Positions 1 through 64,000 of a DNA stretch of 64,000 nt are shown one piece after another. A model generated the notes under the pieces. It did not search any database, had not been told where the DNA came from, and saw only the letters and a program-made list of their open reading frames with translations. Every line of letters starts with the position of its first letter. The stretch's first letter is position 1. Origin of the DNA: Impatiens glandulifera (lineage: Eukaryota; Streptophyta; Magnoliopsida; Ericales; Balsaminaceae); assembly GCF_907164915.1 (NCBI RefSeq), contig NC_061866.1:27049905-27113904 (forward strand). The letters are read 5' to 3'. Position numbers and translations under genes: made by a program.

Positions 1-645
1 GCTCTTTACAGGAATTAGACCAAAAAGATCCATGTGTAACAGTTCTAAGCAACGGCTGGATTGAGATTTCTCTTTACTTTTGAACGATGGTCTGCTCTGT
101 TTGCCTAACTAGCAAGCAACACACACCTTGTCCTTAGAAAACTGTAATTTAAGTAAACCAAACACTAAATTATGCGAACATATGTTGTTGATGGTTTAAC
201 CTTTTATGCCATAACCATTTCTGGTCATTTTTGGCAATCATGCACATAGGGTTAGATGTCTTATTTTGCCAGTTCATTGTATAAGAATTTCCAACCATAT
301 TTCCAATTAATAGAGTATTACCATATTAACTAGGCATGCATGAGTTTGAAAATCAATAGATAAACCATTGTCACATAATTGACTAATACTGATTAGGTTG
401 TAACAAAGATTGTCAACAAGTAACACATCATTAATGGTTAGATTACCATGGATAATCTTACATTTACCCATGATCTTACCCTTCTTGTTGACACCAAAGG
501 TTATCTTAGGACTTGAGAAATTTGTTATATCAGTTAGAAGCCGTTTGTTTTCTGTTATGTGTCTGGAACAACCGCTGTCTAGATACCAAATAGAGTCCTC
601 TAGGCAATCACTTACATGTACCTTGGATTGATCAACTGTCATCAA
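1..645 (-). pseudogene. copia pol fragment: protease and GAG-pre-integrase region
   Basis: Positions 645 to 307 hold an open stretch of 112 codons with the retropepsin-like signature WYLDSGCSRHI (the active-site D-S-G motif of copia proteases), followed by the usual beta-rich segment ending ...NLISISQLCDNG. Further on, the same strand encodes a recognisable but interrupted GAG-pre-integrase segment, with WHKRLNH near 190-225 and LLHMDLFG at the window edge, which leads into integrase in intact elements. Stops and frame changes separate these pieces, so no functional polyprotein is encoded here. Confidence 0.8.
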
Positions 646-762
646 GCATGTGACGGCTTCTGTTTCATTTTCACTGGGTGAGTCCTCTGAGTCGTTATCG
701 GCCCATTTTAACTTGTTTTCAGCACATATAAAAACCTTATGATCTTTTTGAATCTTTTTAGT

Positions 763-1071
763 TTAAACGTCACGGCCATAAATGTGAATCAGCTTTTCCC
801 AGATATCTTTAGCAGAGGAACAAGACTTGATTTCACAGAATATATTCATGTTGATTGATTGATATATGATATCTTTGGAGATGTTGTCCATGTTGTTAGT
901 CATTTTATCCTCCGTTGTCCACTCACATCTTGGCTTTGCAATTTTTATGGGACCATCGGTAATGACACTCCACATATCATAATCAAGAGCAGCCATGTGA
1001 GCTTTCATTCTTATCATTCCATACTCGTAGTTTTCTTTCGAAAGAAGAGGGACATCGTTGATGATCGACAT
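763..1071 (-). pseudogene. copia gag N-terminal fragment
   Basis: An open frame of 102 codons starts at 1071, about 40 bases beyond the primer-binding site, which is the normal place for a copia gag start. The sequence (LLSKENYEYGMIRMKAHMAA, then ...DIWEKLIHIYGRD) has the look of the plant copia gag family (UBN2 type). It stops after roughly a third of the usual gag length, and the matrix/capsid remainder and CCHC knuckle are absent, so this is a truncated remnant. Confidence 0.75.
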
Positions 1072-1111
1072 GATTCAAATTCTTGATGCTTGAGAATAGA
1101 AAACCTTGCTA

Positions 1112-1119
1112 TGATACCA
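1112..1119 (-). other. Retrotransposon primer-binding site
   Basis: Read on the minus strand the sequence is TGGTATCATAGC, close to the plant copia primer site TGGTATCAGAGC that pairs with initiator tRNA-Met. It lies 2 bases inside the LTR edge at 1122, the normal spacing, and so fixes that LTR boundary. Confidence 0.85.
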
Positions 1120-1121
1120 AT

Positions 1122-2514
1122 TGATAGGATCAGTGTAATCAATAGAGATTAAGGACTATTGATGACAACTTCTATAAAACGTTTTGATAGAAATCCTGTT
1201 AGGGATTAATATCACTTTCTATTGTTCAAAAACCTTTGCAAACTCTTGAAGCGATTCAAGTGCGGAAACGTTTTCTCAGGTTTGAAGCTAAGAACCAATG
1301 AAAGAGGAGAAAACAGAATGTAAATGACACAACATTTTGTTTATGGATGTTCAGAGCAAACTCTCTTATGTCACCCCTTCTTCCAACCACCGAAAGGATT
1401 CACTATACTTCTTTGAATCAAATATAGTTTACTGACTAGCTAATTGTTGAACAGAACAGACTCTGTTCAACTTACAGTATGTTTAAGAATATCACTCAAC
1501 TAGACAATGTTTTGATTTTATCTCTCTTGAAGATGATGTACAAGATCAGTAAGCAAGTGAACAAGCAATTCGTAAGATAGAGTATGTAACCACTACTCGT
1601 CCGTTTTCCTTGAGGATCTTTAAATAGAAGACATGTACCAACGGTCGAATCTTCTGCATTGAAACGTGACAAACATCCATTGGAAAGCCTCCATAGTACA
1701 AGAGTACAATAGGCTCTATGCACAAGAATCGTGGTCGTACCGAACTAGTAGTACGCCAGATATTCTTCTAGACCTGTCCTAAGAGGAACAAGTAGTGGAA
1801 AGAATATTTACTTATATGGCATTCATTTATTGGATGCAACTAGTTGTTGTACTAGTCTGCACAGATCAGTGGAGCAGGAGTAGCATATAACTAGTTGATC
1901 GTGGGCAGACGGATGCTAACTTCAAGCAACTGCTAAAACGAGGCATTAGAGGTGCTCCATTAGACTGCCAAGTCTAAGGAAGTTAAACGCCCACGTCTAA
2001 TAGCGAGATCCATTAGACCACCAAGTCTAAATGAGTTAGACGGCACGTCTAACTACGTTTCACTTCAGACTTGTTTGAAGGAGTTAAACGTCGGCGTATA
2101 ACTTTCATCTGTTAGAGTACATGTTTAACTACGTATCTGTTAGACTGCACGTCTAACTACGTATCTGTTAGACTACAGGTCTAACTACGTATCTGTTAGA
2201 CTGCACGTCTAACTACGTATCTGTTAGACTGCACGTCTAACTACGTATCTGTTAGACTGCACGTCTAACTACGTATCTGTTAGACTGCACGTCTAACTAC
2301 GTATCTGTTAGACTGCACGTCTAACTACATATCTGTTAAACTGCACGTCTAACTACGTATCTATTAGACTACACGTGTAACTGGCAACACGTCTAATTAG
2401 TATATTTTCGATGCACCTGCACAAGAACAATTAGACAGTTTAGCTTCATTCTTATTTAAGTTTTACACAAGTTCATCATCAAAATATCATTAGTCAAAAT
2501 AATTTGACCCAACA
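1122..2514 (-). repeat. 5' LTR of the copia element, 1393 bp
   Basis: On the minus strand the LTR begins TGTTGGGTCAAATTATTTTG at 2514 and ends ...CCTATCA at 1122, giving the standard TG...CA ends, with the primer-binding site directly after it. It is long for a copia LTR because it contains a 28-bp tandem array (2109-2372). Only one LTR is in the window, so insertion age cannot be estimated. Confidence 0.82.
2109..2372. repeat. 28-bp palindromic tandem repeat inside the LTR
   Basis: About nine copies of a 28-bp unit whose core, GTTAGACTGCACGTCTAAC, is nearly self-complementary, followed by TACGTATCT, which contains the palindrome TACGTA. Degenerate copies of the same word (GTTAGAC...GTCTAA) extend back to about 1965. 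The array lies in the LTR portion that would be promoter/U3 or leader, so it could affect transcription or fold into cruciforms. Confidence 0.9.
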
Positions 2515-3584
2515 AAATTCCTACACCATCTTTTTATCATGTTATACCATGTTATCCATCTTTTTCGAAACGAATCTTTTTAGAAATAAACATTTGAGGG
2601 ATTAAGGTTTAGCGTAGAAACGATTTTGATATATTAGTTATTAAGGTGTATTGTAAAAACAATTTTGATACCAATATTCTGTTTAGCGATTAGTGTTTAG
2701 CTACATTTTGGGTTTAGCTGCACATTTAAGTACAAAAGTATCCCAAAATATCACATTTCGGGTCCCAATTTTCAAGACCCGAAATTGGACATTTCGGGAC
2801 ACTTTTATCCTGAAATTGATATTTCAAGTCAACTTTTCTGGCAATTTTTTCGGTTATGCATAACTTTTTATCCTTTTATCAGTATGTTTATCTATTTAGT
2901 TGTCTGTTTATCTCATGTAGAGCAAATAAAAATAAAAGAAATGCGGACCAAGAAGATAATTCACTTGAACCCTCGCCAAAAAAACAAAGCAACCCACAAC
3001 ATATTTTTATAAAGGTCCTCGTCTTTTGGCCTTTTCAATCTTCTTCAACAACTTTCTGATCAACAAAAATATGATGTGAAGGCCATAAGGTTTGGATCTC
3101 TTATATCACTATCCTTTCAAAATACTCCTGCAAAATCTCTCGTTATCTTGTCAAAAAGTTTGACTGTATTTAATGTGTCTTCATCCTACAAAGTGGCAAG
3201 GGAGTAAAAATTGAAGAAGAGGATGTCCAAATCGTATTGGGCATCCCCGAGGGGAGTTGGAGATTGTAGAATACGATGGAAACGAGACCGATATGAAGTT
3301 GACGGCCTTTAGACTCGATGGGGTAAACTGGTAGGTAGTTGTCCTATAGTGATTGATATGTCAAAGAAAATCTTGGAGAACATAATAACGGACAATAATT
3401 TCAAGATACACTTCCTAATATATGTTGTCAGCCCCTTTTTCGCTGGACATCGCACCAAGGTCAATTGTCCAGGTATATCCCAAAACTTACATATAGGTAT
3501 ATGCATTGTTAATAATTCTCAACTCTGTTTTTGTACATGCAGGTTTAAAATTCCGAAATCTGTTTCAGATGTTTGTAATTTCCA

Positions 3585-3594
3585 AAAGTTTAAT
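3585..3594. repeat. Target-site duplication AAAGTTTAAT, left copy
   Basis: AAAGTTTAAT stands immediately before the inverted-repeat end GGGATAAAT at 3595, and an identical 10-mer follows the other end at 4976-4985. MULEs normally make 9-11 bp duplications. Confidence 0.92.
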
Positions 3595-4975
3595 GGGATA
3601 AATGATAAATTTAGGACTAAAGTTGGAGAGTTTTGTCAAATTTAGGATTCTTCTAATTTTTGTCATTTAAAGAACTCACCTTCAATTATTTAGTCATACT
3701 TAGAACTTCAACTAACTCTGTTAACTTATTTAACGTTATTGTTATATTTATTTATTTTTTATTAAAATCAAACAAACGTAACCTAAATTTATATATTTAT
3801 TACTATCAATTAAACAACAACTTAGCGCTTCACCTCTCCACTCTCCAATTACTGAGATTGAATGTCTTCAATAAAATTGTAAAATAGTCTCTCTCCACAT
3901 CATCACTATAGCCAAGATATAAAAGCATCAACATGTAAGAAATTAATTCAATTGAATTATTTTAAGATTGAATCTGATAATGAGCCTAGCCTACAGGTGA
4001 AGACCTTGAATTGAGAAATAAATCAATTCATCGTAAGGAAGGGTGGAGACCCTCCATTGTTGAATGTTACGATAAAAAGCAATAGCTGATCGAGGGGACC
4101 GCCGAAGAAATTAAGGCAGAGAAGAGGTGGTTTTCTATGCGAACAATTTTTTACTAATTATTATTAATTCAACAAAGCGAAGGGGATTGTTATGATCTCT
4201 TCTGTTTATGGATCGATCTAATATTGTTTGAGATTAGGATAATTAATATTTATTCAGGAAACATCGAATAATTAGTTCTATATTTATATAATCTCGATTA
4301 GAGGGGTTTATTTGAATCTAGGACATATTTTACTTTACTTCTAGCCCTAATCGATCCACTTGTTTCTTCTTTTCATTGATTCGTCTTCAGCATCAAGTCT
4401 TCACGGAGAGCGGCGGTATATTCATGATCATTGTAGTTAGGGTCCTTGGAATCAACCTCCTCCTCATCATCTCCAAGGATCCCTAGTTTCACCAGCGAAT
4501 AACCGTTTCCGGACCAGGTGAATTTGTCGTTGTGACCGCACTTCTTTGGTGTACGTACCGTCCATCCTTGTCGTCGACTTCCAATACTTCCTCTAGCTCG
4601 TAGTCTATTAGGGTTTCCCTTAGTAGATGATGATCGATCGAATATGAATACCGTGCTATCCTATCTTTCTTGGGCACCAACTGTAGCTCCTCCTCTTTGA
4701 AACAAAGAGCTTTAGTGATGTGGTGGGAGAGATGAGATTAAATTTCGTTGAAAGAATAGTGAAAAAAGAGAGTCGGTTAAGTTTTTGTTTTTGTTTGATT
4801 GATCTTAAAAAATTATAATACATAAATAAATAACATTAAATAGGTTAACAGAGTTAGTGAGAGTTCTAAATATGACTAAATAATATCAGTAGAGTTTTTT
4901 AAACGACAAAAAATTAGAAGAGTCTTAAATTTGATAAAATTGTCCAAGTACAGTACTAAATTTGTTATTTATCCC
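3595..4975. mobile_element. Non-autonomous MULE nested in the DUF1985-type gene
   Basis: A 1381-bp element has long terminal inverted repeats of about 190 bp (GGGATAAATGATAAATTTAG at the left; the right end read backwards is GGGATAAATAACAAATTTAG) and a perfect 10-bp target duplication. The flanking plus-strand reading frame becomes continuous if the element and one duplication copy are ignored: ...CNFQKFN reads straight into WCKFVLNG... This confirms the boundaries to the base. The interior has no transposase; it carries a gene-like fragment on the minus strand (about 4390-4715), so it may be a Pack-MULE. Confidence 0.92.
4390..4715 (-). pseudogene. Captured host-gene fragment, not identified
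   Basis: On the minus strand, 4680 to 4489 reads VPKKDRIARYSYSIDHH... with an acidic, charged composition. A different frame from about 4560 to 4395 continues coherently (...KKCGHNDKFTWSGNGYS, then GDDEEEVDSKDPNYNDHEY, stop). Codon-like composition and balanced base content contrast with the AT-rich arms, and the change of frame marks it as broken. I do not recognise the parent gene, and an ordinary unique sequence is not excluded. Confidence 0.4.
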
Positions 4976-4985
4976 AAAGTTTAAT
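4976..4985. repeat. Target-site duplication AAAGTTTAAT, right copy
   Basis: Identical to 3585-3594 and directly adjacent to the right inverted-repeat end ...ATCCC at 4975. Confidence 0.92.
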
Positions 4986-7482
4986 TGGTGCAAATTCGTA
5001 CTTAACGGATTAGTTCAATCATGCGAAAAATGGAAGTTGAACGAATACCAATATTTTCAAGAACCACGGACATTTCTCATCGTAAGTAATCTTTGTCATC
5101 ATTACTTTTTTTGGAGTTTTTAAATGTAAATGTTTTATTTAATCAATATATGTATGTTTTCAGTTGTGCTACTTGTATATGGTCAGCAATCCTAAACTCC
5201 AAATACCTCATGATGAGCGTTGATTTCCTATATTATCATGTTGGAATGACAGTAAGTTGAAGGTTATGATGGAAATGGAGTTGGCACATGGAGGATTCGG
5301 GTGTGGAAGCGATGTTGGATGCCCTTCACTTCCACCTCTTCCATATATGACAAATGAGGTGGAGGATAAGGAGAATGAGGAGATGCCTTAACATGGAGTA
5401 GTGGCAGATGGAGGGTGCCTTAGAAGGCAACGCCTCAGAAGAAAACAAGGATGTAGATTTTTAACGATGCATTGATGCATATTGCTCAATCTACACAGAT
5501 TATTACCATAGCCACAAAAGTGTTGATAGATTTAAGTGTTGGTTGGGACACATCGCCATTGTATGACAACTCGATCCACGTCTTATATAATTCTATGGAC
5601 AATGATAAACTTCTTAGGGATGTCATCCACAAATACTTCAAAGATCAAACACTCACTACAGAAGTCGAGACACCCTAAGTGGTGGTACTATAAGAGGACC
5701 TTGTATTTGAAAAAATACCATAAGTAGTGGTACCCGAAGTGGTGGTATAAGAAGAGGAAAATTGTCTACAAATGTTGGTTAGTGTTGTAAAAAGACCGAA
5801 TTGGTGGCTGTAGAAACATAAAATCCTTTACAAATAGTGGTTATACATGAAGAAGAACATATTCCAAAAAAATGGCTGATCAAAAAAAATCCCCTAAGGA
5901 ATTTGAAAGTTCTTGCACGCCTTCAATCTTCGTATATGGTTACCAACAATGAAAAAAATAAATCTTACTTTGACTAGGTCACCATAGATACCCAAGATGA
6001 AATCATTATGGGGTTTTCGATTTAGAAAATAAGGAGAATGAGGAGAATAAGTAATTCTTATAATGTTGATTTATTCATAGTTATTATAATGTTGATTTTG
6101 GGAGTGACATTTCGGGTCCCGATATGTGTCATTTCAGGATATTTTGGAACATTTTCTCGACCAATGTGTTTTCTTCATTTTCTTTTCAGGAAGGAAGTAT
6201 TATACGACACGGAGCATGCCTAGATTAACGTAGGGCATTTTCTTTCAATGAAAAGTCAATGTCATGTTGAAAGTGATATTATTGATGCTTGTGCACACCT
6301 TATGAATTATTATAGTAAAAAACATTCTGCTAGGAGAATTACATTTTTGACAATCGTTTTTGTAAGATGTTTTATGTCTGTTTATTTTATTTTGTAAACC
6401 AATGGTCTTATTGTGAAGTTAATTTGATTTGCATGAGATGTATGTAAATCCAAAAGTTCTTTTTAATCAAGTTAAGGAAGAAATGAGAATATTCGAGATA
6501 GCACCGGAAGACTTGATACATGCTCAACTTGTAAGTCCAATATTTTAATATCATCTAAATACTTAATGATGGTTCATATATATCATATAAATATGACTTT
6601 GCAGATCTTCTTCCCAATTATATATAAAGTCACTTTTATAATGTTTGCATATATATGAAAAGGAGTGTAATCGAAATCATCGACAGCCTCTCATTGCCAA
6701 AAAAACTACCATGAGAAGATAAATATGTCACAACTCGGCAACTAGTAAGTTGAACTTTCTCTATGTTAAAGTGTTTTGAAATCTATGTTAAATTTAACTT
6801 CATTGGTAAAAATGATAGCTTCTTTCTTGGAGTTCTTATGTGCTCTCGACTTAAAAATTGCAACTGAAATAGCTAAATTCTCGTTCAAAGTTTTGAAATT
6901 CACTTTGGAAAACAATACTAATACAATATATTGCGGAATATACATATGCAAACTTATACGGGAAATGGAAAGTGGGAATATGGTTTAACCAAAAAAAATG
7001 TATTTTACATATTTAACATTTTGATTGTTTTATAATTCTTTAATAACTGCTAAACTTTTTTTTAGGCAAATGGAATGTTTGAGGTTTTTAGAGTAAAATT
7101 ATGTACGTTGATCATTAGGTCAACTGTCAATAGGATGCTGGACTATATTTTTCACAAATATGTACAAATTATAAAAGATGAATCTCCAAATATGTTCAAA
7201 TTATTTCATTCTAAAGGTGCTATATAGAATTTCCAAACATGTACAAATTGTAACATGGTAAATGTTTTTAATTATGCAATATGAATGTTATTTCTGGTAT
7301 TTTTTAGTCTTTAATTCTTTTCAGTTTTCTAGTCTCATGATAATGTGACATAATAATATCAGGTCCCGAAATGTCCAGTTTTTGGACACTTTTATCCCCA
7401 AATTGACATTTCAGGACACTTTTCTCCCGAAATTGCCACTTTCTTCAACTTTTCTTCAAATTAGTTCCCGAAATTTCTAGTT

Positions 7483-7674
7483 TCAAGACCCAAAAATGGG
7501 GATTTCAGGAAGTTTGGCACTCAATTCTTTCATACAACTCTTGGCACAACAAATAATGAAGTATTTACTCTTACCACCTTCATGATTTCTCTCTAACTTG
7601 GTAATGTCGAATCCAATTAAGTGGGCATATGATATGTAGAAATCAATAAGTTCTTCTTCGTAGGAAAATGTCAT
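7483..7674 (-). pseudogene. FAR1-domain MULE transposase, N-terminal fragment
   Basis: The 63-residue open frame begins MTFSYEEELIDFYISYAHLI and continues to KYFIICCAKS. This is the pattern of the FAR1 DNA-binding domain of FHY3/FAR1 and FAR1-RELATED SEQUENCE proteins and of the MULE transposases they derive from (MxFxSEEExxxFYxxYAxxxGF ... KYFxxxC). The MULE catalytic core and SWIM finger that should follow are absent. The strand is opposite to the Ulp1-type gene to the left, as expected for the convergent two-gene layout of these MULEs. Confidence 0.6.
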
Positions 7675-7794
7675 TCCAACATTGGAAATTTCACTACGAA
7701 AAATGTCATTTCAAATTTGTCATTTTGACTGAAAATAAGTGTAAATAAAAGTAAGAAAAATGTCCAGAAAAAAATTCAGAAAATAAGTGTAAGT

Positions 7795-8065
7795 AGAAAT
7801 TTTCACCCAAAATTGGACATTTCGGGACATTTTCTCCCGAAAGTAGACATTTCGGGACCCGAATTTGGACATTACGAGAAATTTTCTCCCAAAATCTGAA
7901 ATGTTACATTTCGGGATATTTTCTCCGAAAAGTAGACATTTCAGGACCCGAATAATACATTTCGGGAAATTTCCTCCCAAAATTGGACATTTTGGGAAAT
8001 TTTCTCCCAAAATTGAACATTTTGGGACATTTTCCCCGAAATGTGCATTTTCTAGACATTTTATA
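7795..8065. repeat. Degenerate tandem array of a TTTCGGGA-type word
   Basis: Roughly 30-bp degenerate units of the type GGACATTTCGGGACATTTTC and TCCCGAAATTGG repeat about eight times, in both orientations because the word is partly self-complementary (TTTCGGGA / TCCCGAAA). The same word occurs at 2740-2830, 6105-6150, 7365-7510 and 8560-8575. The open frames across it (for example 7865-8077) are products of the repeat period and not genes. Confidence 0.8.
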
Positions 8066-8474
8066 AAAAAAATATAGTAAATACATTAATTTGCACCAAC
8101 AATTGGTACCTTTCAGGTTCAAGAGGGGCGATTTGTTTAGGTTTAGTGCTTCATCTACTGCGTTGTTCTCTTTGTCGGTTTCCTGAAAGATCAAATAATT
8201 CGTTATCATACAAAAACGATATAAATAATATTGTTAAATAACTAGATTTGAAAAAACAAAATACCAAGCGCGAGGGTTTTTGTTGGGAGAAAATTTTCGT
8301 CGAAAAAGTTTGAGAGAGATAAATAAATGGAGGGTTTTGAATTGTATTTATATCTAGGATAATTTTTATTGTTTTATTTTTCTCTCACCTACCACGTAGA
8401 AATTCATGGACTTACTTTCACTACACATTCGTTGAGTTTAATATTTCTCTTTATTTTATAAAAATGATAAACTC

Positions 8475-8660
8475 AACGAGATTCTAGCGAAAATAATTCC
8501 AAGAATCCGACGCGGCATGTCATGTGAGTAGGAGAAAGAAAAAATTAAAATATCACATTTCGGGTCCTCAAATGCCACTTTTTTTTTAAAATTCTGACGT
8601 GGGGATAATGTGGTAGGGCACGTCGGATTCGTGGTCTAGTTTTCGCTGTCCTTTCGATGA
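8475..8660. repeat. Imperfect inverted repeat
   Basis: Arms of about 45 bp face each other: AGCGAAAATAATTCCAAGAA followed by TCCGACGCGGCATG (8490-8522), and its imperfect reverse complement at 8605-8652 (...CACGTCGGATTCGTGGTCTAG). It may be the decayed right terminus of the MULE to its left or a small fold-back element. Confidence 0.45.
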
Positions 8661-9118
8661 AATTATCATTCCTCTTATTTTATTTTAGGCAAAATCAAAA
8701 TTGATTGAAGTTACAAAATTAAATTTAAATTGAGTAATTTTGTTTAGAATAATAATATTTTTTTAATCTCACGGGATAACTTATTATACATAAATAAAAA
8801 AATTCAGTACATAACTATATTTATACCTTTATAATGAAGTTAGTAGTTAATTATAATATTTTTCCAATATAAAATGTATGCTATTTTTCAAAAATATAAA
8901 ATTTATGTTAAATCTAAATTTATATTAAAAAATATTGAAAATTTTTGTAAACAATAAAAATAAAAACTTAATTCAAAGATCCAGTTGATCAAAAATGTAA
9001 TAATAAATAACTTAATTCAAATATAAATTGTAGTAAACTATAATATTTTTCCAATATAAAAATAAAAACATAATTTAAAGATCCAGATCAAAAATGTAAT
9101 AACAAATAACTTGCCAAT
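8661..9118. other. AT-rich spacer with a short tandem duplication
   Basis: No coding potential is visible. A segment of about 90 bases is imperfectly duplicated at 8945-9010 and 9045-9115 (AACTTAATTCAAAGATCCAG...AAAATGTAATAA). Confidence 0.5.
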
Positions 9119-9127
9119 TATTTTCTA
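9119..9127. repeat. Target-site duplication TATTTTCTA, left copy
   Basis: TATTTTCTA immediately precedes the inverted-repeat end GGAAAAAAGCTC. The same nine bases follow the right end at 10301-10309. Confidence 0.92.
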
Positions 9128-9887
9128 GGAAAAAAGCTCATTTAGACGTATGTACTTGTACAACTAGCTCACTTAGACGTATGTATTAATAAAAGGTCAT
9201 TAAAACATATGAACTATCAAAAATTGGCTCATTTAGCCTCTTTTAATAACCATGGTTAACTTTTATTTTTAAATTTATATATTTATTAATTAAATATTAA
9301 TATATTTTCTCTCTCCTTCTTTTTCATTAAGTAATTTATTTTATTCTTAATTTTTTTTATTATTTTAATATTAATTTCTCTTTTATATTTCATCTTTTGT
9401 TTTATTAGTTTTTATTTCTTATATTTCTTAAATTCTTATTTTTTTAAAACAATTTAACAACTTATTTATGAATTTTATGTTTTTCTGTAATTTTTTTTGT
9501 GAAGGGTTTTTTCTTATTTAATTTAATATAATAAAAATAAAAAAGAGTTTTTTTTCTTATTTAGTTTAATAAAAATAAAAATGAAATTAATAATTTTTTA
9601 TTTAATTTTTATTCACAACTTATATTAGTAGTAAAAGAATTGTTTTGTCTAATATTTGATTATTACTCTTTTGGTGTTTGATGAATGAGTTTTTATTATT
9701 ATTCAATTCTTAATTATTAATTAATTTATTTTTGTGTTTAGAGATTTTTATTGTTGAAAGAATTTTCATTGTTATATTCAATTATTGAGATCAAACAATT
9801 TTAAAATAATTAATAATTAATGTGAATATAAAAAAAATATATAAAAAAGAAGAAGAAATATAGAGTTCAAATAATTAATGATGAATG

Positions 9888-9986
<99 letters not shown>

Positions 9987-10300
9987 AAATTAAAATAATC
10001 AATCATAAATACTCATATAAAAATAATAAAAAATTAGAAATAAAAATAAAAATAGAGAATTCATTTATTAGTAATAAATGAAATGATAAATGAAAAGGGA
10101 AGAAAGAGAAAATATATTAATATTTAATTAATAAATATTTAAATTTAAAAATAAAAGTTAACCATGGTTACTAAAAGAGGCTAAATGAGCCAATTTTGAT
10201 AGTACGTACGTTTAAATGAACTTTTATATGAACTTTTATTAGTACATACGTCTAAGTGAGCTAGTTGTACAAGTACATACGTCTAAGTGAGCTTTTTTCC
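9128..10300. mobile_element. Non-autonomous MULE with about 190-bp inverted repeats
   Basis: A 1173-bp element is bounded by a perfect 9-bp target duplication. Its ends match over about 190 bp in reverse orientation, starting GGAAAAAAGCTCA and including CTTGTACAACTAGCTCACTT and AACCATGGTTAAC. The interior is very AT-rich, contains an (AT)n microsatellite and shows no coding remnant. The right end lies 122 bp before the 3' end of the SAUR coding region, so the element may contribute to that gene's 3' UTR or terminator. Confidence 0.92.
9889..9980. repeat. (AT)n microsatellite
   Basis: About 45 consecutive AT dinucleotides in the middle of the MULE. Such long runs are length-variable and often misassembled. 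Confidence 0.97.
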
Positions 10301-10309
10301 TATTTTCTA
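10301..10309. repeat. Target-site duplication TATTTTCTA, right copy
   Basis: Identical to 9119-9127, directly after the right inverted-repeat end ...GCTTTTTTCC. Confidence 0.92.
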
Positions 10310-10431
10310 TATAATTTTTACATAACCTCAAATGATTAAAAAAAATGGCAATAAACTATATCTAATTATATATAAATAAATATATTTTTCGTCATCATCA
10401 ACATGCTACAATAAAGTCAACATGTAAAACA

Positions 10432-10926
10432 TCACAAACCCTTTGTCCATTTCAGAAACTTCCGGCCACCACCATTACATCCGGCGGCGGCAATCCGATT
10501 TTGAACGCTTTCAAAATCAGAAACCCTACAAGGAATCGTTATTCCACCGGGATGATTAAACCCAAATTCCTCCTCCGCTTCACTCAACAATTTCCCGAAC
10601 AATGGATGATTAAAGTACATCACCGGAATCATAAACCGATGAAAATCACACCCTTCATTTTGCCCAACGTACACAACCATATGCCCTTTAGGAACCGCAG
10701 GCAACTTATCATCACCGTTCAACGGAACATATCCCCGTTTTTGAGAGATACTAGGTTTGGAAGAAAAACACAAAGACATTGTTTTTTTCTTTAGGCAATG
10801 AAACAGTCGCGATAAGGAACTTTTTCGTCCGGTCGGCCGGTCGGAGCGATGGTTACATGAAGTTGACCGGGTCCTGAAGAATGTAGCGACGCGGTGTTTG
10901 AGCCTGAATCCTTGGATCTTTGCCAT
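10432..10926 (-). CDS. SAUR family auxin-responsive protein
   Basis: Intact intronless frame of 164 codons, typical of SAUR genes, which are short and intronless. Residues about 78-155 form the SAUR domain: VPKGHMVVYVG, then FHRFMIPVMYFNHPLF, LLSEAEEEFGF and GGITIPCRVSDFESVQ. The basic N-terminal extension (MAKIQGFRLKHRV..., residues 1-60) makes it longer than the common 90-100 residue SAURs and places it with the extended, SAUR36-like group. In the family, SAURs promote acid growth by inhibiting PP2C.D phosphatases, which relieves inhibition of plasma-membrane H+-ATPases; some extended members are linked to senescence. The ATG at 10926 is chosen because the family N-terminus M-x-K-I-x-G-F starts there. 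It sits between two MULEs. Confidence 0.93.
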   Translation of the reverse strand: MAKIQGFRLKHRVATFFRTRSTSCNHRSDRPTGRKSSLSRLFHCLKKKTMSLCFSSKPSISQKRGYVPLNGDDKLPAVPKGHMVVYVGQNEGCDFHRFMIPVMYFNHPLFGKLLSEAEEEFGFNHPGGITIPCRVSDFESVQNRIAAAGCNGGGRKFLKWTKGL

Positions 10927-11570
10927 AATATTGGAGATGAAAAGAGAGAAACTGATGTAAGAGGAGAGAGAGAGAGGGGGTAAGTATTATTTAGTAAGTG
11001 TTGATAGAAAATGGCCAGGGATCGGCGATGGGTATGTTTGTGGACATTTTTAGTACTGCTTCATAAACTAAGAATCTTTATTTCTTGATATATCTCGCAC
11101 TGAATGGGTTTTTATATTGGTACGATTTGATGAAAATGTGTACGAATTATTTGATTTGAGAAGAATGTTAAGGGTCTGTTTGGGGTGTGTGTGGATTGGT
11201 CAAAAGGAGACCAAGATTTAAGGGAGGAAGGATGGAAGGAAAGACGGATTAGGGTTGAAATGGTCTAGGTGCCATTATGTTGGAAGGCTGGCGGCGGGCT
11301 TCGTCCTTTATAGAGACAAAGTCAGAGACGATTCTACTGTGTGCGTGTGAGAGGGAGAAATTGGGAGGGAATTGAGTGTAAAAACAAAACAGCTTGATAT
11401 TCTTTTCGTAGGTAATTATTAAGAAACTATCATATTTGACCCATGAATCTTACTTGTTTGATTTTGGGTTTTTAGTTTTTTTTTATAAAAAAATTTATTC
11501 TAAACTTTAATATCACTTTGTCTATTTAATTACTATTTTATATATTAAAATATAAAATTATTTAAAAAAA
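10927..11570. promoter_or_regulatory. Putative SAUR upstream region
   Basis: This 640-bp interval lies between the SAUR start codon (minus strand) and the Dof-bearing MULE. It contains a GA/CT-rich leader (10940-10980, runs of GAGAGA) typical of plant 5' UTRs. I see no certain TATA box or auxin-response element, so promoter function is inferred from position only. Confidence 0.35.
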
Positions 11571-12752
11571 GGTAAAGAATGTCAATTTTACATTAAGTTG
11601 TAAGAGAATATCAATTTATTTATTAAGTATTAAAATTTTATTTATATATATTAACTTAACAAAAAAATATCAAATTTATTTAAAATAACATAAATGTTAA
11701 ACGAAGTTAAAAATTTTGTCACATGTAATATCTACCTATTTATTTATTTTTTTTTTCATTTATATTATTTTAATTCTTTTTTCATTTAAACAAAATATTC
11801 AAATTTTTCCTTATATATTTTTTCTCTCTTTATTCCCACAATTATCCATTTTCTATCTTCATCTCTAACATGAGTAATCTATTTTTCCTGAAATCTCTAT
11901 AATATTCACGAACACCATTTCTATAGCTTTGATTGTCTATTTTTGTATAGGTTGTAGTTGGAATTAAAATTGATCTAATAGAGTATAAATTAATCCAATG
12001 AAAATTAAATTATGAAATAATGAACTAATCATTTATAAAGATCTTTTCTTTCTAAATTTTTTCCAGAAAATTAAAGAACCAGCTATGTCGACGTCAGATA
12101 ATAATATGGTGACGGAAGAACAACCAGGTGGCCGAAAAACTATGACGGCGGTGAGGGTGGCGAAACAGCCGATGAAGTGTCCGAGATGTGATTCTCCGAA
12201 TACGAAATTTTGTTACTACAACAACTCTCACGCAACCGAGGCATTTCTGCAAGCCTTGTAGAAGGTACTGGACAAAAAGGTGGGGCCCTCCGTAGTGTAC
12301 CGATCGACGGCGACGGTGAGAAATACAGGAAAATGAAATCCTGATCTAGGCTTTCAAACGGAGCTAATTTCAAAGATTTGGACGGTTCTTCATCAGATAA
12401 TGAGATTAATGGGATCCCACCTGCTATGGATTTCAGCCTTTCATTTCATAATAATTATATTAAAGATAAAGAGATGAAGAAGAAAGGGTAAAGAGAGAGA
12501 AAAAATAGATAAGGAAAAATTTGGATGTTTTGTTTCAATGGAAAAAGAATTAATTAAAGTAATATAAATTAAAAACAAATAAAAAATATGTGATATTACA
12601 TGTGGCAAAATTTTAACTTTGTTTAACATTTTTGTTATTTTAAATAAATTTGACACTTTTTGACAAGTTAGTATATATAAATAGAATTTTGATACTTAAG
12701 TAATAATTTGACATCTTCTTATAATTTTGTGTGTAAAATTAGCATTCTTTAA
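11571..12752. mobile_element. Pack-MULE-like element carrying a Dof gene fragment
   Basis: Two arms of about 300 bp are reverse complements of each other (about 11571-11875 and 12450-12752). Both include, read outward to inward, AAAGAATG..AATTTTAC, AAATTTATTTAAAATAACA, the GTTAAAC.AAGTTAAAA segment, ACATGTAATATC and the CTCTCTTTA segment. Between the arms lies a recognisable Dof-domain gene fragment. Long inverted arms around a captured gene piece are the Pack-MULE architecture. The flanks are A-rich, so the 9-bp target duplication could not be proven (left ...TTAAAAAAA, right AAAAAAAAA), and exact ends are uncertain by a few bases. Confidence 0.78.
12085..12465 (+). pseudogene. Dof zinc-finger gene fragment (captured, frameshifted)
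   Basis: From the ATG at 12085 the frame reads through VAKQPMKCPRCDSPNTKFCY and YNNS, the first half of a Dof C2-C2 finger (CPRC...KFCYYNN). The second half continues in another frame (QPRHFCKPCRRYWTK, about 12231-12276), and GGALRSVP (12282-12305) in a third. The four Cys are present but at least two indels disrupt the frame. A later segment (12338-12440, ...DGSSSDNEINGIPPAMDFSL) looks like the region after the finger. A pyrimidine tract and CAG at 12055-12066 resemble an intron acceptor, suggesting capture of genomic DNA. Intact Dof proteins are transcription factors recognising AAAG; this copy cannot encode one. Confidence 0.85.
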
Positions 12753-14125
12753 AAAAAAAAAATATATAAAGTATTTTAGTATATTAACTCAAATTAATTT
12801 TTTTTTAATTATCCAAATAAACCTAGAAGAGATCTAAATAAACCCAAGAAAATCATCTCTCAAATCAAGATATACAAATAATGTTAAAGAAAATAGTTTA
12901 TTTAAATAATGTGTTGAATTTCATTTGGAAAATGTTTTTGTATGAGAATATTTAAAAGTTATTAATATATAATGTTAAAATAATTTATTTATTTTTAAAT
13001 ATATAATATTTTAATATTTTAATATTTTAATTAATTAATTAAGTAATTTAATTATTAAATATAGTTTTATTAAATTTCTATTTTATCATTCAAAATCATG
13101 TTTTATAATGAAGAATAAAGTCCTAGGTGAGGTGTTTTATACAAAAGTTAAATGCACAAGTTAAGTAAGAAATTGATATACCAATAACCTACTTTTGTTA
13201 ATTTAAATATAAAACTATATATTTTATATTTCAATATAAAATAAATTAAAAAATGAGAATAATTTTCGATTTCTGACTAACTCTTCCAAACTTTGGGGAG
13301 CTCACAAATTATGTCTAACAATAAAAATTTAAGTTGCCTAGCACAACTATGACTAGACGTTTAAGTGTTTTAAAATATATAATATAAAATTTTATTAAAA
13401 ATTTTATATTTTTTTTTTGTACTTAATATGTAGAATCTTTATAGTTTAAATGAAATTATAATATGCCACACATTGAGAGCTATTTGTACAAATTTGTGAA
13501 CACATATATTTGTACACATTGAGAGCTATTAGTCTAATATACATTTCTTATTTAATATTGAATTATTATTTATTAAAAAATTTACTAGATATTACATATT
13601 TTACTAAACACTTCAAAATACTTACTTATCTATTATTATGTTAAATAATTATATTTCTTTTGGTAAAAATTAACCATATACGTACCAAAGTTTTTTTTTA
13701 TCTAAATGTATTAATTTTTTTAATTAGTGAAAAATATATTTAAGAATATTTTTTTAAAGTGCAATAAACAGATGTATGTAATATAAATAACATTTGAAAC
13801 AAAGTTATTTTTTTACTAATTAATCTTTTTTTTTGTTCTATTTGGTATTATTGTGATGTTATGTACTTAGTTGATAAGGATAATCTTTTTGATAAATTTC
13901 TTGTGTGGCTTGGCTTCTCTAGTTGACCATGTTTAAATTAAAGAGCGAGATCCAAGTTCCAATTAAAATCATCTTTGAAAAAGATATTTTGGTTGAAAAG
14001 GTCAACCAACCATATATAGAAAGCAAGAACAACAGGTAAATAAATTTTTAGATGAATGCTATAAGAAATTTAAAGAAAATAGAATAACAAAACTAAATTG
14101 AAAATAGTTTGGACTATCCGTTAAC
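12753..14125. other. AT-rich intergenic DNA
   Basis: No gene or intact element is visible. A short direct repeat of CACATTGAGAGCTATT occurs at 13470 and 13517. Confidence 0.6.
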
Positions 14126-14129
14126 TAAA

Positions 14130-14255
14130 TATAATGACTCTGTTTAACCTAATGAGGTAGTTCAAGTAATAATAGTGGTTATTAAAATATCAAGTGTAAT
14201 GTCATATATTCGATTCTTACTTAAAATGTCTTAGGTTGAAATAAAATTGTCATAT
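14130..14255 (+). repeat. Possible SINE-like fragment
   Basis: GAGGTAGTTCAAGTAATAA, a spacer, then ATATTCGATTCTTAC at 14207-14221 resemble degenerate A and B boxes of a tRNA-derived plant SINE, followed by an A-rich stretch at 14270-14285. The match is weak and there is no target duplication that I can see. Confidence 0.25.
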
Positions 14256-15400
14256 TTGTATGGATTTGAAAAAAATAATAATAATTTAAAATTATTTCTT
14301 TTTAAATATTTTATTAAAATATTAATTTAGATCAAATAATAATATAATATATTATAATGATGCATATATTAACAGAAAAATAAAAGATTGAGAAATATTA
14401 TTTATTTAGAAGATTGGATTAACTGTTTTATTGCAATATTGCTCTCTCCTACCAATATATCTTACAAATTTTAATTCAAAGTTAATGATCTTTTAATTTT
14501 AAATTTTATAAGTACCAAAAATGGAAAATAAATAAAGTGGAAAGTATCCAATCCTGTATGTTTGAAATGTTACAGCATGATTACTGACTCTCTTTTTTAT
14601 TTTGCAACAAATTGGAGTATTACTTCATTAAAAGAAGATTAAAATATATCAAGAAAATAAAATAAAACAGTATTTTATATTATTAATGTTATGAATAAAT
14701 AATATTATAATTTGATATTTTCTAACGTCCAAATTTAACTCTATTTCTCCCTTCCGTTTTTAAGGTGTATCTCTTTCAATTGAAGTAATGTCAATTTAAA
14801 AATCTGTAAGCTGACAAATATTGGATTTGGGAAGTAATGAACTCAAACATTTTTTTTTTAAATCCTCACTTTGAGGCAATACCATTTGGACTAAAATTAT
14901 AATATGTTTTAAATTGATATAGTAGGTGAATATTTCATACAACAAAGTTTCAAACCACGAGATCTATCATTTTTTTTTTCCTTTCTACTTTATGTGTTTA
15001 TTTTTTTAATTGAGGGATGATAAGAACAATAGAGATAAAGAGAAAATTAAAAAACCTCAGCATCATCGATATCATGTGCACAATTTGTAAACAGTTATGA
15101 TATGTATAATTTGATTTGTATTCATTGAAGACGCACGGAGGTTAATGTAAATATAGTGTTCAAAATAATGTATAGGAAATAAAACTTATTTATTAGTAAA
15201 ACACAAATTTATAAAAATGTGTAGTATCTTTAAGATATCACATGTTATTAAAAATAATAAATTAAAGAAAAACATAACCGTTGCATTTATCTTTTAAAGG
15301 ATTGTAAAGTACTTTTACGATATCTAAACTCAATATCATACATATCTTAACAAATATATAATGCTTAATTTTGAAAGTATCTGAATTGCCAAGTCGAGAG
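14256..15400. other. AT-rich intergenic DNA
   Basis: Nothing recognisable as a gene. The sequence is composed of A/T runs without long open frames. Confidence 0.6.
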
Positions 15401-16003
15401 TTGTGGTTAATTTGGATATATATGTGAGATTAAATGGATATTTGGGTCGGATTTTGAGTTGACCCGCCCATAAACTTAAAACGGTTAAAAATAAAATTAA
15501 AAAAGGTATATGTATGTGTTACACTTTAAACTATAACCAAGTCTTTCGAGTTCTTTAATTCAAGAAACGGGTTCTTGATTGTTGGGACCAAGGATGGAAT
15601 TCAATACTCAAACGCAGCGGACATAGAGTATAGAGAGAATTCGAGGTTAAAGAGAGAAGAAACTGGTGTGAGAAGAGAATACCACTAGAATACACCTAGT
15701 AGTCCAAGAAAGAGGTTGAGGGCCGAGAGATAACTTAGAGCAACAAGTTTCACAAACTTCAATTCATAACCCCAAAAAGTGTGGTGGGCATCAGCATTTA
15801 AAGAGGCTGAATTACCCAAGAGTATTCGATTACAACTACTTCTAAAATAACAGAATTCGTTTTAAGAGAAATGAGAGAGAAAGGAAACAAAACATAATTA
15901 TTCAATAAAAAACATAAACTGACCCATATGCACACTAGGGCCGAGAGACGGGTGCTGCAAATATTTTAGGACCGAGGCTTTGGTGGGCAGACCGTAACAG
16001 TAT

Positions 16004-16075
16004 GTTTCGAACTCGCAACCTAACAAAACAATTATAACTCTTTAACCAAATAGGCTAATAACATCTTATATTTTA
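16004..16075 (-). repeat. Possible SINE-like tRNA-related segment
   Basis: Read on the minus strand, TTTGGTTAAAGAGTTATAA is followed by GGTTGCGAGTTCGAAAC, which resembles A and B boxes of an RNA polymerase III promoter as found in plant SINEs. It lies just inside the Helitron-type 3' end, so it may be cargo of that element. Confidence 0.33.
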
Positions 16076-16127
16076 AATTCAACACCAAATTTGATTAACG
16101 CGGAACGTTGTAACAATATATTTTTAT

Positions 16128-16156
16128 CCGTGTGCATCGCACGGGGATCTTCCTAG
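16128..16156 (+). mobile_element. Helitron 3' terminus
   Basis: CCGTG, a 7-base loop, CACGG (16128-16144), then GGATCTTC and CTAG ending at 16156, followed by T at 16157. A GC-rich hairpin about 8-12 bases before a terminal CTRR, inserted before T, is the hallmark of Helitron 3' ends. The hairpin is conspicuous in this AT-rich region. I could not fix the 5' TC end. A candidate start zone is about 15400-15480, where GGGTCGGATTTTGAGTTGAC is unlike its surroundings, so only the terminus is called. Confidence 0.6.
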
Positions 16157-16830
16157 TTGTATTAATATATCAAGATAATTCCGAACATAACATCAATATA
16201 GACATTTATACTTATAATTTTACTTGACTTAATTTCATATACCAAAATCAAATTTATGTAAAATTTTCATGCCATCAGCAGAGCTCTAATTTCAACTAAA
16301 AGTTGCATTTGAAAAAAATTATGTGAGTCTATTCTTAATTATTAGCTGTAAAACTATCTCAAATATAGTATTTAATGGGTTTGATTCTAAATAAGAACGG
16401 TTTTTAAGTTAAAATAGATATTATTATTTAGCTTTTGCTAATTAAAGTGAATATCTATTACTTAAAAATATAAATAATCACTTATTCATTATAAAAGTCT
16501 TTTTCAAGTGTTATTTTCTAATGATCATATTTGTAAATTTATAACAACATTATTATTTTTAAGCATATAACATTAATACTTTCAATCACCTTAAATTCAA
16601 AGTTATTATCTACTAAACAAAATAGAATGTTGTTATATGCATAGACTATATTTACCAGAGAAATAGATTCTATCGATAAAAAAAAAATCATTAATATGAA
16701 ACTCATAAAAATGTTAGGTTATAATGGCTACTTCTTAAAAATATTACATTAATTTAATCTTAATCGAGATATTTTATTCCAAAATAAATCGAATGGTAAA
16801 TCGTAAAAATTTTAATGTTATTTTATATGA
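16157..16830. other. AT-rich intergenic DNA
   Basis: No coding or structural signal recognised. Confidence 0.5.
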
Positions 16831-16832
16831 CA

Positions 16833-17160
16833 AATCTGTAACACTTTTATGTTTAAAAGTGTTTAAAATACACAAAATCTATTAATCATGAACTTTTCTT
16901 ATAACTCATAAATTCTATCCTTATCAAATTACATATTGATTTCAATATGTTAAATTTGTAATGTCTTTTATTTCTATAAAAGTGTTTAAAAAACATAAAA
17001 TTTAAATTTGTAATATCTTTTATCTTTAAAAGTGTTTAAAATACATAAAACCATATCAATCATTATCATAATCTATGCCATATTTTTTCAAATTAAATTT
17101 GTAAAGCTTTTATGGCTAAAAGGGCTTGAAATACACAAAATAATATCAACCAATAACCTT
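16833..17160. repeat. Four dispersed copies of a hairpin-forming repeat
   Basis: AAATTTGTAA..CTTTTAT followed by TAAAAGTGTTTAAAATACA and CAAAAT occurs at about 16833, 16955, 17006 and 17097. Each copy contains the self-complementary core CTTTTA...TAAAAG. Spacing is irregular (about 120, 50 and 90 bp), so this is not a simple tandem array. Confidence 0.6.
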
Positions 17161-20100
17161 TCTTGCCCATCAATTCTCTCCATTAATAATAAAACCATTT
17201 TATTCAAAATTAGAAATCTGTTACAATCACGTACTACTAACGTCATATGTATATGACCCACTTCATTACAATTACAAAAAATACTTCAAAAAATAATATT
17301 ATTAGTTAATTTTATTATATTATGATATTTAAATTTATAGTAAAATATAATCAATATCATTTTTGATAAGAATAATTATTTTATCAATCATATAATGAAA
17401 TAATAAAAGGTATACGAAATATAAAGATATTAACTCTAAGAAAAATTATGTATATCTTTATTTATTTTGAAGGTAAAAAATTAACATTATCTTACATTCA
17501 TGATATTCACTTCAAATTTAATTAAAAAATTTTAAATTATAATTGAAACCGTAATTTTTGTTCTATTAAAAATCATTCTTAGCATATGACTTGAGTTACC
17601 ATAGTCGGTTCTATATAACCTAATCTTTAGACTTATGTGAGAACAAGTCTATATCTAAAGTTCAATCGATTAACTTTACTAATTAATTCAAATTAATTTT
17701 GATTTTATTGATGATGTTTACCAATTATTTATTTTTTATATGTAACTTTTTTTTATTTCTAAAAATAAAAAAAATAACCCAACTATATCAACCAAGGAGG
17801 CCTTTGAGATTGGGTTCCCTTTAATCCATCTTGTTTGTGTGTCAAATATTTTATTATATAAAATAAAATTAATTAAGAAAAATTTCACAATATCAAAATT
17901 AAATTATATTTAAACTAGAGTGCACAAGATTTGTACTATTCAATCAAACGTGTATCTAAATAAGTATTTCAGTTATAACAATATAAATAAAATTACGATA
18001 AAGTTCCAATTATTTATAATAAAAAAAAGCTAATGATTTAATAAACAAATTAAAAACAAATAAATAAAAACAACTATCTACATAGAAAGTTTAGGAAAAC
18101 ACATTATTTACATATATAGTTATATTCATTCCAAAATAAATCAACCCATTAAATTATTCCATACCTAACACAAATAATAAGACTAATTAAGCAAACTTAG
18201 GTTTCAAAATTAACATGTAAACAATTGGCTAATGAAATTTAGCAATGTAAAAATCAAGGAGCCAATGATTTAGAAATCAAAATATTGACTAAGAACAGAT
18301 ACATTTCAAAACATATAGGACATTTATAAAAACAATTGATCAAGATTAGTTTTCTGGTTGACTATTGTATCGATTTCGTACTAATAAAATATAAAACTTT
18401 TAAAACCCCGTTTAATCAATTTATTCTTATTGAGAATAAAATTTAAACTTATAATTTTTAAATAAAATCTTTTTTCACTTGTTTATATTAATAGAGATAA
18501 TACATATGGACAAATAGTTTATATAAAAAATACATTGAATAATGTTTACTATGTTATAGATTACAATTTCCATCTAGAAATTGCAACCCTCTTTATTTTA
18601 TTGAATATTTAATCATTTGTTGCTATCAAATGGTCATAAATGTCTCAATTTTAATTAAAATTAGGTGTCTAATTTCTTGCTACTTCTACAATTCAATTAA
18701 ATAGTGGAGTTGTTTTCCATCTTTGTTCATACTTAGTCAGCTTTTCTAGAAGATTTCAACTCTACTTTATTTTATTTTTCGGCAAATTTCCACTTTCACG
18801 ACTTTTTAAGTTTATATTTTGCATATTTTGGTAATGGATATGTTAGTCAGAATTTATACACAACTCTCGTTTCTATTATAAAAATGTCAAACTTAAAATT
18901 GGAAGTAATTAACTGTTTTTTTTGGTGAATTAATATTACAATGTAATTTTCTTTTACTTTATATGTTATAAGAAATGTGATTATAATTTATACTATTGTA
19001 TTTATTTGTTCACTCTTTTCTTTAAACATTTTTTTATTATTAAATTACGGTCTAAGGATCGTATCTGTCGTGATGTACCCGTTTTTTACAGTTAGATGTT
19101 TTTTTAGAAAAATTTTCATTTTTGTTTTTTCGAAAGTCCCGTCTTTAAGGGCTGTTTGTACGATGAAAGTTATCGGAAATTCCATGTCTTACATATTCTC
19201 TCAAATTCCGTCTCGGGGAATGTAACAAAGGTTTTTAATGGTGGGTTTGACCGTCTCGTAAATATTATGGTGTGTAGTTAGTGATAGCTTAAGTTATGTT
19301 AAAGAACTCATTGATTTACCTTTTTTTCGAATATCGTAAAAATAGACAAGGAAACGACACTCTTTAGAGTAATCTCGTCTCAAGTGAGATAATTAACACA
19401 ATATAAAGTTATCTAGTATAAGTCTTTAAAATTGGCCCGTATAGCTAGGTTTAAGTTAATCGTGTATTTGAACAGATTGACTTAATTGATTTTAATAGTC
19501 GCCACCTAAGTTTACTTCTCAAATAAATTAGGGAAATAAAATAAGAGATTTCATATCAAAGATTCGGTGTTTGATTACATATGGGAAATAGTCATCAACG
19601 CTATGTCTCATACGCTCATTCCCAATGGATATTCTCTACTCCTAAATAATTGGTTGTTTGATGTTTACAAGGTTGTTATATTTGTGTTTTGAGTTCAGAA
19701 CTTTTTTTGATCTTGTGAACTAACATCTAAATAATCAGCCCTATTCCTTCGATAACAAATGATCAAGGAATTCATGAGATTGAGACGAAATTAAGAATGA
19801 AGATCTATGAATGTATCCCGAGCTAGAAATGAGAATACAAGGCTGAGAAAGTGAAGTGTTCAAGTTTTCTTTATTAGAGATTCACTCACAAATGTTGATA
19901 GAAAATGATTTTGAGAAAAAAAATTAGATTATTTTTTGGAATTTTCGAAATTGCAGAACTTTATTTATGATACCGCTAAAACAATTGTTTTTCTGAAAAT
20001 GTTTCCAAAAATTCTATAAACCTCAAACTAGTGAAGAATATTTTTAGGATCACACAGAAATTTAATTTAGAATTTTTGGAGTTACATAACTCCACTCTAT

Positions 20101-20770
20101 TTATGACACTATAAAAATATTCATAATATGCTTTCAAAATTGTGATTTTTTTTTTTTTTTTGTGGTGGTTAAGAATATTTTTAAAAACTTTGAAGAAATA
20201 ATTTGATGATTTTTAAAATTATATATAAAACTCAAGTTATGACATTACAAAGTTAATGAATTTTCCAAACAAATCCCATAAATTGTGATTTTTCTTTTTA
20301 TTATTGTTAAAATAATATTTTTGAACCCCATGTATTTTTTTAAAAAATCTTAAATTATTTGAATATATAAATCCATGAAAGAAGGTTGTTTGTCAGAAAA
20401 TAAAAAGCCTTAAGAAATTTCAAAAATTCGAAATGGGAAGTTTTAGGCTAAAATTGGACTTAGATAAAGTCCAGGGGTTGAAATCAAATTATTTAAGAAG
20501 TTAAAGGGCCGGAATATTTTAGTATTATTAAAAATAATTCGAAATTAAAAGTTCTGGATTTAAATTGGACATAGGAAAAGTCCAGGAATTCGAATGAAAA
20601 GAAGCTAGAAAACTAGGAGCTCAAATAATGTTAACTTATTAAAATTAAGTTAAAGATTGGAAAGAATAAAGACAAAATTGGAGGTCAATGATATCAAGGG
20701 GCCATAAGATACTAGCAGAACTTCAGGGACGTCAGACATATTTTGAAAATTGTTTTGTCCTATTACTACC
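17161..20770. other. AT-rich gene-poor stretch, probably decayed transposon DNA
   Basis: No gene was recognised. TAGTCGCCACCTAAGTTTAC at 19497-19516 resembles a motif I associate with non-coding parts of dicot LTR elements, and the region 19900-20650 has imperfect repeats (GAATATTTTTA, AAAGTCCAGG). This suggests old retrotransposon remnants, but no ends or coding domains were found. Confidence 0.4.
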
Positions 20771-21359
20771 TATCATATAGATAGGAAAATTTGACGAATT
20801 TCCAAATTTAGAATAGGCCAACTAAAGTTTTTAAATATAACCTTTTGTCTATGTTAAAAGTCTCTTTTGTCCTCAAATTAAAAAAATAAAAGAATTTTAG
20901 TTTCATCCCTCCCTCTCCTCTTTTCATATTTTCAAACAATCCCTCTTTCCCCTTTCCAAACTGCCTCTTCATCTTTCCCGAAACCTCTCTCCCCCGACGA
21001 CTCCTCGATCCTTAAGCCCCGACGACTATTCGGCCCTCGACGACTATCCGGCCCCCGACGACGATCCAAGCCCCCGACGACGAAAAAAAGTAGAACGAAC
21101 GAAGGTTGAGGTTGAGGGTGAGTTTTCTCCGAGGCAACGAACTCCCAAGCAAAGCTGCAACATTGAAATTGAGTTTTTTCCGAGGCAACGAACTCCCAAG
21201 GCAATGTCGCAACATTAAAGGTGAGTTTTTCCCGTTTTCTGTCGTTTACCTTCCATGCATGCTGAAATGGAAGAATGATTTAGGGTTTTAGTGTTTAGTG
21301 TTTGGGTTTAGGTTTAGGTTTAGGTTTATTGGCTGACTGAATCGTTTTGGGTTTAAAAT

Positions 21360-21565
21360 GCATCTGTCGAATGTTGTTGCAGGTTGTCGAAGGTTGTCGC
21401 AGGCGAATATGCATCTGTCGCAGACGACTGTGCATCTGTCGCCTGTGACAGATGCACATTCGTCTGCGACAGATGCACATTCGTCTGCGACAGATGCACA
21501 TTCGTCTGCGATAGATGCACATTCGCCTGCGACAGATGCACATTCGCCTATGACAGATGCATTTT
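21360..21565. repeat. 21-bp CpG-containing array, left inverted repeat
   Basis: Units of the type GATGCACATTCGTCTGCGAC repeat about eight times, switching orientation near 21440-21450 so that the array itself forms a palindrome. An inverted copy is at 22995-23195. Several overlapping open frames on both strands here are by-products of the 21-base period and not genes. Confidence 0.92.
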
Positions 21566-21648
21566 TCGCCTGCGACCTTTTGGTTACTTGCTTGTTTGTA
21601 CGGAAAAATGTTAGTTTGCTTTTTGACATTGTGATTTACTTATCAGAT

Positions 21649-22281
21649 AACTCAGCACAACTGCACAAGTGGGCATGGCCCTTTATGCAATATGTTGATA
21701 TTGAAGGTCTTGGGTTGGATGACTACTATGAGTTAATGTACTTTTTTCTTTTTTGGTTTACATTTCTATTGATTTTAATGTTGGAAAGTGTGTATAGGTT
21801 ATTGACAGACCTATGACAGACCTACGACAGATGCATTTTTCGCCTGCAACCTTTTGGTTACTTGGTTGTTTGTACAAACAATGTTAGTTTGCTTTCTGAC
21901 ATTTTGATTTACTTATCAGATAACTCAGCACAAGTGGGCATGGCCCTTTATGCAGTATGTTGATATTGAAGGTCTTGGGTTGGATGACTACTATGAGTTA
22001 AGGTACTTTTTTCTTTTTTGGTTTACATTTCTATTGATTTTAATGTTGGAAAGTGTGTATAGGTTATTGACAGACCTATGTACTTCAGTACTATAAAGAA
22101 TCAAATGGAGGCCAAGGATGGAACTGGTTATAAGAATGTCCGTGACATTTTTGCTGATATGAGGCTAGTGTTCGACAATGCAATGCAGTATAACGATGAA
22201 AAGAGCGATGTTCATTTGATGGCGAAGACTTTGTCAGAAAAACAAAGACATTTTTACAATTGTTTAGAACATTCAAATTAA
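21649..22281 (+). pseudogene. GTE1/IMB1-type bromodomain gene fragment
   Basis: The exon at about 21917-21999 reads QITQHKWAWPFMQYVDIEG then LGLDDYYE. After a spacer of about 60 bases ending in TATAG, the exon at 22063-22281 reads VIDRPMYFSTIKNQMEAKDG, DIFADMRLVFDNAMQYNDE. This is a bromodomain with the WPF shelf and the acetyl-lysine-binding Asn (QYND), closest to plant GTE1/IMB1-like proteins. The first exon plus intron is duplicated just upstream (21649-21735) with an 8-bp insertion; the duplication period is about 273 bp. The donor site is unclear and the 3' part diverges (...SEKQRHFYN, stop at 22279), so only part of the domain is encoded. Retained introns show that genomic DNA, not mRNA, was captured. 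Confidence 0.85.
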
Positions 22282-22726
22282 GTGTCTTATAATAAATGAT
22301 ACATGGTGATAATTTAAATAATGATGAGAATGATTAAATCTTAGTACCCAACTCCAATTGATTGTTTTCAAATAAAACTCATTTTATGTACAAAACATCA
22401 ATAATATAAATATTTTGATTAATGATTATTAGATTGGACAGTAAATTATTAATTATCAATATCATGACATGTCTGATTGGTTTAAATGAAACTTAATTTT
22501 TCAACACATATATCAACAATTAAACATCATTTCTAGTAATCTGATATCAATAAAAATGGTTATGACAAAAAAAAAACTGCAACAACAAACACCACCACTC
22601 AGTGATGAAAATAAAACCCTTAAAATTCACAAACATATCAATCAATCAAAATCTCATTCTTTGGATTCAAATTTAGAATTGTTCCTCTTTTACCTAGCAT
22701 TTAAATCAAACTCACCCCTCATCACG

Positions 22727-22897
22727 TCAATCGTTTTGCCCATTATCAGTCTCCTCGTCGTTCAAAAAATCCTCTGAAGGTTCTCTCTGATCATCCCTTT
22801 GTGCATTCACCTCTCCACACACATTGTTATTATTACCCATTTCATTCGGGCTCACTCCATCCTCAACGCCCATTCTGTGTGCCCCAAAAACATTCAT
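22727..22897 (-). other. Small acidic open frame inside the Pack-MULE
   Basis: A 56-codon frame starts MNVFGAHRMGVEDGVSPNEM and ends ...EDFLNDEETDNGQND. Its acidic, Asn/Asp/Glu-rich composition looks coding-like, and it lies on the strand opposite to the bromodomain fragment. It could be a second captured exon or chance. No family is recognised. Confidence 0.3.
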
Positions 22898-22994
22898 ACG
22901 TACAAGCTAGTGAAGTGATGCTCATTCATGGATTATAGACATCAAAATAGACCAATAAGTAAAACAAAAAATGGAGATTGAGAGATACATATTG

Positions 22995-23195
22995 CAATCG
23001 TCGCAGACGAATATGCATCTGTCGTAGGCGAATGTGCATCTGTCGCAGACGAATGTGCATCTATCGCAGGAGAATGTGCATATGTCGCAGACGAATGTGC
23101 ATCTATCGCAGGCGACAGATGCACAGTCGTCTGCGACAGATGCATATTCGCCTGCGACAGCCTTCGACAACCTGCAACAGCCTTCGATAGATGCA
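22995..23195. repeat. 21-bp CpG-containing array, right inverted repeat
   Basis: Inverted counterpart of 21360-21565, with the same unit (GCATCTGTCGCAGACGAATG) and the same orientation switch near its inner side. Confidence 0.92.
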
Positions 23196-23701
23196 TTTTA
23201 AACCCAAAACGATTCAGTCAGCCAATAAACCTAAACCTAAACCTAAACAATAAACACTAAATCATTCTTCCATTTCAGCATGCATGAAATATAAACGATA
23301 GAAAACGGAAAAACTCGGATAGAAAACGGGAAAAACATGGAAGATAAAACCCTAAACTCACCTTCAATGGATAGGCGTTCTGCTTCTCGTCGGGGGCTCG
23401 TATTTGTCGTCGAGGGCTCGTCGGGGGTCGGGGGAGAGGAAGGGTTACATGGGTTTGGATCGTCGTCGGGGAGAGGGAGGGCTGGATCGGTCGTCTTCGG
23501 GGGAGGGGGAGAGTTGAAAAGAGAGAGAGGGAGGGAAAACAGGAGAAGGGAAGGAGAAAGTGATTTTTTTTTTAATTTAAGGACAAAAGAGACATTTTCC
23601 ATAGAGATAAAGTTATATTTGAAAAAATTAGGTTACCTATGCTAAGTTTGGAAATAACCCTATTAGGATGGTTATTTCATCAAATTTCCCATCATATATA
23701 T

Positions 23702-25430
23702 ATATGATTAAATAAAAAATATATTATTTCATATCATACATATTTTTAATTTTTTGAATGATTTTTATATTAAATATTATTTTAGGTGAGATTTTAATAT
23801 TTAAATTATATATATATAATTAAATAAATAAAAATATTATATAAGTTTGTAATTATAAATTTTTTTAGTTGTTTAGATTAAGTAATATAATACTGATTTT
23901 TTTTACTATAATTAATAATATTATTATAATTTTATATATAAAAAATAATAAATATTCAATTCAAACTAAATGTTATATTTTTTTGATAAATATTATCTTA
24001 TAAATAAAAGATAACTTGATCAAAATTATTCTTTTGTTTAATAAATTTTAGGCAAAACACATTCTTTCAAATTTTTAACTATATCACTCCTATTATCATT
24101 TTAGTTTTACAACAATATGTTTGACAAACATGCATTATTAATGATCTCTTAAAAAAAAAATCATCCTATCATTTTAGTCTTATATCATCTTCTCTATTTG
24201 TTTCATATACATCTCAATTTAAATTTTTTGCAATCATCATATATACCAATTCAATTTATAAATATATATTATAAAATAATTAATATAAATATAATTATTT
24301 ATTAATATATAATTATATAAATTATAAAATAATTAATATAATAATTATTAATAAAACAAATATAAAATAATAATAACTTATTTATACTCACACTGCCGAG
24401 ACTCAAATTAAGAAATTAACCAAAGCTAGATTTAGAGCAATTTATGAAATATCTTAGTTATTAATTTTAAAAATTAACATAATTAATTTTATTTTTAGTT
24501 TATATTCTTTTATATATTTTGAATAACTTTTTTATTTCAATTTTTGCGTTTAATATTTAATTTAAAAATATATATTTTTAAAATAATATAAATATTATTT
24601 TAGTATATAATAATATTATAAGTTAAGATAATACATATTTATGAACTACTAAAAAAAATGAATTACTTTCATACAATAAAAATATATAAGATGATTTGTT
24701 TAGAAAGATTTTGAGAATCAAATTTCATCTAAAGTCTCCTTATTTATATAAAACACTATTCACGTGAAAATCTTATGAATATAATAAATAATATGAAAAA
24801 ATGTTGTATTATAGTAAGTCATTGTCGTATGTGTTACAAAGAGGTAAATCGACAACTCATTTATTTTTGCATTATCAATGAGTGACTAATATCTCGATTC
24901 TTTTATGCAGTATGATTAAAATTCACTAGGTAATACCCGGGACTTTACGTAGTTGGATTAAGACAGCTAATATGACAAGCCTACATATTTGGGTTATCAT
25001 TCTGATTATTTCATTGTGGACTATTTAGTTGAAAAAAATTGTTGAATCTTCAATTATCGTAGTTGTTCGATGCGTATCATTCATAATATTATTATTATTA
25101 CGTTATTTAATATTTGTTTAAAAGCAGGTGTAGTCAGTTAAGTTAATTATTCATCTCGATGAATTCATAACATGTTGGATAACGTGTTTATATTTTTTTT
25201 CTTATTTTCATGTTGACTTTTTTATTTTTATTTTTTATTTTTATTTTATTATTTAATGTTTTATGTATTATGGTTAGGTTTAAACTATTTAGTATACATA
25301 AATTATTTAAAAAAAAATTAATTATTTAAAAATTATTAAAATATAATAAATTATTTTAAAGTTATTTATATTATACTATTTTTTTTTAAATCATATTTTT
25401 ATTATTATTTTTATTTACACTAGTAAAAAA
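23702..25430. other. AT-rich spacer without recognisable genes
   Basis: Dominated by A/T runs and short TATA/TAAT repeats. No open frame of note on either strand. Confidence 0.6.
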
Positions 25431-25435
25431 AAGTC

Positions 25436-26160
25436 TTTCGGCTAGAACTTTTCTCTCCTTCTTCTACCTTTTCTCCGCTTCTTCGTTTCCACTTTGATTT
25501 GTTACCGATTCATCATCATTTGCCTGCATTTTTGATTTAATCCAATTCGATTCGATTCCGATCTCGAATTCAGTACATGTCTTAGGTTACAGATCATGTA
25601 CTGAATGTTACTGTTTCAATCACCTCTTCTTCCCAAGACGAATCTTAGGTCACATATCTCGCCTTCTCGCGATTCCAAAGGTACTCATATCTCTATCTAT
25701 CTAATCGATTTACATATGTTTCTTCTTCTTTGCTTAAGTTTCTAGTATATATTACATTCATTCAGCTGCTTGAGTGGTGTTGAACAGTGAGAGTCATGTA
25801 TTAGTTGAATTCTATACGAAATCCGGTAGAACTAAATGCCATTACTGCCATCACTTTTTCATTAAAGGGTTTTATTGTTGTTTATCACTTACAATGCTTA
25901 GCGAGGCAATAGTGTGAAGGCAAGGCAGCAGCTAGCTTCTCAACTTATACCACTGAGATTTTTCAACTCTCGGACAATGCAGTCGATTCCCATTTGGAAT
26001 TATGTGAAGCCGAGGAGGACTTAGGGGTAAACCACTCATAAATGCTTACCATATTTCTTTGTATTTTTTATATCCATTTCTGCAATTGACCAGTCACTAT
26101 AGACAGACGGACACCCAGATGGAGATATTCTGCAACAGCGGTTTTCTTTCTCATATTTCT
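25436..26160 (+). other. Leader-like sequence upstream of the ERO1 pseudogene
   Basis: Base composition changes sharply at 25436 to CT-rich, UTR-like sequence. A possible donor stands at 25681 (CAAAG|GTACTC). Another block at 25915-26030 is balanced in composition. I cannot connect these with confidence to the ERO1 fragment, but together they suggest that a whole 5' gene region was copied here. Confidence 0.35.
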
Positions 26161-26164
26161 TCAG

Positions 26165-26574
26165 GATTCTTGGAAATACACAGGTATAGTGGAAGACTTA
26201 GGGCTAGGGCGGCTTCCTTAGGATGATTTGGCTTGCCAAGAAGGGAATCCTCAAGCTGCAGTTGATCCAACACTAGACAATAAAGCTTTCAGAGGATGGA
26301 GTGTAACAGACAATCCCTGGACTAATGATGATGAGACTGATGATAATGGTAATGAATTGTCATTGTATTGGTTTTGTTACCCCTTTGTAAATATATTTAG
26401 TGGTTGCAACTTTATGACAATATTGTTTGAATACTGCTTCAAATATTACTCTTCTTTTGCAGCTGAGATGACATATGTAAATTTGCAATTCAACACTGAA
26501 CGTTACACTGGCTATGTTGGTCCGTCTGCCAGAAGGATATGGGATGCCGTTTATTCAGAAATTTGTCCCAAATG
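26165..26574 (+). pseudogene. ERO1-like (ER oxidoreductin) pseudogene fragment
   Basis: One frame reads KYTGIVEDLG, then LGRLP-stop-DDLACQEGNPQA, then LDNKAFRGW...DNPWTNDDETDDN. After a canonical GT-AG intron (26349-26461) comes AEMTYVNLQFNTERYTGY and GPSARRIWDAVYSEICPK. This is the central part of plant ERO1, the flavoenzyme that reoxidises PDI in the ER. Between KYTGIVED and LGRLP the segment holding the shuttle cysteines and the CxC-rich block is deleted, an in-frame TAG stands at 26219-26221, and the FAD-binding CxxCxxC half is missing. The gene is therefore dead. A donor site survives at 26575. Confidence 0.85.
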
Positions 26575-27560
26575 TAAGTTAATCTTGGTTCATTATTGAT
26601 CAAATTGAGAATCTGCTATTCAGGATTGTATGAAAATTAGTTCCAGTAACTATTTATTCTGTTTATTGAAAATTTGCTATTCATGTTCATTATTGATCAA
26701 ACTGAAATTGGATGATTATATTTTAGTTTCAGTAACTGTTTATTACTTCCAAGTATTTTTCTAAAGTGTTTGTATCACATTTGTTGGGTTTGTGGTGTTT
26801 CTAGCAGGTTTTTCCAGTAGAACATATTTGATACACAACAATATGTTAACAGCTGGATTTCGTTCACTCAGCTAGCTGCTCAGCTTCACCATCTCTCTCT
26901 AGAGCTCGGATTTCTGATTTCCAAACCATAGGAGGGACGATTCATCTAAGAAAAAAGCTTAACTTTGATTGCTAAAGCTTCTACTTTAATCACTCAAGCA
27001 TCGCCTTTCGTTTACTACAGGTATGTCCATTGATTTTAGTTGTTTCGTTGTAGAAATGAATCAGTTTCATATGGGTAATGATTGCATCACTGATATATTT
27101 CTCTTTTCGGAGGACTGCGGCGAAAAAAAGGTGTTTTCTTTAGTGTTGATTAACATGGTGTGATATTCAGTTTTACCTAGTGTTTTTCTTTTCAATTTGA
27201 AATCTTTGATGGAAGTTAATTTTCTTTGAACCTGTTTGTTAGATTAACTGGATGCATTTCTTTGTATAGTTAAAGGGTGGGTTGAATCCTTTTGAAAAGG
27301 GCTAGATGCAGTAGTGCCAAATGTAGCTGAAGAGAACATTTCTTTCATATGTTTTCTCCAATTTTTTTTCTTCAATGGAAGTGGTTAAGGTTGGATATCT
27401 GTATCTAGTGTTTTTATGTGAGTGGAAATACATTAGATTGACTAGTGATTGATTCTTGTACATGGTAAAGAGGAATATGTACATGTTTTTGGTTGTATTG
27501 AGTGAGCCTGTTCTCTAGCACTAGGTTTTAATGAGATATTGATGATCTCTTTTGACAGTT
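26575..27560. other. Gene-like but unassigned sequence
   Basis: Balanced composition, a GAGCTCGG/CTCTCTCT leader-like stretch at 26885-26960 and possible splice motifs (CTACAG|GTATGT near 27020) suggest another captured 5' UTR. No protein family is recognised. Confidence 0.35.
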
Positions 27561-27795
27561 TCTAGCTACAGCACAATGGAAAGAGGAAGAGAAGGCAAAT
27601 GAATAATTACTCAGTCATGTCAGTTCAACTAGAAAAGAAATAGAGGAAGCAAGAAGATTGTTTAGTTAGGAAGATGAGATGAATTTGAAAATAGCTAACA
27701 ATATGCAAAAGTACAAAGTAGAGACTGAAATGGTGGTTTTGTTATCGTCGGGGATTGGGATGATGCGGTTGTTGGATTTAATAAGATATGAATCT
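27561..27795 (+). pseudogene. Coiled-coil gene fragment with stops
   Basis: After a TTTGACAG acceptor-like site the frame reads QWKEEEKANE-stop-LLSHVSSTRKEIEEARRLFS-stop-EDEMNLKIANNMQKYKVETE. The heptad-like, Lys/Glu-rich sequence is coding in character but has two internal stops. The parent gene is not recognised. Confidence 0.4.
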
Positions 27796-27845
27796 TGATT
27801 TTGCTTCTATGTTTTGCTGCAGTGTGCTAAAATAATGCTCTGTTG

Positions 27846-27908
27846 ATTAACATGGATGAAAAGGAGTCTTTCAAATATAACATGGATGAAAAGGAGTCTT
27901 TCAAATAT
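27846..27908. repeat. Tandem duplication, about 30 bp x 2
   Basis: AACATGGATGAAAAGGAGTC followed by TTTCAAATAT occurs twice back to back. Confidence 0.9.
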
Positions 27909-28581
27909 ACTTCATCTTGCTTTCCTTCATTCAAAACATGATTGTGAACAGGTTGTTCTATAAACTAGTTTGCTCATATTGTAATATATAAATTATTATT
28001 ATTTTTATTATTTTTGATTTTTTTTAGTTGAAAAAAGGGTATACCGATTATTATAATACAAATCGCTTTTACCCTATACTGATTTGTATTTTAACCGATC
28101 GGTTTTACCCGATCCTGATTGGACTACCGATTGGTAACGGGTTACTACATGTTGGTTGTAGAGTTTGATTTTTATTTTCTTGAACTTTATTTTTATTTAG
28201 TTTTAGTATAAAAAAATCAATATTTTTAATTTTATTTAAATTAATTATTTAACAAATATTTAAAATAATAAAATAAAGTTCTAAATATATATTTATCTTT
28301 AATATTAATATTTAAAATTAACTATTCTTATAAAATATATATATATATATAAATAAACATAAAAAAAAAATATTTATTCGTAAATATTTTAATTTATAAT
28401 TATAAATAAATATTAAATAATTTTGTTATTCAAAATATATTTTTTTAAAATTAAAAATTAAAACAAAATATTAATATATATATATATATATTAAAAATAT
28501 ATTTAACTAACAAAATTTATAAAATTACCAGGTGTACCTAAAAAATAAAAGCATTTAATAAGAAGTTTGGGTAATAAGAAG

Positions 28582-28590
28582 AAGGAGAAG
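28582..28590. repeat. Target-site duplication AAGGAGAAG, left copy
   Basis: AAGGAGAAG directly precedes the MULE end GGGAATTTGAG. The identical nine bases follow the other end at 37154-37162. Confidence 0.93.
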
Positions 28591-28699
28591 GGGAATTTGA
28601 GCAAATGACCCCAAAAAAGGGGCTAAATGCGTACGGTGCAGCGCTATAATTTTTATAGCGCTGGTGACCCCCAAAAAATTTTCTGCCGAAAATACCCCA

Positions 28700-29112
28700 A
28701 TTGCGTCACGCACCCTCCGGTTGCGTGACGCACCCTCCGGTTGCGTGACGCACCCGAGGGCATTGTGAAAAGTCCACAATGCCCTTACTATATAATTAAA
28801 AAATTTTCATTTCTTTTCATTTTTTTCTTTCTCCTTCTCTTTCTTCACTTCCCTTTCTCCTCTTCTCTCTAAAAAGGACAACCCCCGGTGGAATCTCAAC
28901 CACCGACGATCCCGACGAAGATGGTTGACAACGAAGGAGATGTCTTCTGCTACAGGTATTCTTCCTCCTTCCTTTATTTATCTCTTTCCACGCTTTGTTT
29001 GTTAGGGTATAGTGATTAGGGAATGAGTAGGTGGAATGCCACCGTTGCGGCGGAATCCGGGTGTGTAACGCAGTTGCGTCACGCAGTTGCGTCACGCAGA
29101 AGCGTTACGCAC
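28700..29112. repeat. GCGTGACGCA-type words near the MULE-A left end
   Basis: TTGCGTGACGCACCCTCCGG is repeated three times at 28700-28755, and TTGCGTCACGCAG with variants recurs at 29065-29112, inside intron 1 of the transposase gene. The core GCGTSACGCA is palindromic and contains two CpG sites. Confidence 0.9.
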
Positions 29113-31949
29113 CCCAGACCATTTATAACTATTACTTGCATTTCATTTTTTTAATACTATCAGTTACGGTGTCTCTCGATTGATACAATCATTTTTTCCA
29201 ATTGCAGCTGAAGTATTTGTTGACGTATTTGTTGTGTACAATGGAGAGTGGCAAATTGCAGCCAATGGTACCAGGTCTTTCTCTGCACAATCATGTAAAA
29301 CCATGGATATACCCCAATGTACTACATTTGCTGAATTAGTTGATATAATCTATGAGACGATTAACGTGCAAAAGTCTGCATATGATTTAGTGATTAAAGT
29401 CATGTATGATCCTTCTGCAAAACTTCCCCCTGTTGTTATTGAGGGAGATAAAGATGTGGGCATGTATTTATCACGGTTGATATCGGGTCGAAGTTCGTCA
29501 TCTTCGTCACCACTTTGTGTCTCATTAGTAGAGAAGTATCCAAGTCAAGATAGTACACTACCAATCATTACTCAAAAAACTATACCCGACGTTGTTTCTC
29601 GAGTTGTTTCTCAACATATTTTATTTGAAAGTGAAAATGAAGGAGGAGGAGAAGATGAACGGGCTCATCATGAACTGATTAATCATGAACGCGTTATTGA
29701 CTTTAATTATGAACGGGTTAGTGATTTCCAAGCTACTACTAGTCCTGCATCAGCAGTTGCACGCACGCCACACCGGTCAATACCTACACCAATGGGTACA
29801 CCATCTAGTGCAAGAGGGTCAATGGGTACACCATCTAGTGCAAGAGCGTCAATGGGTACACCATCTAGTACAAGACCATCAATGGGTACACCATCTAGTG
29901 CAAGACCATCAATGGGTACACCATCGACAGATCCGACAGACGTATCACCGACAGACCCTTCATTTGCATTGGCGTTAACTAGTGAAACCGTATTGGAAGT
30001 CGGTACGTTATTTGATACTAAAAAAGAACTTCAACTGACGCTATATAAATATGCGATGACTTATCATTTTGAATTCAAAGTGAAAAAGTCTCGAAAACAT
30101 CTTTGGTATGTGAAATGTATGGATGAGACATGCAAGTGGAGCTTACGTGCTGTGAAAGGTAAGTTTTCCGAGATGTTTGTGATTCGGAAATTCAATCGAC
30201 AACACTCATGCTCAGTTTTGTCGAGGCCGGAAAAAAAAAATGCAAACACCGGCATGGGTTATTGGGCAGTGCATGAAGGGTAAGTACATGGACCATCACC
30301 ATAACCACTTGCCTAAAAAAATAATTGAAGACATGCAGTCAGCTTATGAGATGTTTTTGACTTATAATAAGGCTTGGAGGGCAAGGGAAACGGCTTTAAC
30401 GGCGGTGCGAGGAACGATAGAGGATTCCTATGGAAAATTGCCTTCATACCTATACATGTTGGAGAAGAATAATCCGGGTACCATAACAGATATTCAGACA
30501 GACGAGCACGGCCACTTCAAGTATATGTTCATGTCTCTAGGCTTCTTAATTAGGGGTTTCAAAGCCTTCTGTCGTCCCGTATTGTGTGTTGATGCAAGTT
30601 TTCTCAAGCACAAGGTGGGAGGTCAACTATTGGTGGTTGTTGCATTGGATGCCAATGAGCAACTGTATCCTGTTGCATTCGGCGTTGTTGATTTAGAGAA
30701 TAATAACTCGTGGACTTATTTTATGCAAAAACTTAGAGAAGCAATTGGATTAGATGATGATCTCGTCTTCGTATCCGATAGACACCCAAGCATAGCCAAT
30801 GCCTTGTGTGCTATTTTTCCAGAAGCAGACCACGGTGCGTGCACATATCACATAAAGATGAATATTAATGCCAAATTCAAAACTGATAATTGTCATGTCG
30901 AGTTTGATTTGGCTTCTCATGCGTACACTATCCCCCAATTTAATCGATTTTTTGACAAGATCAGGGTTAAAGATCATAGGATTGCTGCCTATTTAGAAGA
31001 AATTGGGTTTCAAAGATGGAGTAGAGCATATTTCCCCGGTAAGCGATACAATCAACTCACAAGCAATTATGCAGAGAGTTTGAATAGTCAGTGCAGGGAA
31101 GCCAGAAAGTATCCAATTTCAGCAATGCTTGAGTCTTTAAGAACAACATTACAAGGGTGGTTTAATGATAGAAGAGAAAAAGCGTCCAACCACCAAATTT
31201 TTTTATCTCCAACGTATGAAAAGTTATTATGTGATGGTTTTGAGAAAGCAAGATTCTATACCGTATCATCCCTTAACCGATTTAAGTTGTATGTGCATGA
31301 TAATGAGGCACATTTTAAAGTCAATTTGAAGGACAAGGACTGCACTTGTAGGGTATTTGAAGTCTCCGGTCTTCCTTGTACACATGCACTGGCTGTTGCC
31401 CGTCACAGGAATGTGGTTCCTTACGACTTATGCTCAAGGTATTTAATCGTTTTGAACCTATCTATATGCTCAAGGTATTTTTAATCGTTTTATTTTCCTT
31501 CTCATAGGTATTATACAACTGTATCTTGGTTGAATGCATATGCAGAGACATGTTATCCGGTTGGTGATGAAGAGAATTGGGATCTTCCCGATATTATCAA
31601 ACAACGCGTGTGTCTAAAACCACCTGTGAAGGTTAAGAAAGGTCGGCCACAAACTAAACGTAGGACATCCCAAGGTGAGGTCCGTAAGGTCCCGAGACGA
31701 TGCAGTTCATGTGCAAGACTAGGACATAATAGAGCAACATGCAAAGCAGTGATGCCTGCACCGTCTACCGCAAGAGCAAGAGCATCATCTCAGCAGCATG
31801 AGCCCTCATCATCTCAACAGCATGTGCCCTCATCATCTCAGCAGAATGAGTCATCATCTCAACTGTACGAGCCCTCATCATCTCAGCTCTACGAGCCATC
31901 ATCTCAACTGTACGAGCCATCATCTCAATCTTACGAGCCATTAGCTTAG
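28940..31949 (+). CDS. MURA-type MULE transposase (one homopolymer frameshift)
   Basis: Three exons: 28940-28955 (MSSAT), 29208-31438 and 31508-31949, with GT-AG introns; about 895 residues. In order: a PB1-like N-terminal region (DVFVVYNGEW); a Ser/Thr-rich linker with five GTPSS-type repeats; a MuDR domain (LEVGTLFDTKKELQLTLYKY ... CKWSLR); the MULE catalytic core (PVLCVDASFLK with the first Asp, FVSDRHPSI with the second, CTYHIKMN, and the downstream region expected to hold the Glu); a SWIM finger (CTCRVFEVSGLPCTHALA); and a C-terminal CCHC knuckle (CSSCARLGHNRATC). It would cut and join the element ends. The frame shifts at an A10 run (30231-30240); one A fewer would restore it, so this may be a mutation or a base-calling error. 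The start is set by the splice that joins MSSATA to EVFVDV. Confidence 0.9.
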
Positions 31950-31959
31950 AATGAACTTC

Positions 31960-32500
31960 TTAGTGTTGTGTTGTGGTGTTAATGTTGTTTTTGTAGACTT
32001 ATTACCAAGTCAAGTCTTGTGTGGAGGTGTTAATGTTGTTTTTGTAGACTTATTACCAAGTCAAGTCTTATGTGGAGGTGTTAATGTTGTTTTTTGTAGA
32101 CTTATTATCAAGTAAAGTGTATTATATCAAGAATGTTGTCTCCTGAAATGTTTTCTGGTGTTTTTGTAGTCAATGTTGTTTTCTGGTGAATGTAATACAG
32201 AGACAGGGTGCAATCGGATAACTGCTAAAGTTTTTGATTGCGTCAAGCAGTGTTAATGTTGTTTTTTGTAGACTTATTATCAAGTAAAGTGTATTGTATC
32301 AAGAATGTTGTCTCCTGAAATGTTTTCTGGTGTTTTTGTAGTCAATGTTGTTTTTTGGTGAATGTAATACAGGGACAGGGTGCAATCGGATAACTGCTAA
32401 AGTTTTTGATTGCGTCAAGCAGCTGCGTGACGCAACTGCGTGAAGCAATTGCGTGACGCAACTGCGTGACGCAACTGCGTGACGAAACTGTGTAACATTT
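31960..32500. repeat. Nested duplications and motif array after the transposase gene
   Basis: A unit of about 50 bp (GGTGTTAATGTTG, TAGACTTATTACCAAGTCAA) occurs three times at 31970-32100. A larger unit of about 190 bp is present twice (about 32065-32250 and 32250-32420; for example ATGTTGTCTCCTGAAATG in both). The block ends in an array of CTGCGTGACGCAA-type words (32408-32490). This is the gap between the two convergent genes. Confidence 0.85.
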
Positions 32501-32702
32501 TACAATAGTGCAGAACCTATTACATTAGACATGCTTTATATAACTGTGTACTTAAGGCATTATTAAAATAATTGGTGCACAACCTATTACAATAACATAT
32601 ATAACATTAACAACGTTTGATATCATTAAATCAACCATATTACAAAGGTTTGAGATTAACATTACAAAAATTTGATATCAGTACAAAAGTTTCATAAATA
32701 AC

Positions 32703-35700
32703 CTATGGATCTACAAGTCCATGAAATAACCTCACTACCCACTTTTCTCTCCAAGCTTTCATCTCATTTGAGGTCACTTCTGCTAGATTCAGGTTTGCAG
32801 TCAAGTACTCAATATACATTAGTACAAAGACACCACAATCTCCACTCTTAGTTGCTTTAGGAACTTCTGACTCTGGAAGTCTTGTGTATGGCAAAACGGA
32901 ATCAGGGTTGAGCAGAGGAAATCTTTGTTTATCTTCAAGAGGCAATGCCTTGTCAAATATAACCGGAATCATTTCGCACATCGGTAGCACAAACTCATCA
33001 AGATTAGCATAACATCCAGGATCGCAGTCATATACGTCTACGCGCCATTGTTGTAGACGGACAACACAAAGTATCCAGTGGACATCTTTGATGTTCAAAG
33101 GAATATATATATGATCGCATTCTTTCCAACTATTCCTAAAGTTGTTTTCATTGCCGAAGAAGTATTCGAAAAAGTTTTCAATGTCAAACTCAATACGACT
33201 TTTCTTAAACTCAGGGTAATCAGCAGTGAACCTAGTGTGGAGCCAACAATCTCTAATAAAGAAGTTCTTCTTATATGTCTTTGGATATAGCCAAGGTCTT
33301 CTTCTCAGAATGAAGCAACCTGCATCGATTTCCTACACGAGAGAAAAACATTTAAAATACAATCTGCAAATCTAAAATTATTCTAACATGAATATTACTT
33401 ACATCATCATTCAGCCAAGTGAACCTTTTTAGCAATCGGCAAAATAATGCCTTATCACCTAACGTAGTATGGAGCTCAATTTTTGTGTTGTCAGTTGTTG
33501 GATCTTTAAGCCATGTTTGCAATTGATGAAGAAGTTGATCGTCATATTTTAGAAGTGGATTGACGGTGATAGGATCTTTTAACTTGGGCTGTTTCAGATT
33601 AGGGTCGGTGAAATCTGGATCATACTTCGGCCTCCTATTCCTTCTCGTGACCAATATGACTTTCTTAGGAAGAGGAGGAAGAGTATTCATTATTTTCAGT
33701 TCATCTTCATCATTTTCGTCTTTTTTCTTCCCCACCTTCTTCTGAAAAGTCTTTTGTATAGTCTTTCTCTTCACTGGCTTCTCCACTTCTTCTTTCTTCT
33801 CCCCTTCTTCTCCAATCTCCACTTCTTCTTTCTTCTCCCCTTCTTCTTCAATCTCCACTTCTTCTTTCTTCTCCCCTTCTTCAATCTCCACTTCTTCTTT
33901 CTCATTCTCAACAACTGCCTCTTGAAGAATGTTCTCTATCGGCGGATCCTCAACAACATTCTCATTCTCGACAACAGCCTCATGAAGAATGTTCTCTATC
34001 GGCGGATCCTCAACAACATTCTCATTCTCGACAACAGCCTCATGAAGAATGTTCTCTATCGGCAGATCATTCTCATTCTCAATCTTCTTCTGCTCCAATT
34101 CAACATTATCCTGCAAAATGGCTCCATTATTAACCTTCTCATTCTCCTTTTGCTCCTCTTCTTCATCGAGAATGTCATTCAGACCAATGACATTCTCCTC
34201 TTCTTCGTCACGAATGTCATTCTCCTTTTCTTCCTCTTCTTCGTCACGAATGTCATTCAGACCGATGTCATTCTCCTTCTGCTCCTGCTACAAAAGTGAA
34301 AAGAATTTATATTCAGGATGCGTCAAGCAGCGGCGTCAAGACATAAAGTAGTAAAAAACAGAAAGCTCTAACAGAATTACCTGGTTGGTGACATGGCTGG
34401 CGAACTGGTTGCTTAGACTGAGAATCATCTTTTCAAACCGAATAAAGTAGTTTTGTTGATTCAATTTGATGTCTCTTATGTCTCTCTTGATTTCTTCGAC
34501 ATCTTTCTTTATCTCTTCGACATCCTTCTTTAACAATTCGGCATCCTTTATCTGAACATGAGATGCCGGTGCCGGTTCACGTGCAGGTGATGATGGAGGT
34601 GTTGAAGTTGCGGATGAGGGACTCATGTTACGCAGGCTACGACGCTTGATGGCTGCTTTGCTGGGGGGGATATATCATCATATTCAACCTTCCTCTTCCT
34701 CTTGGAAGGTTGGACAGTAGTAGGTTCTTCATCAACATCTTCATCATCATCATCTTCATCAACATCTTCATTAGCCTTTCTCTTTTTTCCCCCATCAGTA
34801 ACTCCCTCAAACAAATCATCGAATGAATTGTTAATGTGTTCAAAATCCTCCCCACTGTACAAACTCATCTCCTTGGAGGACTCTTCCATCTTAGAAAACA
34901 CAGCGCTATTAAAGGCAGATTGTACCTCCTGAAATGTATTCTTCCTTTTGGATTGATACAACAGTATCCTTGGGCGAAAAGGGCCATCAACGTCTTTCCT
35001 TGTGGCGAATTTAGGGACCAAGATTTGAATGATCTCATAGCTCCACACTTGTAGTGCTAGTACAAACCCATACACGTTATAAGCAAAAGAATTAGTAACT
35101 CCACTCCCTTTCTTGGACATATATACAGACATGTGGTGTTTCATGTCCTGGTCAAGACCCCTCATGGTGAATCTAAAGGACACCTTCCCCCATGGAAATC
35201 GGAGGAAATCTTCAACATCTTCAACCATATGGATGATTTTGAGATTTAAAATCCGTTTTGGGTCATATGAGAAGAGGTACTAGTTAATCAAGCAGATCAG
35301 CCCGATCTTCCATGCGTCTTCCTTATCGGTGCATTTCATGAAAATAGATTCCAAATCCATCATTCGAATTGACGTATTCCTTTTGAAATATTTTATCAGC
35401 AAGGGTGGACAACCTCGGCATTCATCTTTGTATATAGGCAATCTGTCGAAGTTGAGGCCTGTAATCAATGCGTACTCTTTCAGACCAAAAGTATATTCCT
35501 CCCCATTAAAGTTGACAATCATCCTATTCAAATTGGCCTTCACCTTCCGAAGCAGCAACTGATGTAAAATGGTCCATGAGAACAACAAGTCTGGGACTCC
35601 TTTCAATAAATACTGAAATTGGGAATTTAGAGCCCTCTCCATAAGACCCAACGCTTCAAACCTACCAGATACTTTTTTCAAGGCTAGGACAGATTTCAAT

Positions 35701-35741
35701 GAAATCCTACCAGGAAAATCATAAACCGTGAAGTCTGCCAT
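32703..35741 (-). pseudogene. DUF1985-coiled coil-C48 (Ulp1) protease gene of MULE-A, VANC-like
   Basis: Exons on the minus strand: 35741-34381, 34287-33403 and 33332-32703, joined by canonical GT-AG introns, about 958 codons. Exon 1 encodes a DUF1985-like domain (YDFPGRISLKS, ILHQLLLRKV, ALITGLNFDRLP, DFLRFPWGKVSF, YGFVLALQVWSYE), then an acidic/basic linker and a heptad coiled coil (KKDVEEIKKDVEEIKRDI). Exon 2 is Glu-rich repeats. Exon 3 is a C48 protease with His (VHWILCV), Asp (DVYDCD) and Cys (SGDCGVFVLMY) in place. Lesions: an in-frame TAG at 35280-35282, where the MULE-B homologue has Gln, and a 1-bp shift at a C7/G7 run (34663-34669). In Arabidopsis VANDAL MULEs, DUF1985 proteins (VANC) counter silencing; that role here is inferred. 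Confidence 0.85.
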
Positions 35742-35852
35742 CTACAAAAGGGAAAACAAAAACAACAATGTTTGTGAAAACCTTTCACAACAAATATAAA
35801 CAAATGAGAATAAAAGCAACCGTCAAAATAGCTAGAAACAACTGTCAACTAC

Positions 35853-35942
35853 GTTACGCAGCCTGCGTGACGCAACTGCGTGACGTAACTGCGTGACACA
35901 ACTGCGTCATGAAACTGAGTGACGCAACCGCAAGACGCAACC
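35853..35942. repeat. GCGTGACGCA-type array upstream of the VANC-like gene
   Basis: Six or more words of the type CTGCGTGACGCAA follow each other just upstream (minus-strand sense) of the first recognised exon of the DUF1985 gene, with point variants (CGTGACGTAA, CGTGACACAA, GCAAGACGCAA). Confidence 0.88.
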
Positions 35943-36240
35943 CAACCCATAAACCGTGCATGAACCATTTGAAATCAAGAAGCATCCTACCCTAAACCCT
36001 AACATAAAACATGCATGAACCATTTGAAAGCAAGAAGAAACCTACCCTAAACCCTAACATAAACCATGCATGAACCATTTGAAATCAGGAAGCAACCCTA
36101 AAACCCTAACATAAAACATGCATGAACCATTTGCAAGCATGAAGCAACCCTAAACCCTAACATAAACCATGAATGAACCATTTGCAAACAAGAAGCAATC
36201 AACCCTAAAACCTAACATGAACATAAATCAATGAATGAAC
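35943..36240. repeat. Five 57-bp repeats containing telo-boxes
   Basis: Units CATGCATGAACCATTTGAAA followed by CAAGAAGCA and CCCTAAACCCTAACATAAA repeat about five times. Each carries a plant telo-box (AAACCCTAA or its near variant), an element common in promoters of plant growth and translation genes. Position suggests the leader or promoter of the minus-strand VANC-like gene. Confidence 0.88.
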
Positions 36241-36429
36241 GAACCATAACATAAACCAACATAACTAAAACTAACCTGATGAAGTCAATGAATGAACGAG
36301 AAGATGAAGACGAGCAGGAAGAGACGTCGAGGCAGGTGCGTCGTCGAGGTAGGTGCGTCGTCGGGTGCGAGAGAGAGAGCATGAATAATGGTCGAGGCTT
36401 ATTTGGGTTTTTATATAAAATAAAAATAA

Positions 36430-36620
36430 ATGTGACGCATCGTATCCTACTTGACGCATCCTACTTGACGCATCCGAGTTGACGCATCCGAGTTGACGCA
36501 TCCTAGTTGACGCATCCGAGATGACGCATCCATGTTGACGCATCCGAGATGACGCATCCATCTGGACGCATCCATCTTGACGCATCCTACGTGACGCATC
36601 CTACGTGACGCATCCTACCA
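36430..36620. repeat. TGACGCATCC array in MULE-A
   Basis: About fifteen copies of a 12-16 bp word, TTGACGCATCC with variants (GTGACGCATCCTAC), lie between the presumed VANC-like promoter and the right inverted repeat. The word shares TGACGCA with the GCGTGACGCA arrays elsewhere in this element. Confidence 0.9.
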
Positions 36621-36699
36621 AACAAACAACCTGCATTCAACGAATCAGCGAATCAATGAGGAACGTTCTGTAAGGAAATATACACGAACTGAATAAGAA

Positions 36700-36845
36700 A
36701 TCGAAACAAACAATAACGAAATAAACACAAAATATAGTGGAATGGTCGAATGAAATGTCAATTTGTTCGAAATCCTTAGCGTTGTGCAAACTCGTCTCCG
36801 TTGGAAGTTCTTCGCAGCTATAGGCCATTGAATATGGTGCCATGG
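36700..36845 (-). pseudogene. Duplicated internal fragment of the VANC-like protein
   Basis: The minus-strand reading EELPTETSLHNAKDFEQIDI then SFD parallels the exon-1 segment EESSKEMSLYSGEDFEHINN then SFD of the same element (near 34820-34890), sharing E-E, S-L, D-F-E, I and S-F-D at the same spacing. It looks like an old partial duplication or a remnant of a related element near the right inverted repeat. Confidence 0.4.
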
Positions 36846-37153
36846 TCGACGGTGCCTTTTTGATTCGTTCTTCAGCGCTGAAAAAGAAGAGAAAGTCTTC
36901 TCCGCCACCATTAGGGTTCACGGCGGAGCGGAGAAGACGGGGAAGAAAGGGGCTGGATGAGAGAGAAAATGAATCGAAAATGAAAAAAAATTAAGTCTTT
37001 ATAGGGTTTAGGGTGCGTCACGCATCTGGAGGGTGCATGACGCTTGTGTATAATGGTCATTAAAAAGTTTGGGGGTCACCAGCGCTATAAAAATTATCCC
37101 CCCGCACCATCGGCTATTTGACCCCTTTTTAGGGTCATTTCCTCAAATTTCCC

Positions 37154-37162
37154 AAGGAGAAG
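37154..37162. repeat. Target-site duplication AAGGAGAAG, right copy
   Basis: Identical to 28582-28590 and directly adjacent to the right end ...AAATTTCCC of MULE-A. Only 13 bases separate it from the left end of the next MULE. Confidence 0.93.
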
Positions 37163-37689
37163 GGGCTGAAAAATTGAGAAATTTGATAATATAACCCTAA
37201 AAAGAATGGAATTTTGATTTTTAACCTTAATAATAAACTTTATGATTTTTAACATTTTTTTTAAAATTTTTCCAATTTTACCCTTAATAACCTTTTTATT
37301 TTTTACATTTTTTTTCTTTTTTTTTTCTTTTCTTTTCCTTCCTTTCCCTCTCTCCCCTCATTCACCGGTTGGTCCCCCACCCACATGCCCATTTCCCAAA
37401 CTCCCACCCAATTACCTTTCTCTTCTTCCTTTCCACCGCGACCCCACCACCCTCCCTTCCCCCAACTGCCAGCCACTAAAGTCCGAGGGAGACCCAACTG
37501 CCACCGCCGCCACCGCCAACGACATAGCTCCGCGACGATACCTGAGACCCAACTAAGACCCTACAACGAGACCAACCGACCAACATCTAAATGGGTACGT
37601 TCATTTCTATCAATCTCATTTCATTCACGTTGAAATGCTGTCAAAATGTTACGGTTGAAATGCTGGGAAATGTTACGTAAACGAAATGC

Positions 37690-38000
37690 TGTCAAAATCG
37701 GTCCCCACGCCCCACGCTCAACCCCCACGCCCCACGCCCAACCCCCACGCCCCACGCCCACGCCCCACGCCCCACGCCCAGCCCCCACGCCCCACGCCCA
37801 ACCCCACGCCCCACGCCCACTACCCACGCCCACGCCCCACGCCCAAGACCCACGCCCACTCCCCATGCCCCACGCCCAAGACCCACACCCCACGCCCCAC
37901 GCCCCACGCCTAAGTCTTACGCCCCTCACCCACGCCCCACGCCCACGCCCCACGCCCAAGCCCACGCCCCCACGACCCACACCGAAGCCCAACGATCCAT
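37690..38000. repeat. CCCCACGCCCA array 1 of MULE-B
   Basis: Dense repeats of CCCACGCCCCACGCCCAACC with small length variants, in the 5' region before the transposase exon. The complementary strand has many runs of three to five G and could form G-quadruplexes. Open frames here (Pro/His/Arg or Gly/Trp-rich) are repeat artefacts. Confidence 0.95.
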
Positions 38001-38129
38001 TTATGGTAGGTTTTGTTTACTATACTAACATCTAAATGGGTACGTTCATTTCTATCATTCTCATTTCATTCACGTTGAAATACTGTCAAAATGTTACGGT
38101 TGAAATGCTACGTAAACGAAATGCTGTCA

Positions 38130-38400
38130 AAATCGGTCCTCACGCCCCACGCCCAATCTCCAACCCCCAACCCCCACGCCCCATGCCTAACCCCACGCCC
38201 ACGCCCCACGCCCAACCCCCACGCCTCACGCCCACTCCCCACGCCCCACGCCCCACGCCCACTACCCACGCCCCACGCCCACTCCCCACGCCCCACGCCC
38301 AACCCCACGCCCCACGCCCAAGTCTCACGCCCCTTGCCCAAGACCCACGCCCAACCCCCACGCCCAAGCCCCACGCCCCACGCCCAAGCCCCACGATCCA
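38130..38400. repeat. CCCCACGCCCA array 2 of MULE-B
   Basis: Same word and same orientation as array 1. The flanking 100 bases (TGTCAAAATGTTACGGTTGA and TTTATGGTAGGTTTTGTTTA) are also shared, so arrays 1 and 2 arose by duplication of a block of about 410 bp (start of block 1 near 37595, of block 2 near 38040). Confidence 0.95.
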
Positions 38401-38453
38401 TTTATGGTAGGTTTTGTTTACTACACTAACATTTAAATTTCTATCAATTGCAG

Positions 38454-40624
38454 ATTCCAATTTATATGTTAGCTGTTTTGTCCTATATGATGGTGAGTGG
38501 CTGAAAGATGATGAAAGTGTTAGTTCTTTTGAAGCAAATTCTTTAATAGGTGTGCATCTATCCTGAAATACTACATATGAAGAATTAACTGAAATCGTCT
38601 ATGATGCTATTCGTGTGGACAAAGTGAGATATGATTTAGTGTTGAAAGTGAAGTATAATTGTCTTTTTAAAAGAGCTCCTCCTGCTGTTATCCGATGTGA
38701 TAAAGATGTGATGTTCTATGTGCAACATATTTCGACTTCACACCAAGAGCAAAACACTCCTCTTTGTGTATCTTTACTAGAGAAGTCATAACCTTCACAC
38801 CCAACGGATGAAATCCAAAGAGAGGAGGTTCCTGAATTTGAGCATGAAGATCCACTCCCCCAAAATGACATACACAATGCAGTAAATGAAGAACAACAAA
38901 TCCCATTTCTTCATCCGAGTGAATCGGTTGATAGTACCCCCCTTTTGAACCCAAGCCAGCCACTTCCCCTATGAGAAAAACATCCATCAATGTTGAGGAA
39001 CCAATCCCGGTTGAAACACATGCTCAATTAACCCTTGAAAACGGATTGGAAGTGGGTACGTTTTATGAGAACAAAAAAGAACTTCAATTGAGGGTGCATA
39101 GATATGCGATGGCTAATCATTTTGAATTCAAAATTGAAAAGTCAACAAAAGTTCTTTGGTTTGTGAAATGTGTGAATGAGAATTGCAAGTGGAGGTTGCG
39201 TACCTGTTCATGTTGGCGAAGAATAACCCAAGTACCATAATTGACATTCAGACGGATGAGCATGGCCATTTCAGATATATGTTCATGTCTCTAGGCTGCT
39301 CAATCAGAGGTTTCAGGTATTGTCGTCCAGTATTGTCCGTCGATGCCAGTTTTCTTAAACACAAGATTGGAGGTCAATTATTGATTGCGATTGCATTGAA
39401 TGCGAATGAACAACTATTTCCCGTTGCTTTTGGCGTCATTGATTCGGAGAATAATAACTCTTGGACATATTTCATACAACAATTAAGAGTGGCAATTGGA
39501 TTAGTCCCGGATCTCGTCTTCGTATCTGATAGACACCCAAGTATTGCCAATGCTTTGTCCGCTGTTTTTCCAAAAGCACATCACGCGGCATGCACATACC
39601 ACATCAAAATGAATATTATGGCCAAATTCAAAACCGATAACTGCCACGATGAGTTTGATATGGCTTCACGCGCATATATAGTGCCAAAGTTTCATCAACA
39701 TTTTGACAAGATCAAGACCAAGGACCCTCGTATTGCTGCCTATCTGGAAGAGATAGGAGTGGAGAGATGGAGTCGTGCATTTTTTCCTGGTTTTCGATAC
39801 AATCAAATGACAAGCAATTACGCTGAGAGTTTTAATAGTCAGTGCAGAAATGCTAGGAAATATCCCATATCAATATTGGCTGAGTATTTACGAATCACAC
39901 TACAAGAATGGTTTAATGATAGAAGAGAAAAAGCTTCTAACCACACAGAACATTTATCTCAATATTATGAAAAGTTCTTACGTGAACAAGCCGAGAAGGC
40001 CAGATTCTACAAAGTTAATCCGCTTAACAGATTCGAGTTTCATGTGAATGACGGTCAACATGATTTTCAAGTTGATCTCCAAACTCGAACTTGTACTTGT
40101 AGGGTATTTGATCTATCTGGTCTTCCTTGTAAACATGCTCTTGCTGCTGCCCGTTCTCGGAAAATTATTCCATATGAGTACTGCTCAAGGTTAGAAAATT
40201 ATTGCATTGATAAATTCTAAGATTGAATTTATATAACTTAAATATTATTATTTTTTTCAGGTTTTTCACAACTGAAGCGTGGTGCATGGAATATGTATAT
40301 ACATGTTATCCAGTTTGCGATGAAGGTTCTTGGGATATTCCAGAAAATATCAAGGAACGAGTTTGTCTAAAACCCCCCATCAAGGTTAAGAAGGGTATGC
40401 CAACAACAAAGTGTAGGCCATCACAAGGTGAGCCTCGTAAGGAACAGAGACGGTGCAACTCATGTGGCGGTCGATGCCATAACAGGGCAACATGCAAAGC
40501 AGTGATGCCTGCACCATCTACTTCAAGACAACAAGTGTCAACACCTTCACAACCGTCACAGTTGGCCCAACCTTCACAATCTTCATCTTTGCCACATTCT
40601 CTAGACAATATTTCTTTTAGTTAA
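38454..40624 (+). pseudogene. MURA-type transposase of MULE-B, damaged
   Basis: Exons 38454-40189 and 40261-40624 with a GT-AG intron at the same site as in MULE-A, just after the SWIM finger. Recognisable parts: N-terminal VSCFVLYDGEW, MuDR domain (LEVGTFYENKKELQLRVHRY), catalytic core (PVLSVDASFLK, FVSDRHPSI, CTYHIKMN), SWIM finger (CTCRVFDLSGLPCKHALA) and knuckle (CNSCGGRCHNRATC). Lesions: in-frame stops at 38564-38566 and 38789-38791, a frameshift before 38971, and a deletion near 39200 that removes about 100 residues between CKWRLR and YLFMLAKNN. From 39207 on, the frame is open for over 300 codons. It cannot make a full transposase. Confidence 0.88.
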
Positions 40625-40849
40625 ATTGTATCTTTTTATTAAATTGTATGTTTTTGCACCAACTAAATCAGTGACTATTCCACATGATGTTTTATATATA
40701 TATGTAGGTGGTAGTTTTGTCCAGGTGGTATATGTGCATGTGCCTTTTTTATATATGTGCAAGTGCCTTTTTTTCTGTTGTAACAGATCTGATGTGTAGG
40801 TGCCCAAAGGCAATAAGTGGTCATCATGTTCAGGAATTCAAGGGGGTTG

Positions 40850-41140
40850 GGCGTGGGGAGTGGGCCTTGGGAGTGGGCCTTTGGGCGTGGGGCGTAGGCC
40901 TTTGGGCGTGGGGCGTGGGCCTTTGGGCGTGGGGCGTGGGCCTTTGGGCGTGGTGGTGGGCGTGGGCCTTTAAGCGTGGGGCGTGGGCCTTTGGGCATGG
41001 GGAGTGGGCGTGAGCGTGGGGCGTGGGCCTTTGGGCGTGGGGCGTGGGGCGTGGGCGTGGGGGTTAGGCATGGGGCGTGGGGGTTGAGCGTGGGGCGTGG
41101 GGGTTGGGCGTGGTGCGTGGGCCTTTGGGCGTTGGGCTTT
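40850..41140. repeat. GGGCGTGGGG array 3 of MULE-B
   Basis: GGGCCTTTGGGCGTGGGGCG repeats in the gap between the two convergent genes. On the plus strand this array is G-rich, opposite to arrays 1, 2 and 6. Confidence 0.95.
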
Positions 41141-41934
41141 ACATATTATTACTTGAATTAATTTAAGGTTTTGTTATACATATTATTACTGGAAAATCTC
41201 AGTCATTTGAATCTAACAAAGACAACAATAATTAACTAATTTTAGAATGAAATTTGAAGCAAACAAATTAACTATTTATATTGAATTTAGATCAATGGTC
41301 TACAATTTGATGGAATAACCTTACTGCCCATTTGTTTCTCCAAAAATTCATATTTTTAGTGACCACATTTGATATATCCAATGAGGTAGTAAGGTATTCC
41401 AAATGCATAATAGTAAAAACACCACAGTCCCCACTTTTGGTTGTCTTTGGGACTATTGGGTGTGGTATTATGGAATATGGCATCGCATCCAATTTGATCT
41501 GTGGAAACCTTTGTTTATCGCCCGTGGTGCACCCCTGTTCAAGCAAGTACGGCACCATTACACACATCCTTTCGGAACATATTCTGTTCGCAGTCATATA
41601 CATATATGCACCAATCTTGTAGATGAATCTTGCACAGGACCCAGTGCTTCTGCTTTAGGTTCAAGGGTACATATATCATATCAACAATATTCCAAGGATT
41701 ACTTCCTTCACCAAATACGTATTCCATGAGATCGTCGAATTCGTAGCCTGCAGGATTCGGGGTAAACATATCATAGCGATTATTAATCTTCTGAGAGAAT
41801 TTGGAGTCAGCAATTGAGAAATTTCTTGGATATGTCTTAGGAAACTCCTCAACCCATTGTTTCAGTAGATGACAGATTTCATCTATCTCCTGCGAAAAAA
41901 ATTATTGATTAAGAAAAATTATTAGGCCTAGAAC

Positions 41935-42165
41935 GTGGGCGTGAGGGTTGAGCGTGGGGCGTGGGGCTTGGGCGTGGGGGTTGAGCGTGGGGCGTGGGGG
42001 TTGGGCGTGGGGGTTGGGCGTGGGGTGTGGGGCGTGGGTAGTGGGCGTTGGGGGGTGGGGAGTTGAGCGTGGGGCTTGGGCTTGGGGCGTGGGGGTTGAG
42101 CGTGGGGCGTGGGGGTTGGGCATGGGGAGTAGGCGTGGGGCGTGGGGGTTGGGCGTGGAGCTTAC
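41935..42165. repeat. GGGCGTGGGG array 4 of MULE-B
   Basis: G-rich on the plus strand, inside the intron before the C48 protease exon. MULE-A has a plain 70-bp intron at the homologous position. Confidence 0.95.
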
Positions 42166-42734
42166 AAAAATAAAGAACAAAAATACTTACCGTATCGTGT
42201 AACCATTGTTGAGGCTTGAGCAATCTGTTGAATAAAGAACGATCTGCAGAGCAACCCGTCAACTCCTTGAAATCCTTTGCATCACTCTTTAACCATTTCT
42301 TCAACTCCTTCATCTTTTCCTCGTCAATTCGTAACAAAGGATTAACCTTAACCGGATCATTTAGTTTAAACCCTTTTTCACCAGGGTCGGTGTATTCCTC
42401 CAATTGTTTCGACTTCTTCTTTCTCTGAAAATTTTTACCAACAAATTGTGATGGAGTCAATTATTTCACCTCCTTCTCCTTCTACTTATTCTTCTCCTTC
42501 TTCTTCTTCTCCTCCTCAGTCTCCACAATCACCTCCTTCACAATCTCTTTTTCAACCTCCTCTTTCTTCTCCTTTGGAACATGGGGCAAATCTTCTTCTT
42601 GCACAATCAAAAAATTAGATTAATATACATTGTGGAATGTAGGGCGTGGGACTTGGTGCAATACCTTGTCATTCTTCTCAGCTTTGTTCTCCTCCTCCAA
42701 CACATCTTTCTCCTTATTCTTATCTTCATCCACA

Positions 42735-43000
42735 TCCTCCACCTCCTTCTCCTTCTCCACCTCCACCTCCACCTCCTTCTCCTTCTCCTTCTCCTTCTCC
42801 TTCTCCTTCTCCTTCTCCTTCTCCTTCTCCTTCTCCTTCTCCTTCTCCTTCTCCTTCTCCTTCTCCTTCTCCTTCTCCTTCTCCTTCTCCTTCTCCTTCT
42901 CCACCTCCACCTCCACCTCCACCTCCTTCTCCTTCTCCACCTCCACCTCCACCTCCACCTCCACCTCCACCTCCTTCTCCTTGTTCTCCCCCACCTCCTT
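42735..43000. repeat. (CTTCTC)n / (CCTCCA)n coding microsatellite
   Basis: About 22 copies of CTTCTC flanked by CCTCCA repeats. On the minus strand it codes for (Lys-Glu)n and (Val-Glu)n within the acidic linker of the VANC-like protein, matching the Glu-rich repeats of MULE-A in kind. Plus-strand Ser/Phe, Pro/Ser and Leu-rich frames are artefacts. Confidence 0.92.
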
Positions 43001-43404
43001 CTCCTTGTTCTCCTCCACCTCCTTATTCTCCACCACCTCCTTGTTCTCATGCACATCATCATTCTTCTCCTCTGGGCCATCAAAAATCAATTTGCGAGAG
43101 GTTTTTGGCGTGGGGCGCGAATCATCATTCTGCACAATGAAAAAATCAGATTAATATATATACATTGTGGAACGTGGGGATTCGCACGTTCTATACCATA
43201 CCTTGTCATTCTCCTTAGTCTTCTCGTCATTCTCCTCAGTCTCCTCGTCCTCCTCCCTAGTCTCCTCGTCCTCCTCCTCAGTCTCCTCGTCCTCCTCCTC
43301 AGTCTCCTCGTCCTTCTCCAAAGTCTCCTCCTCCTCAATCTCCTCGTCCTCCTCCTCATCGTTCTGCAAAATCAAAAATGAAATGAGATTAATATACATT
43401 TTGA

Positions 43405-43700
43405 GATCTTGGGCGTGGGGCGTGGGGGTTGGGCGTGGGGTGTGGGGGTTGGGCGTGAGGCGTGGGGGTTGGGCGTGGGGCGTGAGGGTTGGGCGTGGGG
43501 GTTGGGCGTGGGGGTTGGGCGTGGGGGTTGAGCGTGGGGCGTGGGGCTTGGGCGTGGGGCGTGGGGGGTGGGCGTGGGGCTTGGGCGTAGGGCTTGGGCG
43601 TGGGGCTTGGGCGTTAGGATTTGGGTTTGGGCTTGGGCGTGGGGCGTGGGGCTTGGGCGTGGGGCTTGGGGCTTGGGCGTGGGGCGTGAGACTTAAGCGT
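43405..43700. repeat. GGGCGTGGGG array 5 of MULE-B
   Basis: GGGCGTGGGGGTT and GGCTTGGGCGTGGGG units, G-rich on the plus strand, in the intron between the coiled-coil segment and the small Glu-rich exon. Confidence 0.95.
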
Positions 43701-45494
43701 GTGGGTGTGTACTTTTTTCGAATTCCTCTTCTCAGCTTTCCTCTTCTTGGCCAACTTATCAGCATTCATCTTCTTGGCCAACTCATCAGCAATCCTCTGC
43801 TTGGACAAAATCGCCAGCCTCTCTCGCCTCTCATTCCTCTCATTCATCTTTCTTGTAATCTCATCATCACCCTCCTTCCTCTCCTTCCTCTCATTCTTCT
43901 TCATCTTCTCGTCATTCTTCCTCTTAGAGTTCATCAACTCATCATTCTTCCTCTTCGTCCTATTCTCATTATCAACATCATCATTCTTCCTCTTCGTCCT
44001 ATTCTCAACAAGTGCAAGATCATTATTCTTCCTCTTTGTCGTCCTCTTCTGAGTATCAATTGCAGCAGTACCTGCCTCTTCCTTTTCTTCTCCTCCACCA
44101 TTCTTTTGTTCATTTCTTTGCCCCAATAATGTAATTATAAGTTGTTGATTCTCCTTCATGAGCCTGATTTCACTTTTAATCTCATTCACATCCTTTTTAA
44201 TCTCATTCACAACATTTGTCAGCACACATCAAGTTTGGCAGTTAAGTCTTGAGACACTCGATTTGGTGCACAAGATGTAGATTTGTCTTCAGTTGGAATA
44301 GGAGTCGTCGCAGAAGGGATTGAATGAGAGGAGCTTTCTTGGCTAGTTTCATCACTAACTTCAGGGACCTTGGGACTAATATGTCTACTCTTCTTGGTCG
44401 GCGGTTTGGGAGTCCTTTCATGTTTTTCTTCTTCTTCAAAAACTTCAATCTTTCTCTTCCTCGTATCACATCCAAAGAATTCATCATAAATGTTGTCTGT
44501 CATATCTTCAAAGTCGTCCCCAGAGTACATCCGCTTCGCCTCCGCAGACTCATGAATTTTTCTTCGAATAGTGCACTCCTGGATGACTGTGGATACCTCA
44601 GGTCCGGTATAACTCCTAAAAGATTTATAGAGCACTATCCTTGGGCTTGTAAGATCATCTTCCAGTGTCTTTTCAGCAAAATTGGGGACGAATGTATCGA
44701 TAAGCTCATAGGTCCACACTTGGAATGCTAGTGCGAACCCATGTAAAGTATAAGCGACATCACATATGCCTTTCTTGTTCCAGTTTTTCTTCTTCGAGAG
44801 ATATAACCCACAGAGGTATTTGATATCTTTGTCAATACCCTGCAGGGTAGCTCTGAAGGACACCTTTCCCCATGGAAATTGGAGGAACATCTCCATGTCT
44901 TCCACCATGTGAAAGATTCTCAAACTTATCTTCCTCCTGTTATCAGATGCGAACAGATACTGGTAAATGAGAAATATGAGCCCCATCTTCCATGAATCCT
45001 CCTTATCAGAGCATCCGACGAAAATGTCTTCAAGCTCTTTCAGTCTAACATCCTTTTTACCCTTAAAATATTTGAGGACAAGGGGTGGACATTCTTCAAC
45101 CTCCTCCACCAAAGGAAATCTGCCAAAGTTGAGGCCTATCACCAATGCATAATCCTTCATGCCCCAGCAGACCTCCTTACCTTTGACCAAGAACCTTATC
45201 TCCTTCGAATTTGAACTGACTTTTTTGATAAGCATCTGATGGAGTATGGTTCCTGAAAATAATAATGTCGGGGCTTGGAATATAGACTTGAATTGGGTCT
45301 GTAAAGCCCTATCCAAAAGATCATGGTGAGTAAACTTCTCATTTATCTTTGCCAAGCTGGGACCAGTGGATTTCCATGAAACACGGCCATTAAAATCATT
45401 GAGAATGGTTTCTTTGGTGCCATCTGTAAAAACAGTCATTAAAATCATATACACAATGTTTGGTTGATCAAAAACAATAAAATCATATTAATAA

Positions 45495-45815
45495 TTGCAG
45501 CCACGCACCACCCACACGCCCCACGCCCAAGCCCCACGCCCAACCCCCACTTCCAACGCCCAACCCCCACGCCCAAGCCCCACGCCCCACGCCCCACGCC
45601 CCACGCCCAAGCCCCACGCCCCACGCCCAACCCCCACTCCCAACGCCCAACCCCCACGCCCAGACCCCACGCTCCACGCCCAACCCCCACGCCCCACGTC
45701 CAAGCCCTACGCCCCACACCCACGCCCCACGCCCAACCCCCACGCCTCACGCCCACCTTCCACGCCCCACGCCCAACCCCCACGCCCAATCCCTACGCCC
45801 TACACCCAACCCCAA
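45495..45815. repeat. CCCCACGCCCA array 6 of MULE-B
   Basis: Same word, now C-rich on the plus strand, just upstream of the DUF1985 exon and thus in the leader, intron 1 or promoter of the minus-strand gene. It is followed by CCCTAAAACCCT telomere-like sequence at 45825-45840. Confidence 0.95.
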
Positions 45816-46415
45816 ACCTAAACTAAAACCCTAAAACCCTGATGTTCACATGCAAAGCAAATATACCATTCTCAGCATTCATAATAATCAAAACATGCAA
45901 ACCAAATATTCACAAACCATTCACAAACATTTTCAGCATTTCAAACTATATCAATCTCAGCATTTAAAACAATAAACCTAAACTAAACTAAGATTACCTA
46001 AACAATAAACCTAAACAATAAACTTAAACTAACCTCAGATCGTCGGGCTAGAATCGTCCGAGGTTTGGCGATCGTCGAAGATGTTGGTTGGAAGTTCGGC
46101 TTGGCGATCGACGAAGAGGCTGGCTGGAAGGGTTGGGCTTCTTGGCGAACATCGGCGGAGTTTGGCGTCGGAGAAACGGAAGGGAAACGGAACCGGATGG
46201 AGGAGAAAGGGGGGAAGAAGAATGAGAGTGTAACGGTCGGGGGAAAGGGGAAGAAGAAAAGAAAAGGAAGAAAAAAAAGGGGGAAAAAAAAAGTAAAAAA
46301 GTTATTGAGGTTAAAATTGGAATTTTTTTTTAAAAAATGTTAAAAAACAAAAAATTTATTATGGAGGTTAAATATCAATTTTTTTTTTTTTTTTTATTAT
46401 ATTATCAAATTTCCC

Positions 46416-46741
46416 AAAGAAAGAAAGCGGGCCTTTTGGATGCTAAATAGAGAAAGGGGTGCCGCGCCATATTCTAGCTCCACAGGCGACGGAGCTTGCG
46501 ACCCTCTCTGAATCTCTGACTTCCAATTTGAATCTTTTCAATCCTCTGGGAAAACTGGGGGATTTTGCGGTTGCGACGAGCGATTGAAACAAGTGGAAGA
46601 AGCTAATTGTTGTGTCTATCATTCCTAGAGCTTCAGCTGCGAGTTTGTCTCTTCATCTCTCTCAACTAATCTAAGGCCCATTTACAGTTTTAATGGCTGA
46701 TAGAATGAGTACATAGCCAAACGAAGAAACCTCCTCTACCA
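46416..46741 (+). promoter_or_regulatory. Putative SECA2 promoter and 5' leader
   Basis: Only about 330 bases separate the right end of MULE-B from the SECA2 start codon. The sequence turns from AT-rich to balanced at 46430 and contains leader-like CT-rich parts (46495-46550, 46640-46665). No clear TATA box was seen. The proximity means that MULE-B borders or lies within the promoter. Confidence 0.45.
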
Positions 46742-49700
46742 ATGGTGATCGTTGTCTCCGCCTCCCCTTTGCCGAATCCAACCCACTCGATTTTACTCTC
46801 TTCTAACAAATTTTATCCTCATGCTAAGTTGCTCCACCGCAGTCCCTTTCAATCTCCCTCTTCCTTCTTTATATCTCATTCCTCTACTCGGTTTAGGCGC
46901 TGTCGGCTGGCTACCACACCTGTAGTTGCTTCCCTCAAGGTACAATCTTTCCTTATATTTTCCCATTTTTCGCCCATATTTCATACTGAAATCCTTTCTT
47001 CATTTGAACTTAATGCTTTAGGAGGATGTGGGTCGTGTAACTAAGACTTTCAGTGATATCACTAGTTTGAACTACTGGGTGGTTCGAGATTACTATCGAC
47101 TGGTGAGCTCTGTAAACGTTTTGGAGCCGGGGATTCAGCAATTGTCAGATGAAGAGGTTGGTTTGTGCATTTGGATTATTATTATGGGTTGGTTAATTTA
47201 CTGTTATTATTATTCCTTGTTTCTATTTGTCCTCTAGTTATCTGGAAAGACGAAGCAGTTTCGACAGCGGCTCAGACAAGGAGAAACAGTTGCAGATATT
47301 CAAGCCGGTTTGAACAGCAATCAGTTCTTGCAATTTTCAATCTTCAAGTTTTCTTGTCTGAAAGGAAATTTGTTGTTGTTTTGAGTTGTATACTATGTTC
47401 CTGTTAACAGATGCATTTGCTGTTGTACGTGAAGCTGCAAAAAGGAAGCTTGGAATGCGTCATTTTGATACTCAGGTCTGTTTCTCCCCCTCTTTCTTCT
47501 CCCGTTTTACTTAATGCCCCTTTTCATCTTTCAATATATTTTTTTTTCTTCTGAAATTGTGACTATAGATCATTGGTGGCGCTGTTCTTCATGACGGGTC
47601 TATTGCTGAAATGAAGACAGGGGAGGGTAAAACCTTGGTATCGACATTGGCCGCATATCTTAATGCCCTGACTGGTGAAGGTGTTCATGGTATGTTTTCA
47701 CTAAGGATGACTAATATGATATTATTTAATAATGAAAAAATAGGAATTTCCTTGTTTAAAAATTGTGTTCTCAGTTTTTTGTGTTTTCGGTGTGGAATGA
47801 TTTCCTCTTATCAATTTTATATTCTAGAGTAAAGCAAATAAAGCAAAAGCAATTCAGTATACCATGCTCCTTATCATGTAACAAAGGGTGTGTAATATGG
47901 ATAGATAAGTTCCTAAGATTTAGATAAAAATCTTCATCTTGTATCATAAGGAGTAGTTCCTAAACCATCACATGTTCATTTTCTATTTTTTTGTAATTTT
48001 AAATTGTATTAAATTGGAAGTCCTTTATTTACCAGCTCTCCTTTTTTTCTTCAAGATAGCTTTTTGTAAAAACACATTTTTTCAATCTTCCTTAACTCTT
48101 GTATCTAGTGTTGTTGTTTAATGTATATACTTCTCTGTGCACAGTGGTAACTGTCAATGACTACCTTGCTCAACGTGATGCTGAATGGATGGGTCGTGTT
48201 CACCGCTTCTTGGGTCTTTCTGTTGGTCTTATCCAAGTATGTTCAAATAACTTTTTGATAAAAAAAAATTATGGGCATATACTTGGAATGTGGTAGATAT
48301 GAGCACAACTTGCATTAGTTAGTCATGTGAGATATAAAGATTACAATTAGTAGTTTTGTATTTGTTAGCTTAATTTCAGTTAAATATAAATAATTAAGTG
48401 ATTTATATAATAGTTATCAAATAAATTTAATTCAAATAAGCACTTAATTATATAAATTAAGTGATAAGTTGTTTTATGAACACTGCCTAACTGATTGAAG
48501 TTCTTTGTTATGATTTTCCAAAATGCAGAAGGGGATGACAGCTGAGCAGAGGAGAATAAACTACAGATGTGATATTACTTATATGAACAATTCAGTAAGT
48601 TAATTACATTGGATTCTATATATTGGTTGTTATTTTGATATTCGTGCATTAACTGAACTTACAGTAATATTATTAACATTTTTTTTATATCTGCTTGGAT
48701 TTGATGGTGTGGAGTTGTTTCTGGTATACTCTTTTTTTCTTATTACTAGGAACTTGGTTTTGATTATCTCCGAGATAATCTTGCAGGAAGCACTGAACAA
48801 CTCGTGATGAGATGGTACTTATTCATTTTTTATGGTTGAAATTCTTCTACTATTTTTTTCTTGAAAATTATTGCTTGTTGTTTGGTCTCATAAAACAATG
48901 ATTACAAGCGTGAAAGAAAAAACAAACAAAGGAACTGAATTGCAGCTCACATGAAAGATATTTATTATTTTCTTGTCCTTTCTATCTGAAGTATTTTCAG
49001 TTTTTTTCATGGTCCCATTAAAGTATTGGTGTCTAAATATCATGACAGGCCAAAACCATTTCATTTTGCTATAGTTGATGAAGTTGATTCTGTGCTCATT
49101 GATGAAGGGAGAAATCCTCTATTGATAAGTGGTGAGGTATGTATCTCTAATGACTTTTCACGATTCAAGAACTCTATGGTAAATCTAAGGTAAATAGTAT
49201 CACAAGGAATGTAATATCAGTTTTTTAAGTGATTTTGACACTGCCTCAGGCAAGTGAAGATGCTGCCCGCTATCCTGTTGCTGCTAAAGTGGCAGAGTTG
49301 CTTAGAAAGGATATTGTATGTAGGCCACTTTTTTTTTCTGGATTTTTCATTGTGAAACAAGTATTCGGGTTCCTTTTTTTCCGTTGCAATAAGATGATAC
49401 AAATCTCATTCATTTACTTGAAATTGTATTATTAGCATTATAAGGTGGAACTGAAGGACAATTCAGTGGAGTTGACTGAGGAAGGAATTCTGTTGGCTGA
49501 GATGGCTTTAGAAACAAGTGACCTGTGGGATGAAAATGATCCTTGGGCTAGGTCAGCAATGACTCCCCTGTGTATTTTTTTACATTCTCCAAGAAAAAGT
49601 TCTATTGTTTGCAGAGACTATGTGCATTTCAATTTATTGTTATAAAAATTAATATTGTCTTCTTTTGAGCCTATATGGAAACTGCTATTCTGTCACAATC

Positions 49701-52700
49701 AATTTCACAATCACGATTCCATTAGAAAATTGATAAAGTTAAAATTGAAAGTGATTTTTTTTGTTTGGTATTAGATTTTTCTCTAGATCATGGTTTGGAT
49801 TTTAGTGTGTTTTTTGCTTCATTTGGCATACATAATTATTGTTTGGATCATGATCAAAATTTTCCAGATCATTGTGTTTTTGGCAAACATAATAATTGTA
49901 GATTTCTTTGTATCCACATGAATAACAAGCATACCAAATTATCCTTTGTGTTCATAGTTTATCCTGCTGAAAAGTTAAACCTCCATTTTATCATTATTGT
50001 AACCCTAACATTCATACTTCAGTATTGGTATCATCAATATACCATCTCATTGACTCTCCTACAGATATTGCTAGTGTTTAGAGGATATAACTAATTAGTA
50101 CACGTTGGAAGAACTCAATTTCAGTTTCGATAAAGTTGCCTTTGCAGCCATCACACTCTTTTAACTTTTTCCATTCGAGTTTTATGAATTGCATCAGAAT
50201 ATTGCAGATTTGTTATGAATGCTCTGAAAGCTAAGGAATTTTATCGCCGAGATGTTCAGTATATGGTTAGGAATGGGAAGGCTCTAATAATCAATGAGGT
50301 AATAATTTAAAAGCATATGCATACAATATGAATATACATAATGATGATTCTAAGTTCTTTCAATCCAATAAGGAAATAGCTGATAGCTTTATTCATTCTT
50401 GACATCTATCAATGCATTTACTTTCCGTAAAGTAGGTCATGAAATCCCTTGGTCCATTGGCTCCATATAGAAACATTTATTGCTTTTGTTGTTGGATCTG
50501 TTTTAAGTTAACAAAAACCGTTTGAAATTAAATTAGTTAGAGACAGATTAATTTTTTTAATTTTTTTTGTATATGGAAACAAATCTAGATATAAAAACTG
50601 TAGAAAAATAAAGAAAAGAGAGAATATTTTATTGTTTTGTGTTTTTGTTGTCGTTCTTACATAAGACTGTCTAGTGCTTAAATAGTAAGATTACATTTGC
50701 AGAAAAGGAAATAATTAAATAGTAAAATCATGTAATTGATAATCAACGGCCAATTAGCAAATCAATTAGTCTAATTGATTGATTTACAAATCAATTAGTC
50801 TAATTGATTGATTTGCTAATGATTTTCTCAATACTCCATTCTTGGAATTATTTTTCTTCCAGAATAATTCTACACTCCCCCTCAACTTGCCACATACTTT
50901 CTCGAGTCGGCTTGGTGAGTATGTCAACCACCTGATTGCGAGATGTAACGTAGAGGAGTGTAATAGAGCCTTGGCAGAGATTGACGAGGGTGTTGCCGAT
51001 GAATTGTTGATGACATTCTTTCAATTTGACTGATTCAAAAATCATGATTCACTTAGTTAGAGGCTTGGCTCTTGGCTCTTGGCTCTTGGCTCTTGGCTCT
51101 TGGCTCTTGGCTCTTGGCTCTTGGCTCTTGGCTCTTGGCTCTTGGCTCTTGGCTCTTGGCTCTTGGCTCTTGGCTCTTGGCACTTGGCACTTGGCACTTG
51201 GCACTTGGTACTTGGCACTTGGCACTTGGCACTTGGCACTTGGCTCTTGGCTCTTGGCTCTTGGCTCAGCTCTTGAAGTGAAAAGTGATAATTTTTTAAC
51301 ATATGAAATGTTGGAAGAAATCTGTCGAGACATGAAGACGATGCTTGCCAAAAAAAAGGAGAAAAATTAAATCTGTCGAGACACGAAGACGATGCTCGAT
51401 ACAGATTCGACTAAACTATAAAAATAAAAACGCACTGGGATTTTTGATAAATAATTTTAGAGAAATATGAGATTATAGAATTATTTGAGTTCTCCTCCAA
51501 TGGCTATTTCCACAATTGGAGGAGACAGCGGAAAATTGTGAGTCGGTTTCTTCAAGATGAAAAAACCCGCTCTGATACCATGTAGAAAAATAAAGAAGAG
51601 ATAGAATATTTTATTGCTTTGTGTTTTTGTTGTCGTTCTTACATAAGACTGTCTAGTGTTTAAATAGTAAGATTACATTTGCAGAAAAGGAAATAATTAA
51701 ATAGTAAAATCATGTAATTGATAATCAACGGCCAATTAGCAAATCAATTAGTCTAATTGATTGATTTACAAATCAATTAGTCTAATTAATTGATTTGCTA
51801 ATGATTTTCTCAATACTCCATTCTTGGAATTATTTTTCTTCCAGAATAATTCTACAAAAACATTAAGTGCATTCATATCCAATCATAAATTATAAGTCTC
51901 TTTGAATATTTGAAAAAAGCAATTCAGCTTATAGATGATGGGGTTTAAGCACCATCATTTCAAAATGTCCTACAAGACTTTTATCTTAATAGCAATATGT
52001 ATGTTTGTATGACTAAGGCAATAGTAACACAAAAATCATGTGTAGTTAACCGGTAGAGTTGAAGAGAAAAGGAGATGGTCCGAAGGGATTCACCAAGCTA
52101 TTGAGGCAAAGGAAGGTCTCAAGATCCAGGTATTCCTAGATTATTCTCTTTCTTTGTCGCAAAGTCGTCCATTCCTTTTTAAATCTTTCACCTCGACTCT
52201 TATATTCTTATAGGCCGACTCTGTAGTTGTGGCACAAATCACGTATCAATCACTATTCAAGCTGTACCCTAAGTTGTCAGGGATGACTGGCACAGCAAAA
52301 ACTGAAGTAAAGACTTAATTTTCTATTCTATTTATTTTTTCAAATTTTTACAAAGCATTGTTGCTTTTGAGTTAAAGTGCTGGTGCACTTTCAAATTATT
52401 ACTTTTGGCAGGAGAAGGAGTTTCTGAAAATGTTTCAAGTGCCTGTTATTGAGGTTCCAACAAATCTGCCAAATATTCGAAAAGATTTGCCTATCCTAGC
52501 TTTTGCGGTAGTGATATTGTTATATGTGCCTCTTGTTTATTTATTGCGCATACTTTTTCTCTCTACTGAGTGATGGTAATTAACTTGTTGTGTGCTCTGG
52601 TTTAGACTGCACGAGGAAAATGGGAACATGTGCGTGAAGAAGTTGAATCCATGTTTAGACAAGGTCGTCCTGTTTTGGTTGGTACAACAAGGTACTACTA

Positions 52701-55700
52701 GCTGCTTTCTTTGTAGTCCTCATGTGATATTTTCTTTCCTTTAGATGTAGCAAACCAAGAAGGTGAGAAATCAGTCTATAGTTGTTTGATACTATATATA
52801 TTTTTATTAATAAATATATGAAAAGTGATTTGGAAGATTTTATGACAGGCATTCTTGTTCTTTATCCCTAAACAAAGATGTATGTAAAGGATGCTGAGGC
52901 ACCAAACAAAAGCTTACATCAGTTTTTTTTTTTATTTTGTTGAAACCAGGGTTTTTTCCCTGGAGAAGGAAATTTCATCATTTAGTATAAACCAGGTTAA
53001 GGGGATATAAAACAACATCCTAGCTTGCAAAAGACTAGAGACAGAGAACTACCAAAGGAGAAACCTATAGGCTATACCTATTTCTACAAGTTATACCAGT
53101 TCTATATCAAAATAGATGAACAAGGTCAGCAATACAAAAGCTTTAGAGGGGGTTCTTTAATGATAATGTAGAATGCTCCATCCCTAATTTCCTTTCCAAC
53201 TAGAGAGCCCACATCATGCTAAGGTTGAGAGTTTCCATACACCTTGTATGGAAGAACCCGCATAATGAAGAAATCAATAAAATTTCCAGACAGAGGGCCA
53301 TCCTGCTGGAATAAAAGAGTAATTCATGGAGAAAAGTATTAGGTTTATTTTTGTTAAATGAAGTGTTATGGTTGTGTATGTTAATTATTGTTTCTATATC
53401 AATGACAAAGTGAAAATCTTTTTTGTTAATCGACAGTAAACTCGGAAAGTTGCATCTACCATGGAAAATAAATATAGCAAGTTATGACATTGTTTGTCAT
53501 AAATTAATCAAAATACATCATAAAATAAACATCATCAAAAGGGAAGAAATCCTAACAAGAACTCAAAGTTCTAAATTAGAGGAGCTAAAGTCAACATGGA
53601 GCTTAACTTTCTTAGTGCATGCTTTGACTTTGGTCTTCCCTCATAGTTCACGCCACTATGGAACATGTGAGTCTGTCTTTCAAGCCTTGATTTTGTTTTC
53701 TTCGTTTGTTTCTTCTCAACGCTCCTGACCACATCCTCAAAATCTTCTTCTAACAGATGTCGCTTCATCAATAGCTTTCTCATGACGGCATTCTACTAAC
53801 TGTACTAATCTCTGTGGTACTAATCTGACATGAGTTCTCCTAAAACAATGACGGAGCCAAGTAACTATCCATCGGTACAACAACAAGACAATCAGATCCA
53901 CTCCCAAACCATTTCCTCAAGGAATAAAAATCACCTCTCTTACTTCTACCAACATAGAGAATTTGAGAGTTTACCATAAATTCCATCAGCCATGTGCTTG
54001 TAGCAACATCTCAATTATCCAAAGCAATTCCTCCATGGAAAGCTTTAGTCTACGCATCAAGCTTATGGTGTTATTAACACGTTCCTCCAACATAACATCG
54101 TCGTTAATGAGAACAAAGGCAAAGCGTTTAGAACCCACATGGAAAATAACCATGTTCCTATATCATGTTTTCACTGTTGCAGATAATTACTAGTTACAGA
54201 TGCCTCTTAATTTATTTTGTTACTGCATTGCCATCCCATTTTCCCAGGAGAACTTTGGATTCCCATTATTCATTTATTTGTTTTCCTTCTTTTTCTTTTA
54301 TTTATTTTCTCATTCTTGATTAACTTTGGATACACAGTAGTAATACAACAACAGGACACTTGGTCCCTCTCTCTCGTCTTCTTGACTTACTTCACACAGC
54401 TTATTGGTGCATGGCTTATATTTAGATTATCACCTCTTGATGCAGTGTTGAGAATTCTGAATATTTATCCCGCTTACTAAGAGAACGAAAGATCCCTCAC
54501 AATGTTCTAAATGCGAGGCCCAGGGTTAGTTATTGTGGCATATAAAAACGTTTCTATACTATTGAGTTCTATAGAAGTTCATATATGGAGGTTGATTTTA
54601 TCTGCATCTTTACCAGTATGCTGCTAGGGAAGCTGAGATTGTTGCCCAGGCAGGGAGAAAATTTGCCATTACCATTTCTACTAATATGGCTGGCAGAGGC
54701 ACAGATATAATTCTAGGAGGGAACCCAAAGGTCAGTTTATCCTATTTATATAATATGTTAAATTATCATTGCACCTGAACTTAAGCTAGCAATAAGGGTA
54801 TGGCCCCACAACAGCATCTGTATTACACTTTGGCTGATGGTCTATAGCTATGATAGAATGTTGTAATTTTGACCTAAAACCTTCAACTAAGGCCACAATA
54901 TAACAAACATACTTCTTTAGTTTCTGTATGGACAAGAAGATGTTTGATACTACATCCTGGCCCATTTTCAATAGTAAACATGCCTGATATTTCAACAAGC
55001 TTTCCTTTTGTTTGTCTTCACATTGGGTTCTAACTTTTAAGCTCAATTGCTTTAGATGCTTGCAAGAGAAGTTATAGAAGATAGCTTGCTGTTACATTTG
55101 ACAAATGAAACTCCTGAAGCTGAAGTTGAAGGGGAGCTCCTTGTAGGAAAGGTGATTAATTTGGCCATGGCTAGACTTATCAAATGATGATTTTGGTGTC
55201 TTATGAATTGCATGCTTTAGGTGCTCTCAAAGATAAAGGTTGGACCATCTTCATTGGCTTTGCTAGCTAAGGCTGCCTTGATGAGTAAGTAAGCTTGCTT
55301 CACATTTTCATAATATTGAATTAACATTTTATTGAGTTCTTTTCTTTTTCTTCTAGAATTTTTTGCCTCCAATTACGTTAACTATTTCCCCTTAGATATG
55401 GATATTAACTTCTAAGGAATTTCTCCATTTTAAATAAAACAATGCAGGTAAGTATGTCTGCAAGGCTGAAGGCAAGAAGTGGACATATGAAGAAGCCAAA
55501 TCTATTCTTTCCGAGTCTGTGGAAATGGGTCAGTCGAAAGATTTGCAAGAGCTTGAGCAACTTCTTAATGAACAGGCAGAGATGTACCCTCTTGGACCAT
55601 CAATTGCTCTTAGTTATATCTCAGTCCTAAAGGATTGTGAAGAACACTGTTTAAATGAAGGGTTGGAAGTAAAAAACCTTGGGGGCCTGCATGTGGTTGG

Positions 55701-58700
55701 AACATCATTGCACGAGTCTAGAAGAATAGATAACCAGGTGAGTGATTCAATCAAATGTATTGTGTTTATAGATAAAATACTAGGATAATGGGGGTGCTTA
55801 CTTTTAAGACCTAACCCTTTTCCCCTCCAAGTGAAACTTGAATTGGTTGCATTTCATGATATGCATGACTTAGTTATTAGGTTGTAATGAAAAAATATAG
55901 GTAGGTGATCATTAGTGTTGAATGATGAAGCTTGTGGTGGTATGTTGTGAGCAGAGAAGTTTTTTGTTTTGTTGGAAAACGGATTAATGCCATTTTATTA
56001 AAAATAAAGTCCCAAAGTGTCTTTACAAATGTTTTGCAAAGGAAGTTGTTTTCACACAAACAAGAACACCTATCAAAACTTCTATAAAAAAAAAACAATT
56101 ACATTTGGTCTCACTAGGTTGTTTGTTATGTTACTCGAGGGTTTTTGTTCCATTCTGAACGTATACTGATGGTCGATTAATTTATTTTGCAAAAGCTTCG
56201 TGGCAGGGCAGGCAGACAAGGGGATCCAGGATCAACCCGTTTCATGGTCAGGTATTATCTTCGCTGTTCTAGTGGCCATCTTTTATAACAATTGTTTAGT
56301 ACAGGGATACCTGCTTATCTGAACTTCTGGTGTCAATCGAAAGTATATAAATTTTAGATGTACTGAATAAATTGTAGTTCAGACAAATTGGTTTATGTTT
56401 TATGCGCCGGGATAAGTTCTTCTTATGTTTATAATTTTTTTTTCTATTTGGTAGGATGATTCTTTTATTGTCATTATAAAGTAATGATTATTTAAGAATT
56501 ATCTATCTAATAATGCAAGTTATCTGTTATATACCAGCTTACAAGATGAGATGTTTCAGAAATTCAATTTCGACACTGAATGGGCTGTAAGGCTTATATC
56601 AAAGATTACAAATGATGAGGATATACCCATTGAAGGTGATGCTATAGTAAAACAGGTATTGTACTCATCTTATGTCATCCAATGTTTAATCTGCAGTACC
56701 ATATTATGTATCTGAAATTCAACAAAACTAAAACTGCCAGCTGCTGGCTCTGCAAGTCAATGCAGAGAAATACTTTTTTGGCATTCGGAAGAGTCTGGTG
56801 GAGTTTGATGAAGTATTAGAGGTAAATATTTCTGTAACTTCACATTATAGGTGACACTAATATTTACAAGTTACAAACATGATTTCCCTCAATTTGGATC
56901 AAATCCTGAGTCCTGGATTACTTTTTGACATCTAAATGTTTTAATATTGTCAGGGTTTTGAAATTTTATAATGACTTGAATGTGCTTTTCTGAATTGCAT
57001 CAGGTCCAAAGAAAGCATGTCTATAATCTTAGGCAAGTTATTTTGGCCGGAAAATCTGAAAATTGCTCTGAACATGTCTTTCAGTGAGTACTCTCATTCT
57101 TAATTATTTTATAATGTTTAACGTCACTTCATTTATGTTAACACTCTGGCTTCTCTAGAATATATTAATAATATTTCTGTTCTGCAACATATAGAGTATT
57201 TTTTGAAACATCTCCCTTTATCTTAGTGACAAAAAGTCATCCCTTAATCTCCTTTGGAACAGACGCATTGAGCTTGTGCTAAGATATCATAGGAATACAT
57301 TTCAGAAGAGAGAATAAAAATACTGAGCAAACCCATGAAATTGTTACAACTATAGAAGAGTGCTTATTTTCACTAATTTGTGAACATTCAGTGTTACCAA
57401 CCCGTTTCATGTAAATATTTAAGATAAAGTGCCAATATACACAAACTTTTCTAAAAAGTGCAAATATATACCCAAATGCCTAAACATACAAATATACTCA
57501 ATTACTCACAAACTACTTTAATTAGTGCAAAAATACCCATCCATCTTCTTTTCATCATTAGTTTCATTAATTAGTACTAAACTCATGATATTTTCCCTTT
57601 TAGGTACTTATGACTTTTTGTATATATTACCCATTTTGAGAAAACTCGTGATACACATGCTCTCTTTTATCAAAGATTTATTGAACCTCAATTTTCTCTT
57701 GAACTTTTTTACAATTTTGTTTTATGGTCATATTATTTACTTATTTTTGTCTATGCCTTTTAATTAGCAAATTGCTTCAAATTTAACAGTAATAATAAGA
57801 AATATTTTCCCTATCGTGCATGGCTGCGTAATTTCAAGAAAGACGCAGCTTTATATTTCTCTTTTTTGAATGTACGATGCTAGCATGACTTGCAATGAAT
57901 GAACATTTTGTGCCGAACTTCTTCAGTTTTTAGATTAAACCATTTGTTATATATTGTGGCCTGCGCCTAAATTTTTGTGTCCAAAACTAATGTTTTTATC
58001 TCAGAGGATAACTACTTCACTGTAGCGAAATTTCATTTGCTAATATCTAGGCACTTCTAAGAGACTAAATGGGTGTGAATTGTAAATGACTTCAATAGAC
58101 TAAGAGTTCCCTCCTTACAGGTACATGCAAGCGGTGGTAGATGAAATCATTTTGGGTAATGTTGATCCACTTCAGGTATATTAGATTTACAATCTTTAGA
58201 TCAGATGCACACTTTGGGCTATTTTGTTATCAACTTTTTTTTTATGTTGATCATCATCCAAAAACAATCTACATTGTTATTTTGTCACAATCACAATGAT
58301 CTAAAAAATTAATCTGTTGATGATTCAGGAAAATAATTGTTATAAATGAAGCAAAAGGTTATACTATAACTGGGATTATGATTTAAAAAATAATTTATAT
58401 ACCAAAAATCAACAAAATTACACTATAATCTGGCTCATAACCTGATCCAAGAAAATCTTATATCAAACAAAAAAAATCGCTTTCAATTTTAAGTTTGGCG
58501 ATTTTCCAATGGGATCATGATTGTGATAAAATTCTATTTTCTAAATAGGCTCAATTGTGTTTCTTCATTTTTATTGAACATACAGCATCCTAGCAAGTGG
58601 AACTTGGGTAAGCTTTTGAAGGATTTCAACCAAGTTGCAGGAAATATTCTTGATGGTGAGTGACAAGTTTTCATGATGATTTCTGTGAGTTGCTTACATG

Positions 58701-60035
58701 TTTAAATTTCATTGTGCAAATCATAAAGTAGTTGATCTTTACAGTTTCATTTACTGCAGTTAGAGAAGAAACATTACTGGAATCCACATTACAACTTCGG
58801 GAGTTGGATTATATAGATATTAACAACTTCTACCTTCCAAACTTGCCTCAGCCTCCAAATGCATTCAGGGGAATCCGCATGAAAAGCTCCTCTTTGAAAC
58901 GTTGGCTTACGATATGCTATGATGATGATTCCATCAAGCACGTATTTTGACTATCTAATTTTTTTGGCTACCAGTCACTTTGCTTCATATTATTTTTGTT
59001 TCCTAAGTCTTTTTATTGACCTGTTCAATCCAGAGATGGAAAGATGCGTGCAACTGTTAATCTTCTCCGCAAGTACTTTGGTGACGTTCTGATTGCTTCA
59101 TATCTAGACACTGTTCAAGAATCAGGTTATGATGATGGATATGTCAAAGAGATAGAGGTGAGATCATGGATCAGATTCTATTTGGTATCATAATTTTCCA
59201 TCTTGATCATGATAAAAAACAAATTACATTTGTTATGATTTTCAACAATCTCAATCATCCATAACATAATCTAGAACACAATTTTTATACCAAATGAAAC
59301 AAAACAAAAATTACACTATAATTCTGAAAATCACTTACAATTTCACTTTTGCAATTTTCCTATTGGATCGTGATTGTGACAAAATAGCAGTTTCCAACCA
59401 ATCTCGGTGCGATATCTTGCCTGAACATATGTTCCTAAAGTCATGTCATTTTGCATTTTGGTTTCCCAGTTTGACTTCAAACTGCTTAATGAAGTTTGTG
59501 TTGTTGACAAGTAAAAGACAAAAATGTGCTCAATGTGGTTGATGTTTTTCTATGGAAATGGGTATTTTGATCTTTGTACCATATTAAGTGTGAGGAGTTG
59601 ATTCAACGTGCTAAACACCATGTTTATGTCTTTTCCCGATTATGTGAACACTTTACCTTCATTGACATCGATTTGACTACACAATGTTTATCTTCCTTCT
59701 TTGTTGGAAACTCAGAGGACTGTTTTGGTGAAGACTCTGGATTGTTTTTGGAGGGATCATCTCGTAAACATGAATAGGCTCAGTTCAGCGGTACGTCATT
59801 CTCTCGATTCCATCGTTAAACATGGTAAATATGTGATCGGACTGAATGGAATGCAATTTTTTTATTCTTCCAGGTAAATGTAAGAAGTTTTGGACACAGG
59901 AATCCTCTTGAGGAGTACAAAATTGATGGATGCAGATTCTTCATCTCAATGCTCAGTGCAACTAGGAGACTAACTGTAGAATCTATTTTGAGGTACTGGT
60001 CATCTCCAATGGAATCACAAGAAATATATCTATAA
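46742..60035 (+). CDS. SECA2: Chloroplast protein translocase ATPase SecA2, 31 exons
   Basis: 1057 residues, motor ATPase of the second plastid Sec system. Ser-rich transit peptide (about 1-60), Walker A MKTGEGKT (171-178), Walker B DEVD (281-284), [34 protein letters not shown], and C-terminal [20 protein letters not shown]. All exons join in frame: 46742-46939, 47022-47156, 47238-47307, 47411-47475, 47569-47689, 48145-48236, 48529-48594, 48750-48814, 49049-49136, 49250-49315, 49436-49551, 50208-50298, 52046-52129, 52214-52306, 52412-52507, 52606-52691, 54446-54524, 54617-54730, 55056-55151, 55221-55284, 55448-55737, 56196-56251, 56538-56655, 56741-56821, 57004-57083, 58121-58175, 58586-58655, 58760-58937, 59034-59157, 59716-59790, 59874-60035. 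All introns are GT-AG except intron 28 (58938-59033), which needs a GC-AG pair. No lesion was found. Confidence 0.96.
50594..50598. repeat. Target-site duplication AAAAC, left copy
   Basis: AAAAC precedes the LTR end TGTAGAAAAA at 50599. The same five bases follow the right LTR at 51857-51861. Five bases is the copia standard. Confidence 0.9.
50599..51856 (-). mobile_element. Copia deletion derivative in SECA2 intron 12
   Basis: Two 276-bp LTRs (50599-50874 and 51581-51856) begin TGTAGAA and end TTCTACA and differ at about five sites. Read on the minus strand, the primer-binding site TGGTATCAGAGCGGG abuts the right LTR (51566-51580) and a polypurine tract, GAGGGGGAG, abuts the left LTR (50875-50883). 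The 706-bp interior lacks protease, integrase and reverse transcriptase; only the end of RNase H remains (near 50900-51000, [15 protein letters not shown]). It is therefore an internally deleted, non-autonomous copy. The element is confined to the intron and leaves the SECA2 exons intact. Confidence 0.95.
51060..51268. repeat. 7-bp minisatellite (TTGGCTC)n and (TTGGCAC)n
   Basis: About 17 copies of TTGGCTC, then about nine of TTGGCAC/TTGGTAC, then three of TTGGCTC, inside the deleted copia copy. Two higher-order blocks with a single-base difference indicate slippage after a variant arose. The repeated Leu-Gly-Ser-Trp and Ala-Lys-Ser-Gln frames are artefacts. Confidence 0.97.
51857..51861. repeat. 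Target-site duplication AAAAC, right copy
   Basis: Identical to 50594-50598 and directly after the right LTR. Confidence 0.9.
52940..54190. other. Insertion-like sequence in SECA2 intron 16
   Basis: Intron 16 (52692-54445) is unusually long. Its middle has balanced composition and, on the minus strand, coding-like stretches (53783-53571, [20 protein letters not shown]; 54115-54010, [20 protein letters not shown]) separated by stops. It may be a decayed element or a captured gene piece in antisense. No ends, target duplication or family were identified. Confidence 0.35.
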
Positions 60036-61915
60036 TAGAAGAAGAGCCATTATTCTTGCAAATATAATAACTTATAAAATCAATGTAGAAACCATTCATT
60101 TAGTTGTAAGAGCAATTGCTAATTATTAGAAATTCAAATTATGTATTTGACTTTTAATAGTACAAATAATTTAGTGTTTCTAAATGGTCCATTATTTAAT
60201 AAAGAATCTCAAATTTTGGGTAGCTATTTTTCAATGTAATTATGTATGAATCCTAAAATGATTTTAGATCATGTTAAAATAAACTCTAGAAATTGACCCT
60301 ATTTTATAACAAAAAAATATGTGGTCAAAATTGGAACCAACTTGAAAGGTTAAGGACCTCTTGGACATTTTGGTCAAAACCCATATCTAATAAATCTATG
60401 CTTAAGGGCTTTAATTACTTGTTTGGGCAAGGTATTTTCTGAAGTTTGTCAAGAAGATCTACATTGATGATGAGTACTAAGACTTATGTTGAAATTATGT
60501 ATGGCATTAGTTAGGTCATTAATAAAAAAAATTATTTATTTTCAATGTGAAATATGTAAATTTGTTAAATATTCACTTACAAGGTTTTCAACTTTATCAT
60601 ACTTGTTGTGTGTTGATTATCTTACTACACATTTTCAACATAATTCTTTCTTATGGAAAAACAAAATTAAAAGTTGAAACAAACTTTGAAAAGTTGTATA
60701 TTGTAATTCAAACACTATCTAAGCAATAAAAACCAACATTGTAAAAGAGTTTAAATTTCGAGCACTTTGAGTTATTTTCTCTTCTAATCAAATATCCACC
60801 CACAATCTAAATGGTGATAAGAAGTATATATGAAAATTATTTTTGGCCAATTCTTTTCAAAGAAATAAAGTTTGCAATTTTCATAAGTTCAATGTTTGTG
60901 GGCTTAATAAATCTCAACTATCTTGCTTTGATTAATTTGCAAGTCAAGCGGAACATATTATGTTTTTAAAAACTTAAAGTGAGAAATGGAAAACGATATT
61001 CTTATTACTGTGTAACTAGACGATAATATTCTCAACGATGAAAAACTCATAAATCTAAAAGGCTCTAGCAAAGGAATTTGATATTAGTGACCTTGCCATC
61101 CCAAGTTTTTTTTTCTGACTTATTGAAAGAAATATAAATATAAGAATGGATGTAGAATTATTTTCATTTATTTAAATAAGAATTTATTATTTAGAGAAAT
61201 TTAGTATGACTTCCAACATCATGTTTTCCACCTCAACTTAAGATGAATGAGAATCAAATATAAGATCTTAATACTAAAAAAAATAAAATGTTTTGTTTGA
61301 TATTGGAAGATAAAAAAAATTAATGGAATATTAGATTGTATATAATTGTTGTAAGTCAATTCATGACTTGTTTCTGAAAGTGAACTTGGGATACTTAGAT
61401 CCATAGTTTAGACCCTTATAATACTCAACCAACCTAGTCAAATATAAAGAGTGACATGAAAATCAACAATAAATAATAGTGAATATATTCAACATATGTC
61501 AAGTTAATGTATTATAATTTATAATAATTGATTAAAATATCTAAAAACTTAATTAGTGACACTTAATAGAAACACTTAATAGAAGAGAAAAAAAATACTA
61601 TTACAATTGTATAGACTAATAATAGTATAGCCAATACAATTTCTCTCATTTCTCTGAAAGAAACTTATATTTAAAAGATTATTTGGTTTCAATTGTTTTT
61701 TTTGTTATATAGGATTGATATTATTATAATATATAGATTTCATTAATTTAGCTTAAGATCTCCTTTTATATTTATATCAAGAAAGAATATACATTTAGCC
61801 AAAAATAATAATATTTTATTAATACATTAGCAAAAAAAATTGTCTGGTTAATTTTAAAAGTAAATTATTATCATGTTTAAAATTGATTTAAATAATTAAA
61901 AAAAAATCAACCATT
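60036..61915. other. SECA2 3' flank and AT-rich intergenic DNA
   Basis: The first 100-200 bases probably form the SECA2 3' UTR (AATAATAACTTATAAAAT at 60060-60080 could serve polyadenylation). The rest is AT-rich without recognisable genes. Confidence 0.5.
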
Positions 61916-61933
61916 TTATAAACTAGAAAAAGA

Positions 61934-62290
61934 GTGAAATTGGACAAAATAACCATAGAAAAAGCCTTTAAATAAGCTATAGCGCATAAATTTAATTGCG
62001 TAAATGATTACTTCAAAATATTCTGATGAAATTATCCCCGTCGTGTAACGCGAATGGTATGGCATGATCGTCTCGCGAGGAAAAGTATGTGAAAAGTCCA
62101 GAATGATAGTGTCCTTCACGTGACGATCATGCCCTTCGTGCGACGATCCCTTCGCGTGACGATCCTACAAAAATATTTTAGACTTTTCATAGGTTTTTTC
62201 TTCGCGAGACAATCTTGTCCTTCACGTTACGCGACGGAGGTGGTTTCGTTAGAATATTTTGAAGTGGTCATCTTCACAACGAACTTGGAA
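61934..62290. mobile_element. MULE-like MITE or remnant with CpG-rich inverted repeat
   Basis: Arms of about 110 bp are reverse complements (61998-62105 and about 62165-62282): ACTTCAAAATATTCTGATGA, CCCCGTCGTGTAACGCGAA and TCTCGCGAGGAAAA have inverted partners. The centre holds three or four TCGCGTGACGATC-type words. The outer left sequence GTGAAATTGGACAAAATAAC resembles the GGGAAATTTGA...AAATAAC ends of the MULEs in this window. No target duplication was found, and the right outer end seems lost. It lies 250 bp upstream of the ANGUSTIFOLIA start codon. Confidence 0.55.
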
Positions 62291-62541
62291 AAAAAAAAAA
62301 ACTAAAAAAAAAAAAGACTAAACGTTTGATTGGCCCACGTGGGGATAGAGAGGGGCGTGATTGGAATAAGCAAAAATATGCTTGAAAGTTGAAAGTGGGA
62401 GTGATAGAAAGAGTGTAGAGAGAGAAGACTAGGTCCGGCGAAATCTCAGGTAGGAAATGCTTCAATTCTGTAGCCGTATATGCATATACCTTGCCGGAGA
62501 AGAAGAACGGAAACTACTGTTAAATCCATACATACGATACG
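62291..62541 (+). promoter_or_regulatory. Putative ANGUSTIFOLIA promoter and 5' leader
   Basis: GC content rises after 62330. GAGAGA-type leader sequence at 62405-62430 precedes the start codon at 62542. CCCACGTGGGG at 62334-62344 is a perfect palindromic G-box (CACGTG), a bZIP/bHLH target. Promoter function is positional inference. Confidence 0.5.
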
Positions 62542-64000
62542 ATGAACAACGTTGTTAGAGAAAAAGAAGCATCATCGATCCAAACAATCGGCACAACTTC
62601 CAGATCTCCCGCGGATATGCCTCCTCGTCATAGAACTACCTCTTCTTCGCATCCTCTTCCTTTAGTCGTAACTTTAAATTGTATTGAAGACATCGCCTTC
62701 GAACAACAATGTCTTTCCGGAGTCGCTGCCGTCGAGCACGTTTCTCTCAGTCGTTTACTCGAGGCTAAGATTGAATCCGCCTCTGCTGTTCTCCTCCACT
62801 CACTTGCGTTCCTTCCTCGTGCAGCACAGCGCCGTCTTCGTCCTTGGCAACTTATACTCTGTCTTGGATCCTCCGATCGCTCCGTCGATTCTGCACTTGC
62901 TGCCGACCTAGGACTCCATCGTCTTGTCCATGTCGATGTTTCACGTGCTGAGGAGGTTGCTGATACTGTTATGGCTCTTATCCTTGGTCTTCTTCGGCGA
63001 ACTCATCTCCTTTCGCGACATACACTGTCAGCTTCGGGCTGGCTTGGCTCGGTGCAGCCGTTGTGCCGAGGGATGAGACGTTGTCGCGGACTTGTGTTGG
63101 GTATTGTTGGCAGATCTGCATCTGCAAGTTCTTTGGCTACTCGAAGCTTGGCTTTCAAGATGAGCGTGCTCTACTTCGATGTTCAGGAGGTACGTACTAA
63201 TTCGACAAGATCTACTATCAAATATCAAATTCACTTCTTTTGCACTCAAAACTGTGTTATCAAATGGCTGAAATGCGTTCTTTGTAACAAATTAAAGACC
63301 CGCTTTTATTGCTAGTATAAGAAATTTTTGCCATAACGGCTAATAATGTCCCCATCTGCTGGATTCTTATCGATTCTGTTCCCTTAGTTTAAATTTCAAA
63401 GTAATGATGGAGGCAAAGTACTCTACAATTATGAGCTAGGAAGTGGGAAATTCTGACAAATGTAAAAATGTCTGTTTACTTGAATGGTTGTTGGATAGAT
63501 TATAACAAGAAATTATGATGTGCATATTAATTTGGTTGTATGAGCTAATAATATCTTTCCTTTACAATGTCTAAAAGCAATTTAAGCAGGGGAAAGGAAA
63601 GTTGAACAGATATTCCACACAGTTTCCTTCTGCTGCCCGAAGAATGGACACCCTTAATGATTTGCTTGCTGCAAGTGATCTTATTTCTCTCCATTGTACT
63701 CTGACAAATGACACTGTTCAGTTAATCAATGCAGATTGTTTACAACATGTCAAGCCTGGTACTGTTATACTTTCTTTTGTAATCAGCTTAAACAAATGAG
63801 TTTGATCTCCATGTATATTCATTTAAGCATGGAATGGATGGATTTCTGCAGGTGCGTTCCTTGTGAATACAGGAAGCAGTCAGTTGTTGGATGATTGCGC
63901 TGTAAAGCAGCTTCTAATCGACGGTACCCTCGCAGGCTGTGCTCTGGATGGTGCTGATGGCCCGCAATGGATGGAAGCATGGGTATGGTGAATAGTCTTA
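62542..64000 (+). CDS. AN: ANGUSTIFOLIA, plant CtBP/BARS-like protein (5' part)
   Basis: Exons 62542-63189, 63590-63758 and 63852-63982 (GT-AG, in frame), continuing beyond the window. The product starts MNNVVREKEASSIQTIGTTS and then follows the family: LVVTLNCIEDIAFEQQCLSG, SASAVLLHSLAFLPRAAQRR, DTVMALILGLLRRTHLLSRH, GLVLGIVGRS (nucleotide-binding loop of the D-isomer dehydrogenase fold), RRMDTLNDLLAASDLISLHC, CALDGADGPQWMEAW. AN controls polar cell expansion, leaf width and trichome branching, and acts in the cytosol/trans-Golgi region on microtubules and stress responses. The first ATG gives an N-terminus about 15 residues longer than the Arabidopsis protein; a start further in (the Met before PPRHR) is possible. 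Confidence 0.95.

What the first reader, a model, noticed from the sequence alone, without database searches (positions are those of the whole stretch)
28591..46415. Two adjacent MULEs with the same two-gene plan but different private DNA words: a candidate motif-specific anti-silencing system
MULE-A and MULE-B have homologous transposases and homologous DUF1985-coiled coil-C48 proteins. Each is filled with its own short CpG-containing word: GCGTGACGCA/TGACGCATCC in A, GGGCGTGGGG/CCCACGCCCAA in B. In both, the word is found only in non-coding DNA and at matching places: 5' of or inside transposase intron 1, the gap between the convergent genes, the leader of the DUF1985 gene, and (in B) its introns. 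This is what is known for Arabidopsis VANDAL MULEs, where VANC proteins (DUF1985 family) bind family-specific repeated motifs and remove silencing only from their own family. Finding it in TIR-bearing MULEs whose VANC-like protein keeps a C48 protease triad would extend that system. The protein-motif link is inference.
Basis: partly seen in the sequence, partly recalled or inferred. Interest (0 to 1): 0.88.

Follow-up and report, generated by a model that had tools for sequence, protein, structure and literature searches.

The report
Transposons with private anti-silencing address words
In a balsam genome, related jumping genes each carry a relative of a plant protein known to lift DNA silencing, plus their own repeated DNA word placed outside the genes, which suggests that each family may switch on only its own members.

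Summary
Two adjacent TIR-bearing MULEs of Impatiens glandulifera (A 28591-37153, B 37176-46415) have homologous convergent genes (transposase; DUF1985-C48) and different CpG-containing words; 27 of 27 A words and 102 of 104 B words inside the elements lie outside my exon models.

Related copies extend it. DUF1985 relatives carry a third word (C, CATCTGTCGCA, 21-bp unit) and a fourth (D, AGTACTTAACGAAGCG, 19-bp unit); a B subclade has a variant. The word-by-locus table is close to diagonal, with exceptions. A C-type element without a seen transposase, not in the finding, lies at about 20784-23690. DUF1985 of all four families has VANC21 as best or only PDB match (E 5e-8 to 2e-7).

In all six different-word pairs synonymous divergence is higher in DUF1985 than in the transposase (intervals apart in two); same-word pairs agree. 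So the word appears to follow the DUF1985 gene.

Best reading: a VANC-type motif-specific anti-silencing system. Ulp1/C48-bearing VANCs are already known; long TIRs, CpG words, convergent or alternating arrays and several channels in one genome are the variant features. Binding and demethylation are inferred. Both window copies have a broken second gene.

The parts
28582..28590 (.). A: left target-site duplication AAGGAGAAG (its partner is 37154-37162)
28591..28740 (.). A: left TIR, partner 37004-37153
   Evidence: 76% over 150 bp; terminal motif shared with other copies
28702..28752 (.). A words in or beside the left TIR, 5' of the transposase
29075..29094 (.). A words 5' of the first transposase coding exon
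29300..31949 (+). A: transposase gene (exon model; PF03108, PF10551, SWIM)
32239..32473 (.). A words in the gap between the convergent genes
32706..33332 (-). A: C48 exon; His, Asp and Cys of the triad present
33352..34287 (-). A: Glu-rich linker open frame
   Evidence: 60-bp repeats
34319..34325 (-). A word between linker and DUF1985 frames (inferred intron)
34336..35741 (-). A: DUF1985 exon, interrupted by one in-frame stop in this copy
35868..35926 (.). A words (13-bp unit) in the DUF1985 leader
36433..36612 (+). A words (14-bp unit TGACGCATCC) in the DUF1985 leader
37014..37020 (-). A word in the right TIR
37176..37305 (.). B: left TIR, partner 46286-46415; no duplication found
   Evidence: 78% over 130 bp
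37704..38385 (+). B words, two blocks (37704-37969, 38146-38385), CCCACGCCC on +, 5' of the transposase
38567..40624 (+). B: transposase gene (exon model)
40849..41101 (-). B words in the gap between the convergent genes
41292..41901 (-). B: C48 region, frame broken in this copy
41957..42146 (-). B words between C48 and linker frames (inferred intron)
42182..43366 (-). B: linker and Glu-rich repeat frames; two lone words at 42643 and 43107
43411..43683 (-). B words between Glu-rich and DUF1985 frames (inferred intron)
43713..45415 (-). B: DUF1985 exon with coiled-coil tail
   Evidence: VANC21 match
45520..45787 (+). B words in the DUF1985 leader
20784..23690 (.). C-type element with MULE ends; C words ATCTGTCGC at 21413-21537 and 23038-23141 in convergent halves; no transposase seen
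   Evidence: left end approximate

Best explanation
These are VANC-type, motif-specific anti-silencing systems carried by TIR-bearing MULEs. Each element family encodes a DUF1985 protein whose DNA-binding domain recognises that family's own short word. The word is repeated in tandem in the leader of its own gene, between its exons, in the gap between the genes and, in A, B and C, beside the transposase. Bound in bulk, the protein lifts DNA methylation from copies bearing the word, including copies without genes, and leaves other families silent. Protein and word diverge together, so each family keeps a private channel. Shown by sequence: homology to VANC21, private arrays in conserved non-coding places, word identity tracking DUF1985 rather than transposase divergence. 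Inferred: binding, demethylation, and any role of the C48 protease (possibly SUMO removal at the bound array).
For: DUF1985 of A, B, C and D each match VANC21 (PDB 9lnj) as best or only PDB hit, E 2.2e-7, 1.4e-7, 5.4e-8, 2.2e-7; profile 6.4e-14. Word-by-locus table nearly diagonal over 29 loci. Genome-wide word counts 174, 830 and 2714 against controls 0, 0 and 1. Same array places in the four families. Leader arrays minus and first inter-exon arrays plus in 12 of 12 B-type copies. At about 88% transposase identity to A, L031 (DUF1985 77%) keeps the A word while D (55-56%) has another. Synonymous divergence is higher in DUF1985 than in transposase in 6 of 6 different-word pairs (intervals apart for A-D and A-C, touching for B-C), and equal in 3 of 3 same-word pairs. 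Gene-poor copies carry the word of their family: the element at 20784-23690 and the word loci L001, L006 and L007, which match A mainly at its ends (only 3 kb seen). Published precedent: VANC21 and VANC6 bind their own tandem motifs in non-coding DNA and demethylate their own families (PMC5735166, parts 1-3 of 6 read).
Against: No binding or methylation data. Four of 16 fetched B-clade loci have 0-1 B words (L017, L021, L022, L024), L017 without any substitute found; L033 has none of the four words. The one D copy read to its end has no transposase-side array. Both window copies have a broken second gene. Helical spacing fits only C. C and D arrays are not in one orientation, unlike the published case. 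Descent alone makes word and protein correlate; the dS contrast rests on few copies, several of them with stops, and trees are broadly congruent. A scores under Pfam's DUF1985 cut-off.
Confidence: 0.75

Rival explanations
1. The words are binding sites of the transposase or a transposase partner, like the subterminal motifs bound by En/Spm TnpA or the TIR sites of MURA, and serve transposition or transposase-driven demethylation.
For: Both TnpA and MURA are reported to cause hypomethylation of their elements (PMC10398659 passage). Some words lie in or beside the TIRs (A 28702-28752, 37014).
Against: Many arrays are internal, between DUF1985 exons and in the 3' gap. D and A transposases are 85-89% identical, but their words are unrelated, while L031 at 87-88% shares the A word. 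The D copy has no transposase-side array.
Confidence: 0.12
2. The words are by-products of slippage: minisatellites that arose once in each family's non-coding DNA and were inherited, with no protein reading them.
For: Arrays are tandem, grow and shrink between copies (B words 17-186 per locus), and non-coding DNA tolerates such growth. L017, L021, L022 and L024 lack the B word.
Against: The same word occurs in several separate arrays per element at conserved places and in fixed orientation in 12 of 12 B-type copies; slippage alone would give different units at different places. Unit length varies within B (7/13/20 bp) while the word stays.
Confidence: 0.1
3. The arrays are read by host transcription factors and act as element promoters or enhancers.
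For: Arrays lie in the leaders of both genes in A, B and C. CCCACGCCC resembles zinc-finger sites (recalled, no call).
Against: Four unrelated words in four sister families of one genome would need four different host proteins; arrays also lie between exons and in the 3' gap.
Confidence: 0.03

Closest known systems
VANC21 / VANC6 of Arabidopsis VANDAL21 / VANDAL6 (Hosaka 2017, PMC5735166)
   Same: MULE with a transposase and a DUF1985 protein; short motif repeated in tandem in non-coding parts (introns, intergenic, terminal); motif differs between related families; DUF1985 sequence homology.
   Different: Published motifs YAGTATTAY and AGTTGTCC/AC contain no CpG, all words here do; published motifs run in one orientation, here C and D arrays are convergent or alternating; VANDAL TIRs are described as degenerate (PMC10398659 passage), here about 130-150 bp at 76-78%. 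Binding is shown there, not here.
KIU / Kaonashi: Ulp1-bearing VANC genes (Sasaki 2022, not held; seen through PMC13317346 passages)
   Same: VANC-type gene with a C48/Ulp1 domain; reported family-specific motif and hypomethylation; the review places the Ulp1 capture near the monocot-eudicot split.
   Different: Described there as non-TIR MULEs; here TIR-bearing. Whether these genes belong to the KIU clade was not tested.
MULEs with Ulp1 domains in grapevine, melon and rice (PMC2528002 passages)
   Same: Mutator-like elements with an Ulp1-like region, in either orientation to the transposase.
   Different: The passages seen mention no private word arrays.
MURA of MuDR and TnpA of En/Spm (PMC10398659 passage)
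   Same: Element-encoded protein lowers methylation of element sequences.
   Different: Acts through the transposase or TnpA; no DUF1985 partner.

Membership tests
VANC-type anti-silencing system | DUF1985 protein homologous to VANC21 | tested here: met
   A, B, C, D match 9lnj, E 5.4e-8 to 2.2e-7; profile 6.4e-14
VANC-type anti-silencing system | Carried by a MULE with its own transposase | tested here: met
   not every fetched copy retains both genes
VANC-type anti-silencing system | Family-private motif in tandem in non-coding parts | tested here: met
   D-word genome count not obtained
VANC-type anti-silencing system | Motif arrayed in one orientation | tested here: inconclusive
   B: yes (one mixed array, in L018); A: mostly; C and D: no
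VANC-type anti-silencing system | Protein binds its own motif | not testable with these tools
   needs EMSA or DAP-seq
VANC-type anti-silencing system | Expression demethylates own family only | not testable with these tools
   needs transgene and bisulfite data
VANDAL MULEs | Absent or degenerate TIRs | tested here: not met
   A 76% over 150 bp, B 78% over 130 bp. PMC6446971 (passage) notes TIRs in some elements of the VANDAL clade, so the feature is not absolute
VANDAL MULEs | Transposase in the VANDAL clade | not tested
   no VANDAL transposase was at hand
KIU / Ulp1-bearing VANC | C48 domain with catalytic triad on the DUF1985 gene | tested here: met
   His and Cys in 8 of 8, Asp in 6 of 8 aligned (Asn in L026 and L023); P0001 bears both Pfam domains
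KIU / Ulp1-bearing VANC | Common descent with KIU genes | not tested
   no KIU sequence was at hand

The most novel reading that the evidence does not exclude
One plant genome holds at least four parallel anti-silencing channels in which a DUF1985-C48 gene and its word arrays travel together as one specificity cassette, while transposases are exchanged between families. Because each word contains a CpG that could be methylated, recognition may itself read methylation, making each channel a self-sustaining on/off switch.
Probability: 0.25. Interest if true: 0.82.

Novelty: new variant of a known kind. Interest (0 to 1): 0.62.

Why it matters
The VANC-motif pairs whose tests I read come from Arabidopsis. 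Here one genome offers four natural protein-word pairs at graded distances, with intermediates (L020-L024, L031, L032), so the question of how protein and target change together could be tested by swapping domains and words. The system also sits on elements with clear TIRs, whereas the published discussion ties VANC genes to degenerate TIRs (PMC10398659 passage).

Tried and rejected
Helical periodicity (a feature I recall from Sasaki 2022, not read): spacing fits 10.5 bp only in family C (21-bp unit, period 10.6), and a 21-bp tandem unit gives that by itself. A (13/14 bp) and B (7/13/20 bp, period 6.6) do not fit. Not used as support.

G-quadruplex or R-loop reading of the G-rich B word: the G-rich strand is sense in the DUF1985 leader but antisense between its exons (orientations, read by eye), so I saw no rule by transcription strand. 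Set aside, not tested.

B words as coding repeats: open frames run through the arrays, on both strands and in several frames, and the conserved exons lack the word except for two lone cases. Rejected.

Target duplication for B: none found in the window copy; L011 has TATACATA (8 bp) at both ends. My automatic TIR alignment over whole flanks gave long AT-rich matches and was discarded for terminal motifs.

CpG decay: arrays keep CpG (observed/expected 0.96-1.52) against 0.29-0.49 in DUF1985 coding, but transposase coding has 0.68-0.84 and the first 28 kb of the window 0.84, so this does not separate selection from recent growth or low methylation.

Paper searches: their listings showed no account of these elements in Impatiens and none of CpG-containing VANC words; the library lacks most subscription journals, and Sasaki 2022 is not held.

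So word-specific residues could not be mapped on the DNA-binding face. Further clades (such as P0018) were not searched.
Full report
WHAT IS THERE. The window lies in a 654-Mb plant genome (G000, C5 27049905-27113904). Of 19 protein matches 15 are named Impatiens glandulifera, with contig lengths equal to those of G000. MULE-A spans 28591-37153 with TIRs of 76% over 150 bp and the 9-bp duplication AAGGAGAAG; MULE-B spans 37176-46415 with TIRs of 78% over 130 bp and no duplication found. Each has a rightward transposase and a leftward DUF1985-C48 gene. In A, Pfam finds DUF1985 in two fragments below its curated cut-off; in B well above. The A DUF1985 exon has an in-frame stop and the B C48 frame is broken in these copies; open DUF1985 frames exist elsewhere.

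THE WORDS. TGACGCA occurs 28 times (2.85 expected) and CCCACGCCC 98 times (0.06 expected); 27 of 28 lie in MULE-A and 98 of 98 in MULE-B. Inside the elements 27 of 27 A words and 102 of 104 B words (8-mer) lie outside my exon models, which rest on homology and open frames without transcripts.

GENOME-WIDE. The A 13-mer has 174 matches against 0 for the pattern read backwards, the B 15-mer 830 against 0, the C 12-mer 2714 against 1. The D count did not complete. Reading backwards turns CpG into GpC, and tandem growth makes counts non-independent, so these are contrasts, not probabilities. The 8 A loci and 6 B loci cut out around word matches all overlap own-family sequence; they are the first places listed, some overlap each other, and L036 matches only weakly (best 117 bp). 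Of 100 B-word places listed, 67 lie within 12 kb of a listed DUF1985 match (0.5% expected) and 33 do not.

RELATED COPIES. I picked 20 of the 102 DUF1985 places and 7 of the 150 to span identity, so the sample is not random. Word counts per locus: A words 23, 25 and 22 in MULE-A, L029 and L030; 4 and 6 in the relatives L031 and L032. B words 17-186 in 12 of 16 fetched B-clade loci and 0-1 in four (L017, L021, L022, L024). C words 15-32 in 4 of 4 C loci. D words 38 and 43 in 2 of 2 D loci. L033 has none of the four. Off-diagonal: L028 has 2 A words, beside an A-type transposase; L017 has 5 C words inside a separate small TIR element; L032 has 1 D word. L021 and L022 have a leader unit of their own (AATTGAATTGCGTGGTACGC) and with L024 form a DUF1985 subclade (FastTree support 0.977; the B clade as a whole has only 0.325). 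So the B word drifts along the DUF1985 tree.

SAME PLACES. In A, B, C and D arrays lie in the DUF1985 leader, between the DUF1985 and C48 exons, and in the gap between the genes. A, B and C also have one beside the transposase (for B in the window copy and 6 of 12 B-type copies; for C seen in L026); the D copy read to its end (L035 with L042) has none. In 12 of 12 B-type copies the leader array is minus and the first inter-exon array plus in DUF1985 orientation, counting arrays of 3 words or more; one array in L018 is mixed. C arrays mostly run as plus then minus halves; D words alternate. So the published one-orientation rule holds for B and mostly for A only.

WHICH GENE DOES THE WORD FOLLOW? 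At 87-88% transposase identity to A, L031 (DUF1985 75-77%) keeps the A word; D, at 85-89% (DUF1985 55-56%), has another. Synonymous divergence, transposase then DUF1985 then C48: A-D 0.37 (95% 0.28-0.49), 0.94 (0.70-1.35), 1.90; B-C 0.54 (0.38-0.73), 0.99 (0.73-1.36), 1.07; A-C 0.75 (0.57-1.00), 1.89 (1.27-3.00), 2.20; C-D 0.92, 1.63, saturated; B-D 1.01, 1.42, 2.05; A-B 1.03, 1.22, 2.63. DUF1985 is higher in 6 of 6 different-word pairs; intervals are apart for A-D and A-C, touch for B-C and overlap in the rest, and values above 1 are near saturation. Same-word pairs agree: B-L023 0.23, 0.25, 0.32; B-L016 0.08, 0.07, 0.11; A-L031 0.20, 0.18 (N-terminal piece only), with C48 0.43. The 5' part of the transposase gene is more divergent for A-D (67% identity, dS 0.48). 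I read this as exchange or conversion of transposase genes between families while each DUF1985 gene kept its word. Topologies are broadly congruent, so the claim rests on depth, on one copy per family, some with stops.

HOMOLOGY TO VANC. DUF1985 of the four families has VANC21 (PDB 9lnj, 9lnk) as best or only PDB match, E 5.4e-8 to 2.2e-7; the profile gives 6.4e-14 over positions 67-328. A VANC21 crystal structure was announced in a 2021 meeting report (PMC8756742 passage). The C48 triad is complete in 6 of 8 aligned sequences; L026 and L023 have Asn for Asp.

CPG. All the words contain CpG. Arrays keep it (observed/expected 0.96-1.52), against 0.29-0.49 in DUF1985 coding and 0.68-0.84 in transposase coding. 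Recent slippage, selection or low methylation would each explain it. B words do show CpG transitions (80 of 809 single-step neighbours; 871 intact).

MECHANISM. The most likely account is the one shown for VANC21 and VANC6 (PMC5735166, parts 1-3 of 6 read): a DUF1985 protein binds dense own-word arrays and lifts methylation from its family. Binding and demethylation are inferred here. The C48 role is unknown; Ulp1-bearing VANCs (KIU) are on record (PMC13317346 passages, citing Sasaki 2022, which I could not read), so C48 is not new.

NEW OR KNOWN. It works like a VANC system, and its DUF1985 protein is a VANC relative. I do not file the elements as VANDALs: degenerate TIRs were tested and not met, and the transposase clade was not tested; TIRs are noted in some VANDAL-clade elements (PMC6446971 passage), which tempers that difference. 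The variant features are long TIRs, CpG in the words, convergent or alternating arrays in C and D, and several channels with intermediates in one genome.

Noticed in passing
window 20784-23690: A third MULE-type element with C-family ends (67-74% to L026 over the termini) and C words in two convergent arrays; one 159-aa open frame, no transposase seen. It was not run against Pfam, and its target duplication is unclear.
   Followed up: partly
window 35280-35282 and about 41540-41650: The second gene is broken in both window copies: an in-frame stop in A's DUF1985 exon, a frame break in B's C48.
   Followed up: partly
window 33352-34287 and 42620-43366: Glu-rich coding tandem repeats (60-bp units in A, 9/12-bp in B) between DUF1985 and C48, recalling the repeat-rich variable regions reported for VANC proteins.
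   Followed up: no
L025-L028: C arrays are mostly built as a run of plus words followed by a run of minus words, a convergent, hairpin-like layout that might also feed small-RNA production.
   Followed up: no
L021 959-1081 and L022 910-1030: A 20-bp leader unit (AATTGAATTGCGTGGTACGC) in a B subclade that has lost the B word: a possible word in transition.
   Followed up: partly
window 34623-35279 (-): This DUF1985 stretch also matches the Plant mobile domain profile PF10536 weakly (E 7e-5, below its cut-off); P0002 carries both Pfam labels.
   Followed up: no
window 29790-29939: 30-bp coding repeat (about four copies) in the 5' part of A's transposase gene.
   Followed up: no
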